Source: Rhodothermales bacterium
GTDB taxonomy: Bacteria; Bacteroidota; Rhodothermia; Rhodothermales; Bin80
DNA: 64,000 bases
Assembly (NCBI GenBank): GCA_951812585.1
Contig: OX638318.1
Span: forward strand, 2,912,380-2,976,379
Reading direction: 5' to 3'
Of this stretch, positions 1 to 64,000 are shown piece after piece. Within the stretch, counting starts at the first letter, position 1, and each line of letters starts with the position of its first letter. The position numbers and the translations under genes are program-made. The notes below the pieces were generated by a model. It made no database searches and was not told the origin of the DNA. It saw only the letters and a list, made by a program, of their open reading frames with translations.

Positions 1-13
1 GTGAGTTTCCAAC

Positions 14-41
14 AGGCACAAGGTAGAAGGCACAGGGTAGA
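14..41. repeat. Two tandem copies of a 14-bp unit
   Basis: Two adjacent 14-base copies (14-27 and 28-41) of a unit reading AGGCACAnGGTAGA differ at one base; a partial third copy of the GGCACAGG core follows near 47-54. The tract lies upstream of the MerR-type gene and contains no recognisable gene. It may simply be low-level tandem duplication. No function is evident. Confidence 0.5.
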
Positions 42-170
42 CTCGTGGCACAGGCAGGCGTGGCCGGGGTTAATCACTTTGAACCGCTGTTTTGTATACG
101 AATTGGGTTTTCATAAGAATGATCGCAGTTGTGCGCTGCGCGGCATGATTTCGCTGGTGGTCGGTAGTCC

Positions 171-524
171 GTGAGCAGTATCGCAGGCATAAAAAAGTTG
201 TACTACTCCATTGGGGAGGTAGCCGCGATCGTGGGCGAAGAGACGCATACATTGCGATTCTGGGAGGACGAGTTTGAGCAGCTGAAACCCCGGCGTAATC
301 GCGCGGGGCGACGCATCTACACCGCGGAAGACATCGTGATCGTGGAGCGCATCTGGCATCTGCTCAAGGTGAACAAGTACACGGTGGAGGGGGCCAGGCA
401 GGTGTTGCAAAGGGAGAAGACCCCGCATGAGAGCAAGGAATTGCGACGCGATTTGCTGCGGATGCGTGCTTTCCTCGAAAACATTATCGAGCAGCTAAGC
501 GTTCAAGAATCAGACGGGACGTAG
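171..524 (+). CDS. MerR-family transcriptional regulator
   Basis: A 117-residue protein with the N-terminal winged helix-turn-helix of the MerR family. The YYSIGEVA helix at about residues 10-17 is followed by LRFWEDEF and the wing RRIYTAEDI near residues 42-55. A short C-terminal helix (about 80-112) would form the dimerisation coiled coil. There is no ligand-binding domain and no metal-binding cysteine cluster, so the inducer is unknown. The start is GTG at 171, chosen because it places the usual short leader before the IKKLYYSIGEVA block. The TAG stop (522-524) falls inside the downstream tRNA-Pro acceptor/D-arm region, so the two genes overlap by ten bases. Short MerR proteins of this kind are common in Bacteroidota, but their targets cannot be inferred here. 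Confidence 0.93.
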   Translation: MSSIAGIKKLYYSIGEVAAIVGEETHTLRFWEDEFEQLKPRRNRAGRRIYTAEDIVIVERIWHLLKVNKYTVEGARQVLQREKTPHESKELRRDLLRMRAFLENIIEQLSVQESDGT

Positions 525-588
525 CGCAGCCAGGTAGCGCACTTCAATGGGGTTGAAGGGGTCGCGAGTTCAAATCTCGCCGTCCCGA
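515..588 (+). tRNA. tRNA-Pro (GGG anticodon)
   Basis: A full cloverleaf can be drawn by hand. The acceptor stem CGGGACG pairs with CGTCCCG (581-587), the anticodon stem CTTCA pairs with TGAAG, and the 7-base loop ATGGGGT places GGG at the anticodon. The T arm is GCGAG-TTCAAAT-CTCGC. The discriminator is A588 and no CCA follows, so CCA would be added enzymatically. The first ten bases overlap the stop end of the MerR-type gene, so processing of the 5' end must cut within a coding transcript or the tRNA has its own promoter inside that gene. Confidence 0.93.
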
Positions 589-726
589 CTAGCAAATGAT
601 GAAAAACCTTGGCACCACAGCGGACCAAGGCAGCAGTCGCCCGACCTGCATTCCTACGCCACGCGTGCAGGTGGTGGGAGCAGTGCGACTGCGGTGTGCT
701 CGCAAGCGCACCGGACCTGGAAAAGG

Positions 727-1965
727 ATGACTGAGCAGGTGATTTCAGAATCCATGCGGGCATTCACCCGGGATGTCCGGCGCTGGCGGGAGGAGAGCGG
801 GCTCTCATTGCAGGCGATTTCCAGGAGGACGATGGTCCATGTGGACACCCTGGCGGGTTTCGAGCGAACGGGCCACTACAACAATCCCACATTCAACATC
901 GTTTATCTGCGCTTATTGGCGAGTGCGTATGCCGAGTGTGTGGGTCTGGATGTGGGCGCTATGCGCAGAGCCATGGATCAGGCTTATGACGACACGTACG
1001 ATGGGGCGCTTGGCAGTCTGCTCATGCGCGTGCATTCCCAGGCAGCGCCTGGTGCGGAGCCCGCGCCTCTGCAAGATTCGAAAGGGATGGTAAGTGCCGA
1101 CGAGTCGACCAGTGCCGACGAACCGGCTGAGGCGTCACCTGTGCGAGCACCGGCGGAGTCGACTGGTGTGCAGAGCGCAGTGGAGGCCACGGCCGCACCT
1201 GGATCCGCAAAGGCCACCCCAGTGTCGCGAGCCACGAAGGTCACCGCCACGATGCGAGGAGGGGAGGCGGCTGCTGAGCCTCCGACGGAAGCCGGCATGC
1301 AGGCGAAGGCCGCTCAAGGTAAGGCGTCCGCCCGTACGCACCAGCCGGAGGAAAGTCGCGTTGCCGAATCCAAGGTATCAGCCGCGTCAGCTAAGGCTCG
1401 TGAACATGCGTCCGTGCGCGCGCTGCGCGCGCGCACAAGCCGCCGCCGGTACCCCAGATATCGCCGACGAAGGACCAGCAGTATGGCCGCCGTGGTGACC
1501 GGCGGGGTTATCGTAGTGGTCGTTTTGGCAGCCATTGTGGCGTATTTCATCCTAAGGCCAAGGCTGGGGCTGGAGAGGATTTCGGGAGCGGCCCTGCCCG
1601 TTGTACCAGAGCCTGTTGAAGCGCTGTTTGAGATCGAACCCGCATGGACGCTGCCAGAATCGTTTTACGTGGTGATCCAAGCTGCCTATGGCAAGGTGGA
1701 AGGAGTATCCGTTACGCTGGATGGCACCGACCGGCGGCGGTGCTGGATAGAACAAGGCGCAGCGAAGGCGATACTGATCAACGATAGCCTGAGAATCCAA
1801 AGCCAGCTGTACAAGCTGCGGGTATTCGTAGGCGCGTACGAAGTCCCGGTGGATGCGAGCCAAAGCAGCTTCGTTCTGCGCCGTTCGCAAGTGGAAGGTG
1901 CAGACCTGCCCGCAGCACAGCTCAACGTAGCGCCGGATACTGTTATCAGCCTGCAGGCGTGTTAG
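727..1965 (+). CDS. RodZ-like HTH and single-pass membrane protein
   Basis: About 412 residues. An N-terminal Xre/RodZ-type helix-turn-helix (about residues 10-75, with REESGLSLQAISRRT) is followed by a long Ala/Pro/Thr-rich low-complexity linker and a basic stretch. One membrane helix lies near residues 253-277 (GGVIVVVVLAAIVAYF), followed by a C-terminal beta-rich domain resembling the RodZ periplasmic domain. RodZ proteins link MreB to the cell wall machinery and use the HTH to bind MreB rather than DNA. The ATG at 727 was chosen because it directly precedes the HTH and has a GGAAAAGG stretch upstream; starts further 5' would lie inside the tRNA. Its stop overlaps the convergent ROK gene stop (TTAG). 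Identity as RodZ proper is inferred from architecture only. Confidence 0.75.
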   Translation: MTEQVISESMRAFTRDVRRWREESGLSLQAISRRTMVHVDTLAGFERTGHYNNPTFNIVYLRLLASAYAECVGLDVGAMRRAMDQAYDDTYDGALGSLLMRVHSQAAPGAEPAPLQDSKGMVSADESTSADEPAEASPVRAPAESTGVQSAVEATAAPGSAKATPVSRATKVTATMRGGEAAAEPPTEAGMQAKAAQGKASARTHQPEESRVAESKVSAASAKAREHASVRALRARTSRRRYPRYRRRRTSSMAAVVTGGVIVVVVLAAIVAYFILRPRLGLERISGAALPVVPEPVEALFEIEPAWTLPESFYVVIQAAYGKVEGVSVTLDGTDRRRCWIEQGAAKAILINDSLRIQSQLYKLRVFVGAYEVPVDASQSSFVLRRSQVEGADLPAAQLNVAPDTVISLQAC

Positions 1966-2864
1966 CGCGCGGCGAGCATCAGCGCACCCACCAGCGGTGC
2001 GTGGTCACCTAGGGCCGCCGGTACGACTTCGGGCGGTGCTGGCAAGGCGCTGCGCAGCACTGCGTCAATTCTTTTGGATACCCGCGGCTGGCGCAGTCCA
2101 ATGGGGCCCCCCAGGATGAGGCGCTCGGGATCGAGGATGCTGCCCAGTGCGAGTGCGGCTTGGGCAAGGTAGTCGGTTGCGCGCGCCACGAGCCGCTCTG
2201 CAGCGGCGTTGCCTGCGTCGGCCAAGCCAAAGATCTGCTCGCTGCTCAGCTGATCGCCCGTGTTCGCCAGCCAGGATGATGCCAGACCGACGCCCGCCGC
2301 CGTGGACTCGAGGCATCCATTGGGTGCCCAGTCCTGATCCAGATGGCGCGGATCCGGCACGATGTTGCCGAGCTCTCCGGCTGAGTGGTGGGCTCCGCGC
2401 ACCAGCTGTCCCTCCACCACGATGCCCGCAGCGACCCCCGTGCTGATGGTCATGAACACCACAGAGTGGCACCCCCGGCCTGCCCCTGTCGCGGCTTCCG
2501 CCAGCGCCGCTGCGTTGACATCGTTTTCTACGAATGTCGCTACTCCGAGGTTATTAGCGAGAAGAGAAGCCAAGGGCACATTCACCCAACCGGGCAGGTT
2601 GGCGGCATCAAGCACAATGCCCTTCTGCGCATCCGTCATGCCCGGCGCAGCACATCCAACAGCACACACAGATTTCTGGCCCAACTTGTCCAGGCAGCGG
2701 GGCAAAAGCTGTGCAATGAGCCGAAGCACAGGTGCCACTCCGGGCTTCGGCGTGGGGGCCGAATACCAGGAAAGGACTTGGTCCGGCGACTGCCGACGGG
2801 CTACAGCCACGCGCGTATGCGTGCCGCCGACATCAATGCCTGCGATAAGTGAGGTCTCCGTCAG
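1962..2864 (-). CDS. ROK-family sugar kinase (non-ATG start)
   Basis: ROK family ATP-dependent sugar kinase or related regulator, cytoplasmic. The phosphate-binding motif DVGGTHTR lies near residues 11-18, the catalytic motif ENDVNAA follows, then ISTGVAAGIVVEGQLVRG and AGELGN. The family zinc site CxCGxxGCLE is reduced to NGCLES, so the first two cysteines are missing. The DxGGT motif lies upstream of every in-frame ATG, GTG or TTG: the first such codon is GTG at 2810, inside the motif region. The natural start is therefore probably CTG at 2864, overlapping the TGA of the DUF1080 gene as CTGA, which gives 300 residues, a normal ROK length. The pairing suggests phosphorylation of a hexose released by the DUF1080 protein. 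Confidence 0.85.
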   Translation of the reverse strand: MTETSLIAGIDVGGTHTRVAVARRQSPDQVLSWYSAPTPKPGVAPVLRLIAQLLPRCLDKLGQKSVCAVGCAAPGMTDAQKGIVLDAANLPGWVNVPLASLLANNLGVATFVENDVNAAALAEAATGAGRGCHSVVFMTISTGVAAGIVVEGQLVRGAHHSAGELGNIVPDPRHLDQDWAPNGCLESTAAGVGLASSWLANTGDQLSSEQIFGLADAGNAAAERLVARATDYLAQAALALGSILDPERLILGGPIGLRQPRVSKRIDAVLRSALPAPPEVVPAALGDHAPLVGALMLAAR

Positions 2865-3601
2865 AGCGACCGTACCCAGATGTTGCGGTAACGCGTGGGC
2901 TCGTTGTGGTCCTGGAGCAGAATGGGCAATGCATCGGCATGAGCCTTATACGGAGGACGGTTCCTATGTCCGGTTGGCCCGGTGAGGACCACATTGTCCT
3001 GGACCAAGACGCCGTTGTGCAGCACGGTCACCCGTGCGGGCGTGACTACATTGCCGTCGTCGTCGAAATGCGGCCGACGAAATATGATGTCGTAGGATTG
3101 CCATTCGCCCGGCGGCCGACTGGCATTAACGAGCGGCGGATACTGTCCATAGATCGACCCAGCCTGGCCATCCGGATAGGTGACGTTGGCGTATGAGTTA
3201 AGCACCTGCACCTCGTACGTGTTCATGAGGTATACGCCGCTATTGCCACTGTTCTGGCCATCACCGCTGTTGGGGGTCGCCCATTCGATATGCAGCTGCA
3301 TGTCGCCAAAGCTCTGCCGCGTCAGGATGGCTCCTTCGGTCACCTCCATGAAGCCGTTCATGACGGACCAGGATGCGTCACTGCCATCGCGGTGCTGCCA
3401 CTGGGAAAGGTCGGATCCGTCAAACAACACAACAGCGTCGGAAGGGGCACTGCCCATGGTGCCCGGCGTAACGATGGGCGGCTGCGGCCGGTCTGGATCA
3501 TGCACCGTCCAGGTACTGAGGTCAGGTATCTGTGCGCTGGTCTGTGCTGCAGCGAACAACACGCAGAGCCAGAGTCCATGGCGGCTTAGCTTCGGATTCA
3601 T
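2861..3601 (-). CDS. DUF1080 secreted protein (3-keto-glycoside hydrolase-like)
   Basis: A 246-residue protein with a signal peptide (LWLCVLFAAAQTSAQ, cleavage near residue 23) and a DUF1080/concanavalin-like beta-sandwich domain. Recognisable blocks are LFDGSDLSQWQHRDG, MEVTEGAILTRQSFGDMQLHIEW, NSGVYLMNTYEVQVLNSY, GEWQSYDIIFRRPHF, TVLHNGVLVQDNV and the terminal ILLQDHNEPTRYRNIWVR. Family members cleave 3-keto-disaccharides or glycosides made by Gfo/Idh/MocA dehydrogenases. The protein probably acts in the periplasm. It forms an operon with the ROK kinase, whose start overlaps its stop. Assignment to the family is firm; substrate is unknown. Confidence 0.9.
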   Translation of the reverse strand: MNPKLSRHGLWLCVLFAAAQTSAQIPDLSTWTVHDPDRPQPPIVTPGTMGSAPSDAVVLFDGSDLSQWQHRDGSDASWSVMNGFMEVTEGAILTRQSFGDMQLHIEWATPNSGDGQNSGNSGVYLMNTYEVQVLNSYANVTYPDGQAGSIYGQYPPLVNASRPPGEWQSYDIIFRRPHFDDDGNVVTPARVTVLHNGVLVQDNVVLTGPTGHRNRPPYKAHADALPILLQDHNEPTRYRNIWVRSL

Positions 3602-3900
3602 TTCGACTATTGTTGGTGAGTTGCAAGTTGCACGCGTAACAAATTAGGGATTTAATGCTTGCCCCAAAATGCCTGATTGGCCCTGCAGACCAGCAGTTGT
3701 GGGCGCATAGGGCGGATATACGGGTGCAAGCGGCGAAAGATTGGACATTTGGGGGTGTGGAGCGGCTGCTTTCGGGGCCGTCCCCCCCCCCCAACGGCGG
3801 CCTACGTTGTTTCAGCGAATGTTGCACCGTTTTCTGATCCTGGGCTTGTTCTTGGCGGAATTCTTACGCTTCTGCCCCGACATTCGCCCGTTTTACTGCT
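3602..3900. other. Intergenic stretch with an 11-C homopolymer and possible operator
   Basis: No gene can be supported here. The stretch holds the upstream region of the DUF1080 gene, including an imperfect palindrome TTGCACGCGTAACAA at 3628-3642 that could be a LacI-type operator. It also contains a run of eleven C at 3782-3792. Open frames across it end in the transposase remnant that follows and show no family resemblance of their own. Confidence 0.5.
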
Positions 3901-4196
3901 ATGCGCGCGATCTTCGAGCCACCGTTTGCGCTTGGGCATACGCCCATTGGAGAGATCACGTTGGATCCTCGGTCCAGAGACGATATTCCGAACGTTCTCC
4001 GTGGACTGCAGAACCGCTTCACGCACCGCAGCACGCGCGTGTGTTCGCGATCCTGCGGGAGCACTTGGGCGCGAAGGTCAATCTGCGGCGTGGTCGCCCG
4101 GGCCTGCGTCTATGGCGGCTCTTCGTGCTGGACACCTTGCAGAAGGTGCTCGCCTGCGATTTCGACACTACAGCGGGCCGCGGATGTCTCCCTTAG
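3901..4196 (+). pseudogene. ISNCY-like transposase N-terminal remnant, frameshifted
   Basis: The N-terminus of an ISNCY-type transposase is readable in two frames. The first frame from ATG 3901 gives FALGHTPIGEITLDPRSRDD, then IPNVLRGLQ and a THR block. Near 4030-4040 the resemblance moves to another frame, which gives HARVFAILREHLG, then GRPGLRLWRLFVLDTLQKVL and CDFD. These blocks match the order in intact ISNCY proteins (SRDDIP, LRGLQ, RVFALLEEH, GRPGM.LWRILVL). The catalytic core is absent and the fragment stops where an oppositely oriented transposase remnant begins. This is a dead element; the family call rests on recalled motif order. Confidence 0.6.
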
Positions 4197-5523
4197 CGAA
4201 TGTGCACGAGGCGGCCCATCCGATACGTTGCGTGGCTCTCGGGCGACACGGCCATCAGGCGATACAGGCTGGTCCAAACGCCGTGGAGGCCGTCAAAGCA
4301 TGCGTCTCGGTCAATGGCATCCTGGTCCAGCACCACGGCATTGCGGTCCACCTTGAGAAAGCGGCCGCGTTTGCCGCGTCCCTTGATGCCTGCGTCAGGC
4401 GACGCTTGCGCTTCTCTACGATGCGATCCCGTTCATAGGCATCCTTGGCCGCCCGCTTCTTGCTGTAGCGCAGCACCAGACGCCGGCCTTTTATTTGCCG
4501 TTCTGTTACGCTGGTATCTTCGCTGACCGTTACCCAGTCATGGGATGCAAAAAGCGCGGCCTCCATCCTGCGTGGCAAGCTGCGCAGGCGCGCCGCGACC
4601 ACCCAGTCCCACCCCTGGGAGGCGAGCAGGTCCAGGTTGTCCTGGCTGCGCATCCTGGCGTCTGCAACCAAGACCACCCGACCTATGTCAAAGCGCGCCC
4701 GCAGGGCCTTCAGTGCTGGCCCCAGCGTGCGCACATCGGCCGTGCTGCCTGGAAGTAGCTCATATCCTATCGGCAGCCCCTCCACACTCTGGAACAAGGC
4801 CAGAACGACCGACACCTTCTGCGGCTTACCGTCCTTGCTGAATCCCTTCTTGCGAAGATCCTCGCCCTTGTCGCTGGCGAAGGAAAGCGTCGTCACGTCG
4901 AAAAAGAGCACATCCACCCGTTCTTGCAGGAGTCCGCGCACTTCATGCGAGACGATTGACTGCAGCCGTGCAATCCGGTCGTCATTGACGGTGTCCATCA
5001 TGCGGTAGAACTTGTCCGGATTCACTTCCACGCCATGGTGTCTGGAAAGCTTTCCGCAGCACGCACGCTTGCTGGAGCCCGGCGCGGCCAGACGCATCAG
5101 CACGGCCTGACGAAACAAGCGTGCGGCCATTTTCTTGCGGGCCCCGAAGACCTTCTGAAAGCCCATCCGATCGTACAGTGTCCCGAAGACCTCGTGAACG
5201 CCCATAATCAGACGCTTGGTCTCGACCAGCTTGCGTGCATCGGGTATGGGAAGCGGCTGGTCGCTCTGGCTGTCCTGGCGAGCCCCTTGTACGCGCGCGG
5301 CCCAGTACTCCATTGGGAACAGGGTGGGCTGCCGTTCTTCCAAGAGCCGCAGCTTCGCCCGATGCGCCAACCGTACCAGGGCATCCAGCAGTGGCCCTTC
5401 AGGAGCAGCGCCCATGTGCTTGATGATCCGCTGCCGGGGTCCCTTTCCGGGTACGCGGGTCGATTCGACAATCTGTACGCTAACGTTCTGGGTGGTCTTG
5501 CGTCGGAGGGTACGGACGAGCAT
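4193..5523 (-). pseudogene. IS1634-like (IS4 superfamily) transposase, frameshifted and 3'-truncated
   Basis: The main frame (5523 to 4255) begins with an IS1634-type N-terminus (VQIVESTRVPGKGPRQRIIKHMG) and carries two acidic catalytic regions, VDVLFFDVTTLSFAS and RVVLVADARMRSQDNLDLL. After EKRKRRL near 4395 the resemblance jumps frame, continuing as GIKGRGKRGRFLKVD, then VVLDQDAIDRDACFDGLHGV and stopping at 4193-4195. The region that should hold the catalytic Glu (IEDAFR.LK type) is missing. About 400 residues of a normally 530-600-residue protein remain. It abuts the ISNCY-like remnant head to tail in opposite orientation. Transposition activity is not expected. Confidence 0.8.
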
Positions 5524-5857
5524 GCTGAGCGTCAGCGGTCTGTGCGTATTGCTATGCGCTAAGGCACAACAGCGTCCTCAGCAATGCCAATCCCACAATT
5601 GTACTGAACACTACAAACCAATATCGTCCCAATCGACCCGGTCTGCGTGATGTCCTGGCACCTGTTTTGGGGGGTCACATCCAACACTGCACACTACCGC
5701 CCTTGGGGTCAAGGCGCACGCCAAGCGCGCTGAAATGGACTGATTTGCCCTAAAAAAGCGCAAAAAGGGGCCCAAATCGGACAATGCAGCCACCAATTCG
5801 GCTACTCCACACGAAGTCTGGACACCTCAGGAAACGACCAAAGACCGATTCAACACC
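5524..5857. other. Intergenic: probable outer end of the IS1634-like element, then nothing recognisable
   Basis: This 334-base stretch lies upstream of the IS1634-like transposase. It includes TTTTGGGGGGTCACATCC near 5670-5690, vaguely similar to the TTTGGGGGTAAC end of the IS derivative at 24.4-25.0 kb, and an A/G-rich block near 5750-5770. I could not define a terminal inverted repeat because the other end of the element is lost. No gene or RNA is recognisable. Confidence 0.35.
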
Positions 5858-7093
5858 TCATCTTGGCTCGTGGCGGAGCCCATCCCTCGGCAAAAACGCG
5901 GAAGTCAGGGGTCTCCGAACCCGCAAACCACGAGGGTATGTCCCTGTGACAGAGATTCTGATATCGTGATAGTGGCTGGCCAGTATAGACCCTAGTTGCG
6001 GCAACTTGGGTGGGACACCTCTAGCTTCCGGAGAGTTCGCCATCTGCATGCGGTCTTCCTCTGAAACCTCGATCTCCTTTATCCGCAGTCCATACGACAT
6101 AGGGGAATCCTCCGGGGTCACTCTTAAATTAATCGGAGCATGCACGGTAACGTTATATTCGTTGCAGCTCGCCGGCTCAAAAACAACGCTTACTTTGAGC
6201 TTCATGTCGTCAGCAAAGGACGTCAGCGCAGAGAGTTTAAGTAGTCCGTCGTCTACCCATTGGTTGTCTACCCATTTCGGCCATTCCTCATTTGTTCTCC
6301 AGTCAAGGAGGATGCTCTGGTATTCAAGACTATCAAGACTACAGGCTAACAGCAGTTGCGATTCTAGAGTGATCTCATTGGCGATCACCGCATCTTCCGT
6401 GTTGTTTCGTAGCTCAAGCTCCAGAAACCATTCCGCCGGGCTTTCGCTGGTGGGCACTAGTCGGGCGCTGGACAAAACGATCCAGTCGGGATCATTAAGT
6501 ACAAGTTGTACGGTGGCACCGCCAATGCGCGACGTAGTGTGTTGAAACTCATGCCACTGGATCTGATCCAAAGGGACCGGCCGCGTCACACCGCCGATCG
6601 AGACTGTTAGTTGCTTCGGTAGAGTGTCGAAGCTTCCCTGGCTAATCCAGCGAGCCATCCCTGAGCTAGTACTAAAGTCGCGATGCCAAACACCGCCCAC
6701 TTGTCCGTACGGTTTTAACGAATGCAACGTTCTTGAGTCATTGAAGCGCTCGGATCGAAAACGTGCCTCGAACTCCAAGAGCAAGAAATACTCTTTGTTT
6801 TTGTTGAAGATAGAGCCGCGGTCTTGGGCCCATTCCGAAAGCTTGGTCCGGGCCATCGGCTGTATGCTCATGCTAGGCGTGCTAGGCGACTCTGGCCAAA
6901 TCCAAAGAGCAAAGGGGGTCCGTTGAGAATCCCCGACACGGACGAACAAAATAAAACAGATCAGTAGCACCAGTAGCGCCAGTAGCCAACGCGTCACCAG
7001 ATTCTGCTTTTTGAGCCAGCCGGTCAAGCAGTCCCATTGTTTGGGGAAAAGGTACCTAATGCCAGCACTGCAATCGGAGAAGTTCTTGGGCAT
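5858..7093 (-). CDS. Orphan single-pass membrane protein, lower GC than neighbours
   Basis: I do not recognise a family. The 411-residue protein has a cytoplasmic N-terminus of about 30 residues and one membrane helix near residues 34-52 (WLLALLVLLICFILFV). A long, probably extracytoplasmic domain follows, rich in beta-type sequence with several Trp/Gln patches. Cysteines are scarce in the main domain (two or three). A GAGGA stretch lies eight bases before the ATG, supporting the start at 7093. Its base composition is visibly AT-richer than the surrounding genes and it sits between broken insertion sequences, which suggests recent acquisition. The C-terminal 30-40 residues are Arg-rich and may be read-through into foreign sequence. 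Function is unknown. Confidence 0.6.
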   Translation of the reverse strand: MPKNFSDCSAGIRYLFPKQWDCLTGWLKKQNLVTRWLLALLVLLICFILFVRVGDSQRTPFALWIWPESPSTPSMSIQPMARTKLSEWAQDRGSIFNKNKEYFLLLEFEARFRSERFNDSRTLHSLKPYGQVGGVWHRDFSTSSGMARWISQGSFDTLPKQLTVSIGGVTRPVPLDQIQWHEFQHTTSRIGGATVQLVLNDPDWIVLSSARLVPTSESPAEWFLELELRNNTEDAVIANEITLESQLLLACSLDSLEYQSILLDWRTNEEWPKWVDNQWVDDGLLKLSALTSFADDMKLKVSVVFEPASCNEYNVTVHAPINLRVTPEDSPMSYGLRIKEIEVSEEDRMQMANSPEARGVPPKLPQLGSILASHYHDIRISVTGTYPRGLRVRRPLTSAFLPRDGLRHEPR

Positions 7094-7149
7094 GGTCGTG
7101 TTCCTCGGAGGTTCGTATAGGGGAATATAAGCCTAGGTTGACAACTCTG

Positions 7150-7550
7150 CAAGGCCGGGTGCTATCTTCCATGACAGAGGGCGGCGGTCTCGGGATCGCC
7201 TAGCTCAAGGCGGTTGAGTGTACTGGCGCCGGCCAGCGGATGCCCCTGGTCCCGAGCTCTGGCCCGCTGTCTCCGGTTACGTCTGGGCATCCCATCGCCA
7301 GCGCCAACACGGCATCGTCGCGCAGACGGTTGTGGTCGTTGCGGTCTTCATAGCCCAGGCACAGCCTGAAAACGCGCGGGGTCACCAGCCGCTCCACGGA
7401 GTGCTCCAAGCGCGCAGGATCACGATAATCCGTAAAGCATTCGGCGAGGCGCGTCATGATGTTATGCTTGTCTTCGATCGTCTTTAGGAGCATCGCTCCA
7501 CCGTCTGACGGCATCCGGCCGCCGTCGAATTTTCCCTCAACTTTGCGCGG
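7150..7550 (-). pseudogene. IS1380-like transposase N-terminal remnant, frameshifted
   Basis: Read on the minus strand this shows the IS1380 transposase N-terminus: FDGGRMPSDGGAM, then RLAECFTDYRDPARLEHSVE, a CLGYEDRNDHNRLRDD block and LALAMGCPDVTG. Near 7235-7250 the frame is lost, and the continuation DQGHPLAGASTLNRLEL, typical of the family, is in another frame. No start codon lies before FDGG, a stop occurs just upstream, and everything past NRLEL is gone, including the catalytic residues. It is a short dead fragment of a normally 430-480-residue protein. Confidence 0.82.
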
Positions 7551-7778
7551 CGCTTAAACGTCAGCGTCGCATTGGCGCAATCTGCTGACATGGCAAGGTC
7601 ATGTTATGAGGTATGTAAGTGATTCATAATAAAACACTTACGACGCCAAAAAGTTCCCACATTTGCATTATTGGTGAATATCCGGTTTTACCCCCGTGTC
7701 GCACACACATTGCGAAAAAATCGCCCCAGACGTGCACACGACTTGGCGAGATCCCCTCGATTATCGCACGGCGGGCGG
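7551..7778. other. Intergenic, AT-rich, no gene seen
   Basis: Together with 7094-7149 on the far side of the IS1380-like remnant, this AT-rich stretch holds no recognisable gene. It could include the end of that element or the downstream region of the HEAT-like gene, but no terminator hairpin or inverted repeat could be identified by eye. Confidence 0.4.
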
Positions 7779-8573
7779 CTATTGGTCCCAGTTGTGGCCG
7801 TACACTTCGCGATGCCGAGCCAGATGCCAGGACAGGGGCTTGCCCAGTAGCGGCAACATGGGAGCGCCGTCCAGAAGGTCCTGCAGCTGTTTGTCCCCGG
7901 GGGCCGCGGCCTCAACCCACCCGCGGCCCTCCGCATCCTCCAGCACTAGGAGGAGCTGGGCAGCGTAAACCTTTTTGTAACCGTTAGGCGTGCCTGGTGA
8001 CACGTACAGGGCGGCCACCGACTTCATCTGGGCCCGCTCCTGCGCAGTGAAATATCCCAAACCCCGCGCTTGCACCATCTGACGCAACACGATCAGAGCA
8101 CCTTTTAAAGCGAAAAAGTCTCCCTCCCGGGCCACGCGCAGCAGGTCAGGCAGCGCCTGTCGTCCGAAATCAATCAAGGCGGCGCGCTCCGTGGGGTCCG
8201 TTGACAGCACCAGCAGGGGGATCGCTGCAGGATCCTGCATAACGGCCGCAAGGTCTGTAAGGGGACCCTGCAGGTTGCCGTCGGTGAAGCCAGCTTCCGC
8301 GAAGCGATACACCCCCGCGCGTGCGGCCTCCGCGTCCCGTCGCATCTCACTCTCCAGCGCGTAGAGTATCGCGCTGCGCAACGTGGGCGACCAATCTTCA
8401 GGCGGCCCAATACGAATGACACCGCTTACACCCAAGAAAATGGTCGGGATGTCCGTACTCCGAAGGGCGGCTACGATTTCCTCCTCGCTGGTAAGCACGC
8501 GAGGCCGTTGGGCAGCCACCTCCGAAAGCGGCCATGCAAGGAGGAGCAGCAGGCAGAAAAAGAAGCTTCTCAT
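7779..8573 (-). CDS. Secreted alpha-helical (HEAT-like) protein, function unknown
   Basis: A 264-residue protein with a clear signal peptide (SFFFCLLLLLAWPLSEVAAQ, cleavage near residue 22). The mature part is built of helical pairs resembling HEAT or Armadillo repeats (LRSAILYALESEMRRDAE, LPDLLRVAREGDFFALKGAL, YAAQLLLVLEDAEGRGW). No catalytic motif is evident. The start is the ATG at 8573, which is followed directly by the signal peptide. It lies 12 bases downstream of the M15 peptidase on the same strand, so the two were probably co-transcribed. A scaffold or binding role is the only inference available. Confidence 0.7.
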   Translation of the reverse strand: MRSFFFCLLLLLAWPLSEVAAQRPRVLTSEEEIVAALRSTDIPTIFLGVSGVIRIGPPEDWSPTLRSAILYALESEMRRDAEAARAGVYRFAEAGFTDGNLQGPLTDLAAVMQDPAAIPLLVLSTDPTERAALIDFGRQALPDLLRVAREGDFFALKGALIVLRQMVQARGLGYFTAQERAQMKSVAALYVSPGTPNGYKKVYAAQLLLVLEDAEGRGWVEAAAPGDKQLQDLLDGAPMLPLLGKPLSWHLARHREVYGHNWDQ

Positions 8574-8585
8574 AGCGTTCCAGGA

Positions 8586-9215
8586 TTAATCGATTCTAAG
8601 GTGAAGGTGATGGTCGGGATACGAGTCAAAAGTGAGGTCCTCAAGATCAAAGCCTACGCTCTTTGCATGGTCTTTAAGCTTATCGTACCGCGCCCGCCAC
8701 TCCGACTCGAACAGGGTCCCCCAAAGCTGCCGGGTGCTTATATCGACGGCATCGCCCGCCATGTGACGGCTTGACGTCTTCGCAGGGCTTCCCACATTGG
8801 TGTTCCCCACGGGACACCGATAGCCGCTCGACAGCGGCAGCGAGGGGATATTCAGGAAGGTATCGGCCACGGCGATGGCACGCAGGTTCTCTAGCATCCC
8901 CGGAAGATCCTGGACGATGTATCCCCACGGGCTGTGCACCGGTTCGTTGCCGCCATCCCAGCCATCGTTTAGCTCAGACCAAGAAAAATGATCCGTTCCA
9001 CCGACCTGGGCGAACTGATTGCAGGCGATGGTGAACTCAACATTCAACGAATCATATTCCGCTTCCATCGCGCAGGGGATTGCTTCGCTGCAAGAACATT
9101 CTTCCTCTTCATCTTCATCCTCTTCTTCATTGCCGTCGTCCCCACCACTGCCGCCACTGCCGCCGCCACCATCACCACAGGAATTGGTCGTAGCGCAATC
9201 GTGAAGGTCCTCTAC
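8586..9215 (-). CDS. M15-family peptidase (D-Ala-D-Ala carboxypeptidase-like), 5' end lost
   Basis: The M15 zinc peptidase domain is intact. HFSWSELND opens it, SGYRCPVGN precedes SRHMAGDAVDI (the SxHxxGxAxD zinc and acid motif), and HHLHL near the C-terminus supplies the last ligand. Such enzymes cleave peptidoglycan stem peptides. The first ATG in frame (9068) sits just before the domain. The frame stays open to 9215 and encodes a Gly/Ser-rich run followed by an Asp/Glu-rich run and a Cys pair, then meets a stop at 9216-9218. This looks like a real linker whose original N-terminus and signal peptide have been lost, probably through the TnpB-type insertion just upstream. A shorter protein from 9068 could still be made. 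Confidence 0.7.
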   Translation of the reverse strand, partial: VEDLHDCATTNSCGDGGGGSGGSGGDDGNEEEDEDEEEECSCSEAIPCAMEAEYDSLNVEFTIACNQFAQVGGTDHFSWSELNDGWDGGNEPVHSPWGYIVQDLPGMLENLRAIAVADTFLNIPSLPLSSGYRCPVGNTNVGSPAKTSSRHMAGDAVDISTRQLWGTLFESEWRARYDKLKDHAKSVGFDLEDLTFDSYPDHHLHLRID

Positions 9216-9260
9216 CTAGGAGAACGCTGACGGCCTGCGTCCAGTCGGGTGGGTATTTTG

Positions 9261-9783
9261 TCACCATCGCGTCCAAGACCTCGGCTCGGCGTTGTCGAAC
9301 TTGCCCAGCTCTTCATAGACGGTGGTAGACTTTGGAACGGGGTTGGAATATCCAAAGTGCCTGTCCGGCTTCACCATCCACCTTTCCTCCCTTACCCTGA
9401 ATTGGTTATCCTTGATATGCTTCCCCTTGCTCCCAGGCAAGTCAACATCGAAAGACGGCTTGGCACGCCCCTTCTTCTTGAACCTGGGGAATCCCTTGCC
9501 GTCCTTGAATTCGCGCCTGTGAGCCTTGGCGAACCTTCTCAGCATGGGACGCATGTTTGCCGTGGTGTACTGTTTCAACCACGGATGCTTGTCATCCTTC
9601 CACTCCTTGTACCGGGCGTTCAAGGTAAACCAGGACGCCCGGGTCCTCCCTGTCTCCGCATACTTGCCTTTGGCCACGGCCTTGTTCCACAGAAATCGGT
9701 TGGCAACCGGTTGGCTCCGGCCAGCGCACTTCAGGTGCTTATAGTTAGCCTTCTTGCTCCGCAGCCGATACGTTTATAAACAT
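9261..9783 (-). pseudogene. TnpB (IS200/IS605 OrfB) N-terminal remnant
   Basis: The readable frame gives TYRLRSKKANYKHLK, NRFLWNKAVAKGKYAETG, LNARYKEWKDDKHPWLKQY, then FAKAHRREFKDGKGFPRFKK and KHIKDNQFRV. This is the order seen in the N-terminal wedge domain of TnpB nucleases. The frame has a stop at 9774-9776 just before TYRLRSKK, while an ATG in another frame (9781-9783) would supply the start, so the 5' end is frameshifted. The C-terminal RuvC nuclease and zinc-finger parts are missing: the protein ends with an unrelated tail at 9261. It is probably non-functional as a nuclease. Confidence 0.75.
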
Positions 9784-9930
9784 ATTGCGCATACAATCCA
9801 AGCTCAGGAATAATTCCGTTGTAAGCAGATTATCGTCCTGTTACACTACTGTGTGAGGCTTTCGGTGAAATGCATTTTAACCGGGTGCCTGAAACTGCCA
9901 GTGTTGGTATATGAATACACATAAATAACA

Positions 9931-12900
9931 TCAGCGGTCAGAAAGAAACGCCAAGAGGTCTGCAACCGCCGCTTCATCCAGCGCGTCCAGCAGTCCCGGC
10001 GGCATGGCGCTGGCAGCCACCATGGTCATGGATTGTATATCGTCACGCGCGACCAGGAAGGACTCGGTCTGCGTAGTGATCGTGAGGGAAGCGGGCGTTT
10101 CAGCGGTCACGGTGCCTTGCACGCGGCGGCCCTTCCTGCGCTCTAGGATCCACTGTTCATATCCGCTCGCCACTGAGCGGTCAGGATCGACGATCTTGTC
10201 AAGCAGCGCCTGGCGCGGCCAGTGCCTGACGGTTGCAAGGTTCGGTCCCATATTGCCCGTGCCTGCATCGCCTGCCTGATGACACATGCCGCAGAGCGCT
10301 ATGAACACTGCCTGCCCCCGCGCCGCGTTTCCCGCTTCGGCGGGCACAGCGGTCAGGGGCACACTGCGCTTGTCGATGCGCAGCAAGGCTTGGGCCGCCG
10401 AACGCGTCGGCTCGTCCGTATCCCGCATGAGCCAAACCCGATAGCGCCACGGAATCTCTCCCGGTGCAATCTGTCCCGACTCCAGTGCAGCCACCAGGAG
10501 CGGTGCCCGCGCAGGGGTGATGAACACGGCCAACGCCTCCTGCCGAAGGGCAGGGGTCAGCCGCGGCCACGCCGCAAGCACCGCGCTCGCAGGCCGGGGG
10601 CCGGGCAGGCGGGCCAAAGCCTTCAGCGCCGCCTGTCGCACAGCAAAGGTATCGGCAGTGGCCGCTACTTGCGCCAGTACTGCGCTATGTTGGCCCGCAA
10701 GGCCCAGGATGCGGGCAGCCCGGACGCGGAGCCCACGCGGTGCGCTGGTATCTTGCAGCGCCTTGGCCGCCGCACTCGCCGCAGCCCCGTCCCGTGGCAG
10801 GCCGATCTGCTCGAGAAGGTCTACCGCTGCATCCGCGCTGGGGTCGGCAGCGTCCGCAAGCGCCTGCGCGGCTAAAGGCGTTTGAACAGAGCCTAAGCGA
10901 TCAGCACCGTCCTGCCGGTACCGGATGCCCTGGGCGATGCCGCGCAGGATGGGCGCCTGGTCCAGGTGCGTAGTGATTGCGTGGACAACCGCTTCGGGTG
11001 TGCCTTCCGCTCCCAGCATGCTGCTGATGCGCTCCAGAAACCTATAGCGTGCGTTAGCCGCCAAGTCCGGTTGTCCCGCCGCCTGACGCAAAAGGGCCTG
11101 AGGTGATTCTCCAAGGGCCAAAAGTGCAGCATGCTGCACCCATTCGCTGCTCAAATCGCGCCAGAGGATGCCATACTGCGCCTGGCGCGCCTGTTCGCTG
11201 GCAAAGCCCTTTAAGCCGACGAGCACCTCGAAGCGAACGCGCACATCGGCATCGGCGGCGAGCGGCAGCAGTGCATCTTCCGGGAGATCATGCGTGATGG
11301 CCAGCCGGACTGCGTTTTCGCGCACGCCTGGGTGCGTGTCCCTTAGGGCTTGTCGGATGGACGCAGGAGTCAAAGCACGCAGGCCGTCCAGCGTCCACAG
11401 GGCATGCAGGCGCGCCAAGGGATGGGGGCTTGTGCGAAGGATTTCCTCAAGCATCGCGGGTGCTTCCGGGGCCTTCTGGTCGACAAGCAGTCGCTGTGCG
11501 GTCATGCGCCACCATGCATTGGAGGAACTGAGATGCGCTGTTTGCGCCTCTGTGTTTTGCAGGTCCAGGCGATCGTACCAGTCCATCGGGCCCGCATCGT
11601 CCGGTACGATCCGGTAAAGCCGTCCCCGATCCATGCCCCGTGTCAGCGTGCCGTGCGTCGCCAAGCTGTCGTCCATCCACTCGGGGTGCTCGACAATCTG
11701 GCGGTAGTAGTCCACCACATAGAGTGCGCCATCAGGCCCCACGCTGAAGTTGACCGGACGAAACCAATGGTCGGTGGACGCAAGAAACTCGCGGCCCTCA
11801 TGCAGCCGCTCGGCAGTGAATGTGGGCCCGTCCGCAACGACGCGATCTACATGAACCAGGTTGTGCACCGGTTCCGCAACAAACGTGACGCCGCTGGCGA
11901 AGGGTTCAGGGAAGCGGCCGCCCAAGTAAAAGGTGAGACCGCACGCAGAGGTGAACACGCCTTGATCGGTCAGCAGCTGATGCTCCGGGCGTTCCGTGAT
12001 GGGATACACCACGGCAGCATCGCCATGGTCCGATGTGCTGTGCCGCGTATCAATGAGGAGCGCCGCGCCGCCTTGCCTGAACAGGCTTTGGGGCAGCACC
12101 GCGTGCATGTGGTGACGACTGTTGTTGACAAGAAAATGCCGGCCCCAAGCGTCGAACGTCTGTCCGAACTGGGATCGACTGCTGAGGCTTTCCAGCTCGA
12201 ACGTGTCGGGGCGGAATCGCAGGTTGCGGTCAGCGCCGTTGCGTGCCAAGCGCGGTGCCTCCGGCTGCGCAGGAAAGTGCACGGCGCTCCCGCGGTCTCC
12301 AAAGGTGTCCGCAAACTTCCTGGTCCACGATATCGTCGCGTTATTGGCGATGTAAATCCAATTGTCGAGCCCGTACAGCGGCTTGTTGGCATTATGCTGT
12401 GCATTAGACAGGGCGAAGCCCGTCAAGAGGGTGTGTCGAACATCCGCGATACCATTGCCTGTTGTATCAGCCAGGTAAACCACATCCGGCGGATCGGTCA
12501 CGATGACGCCCTCACGCCACCGCATGATGCCGGTCGGCAGGCGCAGGCCATCGGCAAAGGTCGTCGCATTATCCGGGCGGCCATCCCCATCCGTGTCGTG
12601 CAATAGTCGCACGCGCCCCGTACCACTGGCGTCCAGCGGGTATCCCGGCATTTCAGCTACGAAGATGCGGCCATACTCGTCGATATCCATTGCGACAGGG
12701 TCCTTTACCAGTGGCTCAGCCGCAACGACCTCGATCCGAAAGCCATCCTCAATAACGAACGTGTCCAGGGCCTCTTCAGCAGCGTAGGGCGGGCCATCTG
12801 CCGAACGCCCGCAGGCTGCCAGGCTCACAGCCAACAGGACCACCCAAGGCAGTCGCCCGCTCCGTGCACAATGGCGATATCGAGGCCACGCGTTGCGTGC

Positions 12901-13029
12901 GCGTTGGCAGACGCGATCCAGCAGGCGGGGCTTACACCTGCGGCCCCGGCCTCCGAGCCGGATCTCTCGCGTATTACGAAGCTTATTACGAATAGGCATG
13001 GCGGCCCAGTGAAGGGAATCGTTTGGCAA
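9931..13029 (-). CDS. Lipoprotein with propeller dehydrogenase-like, HEAT and cytochrome c domains
   Basis: Up to 1032 residues. A lipoprotein signal (LPWVVLLAVSLAACG) indicates membrane anchoring. The true start may be downstream of the first ATG at 13029, because 60 Arg-rich residues precede the signal. A beta-propeller of the membrane-bound dehydrogenase / DUF7133 type follows (VAMDIDEYGRIFVAEMPGYP, LLHDTDGDGRPD, GLDNWIYIANN), then a long HEAT-repeat block. A C-terminal cytochrome c domain carries the haem motif CGMCH near residue 913, with MGPNL as probable axial-ligand region. Homologues are abundant in Planctomycetes and Rhodothermia and are thought to oxidise sugars or alcohols. It is transcribed divergently from the gluconate-dehydrogenase-subunit-3-like gene 79 bases away, which suggests a common role. 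Substrate unknown. Confidence 0.85.
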   Translation of the reverse strand: MPNDSLHWAAMPIRNKLRNTREIRLGGRGRRCKPRLLDRVCQRARNAWPRYRHCARSGRLPWVVLLAVSLAACGRSADGPPYAAEEALDTFVIEDGFRIEVVAAEPLVKDPVAMDIDEYGRIFVAEMPGYPLDASGTGRVRLLHDTDGDGRPDNATTFADGLRLPTGIMRWREGVIVTDPPDVVYLADTTGNGIADVRHTLLTGFALSNAQHNANKPLYGLDNWIYIANNATISWTRKFADTFGDRGSAVHFPAQPEAPRLARNGADRNLRFRPDTFELESLSSRSQFGQTFDAWGRHFLVNNSRHHMHAVLPQSLFRQGGAALLIDTRHSTSDHGDAAVVYPITERPEHQLLTDQGVFTSACGLTFYLGGRFPEPFASGVTFVAEPVHNLVHVDRVVADGPTFTAERLHEGREFLASTDHWFRPVNFSVGPDGALYVVDYYRQIVEHPEWMDDSLATHGTLTRGMDRGRLYRIVPDDAGPMDWYDRLDLQNTEAQTAHLSSSNAWWRMTAQRLLVDQKAPEAPAMLEEILRTSPHPLARLHALWTLDGLRALTPASIRQALRDTHPGVRENAVRLAITHDLPEDALLPLAADADVRVRFEVLVGLKGFASEQARQAQYGILWRDLSSEWVQHAALLALGESPQALLRQAAGQPDLAANARYRFLERISSMLGAEGTPEAVVHAITTHLDQAPILRGIAQGIRYRQDGADRLGSVQTPLAAQALADAADPSADAAVDLLEQIGLPRDGAAASAAAKALQDTSAPRGLRVRAARILGLAGQHSAVLAQVAATADTFAVRQAALKALARLPGPRPASAVLAAWPRLTPALRQEALAVFITPARAPLLVAALESGQIAPGEIPWRYRVWLMRDTDEPTRSAAQALLRIDKRSVPLTAVPAEAGNAARGQAVFIALCGMCHQAGDAGTGNMGPNLATVRHWPRQALLDKIVDPDRSVASGYEQWILERRKGRRVQGTVTAETPASLTITTQTESFLVARDDIQSMTMVAASAMPPGLLDALDEAAVADLLAFLSDR

Positions 13030-13108
13030 ATATAGTCAGGACGCGGTGCCTGCTGTTTCATAAATTGTCGGAGTCAGGCGTACAACACCGCGCCTTGGGG
13101 GTAACACT

Positions 13109-13648
13109 ATGGATCGGCGTACAGCGCTGGAACGAATCGGCTTGATGATGGGTGGAGCGCTGTCGGCGTCCACGATTGCAGGCGTGCTCGGAGGGTGTTC
13201 GGCGGGCCCCGAAGATGTGCCCTTTGTTGCGCGCACCTTGACGGGTGACCGCTTGGAGCAGGTGGCCACGATTGCAGAGCACATCATTCCACGTACAGAC
13301 ACGCCGGGCGCACGCGCGGCGCGTGTGCATGAGTACATTGACAACATGCTCACGGATTTCTACAAGCCGGAAGAGTCGCGCCGCTTTCTTGCCGGCCTCG
13401 ACGCGCTGGAAGCCCGATCACTCAAGAGCTACGCTGTCCCGTTCCTGGACCTCGACCCATCGGCGCAGATAGCACTGATGCGCATGATGGAGGAGGAGGC
13501 TGTGCCCTTCTTCTTTACAGCCAAGTCGCTCACGCTGACCGGGTATTACACGTCTGAAATCGGGGCCACACAGGAGCTTCACATTGCTCCGTTTGGGACA
13601 TACCAGGCAGATATTCCTTTTTCACAAGTAGGCCGTACATGGGCCTGA
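13109..13648 (+). CDS. Gluconate 2-dehydrogenase subunit 3-like exported protein
   Basis: A 179-residue protein. The N-terminal MDRRTALERIG plus a hydrophobic stretch ending in GVLGGCS looks like a Tat signal with a lipobox. The remainder (LEQVATIAEHIIPRTDTPGA, VHEYIDNMLTDFYKPEE, FFTAKSLTLTGYYTS) matches gluconate 2-dehydrogenase subunit 3, the small partner of GMC-type flavoprotein dehydrogenases in the periplasm. No GMC catalytic subunit is present in the window, so the partner is elsewhere or replaced by a neighbouring enzyme. It heads a same-strand run of sugar genes and lies 10 bases before the next start. Confidence 0.85.
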   Translation: MDRRTALERIGLMMGGALSASTIAGVLGGCSAGPEDVPFVARTLTGDRLEQVATIAEHIIPRTDTPGARAARVHEYIDNMLTDFYKPEESRRFLAGLDALEARSLKSYAVPFLDLDPSAQIALMRMMEEEAVPFFFTAKSLTLTGYYTSEIGATQELHIAPFGTYQADIPFSQVGRTWA

Positions 13649-13658
13649 CATAGTCAGT

Positions 13659-14507
13659 ATGAATAGAAGAACCTTCCTGGGCACGGCCACTGGTATCGGC
13701 GGTGCTGTGCTCTTGGCTAATGGATGTTCGAATGAGGCATCGCAGCCGGAGCCGATGGCGAGCCGAACGATACCTGCGATTGGACTGCAGCTCTTCACGC
13801 TCATGAAACTGATGCAGGAGGATGCGGTAGGCACCCTCCGCCAGATTGCAGCCATAGGGTATAAGGAAGTCGAGTTTGCGGGCTACTTTGACTTGGACCC
13901 AGCTGAGATTCGCGCGCTCTTGGAGTCTTTAGGCATGACTGCGCCCGCTGCGCATGTACCCATCGAGGCGCTGCAGAACGATCTGGAGCAGGTTTTGTCT
14001 GCGGCGCAGACGATCGGCCACCGCTACGTGGTTTGTCCCTATCTCGCGGAGGACCAGCGTTCTGTAGCGCAGTACCAGGCGCATGCCCGGTTCTTTAATG
14101 AAGTCGGGGCTGCGTGCAACGTATCGGGGATTCAATTCGCCTACCACAACCACGATTTCGAATTCTTCGAAACCGATGGCATCATTCCATACGATCTGCT
14201 CTTGGCGGAGACTGATCCTGCGCTGGTGGCGATGGAGCTGGACCTGTACTGGATCAGGAAGGGCGGTCATGATGCGCTAACGTATTTTGCGGCGCATCCG
14301 GGGAGATTTCCGCTGTGCCATGTCAAGGACATGGCCGAGGACGAGAGCATCACCACGGTAGGCACCGGCACGATAGACTTCGGGACGATATTTGCCCAAG
14401 GCGAAGCGGCAGGGCTCAAGCACTACTTCATAGAGCACGATCATCCGGCCGATCCTGTGGGCACCATCACCCAGGGATACGCGCACCTGGCTGCGCTGCA
14501 GTTCTAA
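13659..14507 (+). CDS. Exported TIM-barrel sugar phosphate isomerase/epimerase-like protein
   Basis: A 282-residue protein of the xylose isomerase-like TIM-barrel superfamily. The start carries a Tat/lipoprotein signal (MNRRTFLGTATGIGG then LANGCS). Barrel strands are visible in IPAIGLQLFTL, YKEVEFAGYF, YVVCPYLAE, FAYHNHDFEFFE, VAMELDLYWI and HVKDMAEDE, with the His/Asp/Glu positions that normally bind a divalent metal. Members isomerise or epimerise sugars, keto-sugars or inositols. It lies between the subunit-3-like gene and a Gfo/Idh/MocA gene, with spacings of 10 and 16 bases, so it is probably in an operon. The reaction itself cannot be fixed. Confidence 0.85.
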   Translation: MNRRTFLGTATGIGGAVLLANGCSNEASQPEPMASRTIPAIGLQLFTLMKLMQEDAVGTLRQIAAIGYKEVEFAGYFDLDPAEIRALLESLGMTAPAAHVPIEALQNDLEQVLSAAQTIGHRYVVCPYLAEDQRSVAQYQAHARFFNEVGAACNVSGIQFAYHNHDFEFFETDGIIPYDLLLAETDPALVAMELDLYWIRKGGHDALTYFAAHPGRFPLCHVKDMAEDESITTVGTGTIDFGTIFAQGEAAGLKHYFIEHDHPADPVGTITQGYAHLAALQF

Positions 14508-14523
14508 TTCATCACCGCAGGCA

Positions 14524-15687
14524 ATGTCTTTAGGAAGAACACTCCGTTACGGCATGGTTGGCGGCGGCCCGGGCGCTTTCATCGGCGCAGTGCATCGTAT
14601 GGCCGCAGCCTTGGACGGCTCCATGGAACTGGTGGCTGGTGCTTTCTCGTCCGACCCCGACAAGTCGCGGGAGCAGGGCGCCACCCTTGGCCTGAGCCTG
14701 GAGCGGGTGTACGGCTCCTATCAGGAGATGGCGGAGAAAGAGTCCGCCCGAGTCGACGGCATCGATGTGGTTTCGATCGTGACGCCGAACCATATGCACT
14801 TTCCAGTGGCCAAGGTTTTCCTGGAGGCGGGATTTCATGTTGTGTGCGACAAGCCGATGACGAATACCCTAGAGGATGCGGAAGCACTCTGCCGGCTGGT
14901 GCGCAAAAGCGACGCAGTGTTTGCGTTGACGCACAACTATACGGGCTATCCCATGGTCAAGGAGGCGCGTCATCTGGTGCAGCAGGGCCGCATCGGCACA
15001 GTGCGAAAGGTAGTCGTGGAGTACCCGCAAGGCTGGTTGGCGACCCCTATTGAGCGCGATGGCCACAAGCAGGCAGACTGGCGAACGGACCCGAGGCGTG
15101 CCGGTGCGGGTGCACTGGGTGATATCGGCTCCCACGCCGAGAATCTGGCCCGCTACATCACAGGCTTGGAGCTGGAGGCGCTGTGCGCCGATGTGACGAC
15201 CTTTGTGCCGGGCCGCAGGATTGACGACGACGTCAGTATGCTGCTGCACTACCGCGGCGGCGCTCGCGGCGTGCTGCATGCTTCGCAGGTTTCCGTCGGC
15301 GAGGAAAACAATCTCAACATACGGGTCCATGGTTCGGAAGGCTCGCTGCAGTGGTTTCAGGAACATCCCAACTGGTTGTACTGCCGTGCACTTACGGGCC
15401 CGGAAAAGGTGTACAAGCGCGGCAACGACTATCTGGCACCTGCCACGCAGCACGCCTCTCGTCTTCCCAGCGGTCACCCCGAAGCCTTCCTGGAAGCGTT
15501 CGCAAACATTTACGTCAATGCGTCCCGGACCATTGCGGCCAAGATAGCGGGCGAAGCGCCTGGCCCGTTTGACACGGACTTTCCAACGGTTCAGGATGGC
15601 GCGCGCGGCGTGCACTTTATTCTTACAGCGCTCCAGAGCGGCCGTGCCCGCGCCTGGACGGACGCAGCATACACTCCTCCTTTATAA
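14524..15687 (+). CDS. Gfo/Idh/MocA-family NAD(P)-dependent oxidoreductase
   Basis: A 387-residue protein with no signal peptide. The N-terminal Rossmann fold starts with [16 protein letters not shown] and [11 protein letters not shown]. The catalytic Lys lies in VCDKPMT, and [13 protein letters not shown] supplies the Asp/His pair that binds substrate in the family. Enzymes of this group oxidise sugar or inositol hydroxyls at C3 or neighbouring carbons. It sits 16 bases after one isomerase gene and 4 bases before another, which supports a single pathway. Probably cytoplasmic, unlike the exported homologues in this window. Confidence 0.9.
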
Positions 15688-15691
15688 GACG

Positions 15692-16690
15692 ATGGCAAGA
15701 CCTGTAACGTTATTCACGGGCCAATGGGCGGACCTCCCGCTGGAGTCGCTGGCAGCGAAAGCCGCTTCGTGGGGTTTCGATGGCCTGGAACTGGCTTGCT
15801 GGGGCGACCACTTCGATGTGTCGCGCGCCATGACCGAAGAGGATTACTGCGCGCAGAAACGTGCCCTCTTGGCCGCGCACAACCTTTCGTTGTTTGCCAT
15901 CAGCAATCACTTGGTGGGGCAGGCCGTGTGCGACAACATTGACCGCCGGCATCAGAGTATTCTGCCGCCGCATGTCTGGGGCGATGGCGACGCCGAAGGC
16001 GTGCGGCAGCGCGCTGCCGCGGAGATGAAGCGGACGGCGCACGCAGCAGCGCGCTTGGGCGTGGGGGTTGTCAATGGCTTCACAGGCAGCAGCATCTGGC
16101 CGCTCTTGTATTCATTTCCGCCGAATGCGCCCGAAATGATCGAGGCCGGTTTCGCCGACTTTGCTGCCCGCTGGAATCCCATCCTGGATGTGTTTGACGA
16201 GGTGGGTGTACGGTTTGGGTTGGAAGTGCATCCAACAGAGATCGCCTTCGACATCACCAGTGCACGCCGCGCGCTGGCGGCAGTGGAGCATCGCCCGGCC
16301 TTCGGATTTAACTACGATCCCAGCCATTTTGGATATCAGGGCGTGGACTACGTGGCGTTCATTGATGCTTTCGCAGACCGGATCTACCACGCGCACATGA
16401 AAGACGTGTGGTGGAGCGACCGCCCCATGGCAGCCGGCGTCTTCGGCGGCCATGCGGAGTTCGGCCATGCGGACCGCTACTGGGACTTCCGTTCAATTGG
16501 GCGCGGCAAGATCGACTTTGAGGAGATCATCCGGGCCCTGAATCGGGCCGGGTACGCCGGGCCGCTATCCATAGAATGGGAAGACGGCGGGATGGATCGG
16601 GAGCACGGCGCGCGCGAGGCGTGCGCCTACATGAAGCGGGTAGACTTTGAGCCATCCGTTGCAGCATTTGATGCCGCCTTTGCGCAGTAG
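15692..16690 (+). CDS. TIM-barrel sugar phosphate isomerase/epimerase
   Basis: 332 residues from ATG 15692, chosen because it follows the preceding stop by four bases and opens with the first barrel strand ([11 protein letters not shown]). Further motifs are [57 protein letters not shown] and [12 protein letters not shown], giving the Glu, Asp, His and Glu positions typical of a metal-dependent isomerase. No signal peptide, so cytoplasmic. Its 3' end overlaps the following SUMF1-type gene by 20 bases. Homologues are often encoded beside Gfo/Idh/MocA dehydrogenases, as here. Confidence 0.88.
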
Positions 16691-17678
16691 CACATTCCTG
16701 GTGGTGGCGCTGCTGGCAGGCTGCAGTGGGCCGCAGGGCGCGGTGATTGCTCCGCCTGATCCTGATCCTGCTGGGCCGCAAGGAGTCACGCTCTCCGTAG
16801 TCACCGAAACTATTCCGGGCACCGAAGTCAGCCTGACGCTCGTCAGGCTTCCTGGTGGTCAGTTCATGATGGGGAGCCCGCCCGACGAAGCGGGACGGGA
16901 GGAGGACGAAGGCCCGCAGCGTCTGATCACGGTGGAGCCGTTCTATATAGGCATGCACGAGGTGCTGTACGATGCCTGGTCCATTTATCGCACCCGGGAA
17001 CGGGATAACAGCATGGCGGCGCCAAGTGTGGACTTTGACCCGGATATTGTAGCGCGACCTAGTCCGCCATACGAAGACCCGGCGCACGGGATGGGCACGA
17101 TGGGGCACCCAGCTGTGGGCATGACCCAGTGGGCGGCGCTCCAGTTTGCACGGTGGCTCACCGAAAAGACCGGCAATTTTTACAGGCTTCCCACCGAAGC
17201 GGAGTGGGAGTACGCTTGCCGTGCGGGTACCACTACGCCTTTCAGCTTTGGTGAGGGCACACTTGACGCGCACGCATGGCATTATGGCAACAGCGACGAA
17301 ACGTTTCATCCGATCGGCCTGAAGGCACCCAACCCGTGGGGGCTGTTTGATATGCACGGCAATGTGGCCGAATGGACCCTGGATGAGTATGACGCCACCT
17401 TCTATGCGCAGATGGCAGCGAACAGCCCTTGGTCTGTGCCCACGCGCCTGTATCCGCGCACGGTGCGCGGTGGCGCATATGACGATGATCCAGCGGCGCT
17501 GCGGTGCGCGGCCCGCCTGGAGTCCAGCGCCAGCTGGAAACGCCGGGATCCGCAGATTCCCAAGAGTATGTGGTGGAACACCGACTCGCCTTTTGTGGGC
17601 TTCAGGATTGTGCGCCCGGTGGCACCCCCGTCGCCCGAAGAGCAGGCTCAATTCTGGGCCATCGTACTGGGCGGGTGA
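16671..17678 (+). CDS. SUMF1/FGE-fold lipoprotein without the active-site cysteines
   Basis: 335 residues from ATG 16671. This start gives an immediate lipoprotein signal ([14 protein letters not shown]) and overlaps the upstream gene by 20 bases. The mature part is a formylglycine-generating-enzyme-like (SUMF1) domain: [57 protein letters not shown] and VGFRIVRP. Genuine FGE oxidases carry two cysteines after RGGS (RGGSW.C....C); here that region reads [14 protein letters not shown], so the redox pair is absent and no sulfatase is visible nearby. A structural or binding role at the cell surface is more likely than sulfatase activation. Confidence 0.87.
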
Positions 17679-17736
17679 TTAATCCAGGGATTTACTATGT
17701 TGCAACGCTCACTTTTCCAAGCAGTACAGCACGGTC

Positions 17737-19092
17737 ATGAAAGACTCCAAGCAAACGCGCGGCGTGACGCGGCGTGACTTCGTTAAGGGCGGTACGGCCG
17801 CCCTTGTCGGCTCGGTGGTTGCGAGCCAGTTTCCGCTCAAGGCCAGCGCATACTACGGCGTGGATGACACCATCCGTGTCGGGCTTATCGGCTGTGGAGG
17901 ACGCGGCACTGGCGCTGCGGTGCAGGCGCTGCGTGCCGCGCCCAATGCCAGGTTGGTGGCGATGGCGGATGCCTTTGCTGATCGCATCGAGTCCAGTTAC
18001 ACCAACATGAAGGACATGCAGGAGGGCCAGGACATCACGGCGCAGTTGGAGGTGCCGCCAGAAATGCGCTTTGATGGCTTTGGTGGCTATAAGAAGGTCA
18101 TTGAGCAGTCCGATCTGGTCATCCTGACCACGCCGCCGGGGTTCAGGCCTATGCACTTCGAAGCGGCGGTGGAGGCCGGCAAGCAGATCTTTATGGAGAA
18201 ACCGCTGGCGACCGATGCCCCAGGTGTCCGTCAGATACTGGCCACGGCAGAAAAAGCGAAGGCAAGGAAACTCAATGTGGTCGTAGGCCTGCAGCGTCAT
18301 TATCAGACAGTCTACCGGGAGTGGGTTCGGCGGCTGCACGAGGGCATCATTGGCGACATCCTGGTTGGGCGCGTGTACTGGAATAGCGGCGGCGTATGGG
18401 TACGCGGTCGAAAGGAATACGAAGAGCGTGCTGGGCGTCCCCTGACCGAGATGGAGTACCAGATGCGCAACTGGTACTACTTCAACTGGCTGTGCGGGGA
18501 CCATATTGTGGAGCAGCATATTCACAACATTGATGTTGGTAACTGGGTGCTCCAAGGGCACCCGCTAAAGGCGCAGGGCCAGGGCGGTCGCCTGGTGCGG
18601 ACGGGCAAAGATCACGGTGAGATTTATGACCACCACTATGTGGAGTTTGAGTACAGTGGGGGTCGGCGCGTCTTGAGCCAGTGCCGCCACTTTGAGAATT
18701 GCCCCAACAACGTTTCCGAAGGCTTTCACGGCACGAAAGGTATGGCTCCGAAGGCCGGTGAAATTCTGGATGCGGACGGCGGAGTACTGTACAAGCATCG
18801 CGGCAAGGACGATCCGAATCCATACCAGGTGGAGCACGACGAGCTCTTCGCGGCCATCAACGCGGGCGAATACAAGTTTGCGGACACCATCAATGGTGCC
18901 CACGCCACCCTCAGCGCCATCATGGGACGGATGGCCACCTATACAGGCCAGGAGGTGACTTGGGAACAGGCATTGAATTCCGAAGAGTCCCTGCTGCCCG
19001 ATACTTTTGCATGGGATGCTGATCCACCCGTGATGCCGGACGCGGAAGGCCGTTACGCGATACCGAAACCGGGTGCGTCTGCCGCGATTTGA
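17737..19092 (+). CDS. Tat-exported Gfo/Idh/MocA oxidoreductase
   Basis: 451 residues with a Tat signal (VTRRDFVKGGTAALVG). The Rossmann motif VGLIGCGGRGTGAA is followed by VILTTPPGFRPMHFEAAVEA, the catalytic Lys in FMEKPLATD, and NIDVGNWVLQGHP. The same arrangement recurs in the gene at 31.1-32.4 kb, suggesting paralogues. Export by Tat implies folding around a tightly bound NAD(P) in the cytoplasm. Homologous exported enzymes in Bacteroidota make 3-keto-glycosides. Its TGA overlaps the TTG start of the ApbE gene, indicating translational coupling. Confidence 0.92.
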   Translation: MKDSKQTRGVTRRDFVKGGTAALVGSVVASQFPLKASAYYGVDDTIRVGLIGCGGRGTGAAVQALRAAPNARLVAMADAFADRIESSYTNMKDMQEGQDITAQLEVPPEMRFDGFGGYKKVIEQSDLVILTTPPGFRPMHFEAAVEAGKQIFMEKPLATDAPGVRQILATAEKAKARKLNVVVGLQRHYQTVYREWVRRLHEGIIGDILVGRVYWNSGGVWVRGRKEYEERAGRPLTEMEYQMRNWYYFNWLCGDHIVEQHIHNIDVGNWVLQGHPLKAQGQGGRLVRTGKDHGEIYDHHYVEFEYSGGRRVLSQCRHFENCPNNVSEGFHGTKGMAPKAGEILDADGGVLYKHRGKDDPNPYQVEHDELFAAINAGEYKFADTINGAHATLSAIMGRMATYTGQEVTWEQALNSEESLLPDTFAWDADPPVMPDAEGRYAIPKPGASAAI

Positions 19093-20090
19093 AGCGATTT
19101 TCGGGCGCGGCATTAGGATTTGCGCTGCTCTTTCCGGCATCGGTCACGGCCCAGGTGACTGCGCGATATGCGTTCAGCCGTGCGCAGCTTGGCACAAGGG
19201 TCAACATCGTGGTGTATGCTGCAGACAGTGCGCACGCGGAGGCCGGGGCCGCGGATGCATTCGCGCGTATTGATTCACTGAACGCGCGGCTTAGCCACTA
19301 CGTGTCCGACAGCGAGCTTGCGCATCTGTCCAGCACTGCAGGGACCGGGCAGGCTGTGCCGGTCAGTAGCGATCTGTGGACGGTCCTGAGCGCAGCGCAG
19401 TGCATGGCGCAGGATACCGGCGGGCGATTTGATCCGACGCTGGGTCCACTTACCCGCCTTTGGCGATGGGCGGCCCGGCGCAGTACGGTGCCACCCGCAG
19501 AAGAACGGCAGGCTGCATTGTCGCGGGTGGGCTATCGCCACCTGACGCTTGATTCGACGCGCCGTACGGCCACGCTCGCGAAGCCTGGCATGCAGCTGGA
19601 CCTGGGCGGTATCGCGAAGGGCTTTGCGGCGGACGAAGCCCTCAAGGTGCTGCAGTCGCACGGACTGCCCTCCGCGGTCGTGGACGCCGGTGGGGACATG
19701 GCGCTGGGCGACGCACCGGCGCATACAGCCGGATGGCCTGTACAGGTAGGCCCAGCAGATACCGTGGAGCTGGCTGCGTGCGGCACGGCAACGTCGGGAG
19801 CCGAATTCAGGCATATTGTGCACGAAGGCGTTCGCTACTCGCACATTCTGAATCCGCGCACGGGCATCGGACTGACGCATCATCGTACGGTGACGGTTGT
19901 GGCACCCACGGCCATGGAAGCCGACGCATTGGCTTCGGCTTCGAGTGTAATGTCGGACGCTGTGCTCGCGGACTATGCCGCGAAACGTCCCGACCGTATC
20001 TGCTTGGCCGCGCACGGCGCGAACGCCTCCGAAGTCGCACGTTGCCTGGCTTCCTGCGCTGCAGGACGCGTCGGGATTGTGGTCTGGTGA
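19089..20090 (+). CDS. apbE: FAD:protein FMN transferase
   Basis: 333 residues with a signal peptide (GAALGFALLFPASVTAQ). ApbE motifs are FDPTLGPLTRLW, MQLDLGGIAKGFAADEA, VVDAGGDMALG, SHILNPRTG and TVTVVAPTAMEADAL. The enzyme covalently attaches FMN to a Thr/Ser of periplasmic flavoproteins. The start is TTG 19089, overlapping the stop of the upstream oxidoreductase as TTGA; it is the only start giving a signal peptide. I did not recognise an FMN-binding target protein with the usual acceptor motif in the window, so its substrate is elsewhere or novel. Confidence 0.92.
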   Translation: MKRFSGAALGFALLFPASVTAQVTARYAFSRAQLGTRVNIVVYAADSAHAEAGAADAFARIDSLNARLSHYVSDSELAHLSSTAGTGQAVPVSSDLWTVLSAAQCMAQDTGGRFDPTLGPLTRLWRWAARRSTVPPAEERQAALSRVGYRHLTLDSTRRTATLAKPGMQLDLGGIAKGFAADEALKVLQSHGLPSAVVDAGGDMALGDAPAHTAGWPVQVGPADTVELAACGTATSGAEFRHIVHEGVRYSHILNPRTGIGLTHHRTVTVVAPTAMEADALASASSVMSDAVLADYAAKRPDRICLAAHGANASEVARCLASCAAGRVGIVVW

Positions 20091-20286
20091 GGGCGCTGCC
20101 TGTCGGTTTGCGCGCCGATACTCCACCGTTGGCGCTTATGGCTATCAAGGGCTTTGCCACGTTTAAACGTCGCATACCTAGGCTGCGGACACAGTGGTCA
20201 GTGCCAGGGCAGGGCACACACGGAGCGCACGCGGTCGTTAAGTGCGAGTCAAACTGCTGGGCTGCGGCGCCCACTGAATCCGCTTG

Positions 20287-20922
20287 ATGGCGTTCGCGGG
20301 TAACCTGATCAGGCGGCGCACGGTGGTTGTGCCGGATGCCCCACACCTGGTGGGCTCGGACGGAGAATACTTTCGTGACGCGCTGGGTCGCGTAACGCGT
20401 TACCTTGAATATGGAGCTGGGGGCAGTACAGTCCTGGCAGCAAGGCAAGGGATCAGCACCGTCTGCATTGAGAGCGACAAGCGTTTTGCCGGGGCTGTCA
20501 AGGCAAAGATTGAGCCGCTGGAGCATCGCGTTGTGGTGCACTATGCAGACATAGGGCCGACCGGGCGGTGGGGCAGGCCCCTGAAGCTTTTGGCCACGCC
20601 GCGCAGCCGGCGACGGTATCCGGACTATGTGTTTGCGCCCGACCGCTATGCATCGGACGCGTTTTTCGATCTCGTTCTTATTGATGGACGTTTTCGAATT
20701 GCGTGCGCCTTGTACGCGATTCGACGCGCGGCTCAGGCCCGAACGCCTTGCACCATCTGCTTTGACGATTACCGGCTGCGGCATCAGTATCGGGCCGTTG
20801 AAGTCTTCTGCAAGCCTGCGCGGCTGGGCGAGAATATGGCTGTTTTTTGCCCCGATCGCACAGGCATCCGCCGCCTGCCCACAGAGCAGGACATCCGCGC
20901 CGGCTGCCGATCAACGATGTAG
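20287..20922 (+). CDS. Class I SAM-dependent methyltransferase-like protein
   Basis: 211 residues. A nucleotide-binding first motif RYLEYGAGGSTVLAA is followed by VCIESDKRFAGAVKAKI (acidic residue at the end of strand 2) and FDLVLIDGRFRIACAL (motif around strand 4-5), an arrangement seen in class I methyltransferases related to capsular or surface sugar methylation. The ATG at 20287 was preferred to the TTG just before it. It lies 196 bases after ApbE with no obvious terminator, so it may not belong to the same operon. The acceptor is unknown. Confidence 0.7.
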   Translation: MAFAGNLIRRRTVVVPDAPHLVGSDGEYFRDALGRVTRYLEYGAGGSTVLAARQGISTVCIESDKRFAGAVKAKIEPLEHRVVVHYADIGPTGRWGRPLKLLATPRSRRRYPDYVFAPDRYASDAFFDLVLIDGRFRIACALYAIRRAAQARTPCTICFDDYRLRHQYRAVEVFCKPARLGENMAVFCPDRTGIRRLPTEQDIRAGCRSTM

Positions 20923-21191
20923 GTCGTCCAAGCATCGGGCGGTCGTGGCCTTGCGAGGCGTTTGCCCACCGGCCTTGTTCACCGTCATGCGCGCGCGAAA
21001 AAGCGGGAGCTCCGAATCCGCTGTTGCACGATATGTTAGGGCAACGGAGCCGCTCGGCTTCGATGGTTGCCTTGTTTCCCATCCCCGCATACGGCGCCTT
21101 GAAACCGTCAGCGGGTTGGATTAGAATCGGGCTGTCGCACGCGCTGGCGCATCACCTCCAGCGTCCGGACTCGTCCGGAGCGCGGTATGCG

Positions 21192-24122
21192 CTACTGCAC
21201 GACGGTTATTGCGCGCGTACGGGCATAGGTCTTGCCGCCGCTATGCGCAATCATGCGCACCATGTAGAGCCCGCTGGCCACAGGGTAGCCCGCTTCATGC
21301 CGCCCATCCCAGCGCACCGTGTGCGTTCCCTCTGCGCGATATGCACGCAGCACTTGGCGCACACGGCGTCCGAGGACGTCAAACACATCCAGCTGCACCG
21401 TGCCCGGTCCACCTGTCTCAAAGGACAGCGCTGCAGGAAAGATCACCGGATGCGGATAGGGTACTGCAATGCCCCAGCCCCCGTCAGCAAGCTCTTCTCC
21501 GTCCGTTGACGTGTCAATTGCATCCCAGAGCATGACGGCCTGGTCCGCATTGGCCAGGAAGTCGCTTTCGCTCGTTCCGGATATAATCGCAAAGGCCACC
21601 TCTATGGAAAGCTGCGGCTCAATGGAAAACGGCCCCGCGGCCGTGAGCTGTGAAACATCTTTGGCCCCGCCCGAAACGATGCCGTTGGCCTGGATGCCCC
21701 CGGTCAGGTGTGTCCACTTTTCCAGTGCTGTATAGCCACCGCCCGCTCCCCTGTAAATGGTGGCGGCATTATCAATCGCGATGTAGTGCAAATTTGAGCT
21801 CTGCGTAAGAAGCCGCGTGCCCACAACCACGGACGGGTTTGATGCTGAATCAAAGAGATAGCCCATTCCGCGCGTTGTGTCAAATGCCGTGACGTCTTCA
21901 GCAGTAGGCGCAATATCCCAGTCGAAGAACAGCCCTACATGCATGTTTTCTATCAGGGCGCTGGTAGTATTGGTGATGGTATACCGGAACAGGATGAAGT
22001 CCTCATTCGCCGGGCTGCTATCTACAAAACTCTCTTGCAGCACTTCCACGCCGATTGGGCTTGTGGCGCCCTTGTCCACAATTGTCACGCGCCCGTGCTC
22101 AGAGGTGCGTGCGCCTGGACTGATCAACTCAATGGACGAGCCGTCCAAAAGCACAAAGTCCTCCTGTTGGTCTTCGATGTTTTGCTCGCTCTCGCGAATA
22201 CAGTCGGATACATGTGCAGGCGATGTCGCAATCATAAGCCCACCTTCGAATAGTACGTCGCGCTGGCTGCCATCTCGGGTGGTGGCGGTATAGCCGATAC
22301 CCCGCGAACCGGATACTCCCTGGTACGAGGTGTGACCGATGTTTCCTTCGTCAGTTATGGACACCGACAACGCCGGTGTGGCATGCGCCACGACGCCGGT
22401 TTCATTGATGGTCATCCGCAGCAGATCAGGGCGGTCTACTAGATTGCCCTCCGTAATCTCCGGCACCAGCCGCAGTGTTTGATTGTTTGGCGCACTGGCG
22501 TCAATATTGAAGGCAAAGTTCGCCGTAAGCGTATCACCGTAGGACATGGACCCAAGGCTTACCTGCTCCGTTGTCCAGTTTACGTACGTTTCACCGGTCG
22601 TAAGCGATGCGCTTATGTTCTGGCCTGCTCCGTGAAAGTTCTTGAAGGTGATGCGCACGTCTACCTGGTCACCTGAGATCAGCTGCTTCGTGCCATTCTG
22701 ATTCCGATAAGACCATGACACCACACGTACACCCGGCAAGGGATCGGCCGTTACAGCGGCGTATGCGTCAACCTTTCCGCGCCCCATGAGCCCGGCGCGC
22801 GCTCGGTTGGCCGAATCAATGTTGACTGCCGTCAAGCGTATCTGCTCCCGTACCCGTTCGGGCGGCCAAGAAGGATGGGCTGTCTTTACCAGGGCGGCGA
22901 CACCCGCCACGAGCGGCGCAGCGAAGGATGTTCCAGACGCGCCGCCATACCCGTCACCCGGAGTAGTAACATCTATGTTGGTACTGGGAGCAAACACGTT
23001 GACGCTTTGGCCATAGTTGAACACATTTAGATCCGAGTTCTTCTGGATACCTCCCACGCTCAGCGTAGTAGTGAAGCCCGAGGGGTAGAACGGCTGGATG
23101 TCCACATTTACCCCATCATTGCCTGACGAGGCCACGACCAGCGCACCCTCGTCCAAGGCTGCCTGGATGGCCAGCTCCTGGGTTAGCGAGGCGAACTGGC
23201 TGCCAAAACTGGCCGTAATGACGTCCGCCCCGTTCATGCCTGCGTAAACGATACCACTGGTGGTATAGCAGAAGAAGTCTTGATCCTGGCAACTGGCGTT
23301 CAGTCCCATAAACAGGGCATTCCAGCTCGATCCGGCAATGCCCTGACTATTGTCTGTGTCCGCGACGGCTGTACCCGCTACAGCCGTACCATGCCACGCA
23401 TTGTCAGATCCGGTCGGACCCGTTGGATCGGGCTTGTCATCTGTGAAATTCCAGCCATGCACATCATCGACAAAGCCGTTATTGTCGTCGTCAATGCCGT
23501 TGTCGGCCACCTCATTGGGATTGGTCCACACGTTGGCTTCAAGGTCTTCGTGCCGCCATGCTGTGCCGCCATCCACGATGGCAATCACAGCGGTGCTGTC
23601 TTCACCCCGGACTTCGTCCCACGCTTCGGGGAGCCTCATGCGCGGAAGATGCGTCTGATTGCCGTAATAGGTATCGTCGGGATCTGCGAGCCAGCCGAAT
23701 CCATCTGTGTCCATTGCACCGGTTCTCTCCTGCATGAAGACAGGCTCCGCATAGCCGATCTCCGATACAGATTCGAAGTCGGACGCAACCTGCTGCGGCA
23801 GATGCGGGCTAGCGTAGTGCACCAGGTAAACATTGCGCAGGGTTTCGGCGGCCGGTGGCAATGGCCGGTGCGCGGCAAGGACATCAAGGCTTGGAAACGC
23901 CTTCTCTATCACGGTCACGCCATACTTTGATGCCCGTCGATCAAAAGCATCGATCCCAGTAGCGCCGCCAGCGGCATTCATCTCGTCCGTTGTGAAGTGG
24001 ACATACAGCTGTCCTTGAACGGCAAGCGCGGTGGCCGCCTGTTTCTGCGCCACAGCCCCCACAGGAAGACAGGCAACGATGATGGCCAGTACGGCAGTTA
24101 CGATCTGGGCGGGGCTGTTCAT
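21192..24122 (-). CDS. S8 subtilisin-family protease with T9SS-type C-terminal domain
   Basis: 976 residues. Signal peptide (IVTAVLAIIVACLPVGAVAQ) and a propeptide precede the S8 catalytic domain. Asp184 lies in IAIVDGGTAWRHEDL, His244 in WHGTAVAGTAVA, the oxyanion Asn335 in ASSGNDG and Ser399 in SGTSFAAPLVAGVAAL. Beta-rich domains follow, and the C-terminus (LDVFDVLGRRVRQVL, then HTVRWDGRHEAGYPVASGLY) is a T9SS type A sorting domain. The product is predicted to be secreted across the outer membrane and attached or released. The insert DDDNNGFVDDVHGWNF near the second catalytic region suggests calcium binding. It is transcribed alone, with the adjacent IS remnant upstream. Confidence 0.95.
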   Translation of the reverse strand: MNSPAQIVTAVLAIIVACLPVGAVAQKQAATALAVQGQLYVHFTTDEMNAAGGATGIDAFDRRASKYGVTVIEKAFPSLDVLAAHRPLPPAAETLRNVYLVHYASPHLPQQVASDFESVSEIGYAEPVFMQERTGAMDTDGFGWLADPDDTYYGNQTHLPRMRLPEAWDEVRGEDSTAVIAIVDGGTAWRHEDLEANVWTNPNEVADNGIDDDNNGFVDDVHGWNFTDDKPDPTGPTGSDNAWHGTAVAGTAVADTDNSQGIAGSSWNALFMGLNASCQDQDFFCYTTSGIVYAGMNGADVITASFGSQFASLTQELAIQAALDEGALVVASSGNDGVNVDIQPFYPSGFTTTLSVGGIQKNSDLNVFNYGQSVNVFAPSTNIDVTTPGDGYGGASGTSFAAPLVAGVAALVKTAHPSWPPERVREQIRLTAVNIDSANRARAGLMGRGKVDAYAAVTADPLPGVRVVSWSYRNQNGTKQLISGDQVDVRITFKNFHGAGQNISASLTTGETYVNWTTEQVSLGSMSYGDTLTANFAFNIDASAPNNQTLRLVPEITEGNLVDRPDLLRMTINETGVVAHATPALSVSITDEGNIGHTSYQGVSGSRGIGYTATTRDGSQRDVLFEGGLMIATSPAHVSDCIRESEQNIEDQQEDFVLLDGSSIELISPGARTSEHGRVTIVDKGATSPIGVEVLQESFVDSSPANEDFILFRYTITNTTSALIENMHVGLFFDWDIAPTAEDVTAFDTTRGMGYLFDSASNPSVVVGTRLLTQSSNLHYIAIDNAATIYRGAGGGYTALEKWTHLTGGIQANGIVSGGAKDVSQLTAAGPFSIEPQLSIEVAFAIISGTSESDFLANADQAVMLWDAIDTSTDGEELADGGWGIAVPYPHPVIFPAALSFETGGPGTVQLDVFDVLGRRVRQVLRAYRAEGTHTVRWDGRHEAGYPVASGLYMVRMIAHSGGKTYARTRAITVVQ

Positions 24123-24366
24123 AAGGTAAAGGGTTTGTTACCACATCTTGTTTATGCGTGAGACGGACTTGGGAAGCCTGAACCCACTCGTCGAATTCCT
24201 CAGCAATACCCGAGCCCGCAGCATGTCGCAACATGTAATGTACGGATTGATCGCTTGGGAGACACTTGCGCCACCTCGGGCTACCGCACCACGGCCCACT
24301 GTTTGGGCATCAGTCTGCCTGTGCCGGCCCCAGAAGCCGGTGCGCACGTCAGCGCTTAACTCCTAA

Positions 24367-24977
24367 CTGAAGTTACCCCCAAACGCCTTGTTTCAGGACC
24401 CACTGGCCAAGGCGTTGTACGGCCTGTTTGTCTGCCAAACCGGCAGAATCGGCCGATCTGGCCTGTTTCTGAGCGGTTTTGCTCCCTTTTTGCAGGCATC
24501 GATACTGCAACAGGGTACACGAGATACGTAAAGTGCCCACACGCTTTGCTTGTAACAGACTGCTCCGTTTTTTCACCGTGATTGGCGATTTTGTGCCTGT
24601 TCCAGGGTGGTTCTGCCCTGGCAGCGCAAACCCAACACACGCCCGCGAACCTATCGGTGATAGTTCTCTTTTACGTGGCCTGCATTCCCAGCAGGAACGC
24701 CAACCCTACCTACCTTATCCGACACGACCGACGCGTCCGTGATGGTCAAGAAGATCCTCCTCAATATCGCCGCGCTGCCGCTCTGTGTCATCGAGGGCCT
24801 CCGCATCTTGCTGCGCAGCGGCATAGCCCTGGGCAGCATAAGGACTCAAGGATTCCTTCCGCTTCCGTAACAGCGCGCAGACCGGGCCACTGAGCAATCA
24901 GCCCAATAACGAATCTGGAAGGACTTTCCCGGTCGAAAAACCCCCGCAAACCTGACTCAGTTTGGGGGTAACCTCAG
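24367..24977. mobile_element. 611-bp IS1634-like deletion derivative with 18-bp terminal inverted repeats
   Basis: The ends CTGAAGTTACCCCCAAAC (24367-24384) and its inverted partner (24960-24977) match at 17 of 18 positions. Between them the plus strand retains the N-terminus of an IS1634-type transposase: YVACIPSRNANPTYLIRHDR near 24680-24740, then after a one-base shift VKKILLNIAALPLCVIEGLR and LLRSGIALG to about 24840. The rest of the transposase is deleted. The element thus looks like a non-autonomous internal deletion derivative. Possible additional CTTAAC sequence at both ends makes the exact boundary and target duplication uncertain. Confidence 0.72.
24670..24840 (+). pseudogene. IS1634-type transposase N-terminal fragment
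   Basis: About 55 codons inside the IS derivative resemble the first strand-rich segment of IS1634 transposases: a YV..IPSRN..PTYLIR block followed, in a frame shifted by one base near 24742, by VKKILLNIAALP and VIEGLRILLRSG. Both blocks occur in the same order in intact proteins. No catalytic residue survives. Codons before 24670 have no family resemblance. Confidence 0.65.
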
Positions 24978-25039
24978 GTTAAGAAGAGAGGCAGCCAGAC
25001 CGCAAAGGTAGCGCCTAGCACAGGGTCCGGATGGTGACA

Positions 25040-25813
25040 CTACGCGCCATAAACACGCCTTACACGGGCGCGATAGTCATCAAAGCACGAGTCAAAGCGC
25101 GCCTTGGATGCCTGATTCCCAATATGAATGCTGCTGGTGAGCACAATCGGCGGCTGCCCAAGTGCCGTAAGCCTCTCCGCTACCAGGCATTTGAGGCTGT
25201 TTACCAGCGCCGCGACGCCTATGGTGGAGCCCGGTCCCACAAGGTCCGCATGGCCATCGATGGACACCAACGCGTCGCCAGGGGGCGTGCAGTTGTCCAG
25301 GACCACATCCGCGATATCGATCAGGCGCTTGCCCGAAGAATGACGTGCCGCGGATGCGCTGCAGTGTGCCTCGGAAACCACCGCAATCACGGGCAGTGCC
25401 AAGCGCTTGGCTTCCAGCGCGACCTCGACAACAACCTCGTTGACGCCGCTGTTGGAAAACACAATAAAGCTGTCTGGTTCGCGCAGTACGAAGTTGCGCA
25501 AAATCGTTTTGCCGAACCCCTCAACCCGCTCAAGGAAGATCGCCTGGCGCTGCCCGTTCGGACCTACCACCATGTTGTGGTAGGTCAGCGACAGCTCTAC
25601 GATCGGATGGAATCCAGGAAAGCTGCCGTAGCGCGGAAACATCTCCTCGACTCCCATGCGCGAATGCCCCGATCCAAAGAGATGGACGAGACCACCACTA
25701 CTTATCGTGTGGGTACATATTTTCGTGGCTTGCTCAAGCGCATCCAGCTGCGTGTTCTCAATGCGCTGAAGGATGGCCTGTGCTTGGGTCAGGTACGCTT
25801 GTGCTGGATTCAT
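25040..25813 (-). CDS. SIS-domain sugar isomerase-like protein
   Basis: 257 residues from ATG 25813; the longer frame upstream lacks family resemblance. The SIS fold is visible in SGGLVHLFGSGHSRMG, DSFIVFSNSGVNEVVVEVAL, LPVIAVVSEAHC, DNCTPPGDALVS and VGPGSTIGVAALVNSL. It corresponds to the UPF0309-type group of phosphosugar-binding proteins, which act as isomerases or etherase-like enzymes on amino-sugar phosphates. It is divergent from the Gfo/Idh/MocA gene to the right across a 319-base intergenic region that may hold both promoters. Substrate unknown. Confidence 0.85.
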   Translation of the reverse strand: MNPAQAYLTQAQAILQRIENTQLDALEQATKICTHTISSGGLVHLFGSGHSRMGVEEMFPRYGSFPGFHPIVELSLTYHNMVVGPNGQRQAIFLERVEGFGKTILRNFVLREPDSFIVFSNSGVNEVVVEVALEAKRLALPVIAVVSEAHCSASAARHSSGKRLIDIADVVLDNCTPPGDALVSIDGHADLVGPGSTIGVAALVNSLKCLVAERLTALGQPPIVLTSSIHIGNQASKARFDSCFDDYRARVRRVYGA

Positions 25814-26132
25814 GTCGTCTGCAATGGGCCGCGCAAGGATAGTTAATTTGTTACGGCATTGCAATGTTTGGGCAACGCACGAGGCGTGTCCACAGCCGAG
25901 CTTCACGGTAAGCCAGCCCAATGCCCCAAGGGACGACCGAGCCAGCACTGTAACCAACAGGTGGGGAAAGGCCTGCCATGCACACTGCTTGAGGCATCCG
26001 GGGTGACCTGGAAAAGCTGCGGAGTGGGCAAAGCGTGTGACGAACCCGTCGTGGCGGTGGACAGGCTCCGATCCTTTTGCATTTCGCACGGCCGTTCGTA
26101 AACTGCGCCCAATCGGTATTCAAGCGGGTGCT
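25814..26132. promoter_or_regulatory. Divergent intergenic region, probable promoter region
   Basis: This 319-base space separates divergently transcribed SIS-domain and Gfo/Idh/MocA genes and so must contain both promoters. TAATTTGTTACG at 25843-25854 exactly recurs upstream of the DUF1080 gene (minus strand near 3636-3647). A shared operator for sugar genes is possible but rests on one 12-base match. No RNA or gene is seen. Confidence 0.4.
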
Positions 26133-27335
26133 ATGCAACGGTCTCATAATGTTACGATGCTAGGAACGGGTCTGATCGGCCTGTTCTATACCATGACGCT
26201 CCACGGTCAGCGTGGTCGCGACCGCGTGCGTGCGGTCTACTCGCGTACCGCAGAACGTGCGCAAGCCTTTGCGTCCGAGTGGGATATTGCCTTCGCCACC
26301 AGTGACATGGCAGCAGCAATCCGGCATCCGGATACGGACACTGTCGTCATTGGCCTGCCCAATCACCTGCACGAGAAGGCCGTTCGCCTCTCTGCAGAGG
26401 CCGGCAAGGCCGTGCTCTGCACCAAACCCCTGGCGCGCACGGGCGCAGAAGCAAAACGCATTCTGGATATAGCTGAGTCCGCAGGCATCTTTGCCGGATA
26501 CCTGGAAGATCTCGTGTACACGCCGAAGACGCTCAAGGCACTCGCATCTGTGGCGCGCGGCGCTTTGGGTGATGTCTTGTGGGTGCGCTCCCGCGAAACT
26601 CACAGCGGGCCGCATAGCGATTGGTTCTGGGACCTTGACCAGGCCGGCGGCGGTGCCATCATCGATCTGGGTTGCCACTGTATAGAAATCATCCGCAGCT
26701 TTATTGGCAAAGGGATCCGTCCAGTAGAGGTGACCTGCTGGGCCGATACGCTGGTGCATCCCATAACGGCGGAGGACAATGCCATTGGGCTGATTCGCTT
26801 CGCCAACGGCGCAATCGGACAGTTTGAAGTGAGCTGGTCCTTCAGGGGAGGAATGGACCTGCGGGATGAAGTCGCGGGCACCAAAGGCACCATCTGGCTG
26901 AATCACTTTCTGCGCACGGGCTTCGAAATGTTCACCAGCGGCGACGGCGGCTACGTGGCAGAAAAGGCCGAGCAGGATACGGGCTGGCTCTTTCCCGTCG
27001 GCGACGAAGTGTCAGAGCTGGGCTATGTGGACATGTTCACCGACATGTTCAATGCCATGGATCAGGGCCGAGCACCCCGGGAATCGTTCTACGACGGATA
27101 CGTGGTCAATGCTGTGATCGACGCCTGCTACAAGAGTGCACGCACCAAGCAGTGGGAGCCGGTGCTTATTGAAGACTGGCGCGGCCAGACGGACGCCCGG
27201 CCGGTCACCGGCATGAAAGAAGAAATCGACGGCATGCAGCTGGTGAAGCGGGAGCATATGCCTGACGGCAGAATCAAGCTCATACTGCGCGACAAGGGTA
27301 GCGGGAAGGTTGTACAACGGTTCGAGGACGCTTGA
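26133..27335 (+). CDS. Gfo/Idh/MocA-family oxidoreductase
   Basis: 400 residues from ATG 26133, which directly precedes the Rossmann motif [27 protein letters not shown], the catalytic-Lys region VLCTKPLAR and [17 protein letters not shown] follow. No signal peptide, so cytoplasmic. The stop overlaps the start of the metallo-hydrolase gene (TGATG), implying a two-gene operon. The C-terminal extension (about residues 345-400) is longer than in the other homologues here. Probably oxidises or reduces a sugar derivative; substrate unknown. Confidence 0.9.
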
Positions 27336-28165
27336 TGATAGCGCCCTTTTTGGAAGGCGCTGCCTTCCTGCGCGACATTGCCGAGCACCGCGACGCTGCC
27401 CGGCTGTGGTGGCTGGGACAGAGTGGATTCATGATCCGATGGCAAAACCGGACCTTGCTGTTGGACCCTTACCTGTCGGATTCGCTCACGCGGAAGTATG
27501 CCGGGACCGACAAGCCGCATGTCCGGATGACCCAGCAGGTCGTAAGTCCCGCAGCGCTCGACTTCATTGATGCCGTCGTATCGACGCACAACCATACGGA
27601 CCACCTTGATGGCGATACGCTGCAAACGCTGCGCAGCGTCAACAAAGACCTGGCTCTGATCATACCGGAAGCAAACCGGGCGTTTGTGGCCAATCGCCTG
27701 CGGTGCGATCCAGGCTGGCCTATCGGGCTGGATGACGGCATGCATGTCACGGTCGCGGGACTCCGTTTCACGGGCATTCCATCGGCGCATGAAGTCCTGC
27801 ACACCAACGAACAAGGACAACATCACTTTCTGGGCTACATCGTGCGCTTTGGACCGTGGACGCTGTACCACCCTGGCGATACCATGCTGTACGATGGCCT
27901 GGTGAAACGCCTGCAACGTTGGACGATTGACGTAGCGCTTCTTCCCATTAACGGTCGGGATCCCACACGGCGCGTGGCGGGCAACCTGAGTGGCATCGAA
28001 GCCGCACGCCTGGCGCACGACACCGGTATCCGGCTGGTTATTCCCTGCCACTACGACATGTTCGAGTTCAATACCGCTTCACCCGACGCCTTCGTGCGCG
28101 AAGCCAGATCCCTGGGGCAGTCCTATCGGATCCTTCGAAACGGTGAAGGCCTGACGCTTCGCTGA
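27335..28165 (+). CDS. UlaG-like MBL-fold metal-dependent hydrolase
   Basis: 276 residues. The metallo-beta-lactamase fold is shown by LWWLGQSGFMIRW, LLLDPYLSD, the zinc motif STHNHTDHLDGD (HxHxDH type), FTGIPSAHE, LYHPGDTMLYDGL and VIPCHYDMFEFN. It resembles UlaG-type L-ascorbate-6-phosphate lactonases and relatives acting on sugar lactones. ATG 27335 overlaps the upstream stop. Its coupling to a Gfo/Idh/MocA gene makes a dehydrogenase-lactonase pair attractive: the dehydrogenase would make a lactone that this enzyme opens. Confidence 0.88.
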   Translation: MIAPFLEGAAFLRDIAEHRDAARLWWLGQSGFMIRWQNRTLLLDPYLSDSLTRKYAGTDKPHVRMTQQVVSPAALDFIDAVVSTHNHTDHLDGDTLQTLRSVNKDLALIIPEANRAFVANRLRCDPGWPIGLDDGMHVTVAGLRFTGIPSAHEVLHTNEQGQHHFLGYIVRFGPWTLYHPGDTMLYDGLVKRLQRWTIDVALLPINGRDPTRRVAGNLSGIEAARLAHDTGIRLVIPCHYDMFEFNTASPDAFVREARSLGQSYRILRNGEGLTLR

Positions 28166-28400
28166 ACCGTTCGCGCGCGCCGTAACTGTTCGCGCCAGCC
28201 TGTGGTGTTCCCTACGCGTTGTGTGGTGCCTCCTACACGGAAGCCCCGCTCCTCGTGCACGGCAAACCCTTCGCCCGCCAAGATCCTGGCGGCAGATCGC
28301 AGGTAGCAGTGCCCTGAGCGCAGCAGACGTCGGCACAGCTTCCGCCACATTGGGCGCCGCAGCGCACCGCGTGTATGCCACAGCACAGCGGCAAGTGCCG

Positions 28401-29303
28401 CTAGAAGCTGTCTACGGCGCGATAGGCATCGATCAGTCGCTGCTCTCCTTCCTTGCCCGGGTGCATGTTGCCATGCTCCATGCCCAAGATGCCGGTGAAA
28501 CCCTTGCTGTGAATGTGCTTGAAGATATTCAGATAGTTGATCTCCCCCGTGGTAGGCTCTTTGCGCCCTGGATTGTCCCCAATCTGAAAGTAGCCTATCT
28601 CATCCCAGGCCCGATCAATATTCGGGATGAGGTTGCCTTCGGTGATCTGCTGGTGGTACAGGTCGTCCAGAATCTTGCACGCGGGGCTGCCCACCGCCTG
28701 GCAGATTTCGTAACCTTGGGCCATCTTGGTAAGGAACAGGCCCGGGTGATTCCACGGGTTGAGCGGCTCCAGCACCATCACTAGCCCATGAGGCTCCAGA
28801 ATGGCGCTCGCCTGCTTGAGGGTTTCCACAACGTACGCGGTCTGGTACCCCATATCGAGCCGCAAGTCCACATGACCGGGTACAACCGTCATCCAGGTGG
28901 CATTGACCCGTTTGGCGACTTCAACAGACTCTGTGATGTCGGACAGGAACTGGGCCCGCTTGTCGGCGTTGCCGCTGGCAAGGTTGGGTTCTCTCCAGGC
29001 AATGCTGTGCGCTACAAAGACACCCATTTTCATGCCGCGGCGCTCCATGGCCGCCGCGATGGCATTCTGCGTTTCAATGCTGCGGCCTTTCATGCCGTTG
29101 TCTTCCCAGGCGGTAAACCCCTGGTCCGACGCAAACAGTATCTGGTCCACCAAGTCGTCGCCCGCATGGTGCTTGAACATCCCGAAGTGCGGCGCATAGT
29201 GCAGCTTGAAGGTGTCGGCCCCGCGCCCTATCGGGGCGGCACGGCCACAGCCCAGCGCCGCTGCTCCGGCGGCCATGGTGGTTACGAAGTCCCTACGTTT
29301 CAT
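28401..29303 (-). CDS. Tat-exported hydroxypyruvate isomerase-like TIM-barrel protein
   Basis: 300 residues. MKRRDFVTTMAAGAAALGCG is a Tat/lipoprotein signal. The barrel carries WMTVVPGHVDLR, VMVLEPLNPWNH, KILDDLYHQQITEGNLI, YFQIGDNPGRKEPTTGEINY and LGMEHGN. The order of Glu, Asp and His residues matches the Hyi group of the xylose isomerase superfamily. It is the last gene of a four-gene minus-strand run with another Hyi-like protein, an isomerase and an exported dehydrogenase. Family name does not prove hydroxypyruvate as substrate. Confidence 0.88.
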   Translation of the reverse strand: MKRRDFVTTMAAGAAALGCGRAAPIGRGADTFKLHYAPHFGMFKHHAGDDLVDQILFASDQGFTAWEDNGMKGRSIETQNAIAAAMERRGMKMGVFVAHSIAWREPNLASGNADKRAQFLSDITESVEVAKRVNATWMTVVPGHVDLRLDMGYQTAYVVETLKQASAILEPHGLVMVLEPLNPWNHPGLFLTKMAQGYEICQAVGSPACKILDDLYHQQITEGNLIPNIDRAWDEIGYFQIGDNPGRKEPTTGEINYLNIFKHIHSKGFTGILGMEHGNMHPGKEGEQRLIDAYRAVDSF

Positions 29304-29310
29304 AGTTCAG

Positions 29311-30162
29311 CTAAACATCGCAGATGTGTATGGCATCGCGCAGGGACACCAGCGGCGTACGGCTGGGAACGAATTCCTGCCCGACATAGCCCGTGTATCC
29401 GGTTTCAACGATGGCCCGCATGATGGCTGTATAATTGAGCTCCTGCGAGTCGTCGATCTCGTTGCGGCCTGGGTTGCCGCCCGTATGGTAGTGGCCGATG
29501 TACTGGTGGTTGTCGCGAATGGTGCGGATGACATCACCCTCCATGATCTGCATGTGGTAGATGTCATAGAGGAGTTTGAAGTGCTCTGAGCCTAGCCGCT
29601 CGGCCAGCTCCACCCCCCACGCCGTGCGGTCACACATGTAGTCCCGGTGGTCCACTTTGCTGTTGAGCAGCTCCATGCACAGCGTGACGCCGGCGCTTTC
29701 CGCGTCAGCAAGCAGCGGTGCGATGCCTTCCTGGCAGTTTCGGAGACCCTCCTCGTCGCTCATGCCCCGCCGGTTGCCGGAAAAGCAGATTACACGGTCG
29801 AACCCCGCATCGGCCACCTCCCGGATGCGCTTCTTGAACAGGGGAATCAGCCATTCGTGATTTGCGGGATCGTTGAAGCCTTCCGTGATGCGGCGCTTGC
29901 CTTGCATGACCGGCCCGAAAGGCATGGCGCAGGTCAGTCCGTACTTCTGTATGATCGGCCATTCCTCCGGCGTCAGCAGCTCGACAGAGCCTATGCCAAT
30001 CTGCACCGCGGCCTGCGCCAGCTGCTCCACGGAAAGATCTCCATAGCACCACCGGCAAACGGAATGATTGATGTTGCCCTTAAGCGCAGGCTTGGCTGCC
30101 GGCAGCAGGCTCGCCGCGGCCGCACCTACGAAACCGGTCTTGACAAATTCACGTCGTTGCAT
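29311..30162 (-). CDS. Tat-exported hydroxypyruvate isomerase-like TIM-barrel protein
   Basis: 283 residues with a Tat signal (MQRREFVKTGFVGAAAASLLP). NHSVCRWCYGDLSVEQLAQ, VTLCMELLNSKVDH, LYDIYHMQIMEGDVI, HYHTGGNPGRNEIDDSQELN and VGQEFVPS are characteristic of hydroxypyruvate isomerase-like proteins. The downstream paralogue starts 7 bases after its stop, and the two have the same metal-binding layout but differ in much of their sequence. Exported homologues in Bacteroidota occur in keto-sugar loci. Reaction unknown. Confidence 0.9.
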   Translation of the reverse strand: MQRREFVKTGFVGAAAASLLPAAKPALKGNINHSVCRWCYGDLSVEQLAQAAVQIGIGSVELLTPEEWPIIQKYGLTCAMPFGPVMQGKRRITEGFNDPANHEWLIPLFKKRIREVADAGFDRVICFSGNRRGMSDEEGLRNCQEGIAPLLADAESAGVTLCMELLNSKVDHRDYMCDRTAWGVELAERLGSEHFKLLYDIYHMQIMEGDVIRTIRDNHQYIGHYHTGGNPGRNEIDDSQELNYTAIMRAIVETGYTGYVGQEFVPSRTPLVSLRDAIHICDV

Positions 30163-30172
30163 TGGCCCGAGT

Positions 30173-31057
30173 CTAGGTTGGCAAGATGTTGTCCATGCGA
30201 CGGGCGATCTCCGCTAGGCGCGTACGATCTCCACCTGGAATCTCGGCGGTGGCCCAGCCTTCGTAGCCGATCTCTGCAAGCGCAGCGGTAACTGCGGGCC
30301 AGTCGCAATCCCCCTCGCCTAGCGGAACGCGAAACCCTGCATACGGTCCTTCCTGGTCGCGCTTGCCGCGGCTGTACTCCTTGATGTCCAGCTTCAAAAT
30401 GCGGTGCCCCAGCGTGCGGATCCAGTGCTCCGGCCAGCCATAGTTCACCACATTGCCCACATCAAAGTACCAGCCGACATGGTCGCTTTCGAAGTCGTCA
30501 ACGTATTGCGCGCATTCGAGCGGGCTCAGCAGAAACATGTTCCACACGTTCTCGAAGGCGATCTTCACGCCTAGCTCCACAGCCATGGGCAGCGCCTTGC
30601 GAATTTCGGCCTGCGAGCGTCTGTAGGCGTCAGCATACGACACCTCTTTGTTGACTACAGCCGGCACGAGGAGTACCGTGGACGCCCCGTAGGCATGCGC
30701 GTCCTTCAGGGCCGTCATGAGCCCGGCCAACCCTTCCGCGCGCACCGCTGCATCCGGATGCGAGAGCGTCTTCTGCCAGTGCACCGAGTCGACCACACCG
30801 TGTATGGGAAGCTCTGTGGCATCCCGCGCAGCGAGGACCTCGTCACGGTCCAAGTCGCTCGGGCTATCCATCTCGACACCATCAAAGCCCAGCGACTGGA
30901 GCAGCTGGAACTTCTCCAAGATCGACAGCTCTTCGCGCACCATGCCAAACTTCACGGCCTTCCTGATGGTGCCGTGGCGCGCCTGCCACAGGCTTTTTCC
31001 TACGGCCAGCCCGGTCGCGCCAAAGGCGAAGCCTCTCATGAACACACGCCGATTCAT
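30173..31057 (-). CDS. Tat-exported TIM-barrel sugar isomerase/epimerase-like protein
   Basis: 294 residues from ATG 31057, whose first four bases overlap the upstream stop (ATGA). The N-terminus MNRRVFMRGFAFGATG is a Tat-type signal. The barrel contains FGMVREELSI, FDGVEMDSPSDLDRD, VKIAFENVWNMFLLSP, VGWYFDVGNVVNYG, ILKLDIKEYS and WATAEIPGGDR. The Glu/Asp/His/Glu positions fit metal-dependent sugar isomerases. It belongs to the four-gene operon here. Confidence 0.9.
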   Translation of the reverse strand: MNRRVFMRGFAFGATGLAVGKSLWQARHGTIRKAVKFGMVREELSILEKFQLLQSLGFDGVEMDSPSDLDRDEVLAARDATELPIHGVVDSVHWQKTLSHPDAAVRAEGLAGLMTALKDAHAYGASTVLLVPAVVNKEVSYADAYRRSQAEIRKALPMAVELGVKIAFENVWNMFLLSPLECAQYVDDFESDHVGWYFDVGNVVNYGWPEHWIRTLGHRILKLDIKEYSRGKRDQEGPYAGFRVPLGEGDCDWPAVTAALAEIGYEGWATAEIPGGDRTRLAEIARRMDNILPT

Positions 31058-32358
31058 GGCGAAGCCTCGGCCCAAGGTGCACGCGCCAGCGGCGTCTTGC
31101 CCGGAATGGCAACGGCGGGAAACGGCATCGAGCCGAAGGCGAAGCTGCGAGGCACCAGGTCCAGCCCCGAGTTCATCAGCGCCTCCCATGCGAGCTCCTG
31201 TCCCGTGTAAGCGCTTTCGCGGCCGAGCACCGCCGTAAGCGTGCTTTCGGCGATCTGCCGCGTCTCGTTGATCGGGGTATTGGACCGAATGGCTTCGATC
31301 AGATCTGTGTGCTCCTGCACATAAGCGTTAAGCCCTGGCTCCTTCATCTCGTAAAGCGTTTCGCCGCGATGAGACACCAGCTTGGAGTATCGGGGATGAA
31401 GCTCCGCGGTGCCCAGCGTGCCGACGATCCGGTTCGTCACGCGCCGTGTACCCTCGGCAATCTGCCGACATTTGGCCTCCACACGAACACCGCCGTCGTA
31501 CACGTACTCAACGCTGAAGTGATCGTAGATATGACCATACGACGGGTCCACGCGTTCGATCCGGCCGCCCATTGCGATGGCGGACTCGGGATGACCCTGC
31601 AGCACCCAGTTGATCACGTCAATGTTGTGGACAAACTGCTCCACGATGTGGTCTCCTGAAAGCCAGGTGAAGTAGTACCAGTTTCGGCATTGCCACTCCA
31701 TATCCGACATGCCGGGCTTTCTGGGTCTAAGCCAGATTGGACCAGTCATGTAGTATTCCTGGGCGGAAACGATGTCGCCGATCATGCCGCCATGAATGCG
31801 TGCAATCGCCTCCACGAAGCTGGGCTGGCGGCGATACAGCGTGCCCGCCACGACCGAAAGGCCCTTAGCGTCAGCCATCTTGCCGGCTTCCATGATGGCT
31901 TTAGCGCCGGCAACATCCACCGACACAGGCTTCTCCATAAACACATGCTTGCCCGCTTCCACCGCCGCGGCAAAGTGCTTGGGCCTGAATCCCGGCGGCG
32001 AGGCCAGAATCACCATGTCTACATCGCTCTCCATGACGCCTTTGTAGGCGTCAAAGCCGACGAACTGATGGTTGCCATCGACTTGAAATGCGTCGCCTAT
32101 TTCCTGCTTCAACCCTTCCTTAGAACGGTCCAGCCGATCTTCAAACAGGTCGGCCATCGCCACAATGCGCACATTGTCCGCGCCGCTGACCGCATCCCGT
32201 GCTGCACCCGTGCCGCGACCGCCACATCCGACCACGCCCACGCGCAGCGCATCGGATCCAGCGGCATAGGCGAAGTTTCCGGTGGCCATAAGCCCTGCAG
32301 TGGTTGCCGCGGAGACCTTCAGAAAGGCGCGGCGCGAAACGTCCATTGGTATTGCCAT
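31054..32358 (-). CDS. Tat-exported Gfo/Idh/MocA oxidoreductase
   Basis: 434 residues from ATG 32358. The Tat signal VSRRAFLKVSAATTAG precedes the Rossmann motif VGVVGCGGRGTGAA. ILASPPGFRPKHFAAAVEA, FMEKPVSVD (catalytic Lys), IWLRPRKPGMSDMEWQC and NIDVINWVLQGHPE are almost collinear with the gene at 17.7-19.1 kb. It is the first gene of a four-gene operon and would make the keto-sugar that the following isomerase-like proteins process. A candidate extended -10 promoter lies 29 bases upstream. Confidence 0.93.
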   Translation of the reverse strand: MAIPMDVSRRAFLKVSAATTAGLMATGNFAYAAGSDALRVGVVGCGGRGTGAARDAVSGADNVRIVAMADLFEDRLDRSKEGLKQEIGDAFQVDGNHQFVGFDAYKGVMESDVDMVILASPPGFRPKHFAAAVEAGKHVFMEKPVSVDVAGAKAIMEAGKMADAKGLSVVAGTLYRRQPSFVEAIARIHGGMIGDIVSAQEYYMTGPIWLRPRKPGMSDMEWQCRNWYYFTWLSGDHIVEQFVHNIDVINWVLQGHPESAIAMGGRIERVDPSYGHIYDHFSVEYVYDGGVRVEAKCRQIAEGTRRVTNRIVGTLGTAELHPRYSKLVSHRGETLYEMKEPGLNAYVQEHTDLIEAIRSNTPINETRQIAESTLTAVLGRESAYTGQELAWEALMNSGLDLVPRSFAFGSMPFPAVAIPGKTPLARAPWAEASP

Positions 32359-32386
32359 AGTCCAAGGAGTTTGTTGGAATGCATGC

Positions 32387-32395
32387 AATATAGCA
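32387..32395 (-). promoter_or_regulatory. Candidate extended -10 promoter of the exported-dehydrogenase operon
   Basis: On the minus strand TGCTATATT matches an extended -10 element and lies about 29 bases before the ATG of the first operon gene, giving a leader of about 20 bases. No good -35 box is present. Promoter motifs in this lineage may differ from the E. coli type, so this is a weak call. Confidence 0.3.
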
Positions 32396-33112
32396 GAATT
32401 GGGGCTCCCTTGTTTCGCCCTGCGTGGACGCGTGCATGGCACACCTTGGGCGGCATGGCATGGCCACTGCAACGCCGCCTTGGCATCCGCACCGCATGCC
32501 TTCCCACTATGGAGCCCATAAGTACGCCACTGCATAGTCCGAAGGGTGCGCGCGGTAGCCTGTAGGACTCGGGAAGCACTGTTCCCTCCGGCGACCCTTG
32601 GGGCAGGTAGCCAGCTGCAGCGCTTGCAGCCTATGGCCTGTGGCAGGATCACTGGAACCACATTCCTGGCGAATCGGGCGGGATTGCACCGGCCGCTTGA
32701 GGGCCCGTCGCTTTCGCGACAGCGCAGCGCGATAGTAGAGCGGACGTTTGCGCACCTGTTGAACACGGGCGGCTTGCGCCGCGTTCATGTACGCGGTCAG
32801 GTGGAGATATTGAACGGATGTTGACGCAGTCGGCCGCCTTCAACCTTGGACTGCTGATGCGCACACGCTGCTGCGTTGACAAGCCACGCAGCCTTCAGGG
32901 GAGATGGTCCGCCCAATGGGCACGGGCGGCGTAATAGATCCGCCCTTTCGCGTTTTTTGGCCGATATACGTACAAAATCGCGCTCCAGAGATTTATAGGG
33001 CCCTTTCTTGCTTCCAAGGTGCAAAATGTTAGAAATCGATGATCGATGCCTTCGCGCACCCGGGCGAATCAACATGCAGTGCCCGCCAAAGCGCCCCTTA
33101 ATCCACGAGCTG
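32396..33112. other. Long intergenic stretch, no gene recognised
   Basis: More than 700 bases between a minus-strand operon start and the stop of the amidase gene. Open frames here are short, overlap one another and show no family resemblance. The 32940-33070 part is AT-richer (CGTTTTTTGGCCGATATACG). I see no tRNA, terminator or clear repeat. It may hold a non-coding RNA or a decayed gene; nothing can be supported. Confidence 0.45.
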
Positions 33113-34726
33113 CTAGGGCACAATGACCATGGGATGTGCCGCCTGATAGATCGTCTCCGCAAAGCCCTCGAGGTGCAGCTGGAAGTAGTAAACGCCGGCA
33201 GAAAGGGTACTGGTATCCACAGTGACGGCATGCCAGGTGTCTTCTTCGCGGTATTCGTCCGTAAGCCTGAGCACTAGTCGGCCGGCTGCGTCGAACAAAT
33301 GCAGCGAAACAATGCCCGGCTGCTGCAGAAAATAGCGGATGGTGGCCTGCCCGGATGCCGGATTCGGAAAACTCTGCGCCAAGAGGTAATTCCGCTCTGC
33401 GCGTACATGCACCACTGCGCTGCTCAGCGTCTGTACACGGCTACGGCTGCCCCGGACGGTCAAAAGATACGTAACGGGCCCCGGCGACTGTACTGTTGCA
33501 TCGACCCACTCGCCATCACGCGCGCTGGCGCGCTCGAGAACTACCACCGTGCCTTCCCTATCCTCGCGCGTAATGGCGTAGGTTTCTATGCCGGCGTCGG
33601 CCAAAAATCGCCACTGCAGCGCAACAACGCCAATGGTGTCAACGGTGGCGGCAAGCGCCGCCCGGCCTAGGGGAGCGTTGCCCGTCACCAACAGATCCTC
33701 TATGAGAGTCCTGAATGACGCAAGAAGTGCATAGTTGTTGTCACCCGGGCAAGCGGTATCGCTGAAATCCCGATGACCCTTGAGCGCGTCCGGATTCATA
33801 CCGTAGCGCTCGGACAAGTAGGCGAAGGTGACGATGAGCGAATCCTTTGCTGCACTGGTCATCCGGTTTCTGCATGTGCTCCCTTCAGGAGGGTGATAGC
33901 ACCCCATAAGCGATACGCCGATGTTTCCGGTGTTGTGGCCGCCGACATGCGCGCCACGGACCAGCGGCGGTCCATCCTCAAAATTCACGCTGGCGTTCAG
34001 GTACGGACGCCCCTGGTAAAGACGCCCTTCCTGATCCATCAGATAGTGGTATCCGATGTCACTCCATCCGCGCCCATTCTGGTGAAAGTCCTGGATGCGC
34101 TTCACTTGCTCCAGGCCCTCCGTAAGAGTCACGGCTGCAAAGCCTGCCGTGTGGTGAAGCGTCATCTGCTCATAGTCAGGCTGATTCAACGGCACCGGTG
34201 TGCCCCTGAAGGGCTCCGCATTCCATTCGTCCCGGTCATGAAGCACGGGAGGATAGATGACAAATGCTCCGGATTGGGCATCTTGGGAATCCGGAGCAGG
34301 CGGTGGCGCTGATTCGTCGAGGAAGGTGCCGGCCTGCATGATCTGCACGGTGCTTCCCTTGTCTGTCTCAAACCGTAGCGCAAAGCGGCTGGCCGCGTGC
34401 ACCGCATCGCCACGGTAGGCCGCAAGAAAGGCCGCATCCGTAAACGAGCGAACGATGTACAAGGCCATCCATTCACTCCATGCACCCTGCGCTTCGAATC
34501 GTATCCAGCCGCGTAGCGAATCACCCGCAGCTATGCCTTGGAGCGCAACCCCCGTAAAGGCGGGAAGCACCGCGGTGCTCGTGTACTCGATTCGCTGGGC
34601 CAGACCATCGGCCTGGATTTGAGGTGCCGACAGTGGGATCGGCGTATCAATAACGTCGGCGACCAGCTGCCCGCTGGCAGCCCAGGCGAATCCCATCAGG
34701 GCGAGCGCAAGCACCGATCGCTTCAT
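33113..34726 (-). CDS. PGRP-type N-acetylmuramoyl-L-alanine amidase with T9SS C-terminal domain
   Basis: 537 residues. Signal peptide (SVLALALMGFAWAASGQ), then an N-terminal beta domain. The amidase_2/PGRP domain at about residues 190-340 shows TLHHTAGFAAVT, GWSDIGYHYLMD, GHNTGNIGVSLMGCY and KGHRDFSDTACPGDN; its two His and the Cys form the zinc site of active enzymes. The C-terminus (SFPNPASGQATIRYFL, then SLHLFDAAGRLVLRL) is a T9SS sorting domain. It would cleave peptidoglycan outside the cell, so a role against other bacteria or in wall turnover is inferred. It starts 3 bases after the PorV-like gene. Confidence 0.93.
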   Translation of the reverse strand: MKRSVLALALMGFAWAASGQLVADVIDTPIPLSAPQIQADGLAQRIEYTSTAVLPAFTGVALQGIAAGDSLRGWIRFEAQGAWSEWMALYIVRSFTDAAFLAAYRGDAVHAASRFALRFETDKGSTVQIMQAGTFLDESAPPPAPDSQDAQSGAFVIYPPVLHDRDEWNAEPFRGTPVPLNQPDYEQMTLHHTAGFAAVTLTEGLEQVKRIQDFHQNGRGWSDIGYHYLMDQEGRLYQGRPYLNASVNFEDGPPLVRGAHVGGHNTGNIGVSLMGCYHPPEGSTCRNRMTSAAKDSLIVTFAYLSERYGMNPDALKGHRDFSDTACPGDNNYALLASFRTLIEDLLVTGNAPLGRAALAATVDTIGVVALQWRFLADAGIETYAITREDREGTVVVLERASARDGEWVDATVQSPGPVTYLLTVRGSRSRVQTLSSAVVHVRAERNYLLAQSFPNPASGQATIRYFLQQPGIVSLHLFDAAGRLVLRLTDEYREEDTWHAVTVDTSTLSAGVYYFQLHLEGFAETIYQAAHPMVIVP

Positions 34727-34729
34727 GCA

Positions 34730-35779
34730 CTAGAAAGACAGGTTGACGGTGAACCAGTGCGTCTGGGTGAGCCGCCCGAAATCAGCAAAGGCGTAGTCAA
34801 AGCCGGCGCGCAATGATCGGTCAACCCGCAGCTGGAGGCTCGCGCCCGCGGTTAGTCCCTGCTCGCCATCCGGCTCAAAAAGATTGCGATAACCAACGCG
34901 GAATGAGATCAGCTCGCGAAATCCGTACTCCACGCCCGCATTGATGTACTCCGCGTTGTCGTTGGGGTGCGCCGCATCCGTGGCCAGCAGCAGGCGATGC
35001 GTGCCCGTATCGTAGGCATCCCAGGCCAGCCCTACCCGGAACACCAGCGGCAGCGCATGGGCGTCCATGCGATACTGGGCGTTGACGATCTCGGCCGTGC
35101 CGGTCGTAGTGGGATTTGGGTCCTCGCTGAACAGGATATCGCGGCCGTCCATGCGCATCTTCGGACCCAGATTGGACATACTGGCACCTAGCCGCAAGCC
35201 GTTGAACGGCGTGGTGAAGAGCGTCCCTACGTCAAAAGCAAAAGCCGAGGCCGTGCTGTGCCAGATGCGCTCTTGGATGTACTTCAAAGAACCACCGACG
35301 GAAAAGCGATCCGTAAGATTGCGCGCAAACGTTGTCTGGATCGCGAAGCTCTGCACCTTGAACTGTTCGCCGGTGCCTTCAGGCTCCGATTCGGTGCGCA
35401 CGGCCATGTTCCCCGAGTCCAGCAGCAGGATTGCCAGGCCGATGCTTCCGAGGCCGCGCACCTCCGTCCCGAATGCTGCCATGTTGTAGTCCACCTCGGC
35501 AAGGTACCGGGTCTTGTTGAGCTGCACGCCCGTGCCAAGGAGGCGGGCCAGCCCCGCCGGGTTCCAGTACAGGGAGGATAAATCACTGCTTTCTGCTACG
35601 TATGCGCCGCCTAGCGCGATCGCGCGCGCACCGACGCCAAGCTTCAGAAACTGCGCGGCCGTAGTCCCGACGCGGGTGATCGTGGCAGCGTCCGGCGTTG
35701 CAGGGTCTTCCTGGGCCATTGCTGACTGGTTCGTCAGCGTGGCAAGCAGCAACAGGCTATATGGAAGCCAGCGGATCAC
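34730..35779 (-). CDS. PorV/PorQ-family outer-membrane protein
   Basis: 349 residues with a signal peptide (YSLLLLATLTNQSAMAQ). The early block FLKLGVGARAIALGGAYVA followed by DLSSLYWNPAGLARL is diagnostic for the PorV/PorQ (UPF0164) barrel family. The rest is amphipathic beta strand ending in aromatic residues (FTVNLSF), as expected for a beta-barrel. PorV shuttles T9SS cargo to the attachment complex. Its ATG overlaps the stop of the upstream sorted protein (ATGA) and the amidase follows after 3 bases, so it probably serves these cargo proteins. Confidence 0.92.
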   Translation of the reverse strand: MIRWLPYSLLLLATLTNQSAMAQEDPATPDAATITRVGTTAAQFLKLGVGARAIALGGAYVAESSDLSSLYWNPAGLARLLGTGVQLNKTRYLAEVDYNMAAFGTEVRGLGSIGLAILLLDSGNMAVRTESEPEGTGEQFKVQSFAIQTTFARNLTDRFSVGGSLKYIQERIWHSTASAFAFDVGTLFTTPFNGLRLGASMSNLGPKMRMDGRDILFSEDPNPTTTGTAEIVNAQYRMDAHALPLVFRVGLAWDAYDTGTHRLLLATDAAHPNDNAEYINAGVEYGFRELISFRVGYRNLFEPDGEQGLTAGASLQLRVDRSLRAGFDYAFADFGRLTQTHWFTVNLSF

Positions 35780-38700
35780 TTGATCACCGCGAACTTACCG
35801 ATGAACGAACCCTCGGGGCTGTTTACATGGAAGAGGTAAAGCCCGTAAGCCAGATTCATGTTGTCCTTGGTGCGCATGTCCCAGAAAACCTTTCCGTCGT
35901 CCAGCGTACTGTTATGATGCAAGGTTTCCACCAGTTCGCCTGCCAGCGTATAGATGCGGATCGTGCACTGCTGCGGCACGCCCGCAAAGTACAGGCGACG
36001 TTCGCCCCGCCGCGTCCGGGAGATGGGGTTGCGCGGCTCAAACGAAGCGGTGGCAACATAAGGGTTGGGCACCACATAAATGCCGCTAAGTTCCTGCTGT
36101 GCCAGCGTAGCGTCCGTGCCTGCTGCACGCGTGCGAAAGCGGTAAACATCCTGGACCGAAAACGGCTTGGCCGTGATCAGGTAGAATTCGTCCCCCGCAC
36201 CGGGTGTTTCCCCGACATCGTCCAGGCGCACTTCCCACGAGGCGGTTAGCACGTCATCCAGCGTTTCCAGAAAGATGATCGGCTCGTCCACATCCCACTC
36301 GTTGTCGCGATCAAAGTCAGGGACAAACACCTGAATAGGCAAATTGGCCGCGGTCAGGTTGACGACTTCAAATGGAATCGGCAGATTGTTGCTGAAGCCG
36401 GTGCCGATGGGCGAATCAGCGAAGCGTATCTGGTAATCGGAGGGTTGTGGTATGCGTCCCGGGCCCGCCGTGGCCGTAAGGATGCTATACGGAATCTGCA
36501 CTGTGTTGGAATTCCAGCCGGTTTCCTCATCGTTGACATCCAGCGCCCTATCCTGCACAAATACATGCAAGCCCTCAAACACAATGTTGGCCTCCTCACT
36601 CGCCAGCAGCGTGCTCCGGTAAACAGGCGCGTACGCAAAAGAGACGGTAATCATGGTACCTGGAGATACGCCGGCAGCGGCTTGGATATTGATCGTGCCC
36701 AGTGCGTAGTTGATGGCGTAATCGATGTCCGGTTGCAGCGTCCTGCCATCCGCCGTGCTGAGCCGAAGCGATCCCGGTACGATATTGCGATAGGTGGTGG
36801 TCTGACTCTTGCCGGGTGCGGCGGATAGCGTGGCCGTAACCGGGCCCTCATTGATGACCGAATAGGTCATCTGATCGCCTTGCGGTTCAAAGATGATGCG
36901 GTACGGCTGATCATCCAGCACGGCGAGTTCATCCACGACCTGCACATGGATCCGGCCCGTCGCATGGCCGCTCTCGTGGATCAGGCCAGCCTCGCCATAG
37001 GGCGCAGGACCAACGTAGCCTGCGACGCGCGGCTTGGCGATAGCGGCCAACGTGTTGCGGTTGTAGATATATGTATCGGTCGTGGGGTCGTATGTGATTG
37101 TCTTGCTGGTTTCGCTCGGCGGTATGCCGTTTGTGAAGGCGTCGCCCGCATCACCTGCAAAGCCGTGGTCGTAGGCCACGAGCGCATAGTAGTAGGTCTG
37201 TCCGTTGATGACGTTGTTGGAGTCGACGAACGTATGGTAGAGTCCGGTATCGTCACCTAGGTCGTAGGCAATGCCGCGGCCGGGAAAGGGAATCTCCGAC
37301 GCACCCTTGATGCCGTTTCTCAGATCAAACTTGGCATCTACGCCTTGCGCAGTCGTGTGCGGCGTGAACAGGAAGCGGCTGCCATTGATGTCGGTGATGG
37401 TCTGTTGGTCCGCAAATTCGTGATCCGTGGAGCGATACAGAGCGTAGCCTTCGAAGTCGTTTTCGCGCGTAAGCGGATCAACAGATGCTTCGGCCAAGTC
37501 GTCCCAATAGAGTGTGATCTTTCGGTCTCCGGGTGCTGCGCGCAGCGTCGGCTTGCTGGGAGGTTTGGCGAACACATAGCCCACATCATAGATCTGCTGC
37601 GCCACCAGGGCATTCAGGCGCAGATCCTCACGGTTTTCGCCGAGGATGAGCGCGATAGAGAAGCGCTTCGTATCGCCCGCGCGCAGACGGAAGGATCCCG
37701 AGCCGTACACGAACACATAGTCGCCGGGCTCTTCCGGGACCTCCTCAAAGCGGCCCGGCGTGATCAGACTCCAGAGCCGTTCGTCGTTCGAAACTCTATT
37801 GCCGGCGAATGGGGGCGAGGCAAAGGAGGTGAGGCCGAACTGGTCGCTCTCATCGATGTCGGTAAACTCAAAGTTTGGCTCTCCAGGCTTGGTGATATCA
37901 AACTGCGACCCGGCCGTCGGAATGCCATCGCCTTCCCCTGTGTCACCGGTGCCGGGAATGCCGTCGACACCGATATCGTCGGTTTCGGGGTCCCAATCAC
38001 CATCGTTGTCTATACCATCGGTCCACGACTCGTCCACCAGGCCATCGTTGTCATTGTCGATGCCATCGTCATCCACGCCCGGGCTTTCCAGGAACTTGTA
38101 CCCAAAGTAGCCGGGCACGCGGCCCGCGATATCGGATCGGCCATCGTCGTCCCAGGCAAAGACCATGTTGAGGTCTTCATCGTAGTAGGCCAGGTCATCG
38201 GCCCAGTCACGCGGTCCGCCTACATGCGGATCTCCCCACATGCCGAAGATGACCTTGTCCAAGTCTCGCTCGCTCTTGTTGGTGATCTTGTAGATCAGGA
38301 AGATCACATCTTCGGCCAGCGGGTTGGCCCACTGGTACAGACGCACCTCGACCTCTAGGCCGAGGCCGCGCTTGGAACTGTCGGAAGGGAAGGGCCAATA
38401 GCTGAATTCACTATTGGTGTAGTCGTTCATAAAGTAGAGCGACTCCTTATCGGCATTGGAGGCTCCCTGTTGCAGCGCACCCGGCCAGACGTACCGCTCC
38501 AGCGTCTCGCTGTACCAGGCTTCCGGCCACGAATCGGGCTTTCCATCCAGGTTGTCGTCCGGCGCATCGTTCGTCGGGATCTTGTTGGAGTTCGGGTCGA
38601 CCACTTCGAGGCCCTCAAAGCTGCCCACCGGCTCGGCGCAGGGAACCGGCTGCCATCCCCAGTAGGTGGAGCCGTCCGGCGAGATTTCGCCGCCGTTGGA

Positions 38701-39174
38701 GACGAGCCCGTCAGAAACGATTCTCATCACGTAGACCTGTCTCCCTTGCGCATCGGTGACGGGACGACCCTCGTCGTCGTACAGCGGCACGCTCTGCGGG
38801 TCGCGCGGCCGGCCATCTTCCCGATAGGTGTCTACGACTTCTGCGGCCACCAGCGGACCGAACTCATAGCCGTAGCCCAGGCCGTTCCATACGATGTCGG
38901 TGATGGTATTGCCGGGCGCTGAGATCGACCCGAAGTTGAAGATCTGTGTAGTGATTCTATTGCCGTTCAGAATGGCGTCGCGCCGGGATGTGATGTCCAC
39001 GCCGCACTCAAGCTGCGAGAGCGGTATCATTGGGCCCCTGGCGAGTGCGTCCATCCACTGGCGTACTTCGAACGGAGACCAGTCCCGCTCACGCACCTGA
39101 GCCGAAGCTGCAATGGTGCAGAAGAGCAGTACGCTTGAGAGCAGTACGCTTGCCATGAATGCGCGGCGGACCAT
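35776..39174 (-). CDS. Large T9SS-sorted surface protein with calcium-type repeats
   Basis: 1132 residues with a signal peptide (ASVLLSSVLLFCTIAASAQ). Around residues 360-420 runs of alternating Asp/Asn/Gly (DDDGIDNDNDGLVDE, GIDNDGDWDPETDD) resemble thrombospondin type-3 calcium repeats. Fibronectin-III-like strands follow (PPSKPTLRAAPGDRKITLYW). The C-terminus (VPNPYVATASFEPRNP, then IRIYTLAGELVETL and GLYLFHVNSPEG) is a T9SS type A sorting domain. It lies between the TonB-dependent receptor (36 bases) and the PorV-like gene (4-base overlap). Adhesion or surface-layer function is inferred; no enzyme motif was found. Confidence 0.88.
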   Translation of the reverse strand: MVRRAFMASVLLSSVLLFCTIAASAQVRERDWSPFEVRQWMDALARGPMIPLSQLECGVDITSRRDAILNGNRITTQIFNFGSISAPGNTITDIVWNGLGYGYEFGPLVAAEVVDTYREDGRPRDPQSVPLYDDEGRPVTDAQGRQVYVMRIVSDGLVSNGGEISPDGSTYWGWQPVPCAEPVGSFEGLEVVDPNSNKIPTNDAPDDNLDGKPDSWPEAWYSETLERYVWPGALQQGASNADKESLYFMNDYTNSEFSYWPFPSDSSKRGLGLEVEVRLYQWANPLAEDVIFLIYKITNKSERDLDKVIFGMWGDPHVGGPRDWADDLAYYDEDLNMVFAWDDDGRSDIAGRVPGYFGYKFLESPGVDDDGIDNDNDGLVDESWTDGIDNDGDWDPETDDIGVDGIPGTGDTGEGDGIPTAGSQFDITKPGEPNFEFTDIDESDQFGLTSFASPPFAGNRVSNDERLWSLITPGRFEEVPEEPGDYVFVYGSGSFRLRAGDTKRFSIALILGENREDLRLNALVAQQIYDVGYVFAKPPSKPTLRAAPGDRKITLYWDDLAEASVDPLTRENDFEGYALYRSTDHEFADQQTITDINGSRFLFTPHTTAQGVDAKFDLRNGIKGASEIPFPGRGIAYDLGDDTGLYHTFVDSNNVINGQTYYYALVAYDHGFAGDAGDAFTNGIPPSETSKTITYDPTTDTYIYNRNTLAAIAKPRVAGYVGPAPYGEAGLIHESGHATGRIHVQVVDELAVLDDQPYRIIFEPQGDQMTYSVINEGPVTATLSAAPGKSQTTTYRNIVPGSLRLSTADGRTLQPDIDYAINYALGTINIQAAAGVSPGTMITVSFAYAPVYRSTLLASEEANIVFEGLHVFVQDRALDVNDEETGWNSNTVQIPYSILTATAGPGRIPQPSDYQIRFADSPIGTGFSNNLPIPFEVVNLTAANLPIQVFVPDFDRDNEWDVDEPIIFLETLDDVLTASWEVRLDDVGETPGAGDEFYLITAKPFSVQDVYRFRTRAAGTDATLAQQELSGIYVVPNPYVATASFEPRNPISRTRRGERRLYFAGVPQQCTIRIYTLAGELVETLHHNSTLDDGKVFWDMRTKDNMNLAYGLYLFHVNSPEGSFIGKFAVIK

Positions 39175-39210
39175 GGAATTTTGGGTTTGCGGGCCAGAAA
39201 GCGCTTGGGG

Positions 39211-42129
39211 CTAGAACGATAGGGTGGCGCCAACCTTCAAGTGCCTGGGGCTGGAGAACCAGTGCGGGCGCGTATCATACTCCTCCAGCGTATGAATGCC
39301 AGGCAGGTCGTAGTTGGATTTCCAGGTGGCGTGCAGGTTGCGCTGCTCCGACAGCGAATAGGTGGCCCGCCCCGTGTCATTGAAGACAAAGTTTTCGTTC
39401 ATACGGTCGAGGATATTGAATCCTTTTGCGAAGGCGCGCAGGCGTAACCCACGCACGGAAAACTGCTTGTACACATGCACATCCAGCTTCAATTTGGAGG
39501 GCTTGCGCCCGCTACGCGTAGGTAAATCCACGTTCTGGTCCAGGATCAGGGGAGAGTACGGATACCCGGTGGCGAATTGTCCGTTGAACGATATACTCCA
39601 GTTGCCCGGCCGGTTGATCGTTACTGTGGACGAGAGCACATGGCGCTGATCAAAGGTCAGCGGCACGACTTCAAGCTCGTTTTCGCGTCCCGACAGGCGG
39701 TTGAAGAAGAACCGGTTGGCATCATCGTCGCTGCCTTCGGCGATCTGGAAGGTATAATCCACCGTTGCCGACAGGAGCCCGGTGCGACTGCGCCGCTTGG
39801 TCAGTGCCACCGTTAGCCCTGTGACGTTCGCATAGGCCTTGTTCAGGTAGATGTTGTAGAGGTCCTCGCCCGCGATGGTCGAATACCGGATGAGCTGCAG
39901 CGCCATGTAATCGCGGATATCTTTGAAGTATCCGGTCAGATGGATGGCCAGGAAATTGCCGATCTGCTGCTGCAGCCCGATCTCGTACTGAATGGTGCGC
40001 TCCGGCCTCAGGTTAGTGTTGCCGAAGGTAGGCGCGCTACCCTTGGGAAACTCGAACTCAGGGTTGACATACAGGTTGCGCAGCGAGGGCATCTGCGCAA
40101 AGTGCCCGTAGGAGAAGTGGATGATGCCACGCTCGGTGATCGGAAACGACACCCCCAGGCGTGGTAGCACTAAGTTCTTCACCTCTGCGTCACCGAGTTC
40201 GCCATTGGGATCGAACAGGTCGGCCACATACTGTCCGTTGGGATCAAAGCGTTCAAAGCGCATGCCGGCGTTGATGATGAAGTCGTCGAACTCCAGCTTA
40301 TCCTGTGCAAACACGCTCATCTCCAAGACGCGCTGATCGTCGTATTTGTCGTGCGAAGGGTTTTCCACCGGAGCCACGGTGGGCTCGCGGTACTGATTGC
40401 CGTCATACAGGACCACGAAATTTTCCCGACTCAGGCTGTGGCTCTGGACTTCAAAACCAGCCTTGATTTCGTGCGTGATGCCGATCTGGTGCGTGTAATC
40501 GGCCTTGGCGCGCAGCGAGCCGGAGTCCTCGTAGATGTGCCCCTTCTGGTTGCCGCCGAAGAGGAAGTTGTTGCCTGGAAAGCCAATCACGTTGCCCCCA
40601 CCGATGCCGCCAATATCCTTGACATAACGAGGATCGAGCGGGTCTTCGTAGACATAGCTCTTGTACCGGCTGAGCGCCCAGGACAGCTTTACCGTGTAGA
40701 AGGCGCGTTCGCTCAGCGTATGCGTCCAGTGCAGGCTGTGATTCTGGTTGCGCCGCCGCGCTGTGGCTGTGCCGTCGGGGTTGAATCGGTAGCCGAAGCT
40801 GAAGCCTTTTCGACGGCTGTTGTCGACCAGGTAGGAATACTCCACCTGCATGCCCCGGCGGGGGCGCAGCGACACCTTGCTGAGCACATTTAGGCGGCGA
40901 CTGGGGCTCATCGGCACGCGATCATTCGGCACCTCCAAGCCTTCTCCTTCGACCACCGTGCCATCTGCCAGCGTGATCGTTGAGTCCATGTAGGCCCACC
41001 ACGGCCTGCCGTGGATCTCGTAGTACCAGTCGGGACCGTTGAAATTAGCCGAATCTGATGGCAGGTGCTGGCGGATGCCATAGAGATGGCCCTTGTCCTG
41101 GTCATATCGTCCCGACATCAAAAACCGCATCCTGCTGCCAAACGGCAGGGGGCCGCTAAGCGAACCTTCCAGCGTTCTCGAGTTCAGGTCTATGCCCGAA
41201 GGCAGGAAAAAGACCTCTTCGTTGGGCGTGACGAAGTCGCCGCCGTAGGCGCTGAAGGAGCCATCAAACTGGTCGCCGCCCTCTTTGGTCACCAGGTTCA
41301 CCACTGCGGACATCGCCTTGCCATACTCTGCGTTGAAGGCCCCGGAGATGACTGTCATCTCCTCGATGGCGTCGATCGCCACGCGCGTCGCAATGCCGTT
41401 GGTATTGAACGGGTTGCTGACAGCCAGGCCATCCACGAGGTACGATATTTCGTTGCTGCGTCCCCCGCGCACATGGAGCTCTCCGCTCGCACCCGTGGTT
41501 ACGCCGGCCTGTGTGGCAAGCACGCCAAAGAGGCTTTCAACCGGCAATGCATCAATTTCCTCGGCCACGACGGTCTTCTTTGATGCCGTCAGGTCCTTCT
41601 GCACCAGCGGACGTACGGCCTGCACGATGATTTCGTCTCCTTCAATGACCGTAGACCGGAGCTCCACATCTATGCGTGTGGTTTGCCCGGTGGATACACC
41701 GACATCCGTAAGCGTATGCCTCTGATAGCCTACGTAGCTGAAGACGAGCGCGTAGGAGCCGGGCCGCATATTCAGCAACACGTAGTTGCCGTCCAGACCC
41801 GTTGCCGTGCCCTGCGTGGTGCCGTCTACCAGGATGCTGACGCCGATCAGGCCTTCTCCTGTTTCCGCATCGGTGACCTTGCCCGCGATCTTGCCCTGGC
41901 CCCACGTGGGAATCGCCCACAAGAGCACCAGCGCTACCAGCCAATGGGCAATCCGTAAGCAGCGGCCCACAAAGACCGCACAAGGCCGCAGATTCGAATC
42001 CGGTGCGCGCGTCGAAGCAGACGGCAAGGTGCTGCGGCGCGACAAAGAAGCACTGCGAGACTGTTGGTGTTGGTACGCACCGCCTGCCCGGCCATGCAGC
42101 GGGCCATCGGATCTAAGCAAGGTGTGCAT
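39211..42129 (-). CDS. TonB-dependent receptor with carboxypeptidase-like domain
   Basis: About 972 residues from ATG 42129; a GTG at 41970 just before the signal peptide (HWLVALVLLWAIPTWGQ) is an alternative start, and TTG 42156 is also possible. After the signal comes a CarboxypepD_reg-like domain (KIAGKVTDAETGEGLIGVSI), then a plug domain (VLATQAGVTTGASGELHVRG, YLVDGLAVSNPF) and a barrel with LRPERTIQYEIGLQQQIG. It imports a large substrate across the outer membrane with TonB-ExbB-ExbD energy. No SusD lipoprotein partner is present, so this is not a classical Sus pair. It heads the four-gene T9SS operon. Confidence 0.92.
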   Translation of the reverse strand: MHTLLRSDGPLHGRAGGAYQHQQSRSASLSRRSTLPSASTRAPDSNLRPCAVFVGRCLRIAHWLVALVLLWAIPTWGQGKIAGKVTDAETGEGLIGVSILVDGTTQGTATGLDGNYVLLNMRPGSYALVFSYVGYQRHTLTDVGVSTGQTTRIDVELRSTVIEGDEIIVQAVRPLVQKDLTASKKTVVAEEIDALPVESLFGVLATQAGVTTGASGELHVRGGRSNEISYLVDGLAVSNPFNTNGIATRVAIDAIEEMTVISGAFNAEYGKAMSAVVNLVTKEGGDQFDGSFSAYGGDFVTPNEEVFFLPSGIDLNSRTLEGSLSGPLPFGSRMRFLMSGRYDQDKGHLYGIRQHLPSDSANFNGPDWYYEIHGRPWWAYMDSTITLADGTVVEGEGLEVPNDRVPMSPSRRLNVLSKVSLRPRRGMQVEYSYLVDNSRRKGFSFGYRFNPDGTATARRRNQNHSLHWTHTLSERAFYTVKLSWALSRYKSYVYEDPLDPRYVKDIGGIGGGNVIGFPGNNFLFGGNQKGHIYEDSGSLRAKADYTHQIGITHEIKAGFEVQSHSLSRENFVVLYDGNQYREPTVAPVENPSHDKYDDQRVLEMSVFAQDKLEFDDFIINAGMRFERFDPNGQYVADLFDPNGELGDAEVKNLVLPRLGVSFPITERGIIHFSYGHFAQMPSLRNLYVNPEFEFPKGSAPTFGNTNLRPERTIQYEIGLQQQIGNFLAIHLTGYFKDIRDYMALQLIRYSTIAGEDLYNIYLNKAYANVTGLTVALTKRRSRTGLLSATVDYTFQIAEGSDDDANRFFFNRLSGRENELEVVPLTFDQRHVLSSTVTINRPGNWSISFNGQFATGYPYSPLILDQNVDLPTRSGRKPSKLKLDVHVYKQFSVRGLRLRAFAKGFNILDRMNENFVFNDTGRATYSLSEQRNLHATWKSNYDLPGIHTLEEYDTRPHWFSSPRHLKVGATLSF

Positions 42130-42378
42130 CACTGTATCAGCTCTAGCCTTCGCCAATCAGGCAGCATCGACCAGCCCACGCCAAGATACGATGCTGAGTA
42201 CCCAATTGCCCGCAGGGCAACGGAGTGCTCATGCTTCCAGCGGTGCGATGTCTGTCCAGCGGTGCCGCCCGACGCAAGACTGACCACTCGTATAGCATTG
42301 AGGCGTGGCTGCGGTGGGTGCGCTGCGTCCAAGGATCGCGTTTCGCGCGTGTGAACGCTCCGTTCGAACAAGCAAGAA
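42130..42378. other. Intergenic region upstream of the TonB-dependent receptor
   Basis: This region must hold the promoter and leader of the receptor operon, given the terminator just beyond it. I looked on the minus strand for cobalamin- or other riboswitch motifs and saw none. No gene is recognisable. Confidence 0.4.
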
Positions 42379-42410
42379 AGGGGGAAGTGCTGCAGCGAGC
42401 ACCTCCCCCT
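42379..42410 (-). terminator. Probable rho-independent terminator after the FG-GAP protein gene
   Basis: AGGGGGAAGTGCT (42379-42391) and AGCACCTCCCCCT (42398-42410) form a 13-base stem with one G-U pair around the 6-base loop GCAGCG. On the minus strand, TTTCTTGCTTG follows. It lies about 43 bases after the stop of the minus-strand FG-GAP gene and before the receptor operon, so it would separate the two transcripts. Confidence 0.7.
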
Positions 42411-42452
42411 CTTATGGACCCTGCGTTGGCGTTGCCGCGCAGAAGCGGTTAC

Positions 42453-44330
42453 TTACTTGATAAGCGTCATGGGCCGCGCCTGCTGGAAGTTGCCATAGCG
42501 CAGGACATAGAAGTACTGCCCGCTGGCAACGGGGATGCCGGCGTCACTCGTACCATTCCAAGTAGCGTGGTGCGTCCCCTTGGCATACGTTTCGTCCCTT
42601 ATCAGCGTTCGCACCAAGCGGCCCGTAAGGTCGTAGATCAGAATGCTGATCCGCTTGTCCAGAGGAAGCGTGAAAGAGAACGTCGTCGTCGGATTGAACG
42701 GGTTCGGGTAGTTCGGTCCCAGCACATAGTCCTGCGGCACAATGATGCGATCTTCAGTGAAGTTCGTAGGCAACCCTGCGCCGGAGAATATGCGCACAAA
42801 CGCGCGATTGTGATACGCCCTGGTGGAGTCTGCTATCACGGTACGCACGGTTGTGGAATCGTTCGGATAGGTCTCCTGGATCACGTACAAACTGTCCGGA
42901 ACAGCCTGCATGGAGAAGGCTAGTTCCGCGTGTCCATCCCCGTCGGCATCGCCCAAGAAGGCCATCTTGGCGGCAAATTCACTGCCAGCCAATTCATAGT
43001 ATGTGCCCACGCTGTCAATGATGGTGTTGAACGCGCCGCCATCACCCGGAAAGGAGATCGTGCGAACAGAGTAGTTGGCCGGGTCTTCTACATCCGTACC
43101 GGGCCAGAAGTCTGCAATGCGCAGCCATTGGGGCGGATCGCCATTGGTATATGCGCTTACGCCGTAGGAGGGGCCGCTGCCAATAAGCTCAATCCTGCCA
43201 TCGCCGTCAATGTCGCCTGCGGTCAGGCCGAGTGCAGAGAATCCGGGGAGTATGCCATAGACGACATTCGACGCGTCGATCTGCGTTGGATCTTCCCCGG
43301 ACTCGTAGTTGACGAGGGTAACATTGCCAGAGCCATAGACCGGGCAGAACACCTCGTCGTCGCCGTTGGCGTCCATGTCAACCGCCAGGCAGCCGAACAG
43401 TGGCGTTTCATCACTGTTCGACGCATGGATCCACGCCAGTGTATCCCCTTCTTCAGGCGCATCGTAGGTGTCCGGTCCGGTAACGTCTACATTGGTGAAG
43501 TTGAGGTAATCCCAGCTCGCCAGCGACAGCTCAGGCGTTCCGTCCCCATCAAAATCGGCGGGAATGATGGAGTATGCACTACCGCCGCCGCGGTTAACCG
43601 GATCGAAATCATCTGTCCGTGTGCTCCAGCGTGCTTCCTGATTCCAAGCTCCGAACAGCGGATCCACCGCCGACAGAGATAGGACATACCAGTTATCGAA
43701 GTGGTTGAAGCCACTGCCGCCGTTGTTGGGCAGCATTATCTCGTCGACACCATCGCTGTCTACATCGGCAACGGTGATCTGCTCGCTGACAAAACGATCA
43801 GGAAGTGTGTCCGGGAAGGTATACGCAATCGGCGGGAGTGAGAGCGGGACACTATTGTCGCCATCAGCCTCAGCGACATAGAGTCCAGGAGGTACGAACG
43901 CTGCAATGGGGTTGGTCGGACTATACCCGCGACCCATGAGCATGATGATCTCTCCCATTCCATCATCATCAAGGTCGGAGCAGGCTGCGAACCGGCCATT
44001 CTGACTGTTTGCCGTGGAATCAACGGAGTACGAGGCATATACGACCTCCCATGTATCAGCACCCGCCGCCTCGATCATGTATACCCTGCCCCCGCCAGAG
44101 TAGTCCGTGACGAGTATATCGGTTTTGCCATCTCCATCCACATCGCACGGGCCAGTGACGCCGCGTGCGCCAGATTGCAACCCGGGTGCATAGGGTGGGA
44201 AGGGATCGCCTACCAAGTCCGACAGCACAGAGTCCTGGTTCGGAATCCATTGGAAGTCGGTTGTCTGACCTGCTGCAACCGTGACAGTGAAGGCCACCGT
44301 GAGCAAAGCGGTAAAGTGTCTGTACGTCAT
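42453..44330 (-). CDS. FG-GAP/VCBS-repeat secreted protein with T9SS C-terminal domain
   Basis: 625 residues with a signal peptide (FTALLTVAFTVTVAAGQ). Repeats of the form DVDGDGKTDILVTDY, DLDDDGMGEIIMLMG, DVDSDGVDEIMLPN, DFDGDGTPELSLASW, DMDANGDDEVFCPV and DIDGDGRIELIG mark an FG-GAP beta-propeller with calcium-binding loops. The C-terminus (GPNYPNPFNPTTTFSF, then ILIYDLTGRLVRTL and GQYFYVLRYG) is a T9SS sorting domain. A terminator follows, so it is probably transcribed separately from the receptor operon. The propeller suggests surface binding rather than catalysis. Confidence 0.92.
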   Translation of the reverse strand: MTYRHFTALLTVAFTVTVAAGQTTDFQWIPNQDSVLSDLVGDPFPPYAPGLQSGARGVTGPCDVDGDGKTDILVTDYSGGGRVYMIEAAGADTWEVVYASYSVDSTANSQNGRFAACSDLDDDGMGEIIMLMGRGYSPTNPIAAFVPPGLYVAEADGDNSVPLSLPPIAYTFPDTLPDRFVSEQITVADVDSDGVDEIMLPNNGGSGFNHFDNWYVLSLSAVDPLFGAWNQEARWSTRTDDFDPVNRGGGSAYSIIPADFDGDGTPELSLASWDYLNFTNVDVTGPDTYDAPEEGDTLAWIHASNSDETPLFGCLAVDMDANGDDEVFCPVYGSGNVTLVNYESGEDPTQIDASNVVYGILPGFSALGLTAGDIDGDGRIELIGSGPSYGVSAYTNGDPPQWLRIADFWPGTDVEDPANYSVRTISFPGDGGAFNTIIDSVGTYYELAGSEFAAKMAFLGDADGDGHAELAFSMQAVPDSLYVIQETYPNDSTTVRTVIADSTRAYHNRAFVRIFSGAGLPTNFTEDRIIVPQDYVLGPNYPNPFNPTTTFSFTLPLDKRISILIYDLTGRLVRTLIRDETYAKGTHHATWNGTSDAGIPVASGQYFYVLRYGNFQQARPMTLIK

Positions 44331-44530
44331 GCTAATTTCTTTTGGGTGGAAACAGTATTAAGCGCGATTATAGGAATTCCTTGAACGTAATGCAAGTACA
44401 GGTACAGGGTTAGGACTGCTGGCGGTATGCCCTGCGGCGGCCTGGTCCGCCCACGGAGGGCGCCCCGCGTTAGCGATTTCGTACTCTGGTCAGTAGATTT
44501 TCGGCCTTGTCCCGTTCTGACTACATCGCC

Positions 44531-45544
44531 ATGGTGCAGACCACTGTAATCGGCAGCTATGCGTGGCCCTCCTGGTTCATCACCGCGGTTGAATCCATTC
44601 GCCGCGGCGAATACGGCCCCAAAGATGTGGAAGAAACGCTGGACGATGCCGTTGATCTGGCCATCCGCGATCAGGAGGAGGCCGGCCTTGATGTCATCAG
44701 CGACGGTGAGATGCGCCGCCTGGGCTTTTTTACCGCAGACTTCTACGGCCGGCTCAGTGGGCTCAGTGCGCTTCCGCCGCTGCGCAGACTCGGCCCAGGC
44801 GGGCACGACCAGCGCGAGCGCTATAAGGCCTTGGCGCGCTTCGAGGCACCCAAAGGACTGGGGGTTGTCGCAGAATACGTATATGCGCGTTCGCGGACCG
44901 TACGGCCGTTGAAGGTGCCTTGCCCAGGGCCGTATACGCTGGCGGGACGGATCATGCCAGGCAGACTGTACCCGGACAGGATGGCCGTGGCACACCACTT
45001 CGCCCAAATTATCAACAAGGAGCTCAAGGCCGTGGTGGCCGCCGGCGCATCTTTCATTCAGCTGGATGAGCCCTCATATGCCGTGCACAAGCATTCGCCC
45101 AGCGCGTTCGTGGCGCTTTTCAACAAAGCGATTGAAGGCGTAGATGCGCGTATAGGGCTGCACCTCTGCTTCGGCAACTACATCGGCCGTCCGGTGGCGC
45201 ACCGCGTTTATGCACCGCTATTTCCTGACATTCTGGATGTGCACGCAGACGAGATCCACCTGGAGATGGCCAACCGCGAAATGGCCGAAGTGCACTTGGC
45301 CGGTGAGATCGCCCGTGCCGGCAAGACTGTGGCGGCCGGTGTCATCGACGTCAAAAACTACTTTATTGAAACACCGGAGATTGTTGCAGATCGCATCAGA
45401 ACGGTTCTGGCGCATGTTGCACCCGAAAAACTGGCCGTGGCTCCGGACTGCGGCCTTAGTCAGACGGCGCGCTGGGCTGCGCGCGCCAAGCTGAAGGCGC
45501 TGGCAGCAGGCGCAAAGCTCGTGCTCGCGGAGCTGCGCGGGTAG
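44531..45544 (+). CDS. MetE C-terminal-domain-like methyltransferase
   Basis: 337 residues from ATG 44531, which sits directly before the first strand (VQTTVIGSYAWPSW); the longer TTG form adds only eight residues. The protein corresponds to the catalytic half of cobalamin-independent methionine synthase: LDVISDGEM, the zinc motif HLCFGNY, DEIHLEMANREM and PDCGLSQ, giving His, Cys and Cys ligands. Single-domain homologues may methylate homocysteine or another thiol with different methyl donors. It is transcribed away from the FG-GAP gene. No SAM or cobalamin riboswitch was recognised upstream. Confidence 0.85.
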   Translation: MVQTTVIGSYAWPSWFITAVESIRRGEYGPKDVEETLDDAVDLAIRDQEEAGLDVISDGEMRRLGFFTADFYGRLSGLSALPPLRRLGPGGHDQRERYKALARFEAPKGLGVVAEYVYARSRTVRPLKVPCPGPYTLAGRIMPGRLYPDRMAVAHHFAQIINKELKAVVAAGASFIQLDEPSYAVHKHSPSAFVALFNKAIEGVDARIGLHLCFGNYIGRPVAHRVYAPLFPDILDVHADEIHLEMANREMAEVHLAGEIARAGKTVAAGVIDVKNYFIETPEIVADRIRTVLAHVAPEKLAVAPDCGLSQTARWAARAKLKALAAGAKLVLAELRG

Positions 45545-45663
45545 CATGTTTTAGAAACACCCACTGCGCTATCAGTGGCGCGTCCGGACGCACTGCATAG
45601 CAGCTTCGAACGCGGAGGCGTTCAGATTGGCCTAAAGCCTGAAGGATTGCCAATACTCTGGTG

Positions 45664-45738
45664 CGGTCCGGACGGGACTCGAACCCGCGACCTCTGGCGT
45701 GACAGGCCAGCGTTCTAACCAAACTGAACTACCGGACC
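45664..45738 (-). tRNA. tRNA-Asp (GTC anticodon)
   Basis: On the minus strand the acceptor GGTCCGG pairs with CCGGACC, the anticodon stem CTGGC with GCCAG around the loop CTGTCAC (anticodon GTC), and the T arm is CGGGTTCGAGTCCCG type. The discriminator is G. The bases that follow are not an in-place CCA. It lies 73 bases after tRNA-Phe and probably shares its transcript. Confidence 0.93.
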
Positions 45739-45811
45739 GGAGTTGTCGCAATGATACGACAAGAGCGCGCCGCAAACAACGTCGTGCGCAGGATGTTCCT
45801 GCAGCGCACAG

Positions 45812-45884
<73 letters not shown>

Positions 45885-46065
45885 GTAGCAGTACTGTAAC
45901 GGATCTGGGCCGCACAAGGTTGCGGAGGGCGCAAGGAGAATGCCTTGGATGCGTTCGCATTATTTCAGAGTGGTAGCGTCGCGCTACCCGGCCGTTCGTC
46001 CTGCCAGTTCATAGTCAGTAAGCGTACCTTTGCGCAGCAAGGAACTTCAACCAGCCCCTGTTGCC

Positions 46066-48051
46066 ATGGCAAACAAGGAACGTACTCAGCTCACAGACGC
46101 CTACTCGGGCGAAGCTGCCCGCTACCCAGTGCCGGCCGGGTTCAGCGCGCGCGCGCACGTCAAGTCGCTGGACGCCTATCGAGAAAAATACCAGCGCTCT
46201 GTAGAGAACCCAGAAAGCTTCTGGGCCAGGGAAGCCGAGCGCATTACCTGGTTCAAACCGTTCAGAGTGGTAAAGCGCGTCTCATACGCTTCGGACAACG
46301 TCTCGATACGATGGTTTGAAGGCGGCATCACCAACGCTTCCTACAACTGCCTGGACCGCCACCTGCCGGACCGCGGGGAGCAGACTGCCCTGATCTGGGA
46401 ACAGGATGATCCGTCCGCTGCGCCGAGGCATATCTCGTACCGGGCACTGTTTGAAGAGGTGTGCCGGCTGGCCAATGTCCTGAAGACGACCGGCGTCCGG
46501 AAGGGCGACAGAGTCACTATCTACATGCCGATGATCCCCGAAGCGGCAGCAGCCATGTTGGCTTGCAGTCGTATTGGCGCTATCCATTCTGTGGTTTTTG
46601 CTGGTTTTTCACCGGATGCGCTAGCCGACCGCATACTGGATTGCGACTCCACCTTCGTCATCACGGCGGACGAAGGCATACGCGGCGGACGGCGCGTGCC
46701 GCTGAAGGCAAACACCGACAAGGCGCTGGAGCGCTGCCCGGATGTTTCAACGGTACTGGTCGTGCGGCGCACCGGTGCGGACATCAACTGGACACCGAAG
46801 CGCGATGTCTGGTATCACGAGGCGATGCAGGGCGCATCAGCCGATTGTGCGCCAGAGCCGATGGACGCTGAAGACCCGCTGTTCATCCTGTACACCTCCG
46901 GCTCCACGGGCAAGCCCAAGGGGGTGCTCCACACCACAGGCGGCTACCTGGTTTATACGTCACTGACGCACGAGCTGGTCTTCGACTACCATGCGGGCGA
47001 TGTCTTCTGGTGCACCGCCGATGTTGGTTGGATCACAGGACATTCCTACATCGTGTTCGGCCCGCTGATTAATGGTGCCACCCAGGTGTTTTTTGAAGGC
47101 ACGCCCACGTATCCGGATGCCGCGCGCTTCTGGGAGGTGGTGGACCGGCACCAAGTCACACAGTTCTATACGGCACCCACGGCGATCCGGGCGCTGATGC
47201 GGCAAGGGGATGCATTCGTAAAACGCACCAGCCGCGACTCGCTCCGCCTGCTGGGCACGGTGGGCGAACCGATAAACCCCGAAGCATGGCGCTGGTACTT
47301 CGAATGCGTTGGCCAGGGGCGCTGCCCGGTAGTAGACACCTGGTGGCAAACAGAAACCGGCGGTATCCTGATCACCCCGCTGCCCGGTGCCATTGCTGCC
47401 AAGCCCGGCTCCGCGACATTGCCGTTTTTCGGCATCCAGCCGGAGGTGCTTGCGGAAGATGGCACCGTACTGGAGGGGCCCGCCCAAGGCGTTCTGGCGA
47501 TCAAGAACTCGTGGCCCAGCCAGGCGCGCACCGTCTACAAGGATCACGCCCGCTTTGTCAGCACGTACTTCACCGCGTTCGAAGGCAAGTACTTTACCGG
47601 CGACGGGTGCCGAAGGGACGAGGATGGCTATTACTGGATCACGGGCCGGGTCGACGATGTGATCAACGTCTCCGGTCACCGCATGGGCACCGCCGAGGTT
47701 GAAAGCGCACTGGTACTGCATGCCAGCGTGGCGGAGGCGGCGGTGGTGGGCTTCCCGCATCCGGTCAAAGGGCAGGGCATCTACGCATATGTCACTCTCA
47801 AAGCTGCGATGGCACCCTCCGAGGAGCTTGGTGCGAAGCTTGTTGCTCATGTGCGCAGCCGCATCGGACCGATTGCTAAGCCGGACTTCGTACAGTTTGC
47901 GCCGGCACTGCCCAAGACGCGCTCAGGCAAGATCATGCGCCGCATCCTCCGCAAGATCGCGGAGAACGACTACGGCAACTTGGGAGATACGTCCACCTTG
48001 GCCGACCCCTCCGTGGTGCAGGCCCTGATCGCTAATCGCCAGAATCGGTAA
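46066..48051 (+). CDS. acs: Acetate-CoA ligase (acetyl-CoA synthetase)
   Basis: 661 residues from ATG 46066; a TTG 36 bases earlier is less likely. AMP-forming ligase motifs are [20 protein letters not shown] (P-loop), [47 protein letters not shown] and [12 protein letters not shown] with the catalytic and regulatory Lys. It activates acetate to acetyl-CoA with ATP, linking overflow products to central metabolism. Its last 20 bases overlap the end of a convergent kinase gene, so no shared operon exists. Confidence 0.95.
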
Positions 48052-49099
48052 CCCGCAGGGCACCGGGGGCTATCGCGCCCGCAGCAAGGCGTCCGGCGAG
48101 ACTTAAAGCACCGAAGGTGTTGGGCTGCTCCAAGCGGCTTAAGCGGCAGGTGGGCAAGAGGTGTGCCAAGGCGTGCGCAATCTCGTCCACATAGTAGGAT
48201 GATCGGCTGAGGCCTCCTGTGAGGCTGACGCGAGGATCGATGTTGCGTGTGCGCTGATGAAGCCACAGGGCCTGACGCGTCAGTGCTTGCACTTCCTCCC
48301 TCACGATACGCTGCGCGACAGCATCACCGTTTTGCGCTGCGCCAAGCACCAGGGGTGCAACCTGCTGCAAAGGCCAGTGGGCTTCGTACACCGCCGAAAT
48401 CAGCGCCGCCCGGTCATGATAGCCGTGCTGACTGGCAATCCGCGCCTGGATCGTGGTAGCCGGTCCCCCATCCAGGGCATGGGCGGCGGCAGCGACTCCC
48501 TTGCGCCCCAAGGCGTAGCCGCTTCCCTCGTCACCGAAGCGGTAGCCCCAACCGCCGGCCCGGGCCAGCACACCATCCACTGTACGCGCAACCACGCCGC
48601 TGCCGGTTCCGGCTATCATGAGCATGCCGCTGCCACCAGGGAACGCAGCCTCAAGTGCGATCACGCCATCGTGGACCACTTCCAACACCGCGGGAGCATG
48701 GGCGCCGAGCTGTACCCGAATGCTGTCTGCCAGCCAGTGCTGTGTGTGCGCGTTGCCCGCTCCTGCCACGCCGGCGACGACGGCCTCAAGCGGTGCCGCC
48801 TCCAAGGCCGTTCGCAAGAGCGATGTAAGCACATTAGAGACATGCGCTTTGCCGTGCCGCATGACATTGGCTCCTTTTGCCAGCAATGCCACATCGGGGG
48901 TCCCGTCGCTGTGCCGTACCAGAGCCTGCGTTGCCGTGCCGCCCGCATCAATGCCTATGCATAGGCCTATGGTGGCGCGCTGGACGGGGCTGCCGCCCTG
49001 ACCTGCGGCTATGCCCTGCGTTGCGTGCGCACGCTTATCTGCAGCTGCTGCCCGGCCGGCTGGTTTGTCGGGAATGGCGCGTTGCGAAGCCTTGGGCAT
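48032..49099 (-). CDS. BadF/BcrA-type ATPase, probable N-acetylglucosamine kinase
   Basis: 355 residues. The ASKHA-type ATPase fold is shown by [15 protein letters not shown] (phosphate 1), [24 protein letters not shown] (phosphate 2), [17 protein letters not shown] and [12 protein letters not shown] (adenosine region). The [10 protein letters not shown] motif is typical of eukaryote-like N-acetylglucosamine kinases. About 40 residues precede the first strand, so the start at 49099 may be too long. The stop lies inside the convergent acs gene. It starts immediately after the penicillin-acylase homologue and could salvage cell-wall amino sugars. Confidence 0.87.
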
Positions 49100-49100
49100 C

Positions 49101-50981
49101 TTAGGGTGTCAGCAACGTAGTGTGCGCGGCGGGCGAGGGTAGGCCATACACAGGAATTTCGTAGCTGCGGAGTCGGTGACGTCCAAAAGCTCCCGATGCA
49201 GGCGCGTGTCGTTGCCGGATCACCATTGAGCCTGGCCAATGCGCGTCATGCCACAGCTCGACTGTGGCCGAGGCAGGGAAGCCCGCCGAACCGGAAGGCG
49301 CGGACCAGCGAGATTCGATTGCCTGGCTCTGGCCCGGCCAAGCCAGCGGCGCAAAGCGCGGCATTTCCGCTGCATCTGGCAAATGCGCGATCGCATAGTG
49401 CCGATTGTCAGGCTGTACCTGTTCCCACTGCCAGTCATCCTGATTTTCCCCAAACTCCATCGCGAGCGTCCGCAGTGCGGTCATCAATGAAGACTGAAGC
49501 AGGTCCGCATTATGAGGAACGGCGGCGAAATGCCCGCCCGCGGCCTTCTCGAAGGAATCCAGCCAAGTGGAGAAAATCGAGGCACCAATGCTCATCCGTG
49601 AATAGTTGAAGTCCCAATTTCGGAGGTAGATCAGTGCCTGGTTTATCGCAGACGGACGATCCGGGCGCTCGGCATTCAGAACTTCGAGGAGCCCTGGGAC
49701 CACTGCTGCCGCATACGCACTGTACGTACCGGTCACCCATTGCGGCGTGTCAAGCCAGGACACTGCCGGCTCGGGCTGATGCTCCGCCCATGGATCGCGG
49801 CTGATCATGACGCCGACCGGAGATTCTTTGACTATGGCCGGAGTTCCGACGATGCGCCAGCGACCATCGGTTCCCGCCAGGAGCCGCGTTCCTGTAAACA
49901 GTCCAAAATCGGCATCCTGACCACCAGCGAGTGCACGCCAAGCGGCAATGTCAGAGCCGGAGGCAAGCCCCGGCCAGGAAAGCACCCAGGCCGTAGAGTC
50001 CGAGGATGTTCCTACGTGTACCGTGCCCGCTGTGCGCGAGATATGTACTACGTGTTCCGTGCTTGATGCGTCTTTCAGGCGGACGTAGTTCGAAGTGGTA
50101 AATGACCACCGGATGTTCCGAAGTGCCACCGGAGAGTCCAAGAGCACGGCCCATGAATGATGCGGCGACTGTCCACCCACGAAGAACGGGGTGCCAATCA
50201 ACGTGATGCCACGCACCCAAGGCGACTGATGAAGATTCAACACGACCTCCTGAAAGACCGGCAATGCCGTACTCCCATAGACATGTCGTTGAAACATCCT
50301 GGCAGCCGAATCCTGTCTGACGACCCACGCGGCGCTCCGGTCAAAACCATGCACATGCAGGAGTGCGCGCAGCGTGCTGTCTGCTGCACAATACTGCGCT
50401 GCGTCCGTGCATTCCAGCTCAGACGACAAGTAAGCGATCAGCCGCTCCACAGCCAGTGAGTGCCAAGCGAGCCAGGGTTCAGGCGCCTGCCCGAGCACCA
50501 GAAACTCGGGGCGCAGCGATATCGATCGGTGCGCAAGGGCCGCCGACGCGCCCGCAGCATAGGAGGCTAGCAGGGCGCGGTCCTCGCTATTGAGAAGGGC
50601 CAGGCTTTCCTTGGCGTATTGGGTCAACCCCAGACGGTGTGCAAGCGCGTCGGCCGCCAGCGCCTTTGCGCCAAACCACTCGGCCAGGCGCCCAAGCGCG
50701 GCCTGTCGCCACAGATGCATGGTCCACGCATGATTCCAGGCGTGGACAAACCCGACGCCGCCCGCGGCAGCCAGGTCGTCGGCCGCTTCAATATGTGCAT
50801 CCCCGGATTCGCCCCACGTAATCTGGGACGGGCTGGGCAGGCCGGGTGCGCGCTGAGAGAGGGGCGGCGCAGGCATAGGCGGATGGCCCAGCCGCCAAGC
50901 GAGGACCAGTGCCGCAGTGAGCGTGGCAAGGATCGCTCCGAATGTGAAGAATCTGGTGATTACGCTGCGTGCGGCCTGCAT
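49101..50981 (-). CDS. Penicillin acylase (S45) family protein with altered nucleophile motif
   Basis: 626 residues with an N-terminal membrane/signal segment (FGAILATLTAALVLAWRLG). The A-chain-like part has IEAADDLAAAGGVGFVHAWN, LWRQAALGRLAEWFG and EPWLAWHSLAVERLI. In active enzymes a G-S-N-x-W block follows, with Ser as the N-terminal nucleophile after self-cleavage; here the aligned segment reads RSAAWVV, so Ser is kept but the preceding Gly and following Asn are changed. It may be poorly processed or inactive. Substrate range in the family includes acyl-homoserine lactones and beta-lactams. It is followed after one base by the kinase gene. Confidence 0.75.
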   Translation of the reverse strand: MQAARSVITRFFTFGAILATLTAALVLAWRLGHPPMPAPPLSQRAPGLPSPSQITWGESGDAHIEAADDLAAAGGVGFVHAWNHAWTMHLWRQAALGRLAEWFGAKALAADALAHRLGLTQYAKESLALLNSEDRALLASYAAGASAALAHRSISLRPEFLVLGQAPEPWLAWHSLAVERLIAYLSSELECTDAAQYCAADSTLRALLHVHGFDRSAAWVVRQDSAARMFQRHVYGSTALPVFQEVVLNLHQSPWVRGITLIGTPFFVGGQSPHHSWAVLLDSPVALRNIRWSFTTSNYVRLKDASSTEHVVHISRTAGTVHVGTSSDSTAWVLSWPGLASGSDIAAWRALAGGQDADFGLFTGTRLLAGTDGRWRIVGTPAIVKESPVGVMISRDPWAEHQPEPAVSWLDTPQWVTGTYSAYAAAVVPGLLEVLNAERPDRPSAINQALIYLRNWDFNYSRMSIGASIFSTWLDSFEKAAGGHFAAVPHNADLLQSSLMTALRTLAMEFGENQDDWQWEQVQPDNRHYAIAHLPDAAEMPRFAPLAWPGQSQAIESRWSAPSGSAGFPASATVELWHDAHWPGSMVIRQRHAPASGAFGRHRLRSYEIPVYGLPSPAAHTTLLTP

Positions 50982-51089
50982 GCTGTGACTAACGCGGGAT
51001 TCCTGTGCGCAGGATCAATATGTGTACGATTCAGTTGTAGATTTGTAGCAAGACATGACGTCAACCGCTTGCGTCAATCGCTTGAACGT

Positions 51090-52745
51090 ATGCAGAACAA
51101 GTACCGTACCATTGGCATTGGCCTGGTGCTGGCCGGCATCCTCGTGGGCATGCAGGTGCAGCGCCTGGTGGACGACGATGCGCGGGAGGCACTTCGCAAG
51201 GTCGCCGAGGCGTTCAGGCTGATCAACGAGCGTTATGTCGAGGAAGTGGATGCGGATGTGCTCGCCGAAAGCGCCCTCCGCGGCATGCTGGAAGAACTGG
51301 ATCCGCATTCGGCCTACATCGATGCGGCCAGCATGAAGCGTGTAGAAGAGGATTTCCAAGGCAGTTTTGAGGGCATCGGGATATCCTTCGAATTCATCGA
51401 AGGCATAGACGGACTGGATTCGCTGACGGTGCTTACCGTAATCCCGGGCGGGCCCAGCGAAGATGTGGGGCTGATGGCGGGCGACAGGATCATTGAAGTG
51501 GATGGTCAAAGCACGCTGGGATTCGAGAGCACCGATGTGCAGCGCACGCTGAAGGGTCCCAAAGGCACCAAGGTGTCCATCAAGGTCGTGCGTCCCGGCT
51601 ATCAGGACGTGATTCCCTTCACCATTACGCGCGGCAAGATTCCGCTGTATTCGGTGGGTGCCGCGTACATGATCGATGATGTTACGGGGTTCATCAAGGT
51701 CAGCCGCTTTGCGCGCACGACCTACGCGGAGTTCAGAGACGCCGTACGGGGCCTTCAAAGGCAGGGCATGCAGCGGCTGATGCTGGATTTGCGCGGCAAC
51801 GCAGGCGGATATATGGACATTGCAGTCCAAATGGTTGACGAGTTTCTGCCCGACAATGCACTCATCGTGTCGCAACGCGGCCGCGCAGAGGGATCAGCAA
51901 GGGAGTTTCGCGGCAATCCGCGCGGACGATTGGAAGGCGGGCCGGTCATCGTGCTGGTAGATGAAAGCAGCGCCTCGGCCAGCGAAATCGTGGCAGGGGC
52001 ACTCCAGGACCACGACCGCGGACTCATCGTCGGCCGGCAGTCTTTCGGCAAGGGCTTGGTGCAGCAGCAGTACATGCTTTCCGACGGGAGTGCGTTGCGG
52101 GTTACCGTGTCGCACTTCTACACGCCCTCCGGGCGGCTCATACAGACCCCGTACGAGGGGGGAGATCGCGCCCGTTACTTGCGCGGCAAGGCGGAGATGC
52201 ACGATGGGTTTGCACTTCTTTCCGCGGGGGAGATCCTGGAACGCTTTCCGGACTCGTTGAAGTACACCACGGCAGGGGGACGCACGGTCATTGGCGGCGG
52301 CGGCATCCTGCCGGACTACATCGTATGGCCTGATACGGCATCGCAACTGCTTCGGGCGATCTTTAGCCGCAACTTGACCAACACCTACGCCCGAATCTGG
52401 TATGATCGACACCATGAGGCGCTGCGCGCACGGTACGCAGGCGATACGGAGTACATCCGTGAATTCGAAGTCGACGAAGCGATGTTCACGGCGTTCCTGA
52501 CGCTGGCAGCGGAGCAGGGCGTGGCACTGCAGGGGTACGGAGAGACGACCGAAGATGCATTCACGGCGGACGATGTGGCGCTGGACAGGGACTTCCTGAA
52601 GGCACGCATCAAAGCCCGTCTGGCTGTGCGCCTGTTCGATCTGGAGGCATTCTATCCCATCATGCACCCGGAAGACCGTACCGTTCAGGAGGCCATGGGG
52701 CTCTGGCCGCAGGCAGAAGCCTTATTGGCCGTGCGGAACAACTAA
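51090..52745 (+). CDS. C-terminal-processing protease (S41, CtpA/Prc-like)
   Basis: 551 residues from ATG 51090. An N-terminal membrane anchor (TIGIGLVLAGILVGMQV) is followed by a helical cap (LRKVAEAFRLINERYVEEVD), a PDZ domain (VLTVIPGGPSEDVGLMAGDR) and the S41 catalytic domain: LMLDLRGNAGGY, VDESSASASEIVAGAL with the nucleophile Ser, and RQSFGKGLVQQ with the catalytic Lys. A C-terminal helical extension of about 150 residues follows. It acts in the periplasm on protein C-termini. The frame before 51090 has no family resemblance. Confidence 0.94.
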   Translation: MQNKYRTIGIGLVLAGILVGMQVQRLVDDDAREALRKVAEAFRLINERYVEEVDADVLAESALRGMLEELDPHSAYIDAASMKRVEEDFQGSFEGIGISFEFIEGIDGLDSLTVLTVIPGGPSEDVGLMAGDRIIEVDGQSTLGFESTDVQRTLKGPKGTKVSIKVVRPGYQDVIPFTITRGKIPLYSVGAAYMIDDVTGFIKVSRFARTTYAEFRDAVRGLQRQGMQRLMLDLRGNAGGYMDIAVQMVDEFLPDNALIVSQRGRAEGSAREFRGNPRGRLEGGPVIVLVDESSASASEIVAGALQDHDRGLIVGRQSFGKGLVQQQYMLSDGSALRVTVSHFYTPSGRLIQTPYEGGDRARYLRGKAEMHDGFALLSAGEILERFPDSLKYTTAGGRTVIGGGGILPDYIVWPDTASQLLRAIFSRNLTNTYARIWYDRHHEALRARYAGDTEYIREFEVDEAMFTAFLTLAAEQGVALQGYGETTEDAFTADDVALDRDFLKARIKARLAVRLFDLEAFYPIMHPEDRTVQEAMGLWPQAEALLAVRNN

Positions 52746-52762
52746 TACGGGATTCGTGTGTC

Positions 52763-52791
52763 TTGACATTGATGGCGGTTGTGGGTACACT
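52763..52791 (+). promoter_or_regulatory. Sigma-70-type promoter upstream of exbB
   Basis: TTGACA (52763-52768), a 17-base spacer and TACACT (52786-52791) form a near-consensus -35/-10 pair on the plus strand. It is about 134 bases upstream of the exbB start and just downstream of the protease stop, so it probably drives the exbB operon. Lineage promoters often differ, so function is inferred from the match. Confidence 0.55.
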
Positions 52792-52925
52792 TACCGCTTA
52801 TGTTGGGTGCACTTACGGCTTCGGAGCCGATTCGAACGCTATTCACACAACCTTGCTTTTGCGAATTGTAACCCAGTCTGGCTATATTCCGGCTGTTCTA
52901 AACACTTTCATCGGAGGATGAGTCA

Positions 52926-53633
52926 ATGAAGCTACTAATGCTGCTTCCGCAGGACGCTGCAACTGACGAGGGCGTAATCAATCTACTGGTACGCTATTTC
53001 AACGAAGGTGGTGAGTTCATGTGGCCCGTGCTGATCATCTTGATCGTCGGGCTAGCGATCGCCTTTGAGCGGATCATCTCGCTCAACCGCGCTGACGTCA
53101 ACACACGCAAATTTCTGGTTAACGTCAAGGGCGCGCTGGAGGATGGTGGCGTGTCGGCCGCTGAGTCGGTATGCGCTGACACGCGTGGCCCGGTGGCCTC
53201 GGTGTTCCAGGCTGGCCTACTGCGCGTTGACGAGGGCGTCGAGGCCGTAGAAAAGGCCGTCGTTGCCTACGGGTCTATTGAGATGAGCTTTCTGGAGCGT
53301 GGCCTGGTATGGCTCTCGCTCTTTATCGCTCTCGCACCCATGTTCGGGTTTCTGGGCACGGTTATCGGCATGGTTGAAGCTTTCGACGCGATTGAAGCTG
53401 CCGGTGATATATCGCCCAGCCTGGTTGCGCGCGGGATCAAGATCGCGCTGCTCACCACGGTGTTCGGCCTCATCGTCGCCATCATCCTGCAGTTCTTCTA
53501 CAACTATGCTGTTTCGAAGATCGACCGGATTGTGGTGGACATGGAGGAGGCGTCCATCGAGCTTATCGACTCATTGGTCCTGATGCAGGCTGGAAGGCCG
53601 GTTACGGGCGCAGCAGCCGAAGCTGACGAGTAG
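52926..53633 (+). CDS. exbB: ExbB/TolQ/MotA-family proton channel subunit
   Basis: 235 residues. Three membrane segments: EFMWPVLIILIVGLAIAFER (about 30-50), LSLFIALAPMFGFLGTVIGM (about 131-155) and KIALLTTVFGLIVAIILQFF (about 177-198). The last two form the conserved proton channel core with GFLGTVIGM and TTVFGL motifs. GGAGG lies eight bases before the ATG. With the ExbD proteins downstream it converts proton flow into mechanical work for TonB-dependent import or for envelope stability. Confidence 0.95.
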   Translation: MKLLMLLPQDAATDEGVINLLVRYFNEGGEFMWPVLIILIVGLAIAFERIISLNRADVNTRKFLVNVKGALEDGGVSAAESVCADTRGPVASVFQAGLLRVDEGVEAVEKAVVAYGSIEMSFLERGLVWLSLFIALAPMFGFLGTVIGMVEAFDAIEAAGDISPSLVARGIKIALLTTVFGLIVAIILQFFYNYAVSKIDRIVVDMEEASIELIDSLVLMQAGRPVTGAAAEADE

Positions 53634-53684
53634 GATGCGTACGTATGTGCGCTTGACCACACACCTTGAAGCTGGAAACAAACT

Positions 53685-53948
53685 ATGGTTCCGATAGCGA
53701 TATACATCGTGCTGGGGCTGATGGGGCTGGGACTGTTGTCGATTGTGGCCTTCGGTATCCGAAGCCTGACATTCGGGAAGGTGCAGCCCATGACCATTGC
53801 CTTCATTGCATTTCCCCTGGTGGTTCTGATCGTGCTTGGCTTGGCCATGCCCAGTTGGGCAGAGGCCGGGATCATGACCATCCTGATCACCTTGGGATTC
53901 GCGCTTCTTGCACTGCTGTACACTGGCATCAAGGGGCTTTTTTCCTGA
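53685..53948 (+). CDS. Small membrane protein between exbB and exbD
   Basis: 87 residues with three hydrophobic helices (IYIVLGLMGLGLLSIVAFGI, TIAFIAFPLVVLIVLGLAM, TILITLGFALLALLYTGIKG). It lies 51 bases after exbB and 28 before exbD in the same direction. I do not recognise a named family. Its position suggests an accessory subunit of the energiser complex, although it could be an unrelated small membrane protein carried in the operon. Confidence 0.75.
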   Translation: MVPIAIYIVLGLMGLGLLSIVAFGIRSLTFGKVQPMTIAFIAFPLVVLIVLGLAMPSWAEAGIMTILITLGFALLALLYTGIKGLFS

Positions 53949-53976
53949 ATCACCTGATTAAACCTGTTTGCAAGCG

Positions 53977-54537
53977 ATGGGTGTTCTAGCCAAAAAGAAG
54001 GAGCGGCGCGAGGCGGAGATTCCGACCTCGTCGATGGCCGACATTGCGTTCTTGCTACTGATCTTTTTCCTGGTCACGACGACCATTGATGTGGATACCG
54101 GCATCGGCATGACGCTGCCGCCGGAGCTGGATGAAAAAGTGGAGCCGCCCCCGGTGAAGGAGCGCAACAGCCTTGCGATCCTGATCAACTCGGCGGGTCA
54201 GGTCCTCTTGGAGGATTTGCCCTCTAGCGTTGCCCAGATCCGCCAGGAAGTGCAGATCCATGTGCAGAACCAGGGCCAGGATCCGCGCTACTCCGAATCC
54301 CCTACGAAGGCGCTGGTGTCCATCAAGACGGACCGTCAGACGCCGTACAACCTCTACATCCAGACGATGGACGAGGTGTGGATGGCGTACTTTGAGATCT
54401 GGAATACAGAAGCGCGGGGCCTGGGCTTCGCCAACTATCAGGATTACCGCTCCAGCCTGGAAGAGGATGCCGTAAACGAGATCCGCAAGAAGTGGCCGGC
54501 ACAGATTTCCATCGCGGAGCCGGATCCTGGCGAATAG
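53977..54537 (+). CDS. exbD: ExbD/TolR-family protein (first copy)
   Basis: 186 residues from ATG 53977 (a TTG nine bases earlier is possible). The single membrane helix SMADIAFLLLIFFLVTTTID carries the conserved Asp of the ExbD proton path. A periplasmic domain of about 130 residues follows, longer than usual, ending in an acidic tail. A second ExbD follows 25 bases downstream. Confidence 0.94.
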   Translation: MGVLAKKKERREAEIPTSSMADIAFLLLIFFLVTTTIDVDTGIGMTLPPELDEKVEPPPVKERNSLAILINSAGQVLLEDLPSSVAQIRQEVQIHVQNQGQDPRYSESPTKALVSIKTDRQTPYNLYIQTMDEVWMAYFEIWNTEARGLGFANYQDYRSSLEEDAVNEIRKKWPAQISIAEPDPGE

Positions 54538-54562
54538 CCGCAACTAGACCGAGGACAGACTT

Positions 54563-55015
54563 ATGGGTCACTTCACAAAGAAGAGCAAGGCCAAGCCTGA
54601 GATTTCCACGGCCTCGCTGCCCGACATCATCTTCATGCTGCTGATCTTCTTCATGGTGACGACAGTCTTGCGAGAGCAGGAGGTGCAGGTGCGCACCATC
54701 TTGCCCGAGGCTGAGGCGCTCACCAAGATCGAGCAGAAGCGGTACGTCTCTTACATCTGGATGGGCCCGGAGAAGCTGCGCGGCAACAGGTTCGGCGAAA
54801 CCCGTGTCCAGATTGACGACGCGATCATCGAGGAAATGACCACGATACGGTCCATCATGTACCGTAAGCTTACCCAGGAGCCGCGCCTGATCGTGTCCAT
54901 GCGAACAGACAAGGAGTCCGTCATGGGCGTCGTGACCGATGTGCAGCAAGAGTTGCGCAAAGGCGGCACCCTGCGCATCAACTACTCGTCCAAGCGGGAT
55001 ATCTCCAACCTTTAG
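54563..55015 (+). CDS. exbD: ExbD/TolR-family protein (second copy)
   Basis: 150 residues. The membrane helix LPDIIFMLLIFFMVTTVL again carries the essential Asp. The periplasmic part includes VQIDDAIIEEMTTIRSIM, LIVSMRTDKESVMGVVTDVQ and LRINYSSKRD. Two ExbD paralogues per operon are common in Bacteroidota and may form heterodimers inside the ExbB pentamer. A terminator-like hairpin follows 33 bases after its stop. Confidence 0.94.
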   Translation: MGHFTKKSKAKPEISTASLPDIIFMLLIFFMVTTVLREQEVQVRTILPEAEALTKIEQKRYVSYIWMGPEKLRGNRFGETRVQIDDAIIEEMTTIRSIMYRKLTQEPRLIVSMRTDKESVMGVVTDVQQELRKGGTLRINYSSKRDISNL

Positions 55016-55047
55016 GGCCACCCTTAACGGGACCGCTGGCCAAACAG

Positions 55048-55073
55048 AAAGCTCTGCCCCGGCAGGGCTTTTT
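55048..55073 (+). terminator. Rho-independent terminator after the exb operon
   Basis: AAAGCTCTG and CAGGGCTTT form a 9-base stem with one G-U pair around CCCCGG, followed by a run of five T counting the end of the stem. It lies 33 bases after the second exbD and only 18 bases before the ATG of the dehydrogenase gene, so the latter needs readthrough or a promoter placed upstream or within the hairpin region. Confidence 0.75.
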
Positions 55074-55091
55074 GTGTATGTAGGCGGCACG

Positions 55092-56117
55092 ATGGCACAT
55101 GCGGTGACGCTAATTCCTGGTGACGGGATCGGCCCGGAGGTAACCCGTGCCACCGTGCGCGTGCTGGAAGCCACTGGGGTTGCGTTCGCTTGGGAAACGT
55201 TCGATGCTGTAGGCTACAAGGGCGTTGAGCAGCATGGCATGCCGCTGCCAGAAGCGGTCGTATCGTCCATTCGCCGCAATGGCGTGGCACTCAAGGGTCC
55301 CGTCACGACGCCAGTGGGTAAAGGCTTTCGCAGCGTCAACGTTTCGCTTAGGCAGCAGCTGGACCTGTTCGCGAATGTGCGGCCCTGCAAGGCGCTGCCG
55401 GGCGTTGTAACGCCGTTTGCGGACGTTGATCTGGTGATCTTTCGGGAGAACACGGAGGGACTCTATCGCGGCATCGAGTATTATGACGACCGCCTAGAGG
55501 TAGCTGACTCCATTGCGCGCGTCACGAGGCGGGGCTCGCAGCGCATCATCCGCTTCGCATTTGAATATGCGCAGGCGCATAGCAGAAGGGCGATTACCCT
55601 GGTGCACAAGGCAAACATCCTGAAGGCTACGACGGGTATGTTTCTGGAAGAAGGCCGCCGGCTGGCGCGAGAGTACCCTGATGTGACCTTCAATGACTGC
55701 ATCATCGATAACATGGCGTTGCAGCTGGTCATGCGACCCCATGCACACGACTGCATCGTTACGACGAACCTGTTTGGCGACATCTTGAGCGACCTCTGCG
55801 CAGGACTGGTCGGCGGCCTGGGCACGGTGCCCGGAGCCAATGTGGGTGATGCTGCGGCGATCTTTGAGGCGGTGCATGGCAGCGCGCCGGACATTGCGGG
55901 TCAGGGTATCGCCAACCCCACGGCGCTCCTGCAAAGCGGCGTGATGATGCTTCGCTACCTCAACGAAGATCGCGCCGCAGATCGCTTGCAGCAGGCCATC
56001 ATCGACAGCTATTCCGCGGGCGCGGCACTAACCCGCGACATGGGCGGCACCGCTGATACGGAAACCTTCACCCACAACCTTATTGCGCGCCTCAGCGCGC
56101 AGCATCAGTCCAGATGA
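55092..56117 (+). CDS. Isocitrate/isopropylmalate dehydrogenase family protein, probable NAD-type isocitrate dehydrogenase
   Basis: 341 residues from ATG 55092, immediately before the first strand (VTLIPGDGIGPEVTRA). Substrate-binding SVNVSLRQQLDLFANVRPCK, FRENTEGLYRGIEYY, the catalytic Lys in VHKANILKATTGMF, DNMALQLVMRP, TTNLFGDILSDLCAGLVGG and HGSAPDIAGQGIANP are all present. The SVNVSLRQ and FRENTEGLY blocks favour NAD-dependent isocitrate (or homoisocitrate) over isopropylmalate. A terminator hairpin ends 18 bases upstream. It overlaps the DUF4293 gene start (ATGA). Confidence 0.9.
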   Translation: MAHAVTLIPGDGIGPEVTRATVRVLEATGVAFAWETFDAVGYKGVEQHGMPLPEAVVSSIRRNGVALKGPVTTPVGKGFRSVNVSLRQQLDLFANVRPCKALPGVVTPFADVDLVIFRENTEGLYRGIEYYDDRLEVADSIARVTRRGSQRIIRFAFEYAQAHSRRAITLVHKANILKATTGMFLEEGRRLAREYPDVTFNDCIIDNMALQLVMRPHAHDCIVTTNLFGDILSDLCAGLVGGLGTVPGANVGDAAAIFEAVHGSAPDIAGQGIANPTALLQSGVMMLRYLNEDRAADRLQQAIIDSYSAGAALTRDMGGTADTETFTHNLIARLSAQHQSR

Positions 56118-56527
56118 TCCAGCGAATTCAGACCCTGTACCTGGCGGTAGCTATTGCGGCCCTGAGTGGCTACCTGTTGTCCGATCTGCCGAGCGCCAAC
56201 GGCGTGGAGTGGCAGATGTACATCGCGTACAGCCTGGGCCTTTCAGTGATTGGGCTGGCCCTGGTTGGAATCTTCAAGTTCAAGAGCCGCGAAAAGCAAC
56301 AGACATTCATCACGATAGCCTTGGCGGAGATGGTCGTGTTCGCTGCGTTCATCTATGGTACGCTGTACTTTGCGGGCAACCTCTACTTCAGATCGGACGC
56401 AGGCATGGATGCGGGGCGGCTGGCGATGCTCTTGATGCCGGTGGTAGCCTATGTATGTCTTCGGCTCGCCCTCGCTAGTATTAAGCGAGACATCAGGCTG
56501 GTTGCATCGGCGGATCAGCTGCGATAG
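56114..56527 (+). CDS. DUF4293-like four-helix membrane protein
   Basis: 137 residues with four hydrophobic helices (TLYLAVAIAALSGYLLSDL, YIAYSLGLSVIGLALVGIF, TIALAEMVVFAAFIYGTLYF, LAMLLMPVVAYVCLRLALA). The MIQRIQTLYL start and overall pattern fit DUF4293, a Bacteroidota-lineage family of unknown function. Its start overlaps the dehydrogenase stop by four bases. The 3' end overlaps the convergent glycosyltransferase stop by 13 bases. Confidence 0.85.
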   Translation: MIQRIQTLYLAVAIAALSGYLLSDLPSANGVEWQMYIAYSLGLSVIGLALVGIFKFKSREKQQTFITIALAEMVVFAAFIYGTLYFAGNLYFRSDAGMDAGRLAMLLMPVVAYVCLRLALASIKRDIRLVASADQLR

Positions 56528-57540
56528 GCGAAACGACGTTTAGGAAGCGACGAGAAGGTTTTTCGCCTCTTGACATAGTAGTCCCAGAGGATGCTGCCGC
56601 GATAGGCGTTCGGCGTGCGGTCCGGGGCGCGGTCGTCCCGGAATTCACGGCACCGCCGAAGGGCGTCCCGGTACCCACGCAGGATCGCTCCGGTGCCCTT
56701 CCACTGTCCCGTAAGGAGCAGTCTGGCAGCCAGCGCTCCTTCAATCGCCATCCGCTGCACCAAAACCGGCAGAAAGTGTGCTCGGGGTACATTCTTGTAG
56801 AGCATCCAAAGACTGTTGCGAATATTGAAATACAGCCGCCAGGGCTCGTAGTTGAAACCGGTGTCGCCGCGGACATGGAAGACGCGGCTGTGCGGCACAA
56901 AGCCGATGCGAAACCCATGGCGGCGCAAGCGCCAGCAGAGGTCTATCTCCTCCATGTGCATCTGAAAGCGTTCGTCCAGCAAGCCCGCCTGGGCGAGTGC
57001 CGACTGTCTGAGCAGCAACGCGCAACCGCCGGCGTAATCCAAATCGCAAGCATCATTGTACTGCCCATGGTCCTGCTCTTTGGTGCCCAGGATGTGGCCG
57101 CGCGTAAAGGCGTAGCCAAGCCGATCCAGGAATCCTCCGGCGGCTCCGCCGTAGCCGAAGCGGTCGCGCCGGTCGTACTGCAGTACCTTGGGCTGCAACG
57201 CGCCGAAAGATGCGTCTCTTTCGGCAGCTTCCACGAGCGGCCGGAGCCATCCGGCCGGCGTTTCTATGTCGTTGTTGAGCAGTACGACATACTTGCCTGT
57301 GGCCGCTCGGATCGCTTTGTTGTTGCCCTTGCAAAAGAGATAGTTTTCTGCATGGCGAAGGATGCGGACCGTGGGATATTGCGCAGCTATCCACGCGCAC
57401 GAGTCGTCGGTTGAAGCGTTGTCCGCGAAAATGATCTCCAGGTTCGGGTAGTCGGTGGCAACAACCGAGGGGAGGCACTGCTTTATGAGGTCCAGCGCAT
57501 TCCACGAGAGTATGATCAGCGTTACGCGGGGCATTGGCAT
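56515..57540 (-). CDS. Family 2 glycosyltransferase
   Basis: 341 residues. GT-A fold motifs are VTLIILSWNALDLIKQCL, IIFADNASTDDSCAWI (nucleotide-sugar binding), GNNKAIRAATGKYVVLLNND (the DxD-equivalent), LDYAGGCALLLRQSAL and MHMEEIDLCWRLRRHGF. It resembles rhamnosyl or galactosyl transferases of surface polysaccharide synthesis. A C-terminal region with a hydrophobic patch (VLVQRMAIEGALAARLLL) suggests membrane contact. It is divergent from recQ, about 100 bases apart. Confidence 0.92.
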   Translation of the reverse strand: MPMPRVTLIILSWNALDLIKQCLPSVVATDYPNLEIIFADNASTDDSCAWIAAQYPTVRILRHAENYLFCKGNNKAIRAATGKYVVLLNNDIETPAGWLRPLVEAAERDASFGALQPKVLQYDRRDRFGYGGAAGGFLDRLGYAFTRGHILGTKEQDHGQYNDACDLDYAGGCALLLRQSALAQAGLLDERFQMHMEEIDLCWRLRRHGFRIGFVPHSRVFHVRGDTGFNYEPWRLYFNIRNSLWMLYKNVPRAHFLPVLVQRMAIEGALAARLLLTGQWKGTGAILRGYRDALRRCREFRDDRAPDRTPNAYRGSILWDYYVKRRKTFSSLPKRRFAYRS

Positions 57541-57644
57541 AAGCTGTGCGGGGGCGCTGTTCGGTGCAGGACAGCCGATTGGCGGCGGTCGTACTGCGGC
57601 ATCGTTCGGCGCGCGAAAACGCAGCGGATCGAATCGGGTTTCAC

Positions 57645-59588
57645 ATGGCTAAAGTGGATCAGCATAACGAGGCGCTCACCTATTTGCGTCAGCACTGGAA
57701 GCATGAGACCTTTCGCCCGGGTCAATGGGAGGCTATTCGTGCGCTGCTTGCGGGGCGCGATGCGATGGTGGTGCTGGCTACCGGAGGTGGCAAGTCCGTA
57801 TGCTATCAGGTGCCGGCTCTGGTTCTGCCCGGTTTGACGCTCGTGATCTCGCCGCTCGTCGCCCTGATGCAGAACCAGGTCCAAGGGCTCAAGGCGCGCG
57901 GCATCCGCGCTGCGTACCTGGAGGCCGGAATGAGTCCCAAGCAAGTATACAAATGCCTGGATGGTGCTGCTGATGGCTATTACAGTCTCCTGTACGTATC
58001 ACCGGAGCGACTTCGGACGCGGCTTTTCCGCGCCCGGGCACAGAGCCTTTCCGTCAAGCTGATCGCTGTCGACGAGGCGCATTGCGTCAGCGTGTGGGGT
58101 CATGACTTTCGCACAAGCTATCGGTCCATCCCGGACGTTTACGACCTCTTCGGCCGTCCGCCCGTGATTGCAACGACCGCCACCGCGACGCCGCGGGTGC
58201 GGGCAGATATCGTCGACGGACTTTTGTTGCGGGGCCCCGTCAAGGTGGTAGCCACCTTTGACCGGCCCAACGTCACGCTGCGCCTGGTCCAGGACAAAGA
58301 CAAACAAAGTGAGCTTCGACGCATCCTGCAAAGCCAGCCTGGCGGTAGCGGCATCGTCTATGCCGGGACGCGGCGTGCGGTGCAGATCTGGGCGCGGCGT
58401 TTGCGGAAGGAAGGCCATACTGTGGCGGCCTACCATGCTGGGCTCACCAAGCGCGGGCGCGCGACAGCACAGCGGCGGTGGATGCAGCGCAAGGCCCGCA
58501 TTGTGGTTGCGACAAACGCATTCGGCATGGGAGTAGACAAGCCCGACGTACGGTTTGTTGTGCACCTGGAGCCGCCATATTCGCTGGAAGCGTACTACCA
58601 GGAAGCGGGCCGTGCGGGACGGGATGGCAAGCCTGCGGAAGCAGTGCTTTTTGCGAGTGCGGCCGACGAGCAGCGGCAAACAGCTGTGGTGGTGCGCCGG
58701 TATCCGACGCCGAAGCAGGTGACTGCGGTGTATGAGGCCATCTGCACGTTGGCTGGGCTGGCCATCGGCAGCTTTCCCGACTGTCCGGTGCCCATTGAGC
58801 TTGCGGCGGTTTCCAAGGCGTCGGGGTTGCCGCCTGCCGCGGTGGAGCGCATCGTACGACTCTTGGAGGCGGAGGGCATATGGAGAATGTTGCCAGGCCA
58901 TGTCGGCAATGGCCTGATCCGACTTTGGCAACCGCCGCATGTTATCCGCAGGTTCAGCCGGCAACTGACCAACGAGGATCGCTACCGGTTCGTCATTGCT
59001 CTGCTGCGCGCTGTGGAAGCGGGTGCCTATCGAGCATGGACGCCGGTTGACCTGAGCACGCTGGCTGAAGCGTTGTCGTTGTCCCAAGCGCAGTTGTCCT
59101 GGGAGCTGTCGTTTCTGGAAGAGAGAGCACTGCTATCGTGGCGCACCATTGCGGGTGACTTGCGTGTACGTTTCAACCATGTCCGCACGGCGCAGGTGAT
59201 GGTGGATCATGCGGCCATCTGGCGCAATCGGGAGCGCGCAAAAGCGCAGCTGTTGGACATGCGTCGGTACATCCAGGCCACGCAGTGTCGCATGCAGCTT
59301 CTTCTCAAGTACTTTGGCGAAGCTGCGACGAAGCCATGCGGTCGCTGTGATCTGTGCACGAACGGTGCACAGGTTACGAGCGCCGATCAGTCCCACCTGC
59401 TCCGGTTGCTGAAACTCACGCGCGACCGCAAACCATACGACCAGTGCGGACTGTCTCCGACCGATCTGGAGAAGTTCCTCAGCTTCCTGATCGCGGAGCA
59501 GTTCATCCGCATGCGGAATGGCCGATCCTACGAACTGACCCAGAAGGGCGAGGCCTGGCTGGTGCAGTCCCCACCGCGTGCCGATTAG
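57645..59588 (+). CDS. recQ: ATP-dependent DNA helicase RecQ
   Basis: 647 residues from ATG 57645, placed before the first helicase motif. Walker A is ATGGGKSVCYQVPAL, motif II is DEAHCVSVWGHDFR (canonical HCISQWGHDFR with changes), motif III TTATATPRVR, and motif VI QEAGRAGRDGKP. The RecQ zinc-binding region contains CRMQLLLKYFGE and CGRCDLC, and a winged-helix segment follows. No HRDC domain is seen, so the protein is a short RecQ. It unwinds DNA in recombination and repair. Confidence 0.94.
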   Translation: MAKVDQHNEALTYLRQHWKHETFRPGQWEAIRALLAGRDAMVVLATGGGKSVCYQVPALVLPGLTLVISPLVALMQNQVQGLKARGIRAAYLEAGMSPKQVYKCLDGAADGYYSLLYVSPERLRTRLFRARAQSLSVKLIAVDEAHCVSVWGHDFRTSYRSIPDVYDLFGRPPVIATTATATPRVRADIVDGLLLRGPVKVVATFDRPNVTLRLVQDKDKQSELRRILQSQPGGSGIVYAGTRRAVQIWARRLRKEGHTVAAYHAGLTKRGRATAQRRWMQRKARIVVATNAFGMGVDKPDVRFVVHLEPPYSLEAYYQEAGRAGRDGKPAEAVLFASAADEQRQTAVVVRRYPTPKQVTAVYEAICTLAGLAIGSFPDCPVPIELAAVSKASGLPPAAVERIVRLLEAEGIWRMLPGHVGNGLIRLWQPPHVIRRFSRQLTNEDRYRFVIALLRAVEAGAYRAWTPVDLSTLAEALSLSQAQLSWELSFLEERALLSWRTIAGDLRVRFNHVRTAQVMVDHAAIWRNRERAKAQLLDMRRYIQATQCRMQLLLKYFGEAATKPCGRCDLCTNGAQVTSADQSHLLRLLKLTRDRKPYDQCGLSPTDLEKFLSFLIAEQFIRMRNGRSYELTQKGEAWLVQSPPRAD

Positions 59589-59642
59589 GCGCTCTGCGCG
59601 AACTGCTTTAAACCTGCACGGACCGATCTGGTAGCGCGCGCC

Positions 59643-59696
59643 GGCGGCATGGCACAGCTACGGATGGGCGGCATGGCACGGCTACATACGTGTAGC
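59643..59696. repeat. 19-bp direct repeat followed by a UACG hairpin
   Basis: GGCGGCATGGCACAGCTAC (59643-59661) recurs with one change at 59667-59685. The second copy runs into a 6-base stem GCTACA/TGTAGC with loop TACG (59681-59696). It lies between the convergent recQ and DUF4296 genes and may serve as a weak bidirectional terminator, though no T-tract follows. Confidence 0.5.
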
Positions 59697-59813
59697 TGTG
59701 GGCTGTGGGCTGAACTGAAGTAGCTTGAGGCTGAAGAGGGCCGGCGACGCATTGCGTACGGCCCGGATTTGCGGCGCGCTGGGATGCAGCGCCAGGCAGT
59801 GCTGACATGGTCC

Positions 59814-60128
59814 TCAGCGCAGTCTCCGCATCTGCTGGGATTCCAAGCGGTCAACGACCTGGGCGTACAGGTCTACATAAGCCTCTGGATGGCGCGCGTA
59901 ATAGTCCATGAGCGCCGCGAAGCTGGTTGAATCCAAACCATGGCGGGCCAAGATCGTGTCGCGGCCTGGCGTATACAGCTCCAGCTCTTGGCGGGCATGG
60001 GCCAAGTGCAGGTCCACAAACAGTGCCACGGCCAGGCTGTCGGATGTCAGCGGGCCAGGGCCCTGCGGGACCGAACAGTGGACGAGTGCGCACAAGGCGA
60101 ACACACCCAGCATACTTCGCGTGGTCAT
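59814..60128 (-). CDS. DUF4296-like small lipoprotein
   Basis: 104 residues. The N-terminus MLGVFALCALVHCS is a lipoprotein signal. The rest (LFVDLHLAHARQELELY, ARHGLDSTSFAALMDYYARH, YAQVVDRLESQQ) matches the DUF4296 pattern of short helical Bacteroidota lipoproteins. Function unknown. Its ATG overlaps the stop of the DUF4837-like gene by four bases, indicating an operon. Confidence 0.85.
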   Translation of the reverse strand: MTTRSMLGVFALCALVHCSVPQGPGPLTSDSLAVALFVDLHLAHARQELELYTPGRDTILARHGLDSTSFAALMDYYARHPEAYVDLYAQVVDRLESQQMRRLR

Positions 60129-61228
60129 CCTTCGGCGCTTAAGGCTTCATCCCGCGCTGTGCGGAAGGTGTAGGCGATGACCTCAAGCTGGCGCAGGAAT
60201 TCGCGCTTGGGAAATCCTGGAGCAAACAGCATGCCGTCGATCATGTACATACGTGCGCTGGGCTCGTCGTAGAAGGCATAGGTGACGAAGGCACCGCCTT
60301 GTCCAAACTGAAACCTTCGCCCGTTTTCTTCTCCTACCATCTCCCACAGGCCACGAATCTCGAACCCGTATCGCCCCTTGAAATCCAACGTGTCTACGGT
60401 GATGGGCTGGGTCATCACCACCTCAACGACGCCCCCTTGGGATCCCTCCATGTACTGCTTGGTGAGCGCGTTGCGAAGCAGGAGAACGTTCTCGGGCGTC
60501 AGTGTCGTGGGATCTACGCGCTCCTGGTAGTAGACAAAAAGGCTGCGCCACGTATCGGTCAGAATGCGCCTGAGCCACACGAAGTTGGCGGTGTCCGTGG
60601 CGACGACATAGTCGTGCTGCACATTGACGGCGAAGCCATGGCCCTCCATCAGGACCTCTTCCAGATTTCGTTGCCGACCTATGTCGAACAACTCCCGGTA
60701 CATTCGCTCGCGTGTCGCCAAGTTGTATGAATACACGAGGTCGTTGCTGAATGTGGCGATGGCCTGGGCCAATTCAGCATTGTCGCGCGCCACAACATAG
60801 TGGACCTCTTGCCTGCGCCGCCATTCGTCTGAGCGCCCGAAGATCAGCGGCGTGCCCTGCAGGATCGGATCGCGGACTTCTGCCGAGAGCCGATGGTACA
60901 GCCACCGCGACTCGTAAGCTGTTGTATCACCGATGATGCCCACGATCAAAACGTTGCGGTGATCCTGGATGGACTCCAGCGCATCCTGCGAGGTGTAGTG
61001 CACCGGGTTCAGAAGGAAATTCGGCTCCCGCGAGGGCAAGGTCAAGATCGGCCCGCCAATGGTGGCACGGAGCGTGTCGCCGACGAACGAATTCCAGAGC
61101 GTGGAGTCAATAAGTACGGCGACCTGTCCTTCGCGGCCTCCAGCCTCGGAGCGATAGTCCCCGCTTAAGGCGCCGCATCCACCAGCAAAAAGAGTCAGGG
61201 CGGCGATGATCTGTGGTGCTGTTTTCAT
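60125..61228 (-). CDS. DUF4837-like lipoprotein
   Basis: 367 residues with a lipoprotein signal (IIAALTLFAGGCG). Blocks GGREGQVAVLIDSTLW, LLNPVHYTSQDALE, RNVLIVGIIGDT, GFAVNVQHDYVVATDTANFVWLRR and RGLWEMVGEENGRRFQF fit DUF4837, a Bacteroidota family without known function. It lies nine bases downstream of trpA on the same strand. Confidence 0.88.
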   Translation of the reverse strand: MKTAPQIIAALTLFAGGCGALSGDYRSEAGGREGQVAVLIDSTLWNSFVGDTLRATIGGPILTLPSREPNFLLNPVHYTSQDALESIQDHRNVLIVGIIGDTTAYESRWLYHRLSAEVRDPILQGTPLIFGRSDEWRRRQEVHYVVARDNAELAQAIATFSNDLVYSYNLATRERMYRELFDIGRQRNLEEVLMEGHGFAVNVQHDYVVATDTANFVWLRRILTDTWRSLFVYYQERVDPTTLTPENVLLLRNALTKQYMEGSQGGVVEVVMTQPITVDTLDFKGRYGFEIRGLWEMVGEENGRRFQFGQGGAFVTYAFYDEPSARMYMIDGMLFAPGFPKREFLRQLEVIAYTFRTARDEALSAEG

Positions 61229-61237
61229 GTGTAGCGG

Positions 61238-62053
61238 TTACTCTTTAGACGGGTAGAGGTCCTGCGCGAATCGTTGGACTGCATGCAGGCGGCGGTGCAT
61301 GCTCAGGGAGGGGTCATTCCAGAGTCCTTCAATGACATCCACCAGCGCGCTGCCAACGATGAATCCATCCGTATGCCGGCACAGCCACTGGGCATCGCGC
61401 TGCGTCTTGATGCCGAACCCCACCAGTAGCGGATTGCGTCGGATCGCCGTACGGACACGCGCAAGGTACGGTTCCAGGGCCGCCATTCGATGGGCCAAGG
61501 CTGCACCCGTGATTCCCGTTACACTGACGGCATAGACAAACCCGGAGCTCAAGCGATCAATCATCTGCATCCTTTCGCGCGTGGTATTGGGTGCCACCAG
61601 GAAGATAGTGTCCAAGTGGTGGGCCTTGGCCGACGCGGTAATCAATCCTGCTTCTTCCGGTGGCAGGTCAGGAATAATAAGTCCATCTACTCCGCTAGAG
61701 TGCGCGGCGGCGCAAAAGTTGCTTACGCCGTACTGCAGGATCGGGTTAATGTATCCCATCAGCACTAGCGGTATGTCGCTCGTCTGGCGAAAGGCGTGCG
61801 CGGTCCGAAAGGCGTCGTCCATCTGCACACCCCCGGCCAGCGCTCGTGCGCTGGACCGCTGAATGGGGAGCCCCTCCGCCAGTGGATCGCTAAACGGCAT
61901 GCCGAGCTCCAGAAAATCAGCACCGCCCGCCACCAGTGCGTGCAGGAGCGGCACCGTCGCGTCCAGGTCTGGAAAGCCGTTGGTCAGGAACAGCCCCATG
62001 GTCTTCCTTCGCGCAGCGACCCGTGCTGCAAACAGGGCGTTAAGCCGCGACAT
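61238..62053 (-). CDS. trpA: Tryptophan synthase alpha chain
   Basis: 271 residues. [38 protein letters not shown] (catalytic Glu and Asp), [38 protein letters not shown] and [14 protein letters not shown] are the family motifs. It cleaves indole-3-glycerol phosphate and passes indole to the beta chain. It overlaps trpB by 14 bases. Confidence 0.97.
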
Positions 62054-63314
62054 CCGCTCCCATGATGGTGGTCATATCCTTGTCGCCGCGCCCTGAGCAG
62101 CACAGCACCACGACATCGCTTGCCGTCATCTTTGGTGCCATGCGCGCCAAGGCAGCGACTGCATGGGCCGTTTCGAGCGCAGGGATGATCCCCTCTGTTT
62201 GCGACAAGAGCCTTACAGCGTGCAGCGCTTCCTCATCTGAAGCAACTTCGTACGTTATGCGGTGCAGGTCCTTCAGATAAGCGTGCTCCGGGCCAACGCC
62301 GGGGTAATCCAACCCTGCGGATATCGAATGCGCCGACATGACTTGGCCTTGCCCGTCTTGGAGGAGGTAGCTCAAGGCACCGTGCAGCACCCCGGGCGTG
62401 CCGCAGGAAAGGGTCGCTGCGTGGCGGCTATCCAGGCCTTCGCCTGCGGCCTCCACGCCGATCAGGCGGACGCGTGCGTCGCCCAGGAAAGAATAGAAGA
62501 GGCCCATGGCGTTGGAGCCTCCGCCGACGCAGGCGATGGCAACATCAGGACACGCGCGCCCCTCGTACTGAAGCAGCTGCGCACGTGCTTCCTTGCCGAT
62601 GACTTCCTGAAACGTCCGCACCATCATCGGATACGGGTGCGGCCCCACCACCGAGCCGATGATGTAGAACGTATTATGCGGATGGGACACCCAGTCGCGA
62701 ATGGCTTCATTAGTGGCATCCTTAAGCGTCTGGCTCCCGCTGATAGCCGGTCGTACTTCCGCACCCAGCATGCGCATGCGTTCTACATTGAGCCGTTGTC
62801 GCTGCATGTCTTCGGCACCCATGTAGACGATGCACTCCAGTGCGAACTTCGCCGCCACGGTGGCGGTAGCAACGCCGTGCTGGCCGGCGCCTGTTTCCGC
62901 AATGATGCGCGTTTTACCCATCCGGCGAGCCAGCAGAATTTGACCCACGGTATTGTTGATCTTATGCGCGCCGGTGTGGCAGAGGTCTTCGCGCTTGAGG
63001 TAGATGCGCGGACCACCCAATGCACGGCTAAGGCGATCAGCAAACGTGAGCGGGGTAGGGCGCCCCACGTAATCGCACAGAATTTGCCGGTAGTCTCGCT
63101 GGAATGATTCGCTGTCCCATGCCGCCCGAAAGGCGCGCGTGAGCGCATCCAGCTCAGGGATGAGAACCTCGGGCACGAAAGCACCGCCATACGCGCCAAA
63201 GCGACCCCTGTCATCGGGTGCAGCATAGGATGCCGCGTTCACAGGCTGCGGCGCCGGGGCGCCGGATGCTTTGCTCATGGCCTTCGGTGTCTTGGCATGG
63301 TGGGAGACGCTCAT
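62040..63314 (-). CDS. trpB: Tryptophan synthase beta chain
   Basis: 424 residues if begun at ATG 63314, or 412 from ATG 63278; both lie in copies of a 17-base direct repeat containing AAGG and ATG. Conserved blocks are [33 protein letters not shown] (PLP Lys), [32 protein letters not shown] and [15 protein letters not shown]. It condenses indole and serine. It overlaps trpF (ATGA) and trpA. Confidence 0.97.
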
Positions 63315-63325
63315 GGCCTTCGGTG
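63273..63325. repeat. Direct 17-bp repeat spanning two possible trpB starts
   Basis: GCTCATGGCCTTCGGTG occurs at 63273-63289 and again at 63309-63325, exactly 36 bases apart. On the minus strand each copy carries AAGG just upstream of an in-frame ATG, so both starts share the same local initiation context. It looks like a small tandem duplication. Confidence 0.8.
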
Positions 63326-63961
63326 ACTCACAGCATCGAACAGATCGGCCAAGAGTTCAAAGTCCTTGTGACCCGGTGCGGACTCCAGTCGGCTGGAGCA
63401 GTCCACGCCAACGGGGTTTGCCGCTTCCACCGCCTGAGCGATATTATCCGGCCCAATGCCGCCGGCAAGAATAATCGGAAAGCGGGCCGTAAGCGCTGCG
63501 GCGATGTCCCAGTTGAAAGCACGCCCCGTACCCCCGCGCAAATCAGGATGAAACGTGTCCAACAGGAAATACGCAGCGAACGGACGGTACGGGCGCATAC
63601 GCGCACGCAGCGATTCCACATCGGTGGCCGGCCTTACGCTGAAGGCTTTGATCACAGGACATACGATCCGCCGGCAGTATCCAGGCGACTCGTTTCCATG
63701 CAGTTGCACATAGTCGAATCCGGCCGACTCGGCAATCCTGTTGACCGTATCCAGGTCCTCGTTGACGAATACGCCAACGCTCTTGGGGCCGTAGATCCAC
63801 TCGATGATCGCCCGCGCATGGTCCGCGTCCACATGCCGGGGACTCTTCGCATACTGGACGAACCCTAGCATATCCGCGCCGGCTGCGGCAGCATAGCGTG
63901 CATCCTCCAGCGTGGTGATGCCGCAGATCTTGATGCTGAGCGTCTTGATGCTAAGTGTCAT
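63311..63961 (-). CDS. trpF: Phosphoribosylanthranilate isomerase
   Basis: 216 residues. [76 protein letters not shown] and [15 protein letters not shown] are typical motifs with the catalytic Cys (ICGIT) and Asp. The N-terminus duplicates TLSIK in tandem before ICGIT. It rearranges phosphoribosylanthranilate in tryptophan synthesis and heads the trpF-trpB-trpA block in this window; the upstream gene is cut by the edge. Confidence 0.96.
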
Positions 63962-64000
63962 AAACGTTGAGAATACCCTTCATATCTTCAAGTAATACTT
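63951..64000 (-). CDS. Possible 3' end of an upstream gene of the trp operon (partial)
   Basis: One minus-strand frame at the edge reads [15 protein letters not shown] and stops at 63951-63953, overlapping the trpF start by 11 bases. In related operons trpC or trpD often precedes trpF. Only about 15 codons are visible and another frame stops at a nearby TGA, so the identity and even coding status are uncertain. Confidence 0.25.
   Translation of the reverse strand, partial: VLLEDMKGILNVYDT

Follow-up and report, generated by a model that had tools for sequence, protein, structure and literature searches.

Five adjacent genes on the minus strand of a Rhodothermales genome (3.2 Mb, one contig) probably encode a SusCD-like system at the cell surface. 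It would be built with type IX secretion (T9SS) and would take hold of peptidoglycan fragments, trim them, and bring them into the cell. A preliminary description of the window (the whole stretch of 64,000 nt that was analyzed) had listed four of these genes, for a TonB-dependent receptor (TBDR), a large sorted protein (BIG), a PorV-like barrel (PORV), and an amidase (AMI), with gaps of 36, -4, and 3 bases, and had read them as a contact-dependent, perhaps predatory, wall-degrading and uptake apparatus. The ORFs and the Pfam/NCBIfam domains bore out the genes and their spacing. Coupling of wall degradation to uptake is also our best reading of an amidase that looks secreted and catalytically intact and whose gene is linked to those of a TonB receptor and a barrel of the PorV family. 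The attributes "contact-dependent" and "predatory" were not supported.

Organization of the Gene Cluster

AMI (33113-34726, minus strand like all genes of the cluster) codes for a PGRP-type N-acetylmuramoyl-L-alanine amidase of 537 aa, as assigned by Pfam/NCBIfam, AlphaFold2, Foldseek, and alignment. It is preceded by PORV (34730-35779), which codes for a PorV/PorQ-family outer-membrane barrel of 349 aa. The GTG start codon of PORV overlaps the TGA stop codon of BIG (35776-39174), the gene for a putative surface protein of 1132 aa from an uncharacterized family. The start of TBDR (39211-42156) is uncertain and may be at 42156 or at the ATG at 42129 chosen in the preliminary description; most alignments with homologs start at residue 52-73 (about 41.97 kb). 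A fifth gene, FGGAP (42453-44330), is located upstream of TBDR and was counted as part of the unit because relatives keep it together with TBDR, BIG, PORV, and AMI.

An ORF of 226 aa upstream of FGGAP (44327-45007) was rejected as an antisense artifact of a plus-strand Meth_synt_2 gene (44507-45544). This gene is divergent from FGGAP, and likewise in locus L060 of the same family. The GFO/IDH and AP_endonuc_2 genes downstream of AMI were not accepted as members either, since they do not regularly follow AMI in relatives. A group of GFO/IDH/MocA oxidoreductase and AP_endonuc_2 (xylose isomerase-like) genes at 26037-32766 is probably a cluster for sugar or polyol catabolism. A subtilase of 976 aa with a FlgD-type T9SS-like tail is encoded at 21192-24122 (minus strand); a similar subtilase gene is found just after AMI, in convergent orientation, in locus L052. 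On the other side of the cluster, a BadF-type amino-sugar kinase (48032-49099, minus strand; 80 bits to the NagK-like model NF046058, below the cut-off of 370) shows 30% identity to the kinase of the f60 triad operon described below. Methionine synthase-like and acetyl-CoA synthetase genes stand between this kinase gene and the five-gene cluster, and a gene for a penicillin amidase family protein (49101-50981, minus strand) adjoins it.

The Amidase Has Intact Catalytic Residues and a Sorting Domain

The PGRP/Amidase_2 domain of AMI comprises residues 160-340 (33707-34249) and was found by Pfam (54.1 bits, cut-off 26), by homolog alignment, and by Foldseek. Residues H192, Y226, H318, T324, and C326 were invariant across 35 homologs. 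They align with the motifs HH, DIGY, and GHRD..TACPG of PGRP3, which hold the zinc ligands His, His, and Cys and the catalytic Tyr/Thr. The AlphaFold2 model (mean pLDDT 84) consists of an N-terminal beta-sandwich, the PGRP domain, an Ig-like domain, and the tail. By Foldseek, the PGRP domain grouped with animal PGRPs such as 4zxm and PGRP-LB (target TM-score up to 0.84). AMI resembles the PGRP-type amidases of animals (PGRP-LB, amphioxus PGRP3) in fold and in zinc and catalytic residues, but it is bacterial and carries a beta-sandwich, an Ig-like domain, and a T9SS tail in addition. We predict that AMI is catalytically intact and has MurNAc-L-Ala amidase activity.

Residues 453-537 of AMI (33116-33370) form a T9SS type A C-terminal sorting domain, which scored above the curated cut-offs of PF18962 (30.5 vs. 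27 bits) and TIGR04183 (29.8 vs. 23 bits). FGGAP, an FG-GAP repeat protein (PF13517) of 625 aa, also has a type A tail (TIGR04183, 27.5 vs. 23 bits). For this type A cargo, a typical signal-like N-terminus (MKRSVLALALMGFAWAASGQ) was noted by eye as a putative Sec signal peptide. The amidase therefore looks secreted, as had been claimed before. The SprA translocon of the T9SS is encoded in the same genome (1707 bits, G000:C1:2269557-2277080).

BIG, PORV, and TBDR

BIG harbors no Pfam domain, and no curated sorting-domain model of Pfam/NCBIfam reached its cut-off. The C-terminus (residues 1027-1132) matched type A sorting domains in hhalign (96.5% over 61 columns), which is a profile-profile comparison only. 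The structural model of BIG was weak (mean pLDDT 63 overall). Whole-chain Foldseek matches had low TM-scores and were set aside, and only a partial match by VIA-align was used, with caution. In it, residues 55-537 resembled the supersandwich at the N-terminus of GH94/GH15/GH116-type enzymes, the catalytic barrel of these enzymes being absent (Z 14-18 over 213-272 residues with an rmsd of 3.2-4.5, in a low-confidence region of the model). This glycoside phosphorylase-like N-terminal half hints at carbohydrate binding. The BIG family is large; of 345 genomes sampled from the whole phylum, 115 had a member. In a tree of the family, the proteins of Rhodothermales and Neomarinimicrobiota (Fidelibacterota) formed one clade (SH-aLRT 99). 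Its sister was the f60/Ign-type clade of another class (SH-aLRT 96), and the other sampled paralogs fell outside.

PORV was clearly above the cut-off of the PorV/PorQ family model NF033709 (215.5 vs. 90 bits) and matched the PorV structure 6h3i (E 7e-12), but it stayed below the equivalog cut-offs for PorV (NF033710, 79.9 vs. 250 bits) and PorQ (99 vs. 220 bits). In F. johnsoniae, type A tails are served by PorV itself; sprF-like genes directly follow genes for type B cargo of the T9SS (PMC12618676). PORV resembles these SprF-like/PorV barrels in its family (PorV_fam, NF033709) and in its position directly after a gene for putative T9SS-tailed cargo (PMC12618676). The preliminary description had taken the barrel for the shuttle of the amidase. 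It may have this role, but it may also serve BIG instead of the amidase. In the T9SS literature that we searched, we found no description of a PorV-family barrel linked to type A cargo, and nothing that joined T9SS and TonB in Rhodothermales or in Marinimicrobia.

TBDR consists of Plug, TonB_dep_Rec, and an N-terminal CarboxypepD_reg domain (Pfam/NCBIfam). Neither the specificity of TBDR nor a role as importer can be read from its sequence. As in the SusCD loci of Bacteroidota, a TonB receptor with CarboxypepD_reg stands next to a gene for a putative surface partner and is linked to a surface hydrolase, here AMI with its T9SS tail directly downstream. Unlike in SusCD loci, TBDR scored below the cut-off of the SusC/RagA-type model TIGR04056 (96.7 vs. 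368 bits), and the partner is BIG, with a T9SS-like tail and its own PorV-family barrel, instead of SusD. No SusD lipoprotein gene was found next to TBDR, and the only SusD_RagB match of the genome is located at 1.59 Mb.

Conservation and Co-Inheritance of the Cluster

Named genomes were scanned with the amidase alignment, which gave 65 loci. The complete order FGGAP-TBDR-BIG-PORV-AMI was present in 38 of them, 30 from Rhodothermales and 8 from Neomarinimicrobiota; three of the latter are bins with the same cluster type. A further 16 loci agreed with this order but were cut by contig ends (5 with four genes, where the contig starts inside the cluster, and 11 truncated). Five loci, all from Neomarinimicrobiota, were rearranged, with TBDR-BIG-PORV on the strand opposite to AMI and FGGAP still beside AMI. 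In L145, L148, L151, and L153, this form has the TBDR-BIG-PORV triad divergent from the FGGAP-AMI pair. The remaining six loci had AMI without the triad, several of them at contig ends. Divergent AMI homologs (37%-39% identity) without triad were seen in L093, L094, L139, and L142, the first two being two copies in one genome (G023). The median spacings across loci were 4, -1, and 15 bases, with start codons chosen mechanically. The gene order whose conservation the preliminary description had proposed as a check was found, with FGGAP added, in two phyla.

AMI was present in all 16 genomes of the GTDB family, and BIG, PORV, and AMI were adjacent in every one. In the 15 family genomes other than that of the window, longer stretches also contained TBDR, and FGGAP wherever the contig extended far enough; absence of the amidase from the locus in relatives, which would have spoken against the earlier proposal, was seen in none of the 15. 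Among 195 genomes of the class, BIG orthologs (E < 1e-100) occurred in 55 and AMI homologs (E < 1e-25) in 56. Both were present in 53 genomes and one alone in five, namely BIG in two (one fragmentary, one distant) and a divergent AMI in three; a genome without one of the two almost always lacked the other. Fisher's test on these counts gave p of about 2e-41, a value that is descriptive only since the genomes are related. The locus counts likewise overstate the number of independent events, because few lineages are involved. Conservation across two phyla places the arrangement far beyond chance. In many Rhodothermales, including Rhodothermus, and in Neomarinimicrobiota, the locus is a single-copy core locus.

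Peptidoglycan Enzymes Next to Orthologous Triads

Orthologous triads of other lineages are linked to peptidoglycan enzymes. In f60, where three loci were read past PORV, the triad runs straight into genes for a BadF-family NagK-like kinase and for a fusion of GH3 and beta-lactamase. A gene for an SSF symporter follows in two of these loci, and the third stretch ends within the fusion gene. The fusion is NagZ-AmiE-like and has the architecture of RmNag3 from Rhodothermus marinus (PMC6987092). ABC sugar importers beside the f60 and f59 triads had been suspected from ORF lengths and were refuted by Pfam. In one f60 genome (L208:6497-17390), the BIG gene is duplicated, with one copy on each side of TBDR. 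In two genomes of another class, the gene directly after PORV codes for an M23 peptidase (G373) or an Amidase_2 protein (G242), both with a T9SS tail. Most other orthologous triads read in that class had no peptidoglycan enzyme next to PORV. Seven Neomarinimicrobiota loci carry genes for a NamZ exo-N-acetylmuramidase and a GH18 protein near AMI; these loci are related and may represent one event.

The genome of the window also contains paralogous triads of TBDR, a protein with C-terminal sorting domain, and PORV. Next to them are two sulfatase genes, a gene for a T9SS-tailed protein resembling heparinase II/III, and genes for FG-GAP proteins of the ASPIC/UnbV type. The triads at L068:1116-14109, L070:5710-15852, and L071:4258-14674 are possible T9SS-based polysaccharide utilization loci. 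What these loci have in common is that a TonB receptor and surface parts putatively exported by the T9SS are encoded close to glycan-degrading enzymes. No GH3 NagZ was found in this genome. It encodes a standalone protein of beta-lactamase fold with 40% identity to the AmiE-like half of the fusion, which lends weak support to muropeptide use.

Discussion

We propose that Sec takes AMI, FGGAP, and BIG through the inner membrane and that the T9SS then takes them through the outer one. AMI would then cleave the MurNAc-L-Ala bond in extracellular peptidoglycan or muropeptides. The freed glycan or peptide could be bound by BIG, perhaps together with FGGAP, at the mouth of TBDR, in the way SusD acts on SusC, while the PORV barrel would hold or deliver BIG (or AMI) at this site. 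TBDR would bring the fragment in on TonB energy, and the imported product could be a stem peptide, a denuded glycan, or a whole muropeptide. In other lineages, enzymes of the NagZ-AmiE type, NamZ, and amino-sugar kinases may then process the imported or denuded glycan. The target is most likely peptidoglycan, and what is new would be a glycan-utilization locus, in itself of a known kind, with T9SS parts. Nothing at the locus proves that the target wall is foreign.

The triad could instead import some other nutrient, such as a metal chelate, a peptide, a nucleotide, or another glycan, with the amidase only opening dead cells or being a passive T9SS cargo gene. Import of chelates is common among TonB receptors, the BIG family is widespread and has unrelated neighbors, and AMI is less conserved than either BIG or TBDR among the loci compared. 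We nevertheless regard this as unlikely, as the amidase stays beside the triad across two phyla and independent peptidoglycan enzymes adjoin orthologous triads.

It also seems improbable that the locus does no foraging and only maintains the wall of its own cell. The amidase would then work on peptidoglycan of that cell, at released turnover fragments or at holes made for envelope machines, and the triad would serve to recover or build its envelope. Conservation as a single-copy core locus would fit such a housekeeping role, and AMI is the sole Amidase_2 found in the genome. However, the T9SS tail would place the amidase beyond the outer membrane and away from the sacculus, and the variable paralogous triads adjoin polysaccharide-degrading enzymes. 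Moreover, a cell that reclaims shed fragments of its own wall would also be importing them, and the line between this and scavenging is a gradual one.

A weapon that lyses living neighbors on contact and takes up their contents, as the terms "contact-dependent" and "predatory" had implied, is very improbable. Its only support is the link between a receptor and a catalytic amidase that looks secreted. It is established that a MurNAc-L-Ala amidase has no access to the wall of Gram-negative cells that are intact. The locus has no gene for immunity, for a pore former, or for a device of contact or attack. We rejected predation and contact-dependent attack on the distribution of the locus, which belongs to the core of ordinary heterotrophs, Rhodothermus among them.

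Scavenging of peptidoglycan fragments, the reading we prefer, can be compared to the NagZ-AmiE-NamZ muropeptide rescue of Bacillus subtilis and to RmNag3 (PMC6987092). NagZ-AmiE-like, NamZ, and amino-sugar kinase genes stand beside the triad or AMI in f60 and Neomarinimicrobiota, but the rescue pathway was described without such an outer-membrane uptake unit, and the genome of the window lacks GH3. Fidelibacter multiformis, the sole isolate reported for Fidelibacterota (Marine Group A/SAR406), lives on exogenous muropeptides, a reliance that its authors traced to ancestors of the phylum; no outer-membrane importer or route was named (PMC11652737). This is also the phylum of the cluster-bearing Neomarinimicrobiota loci. 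We tentatively raise the possibility that, in parallel to SusCD, glycan importers exist in a second design based on the T9SS, consisting of a TonB receptor, a T9SS-exported surface binder, and a dedicated PorV-family barrel, and that this copy is an ancient outer-membrane muropeptide importer of Rhodothermales and Fidelibacterota, the missing entry step for cell-wall feeding in the latter.

The five-gene cluster is a concrete candidate for the outer-membrane route of muropeptides in Fidelibacterota and Rhodothermales, including Rhodothermus. If our reading is true, the cluster would allow peptidoglycan recycling to be traced in the ocean and the subsurface, would give a function to a widespread protein family without Pfam domain, and would reveal a SusCD-like importer assembled via type IX secretion. 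It would then appear to account for the way in which certain bacteria of marine and subsurface habitats live off the wall debris of others, with the fragments first being cut and then used as food.
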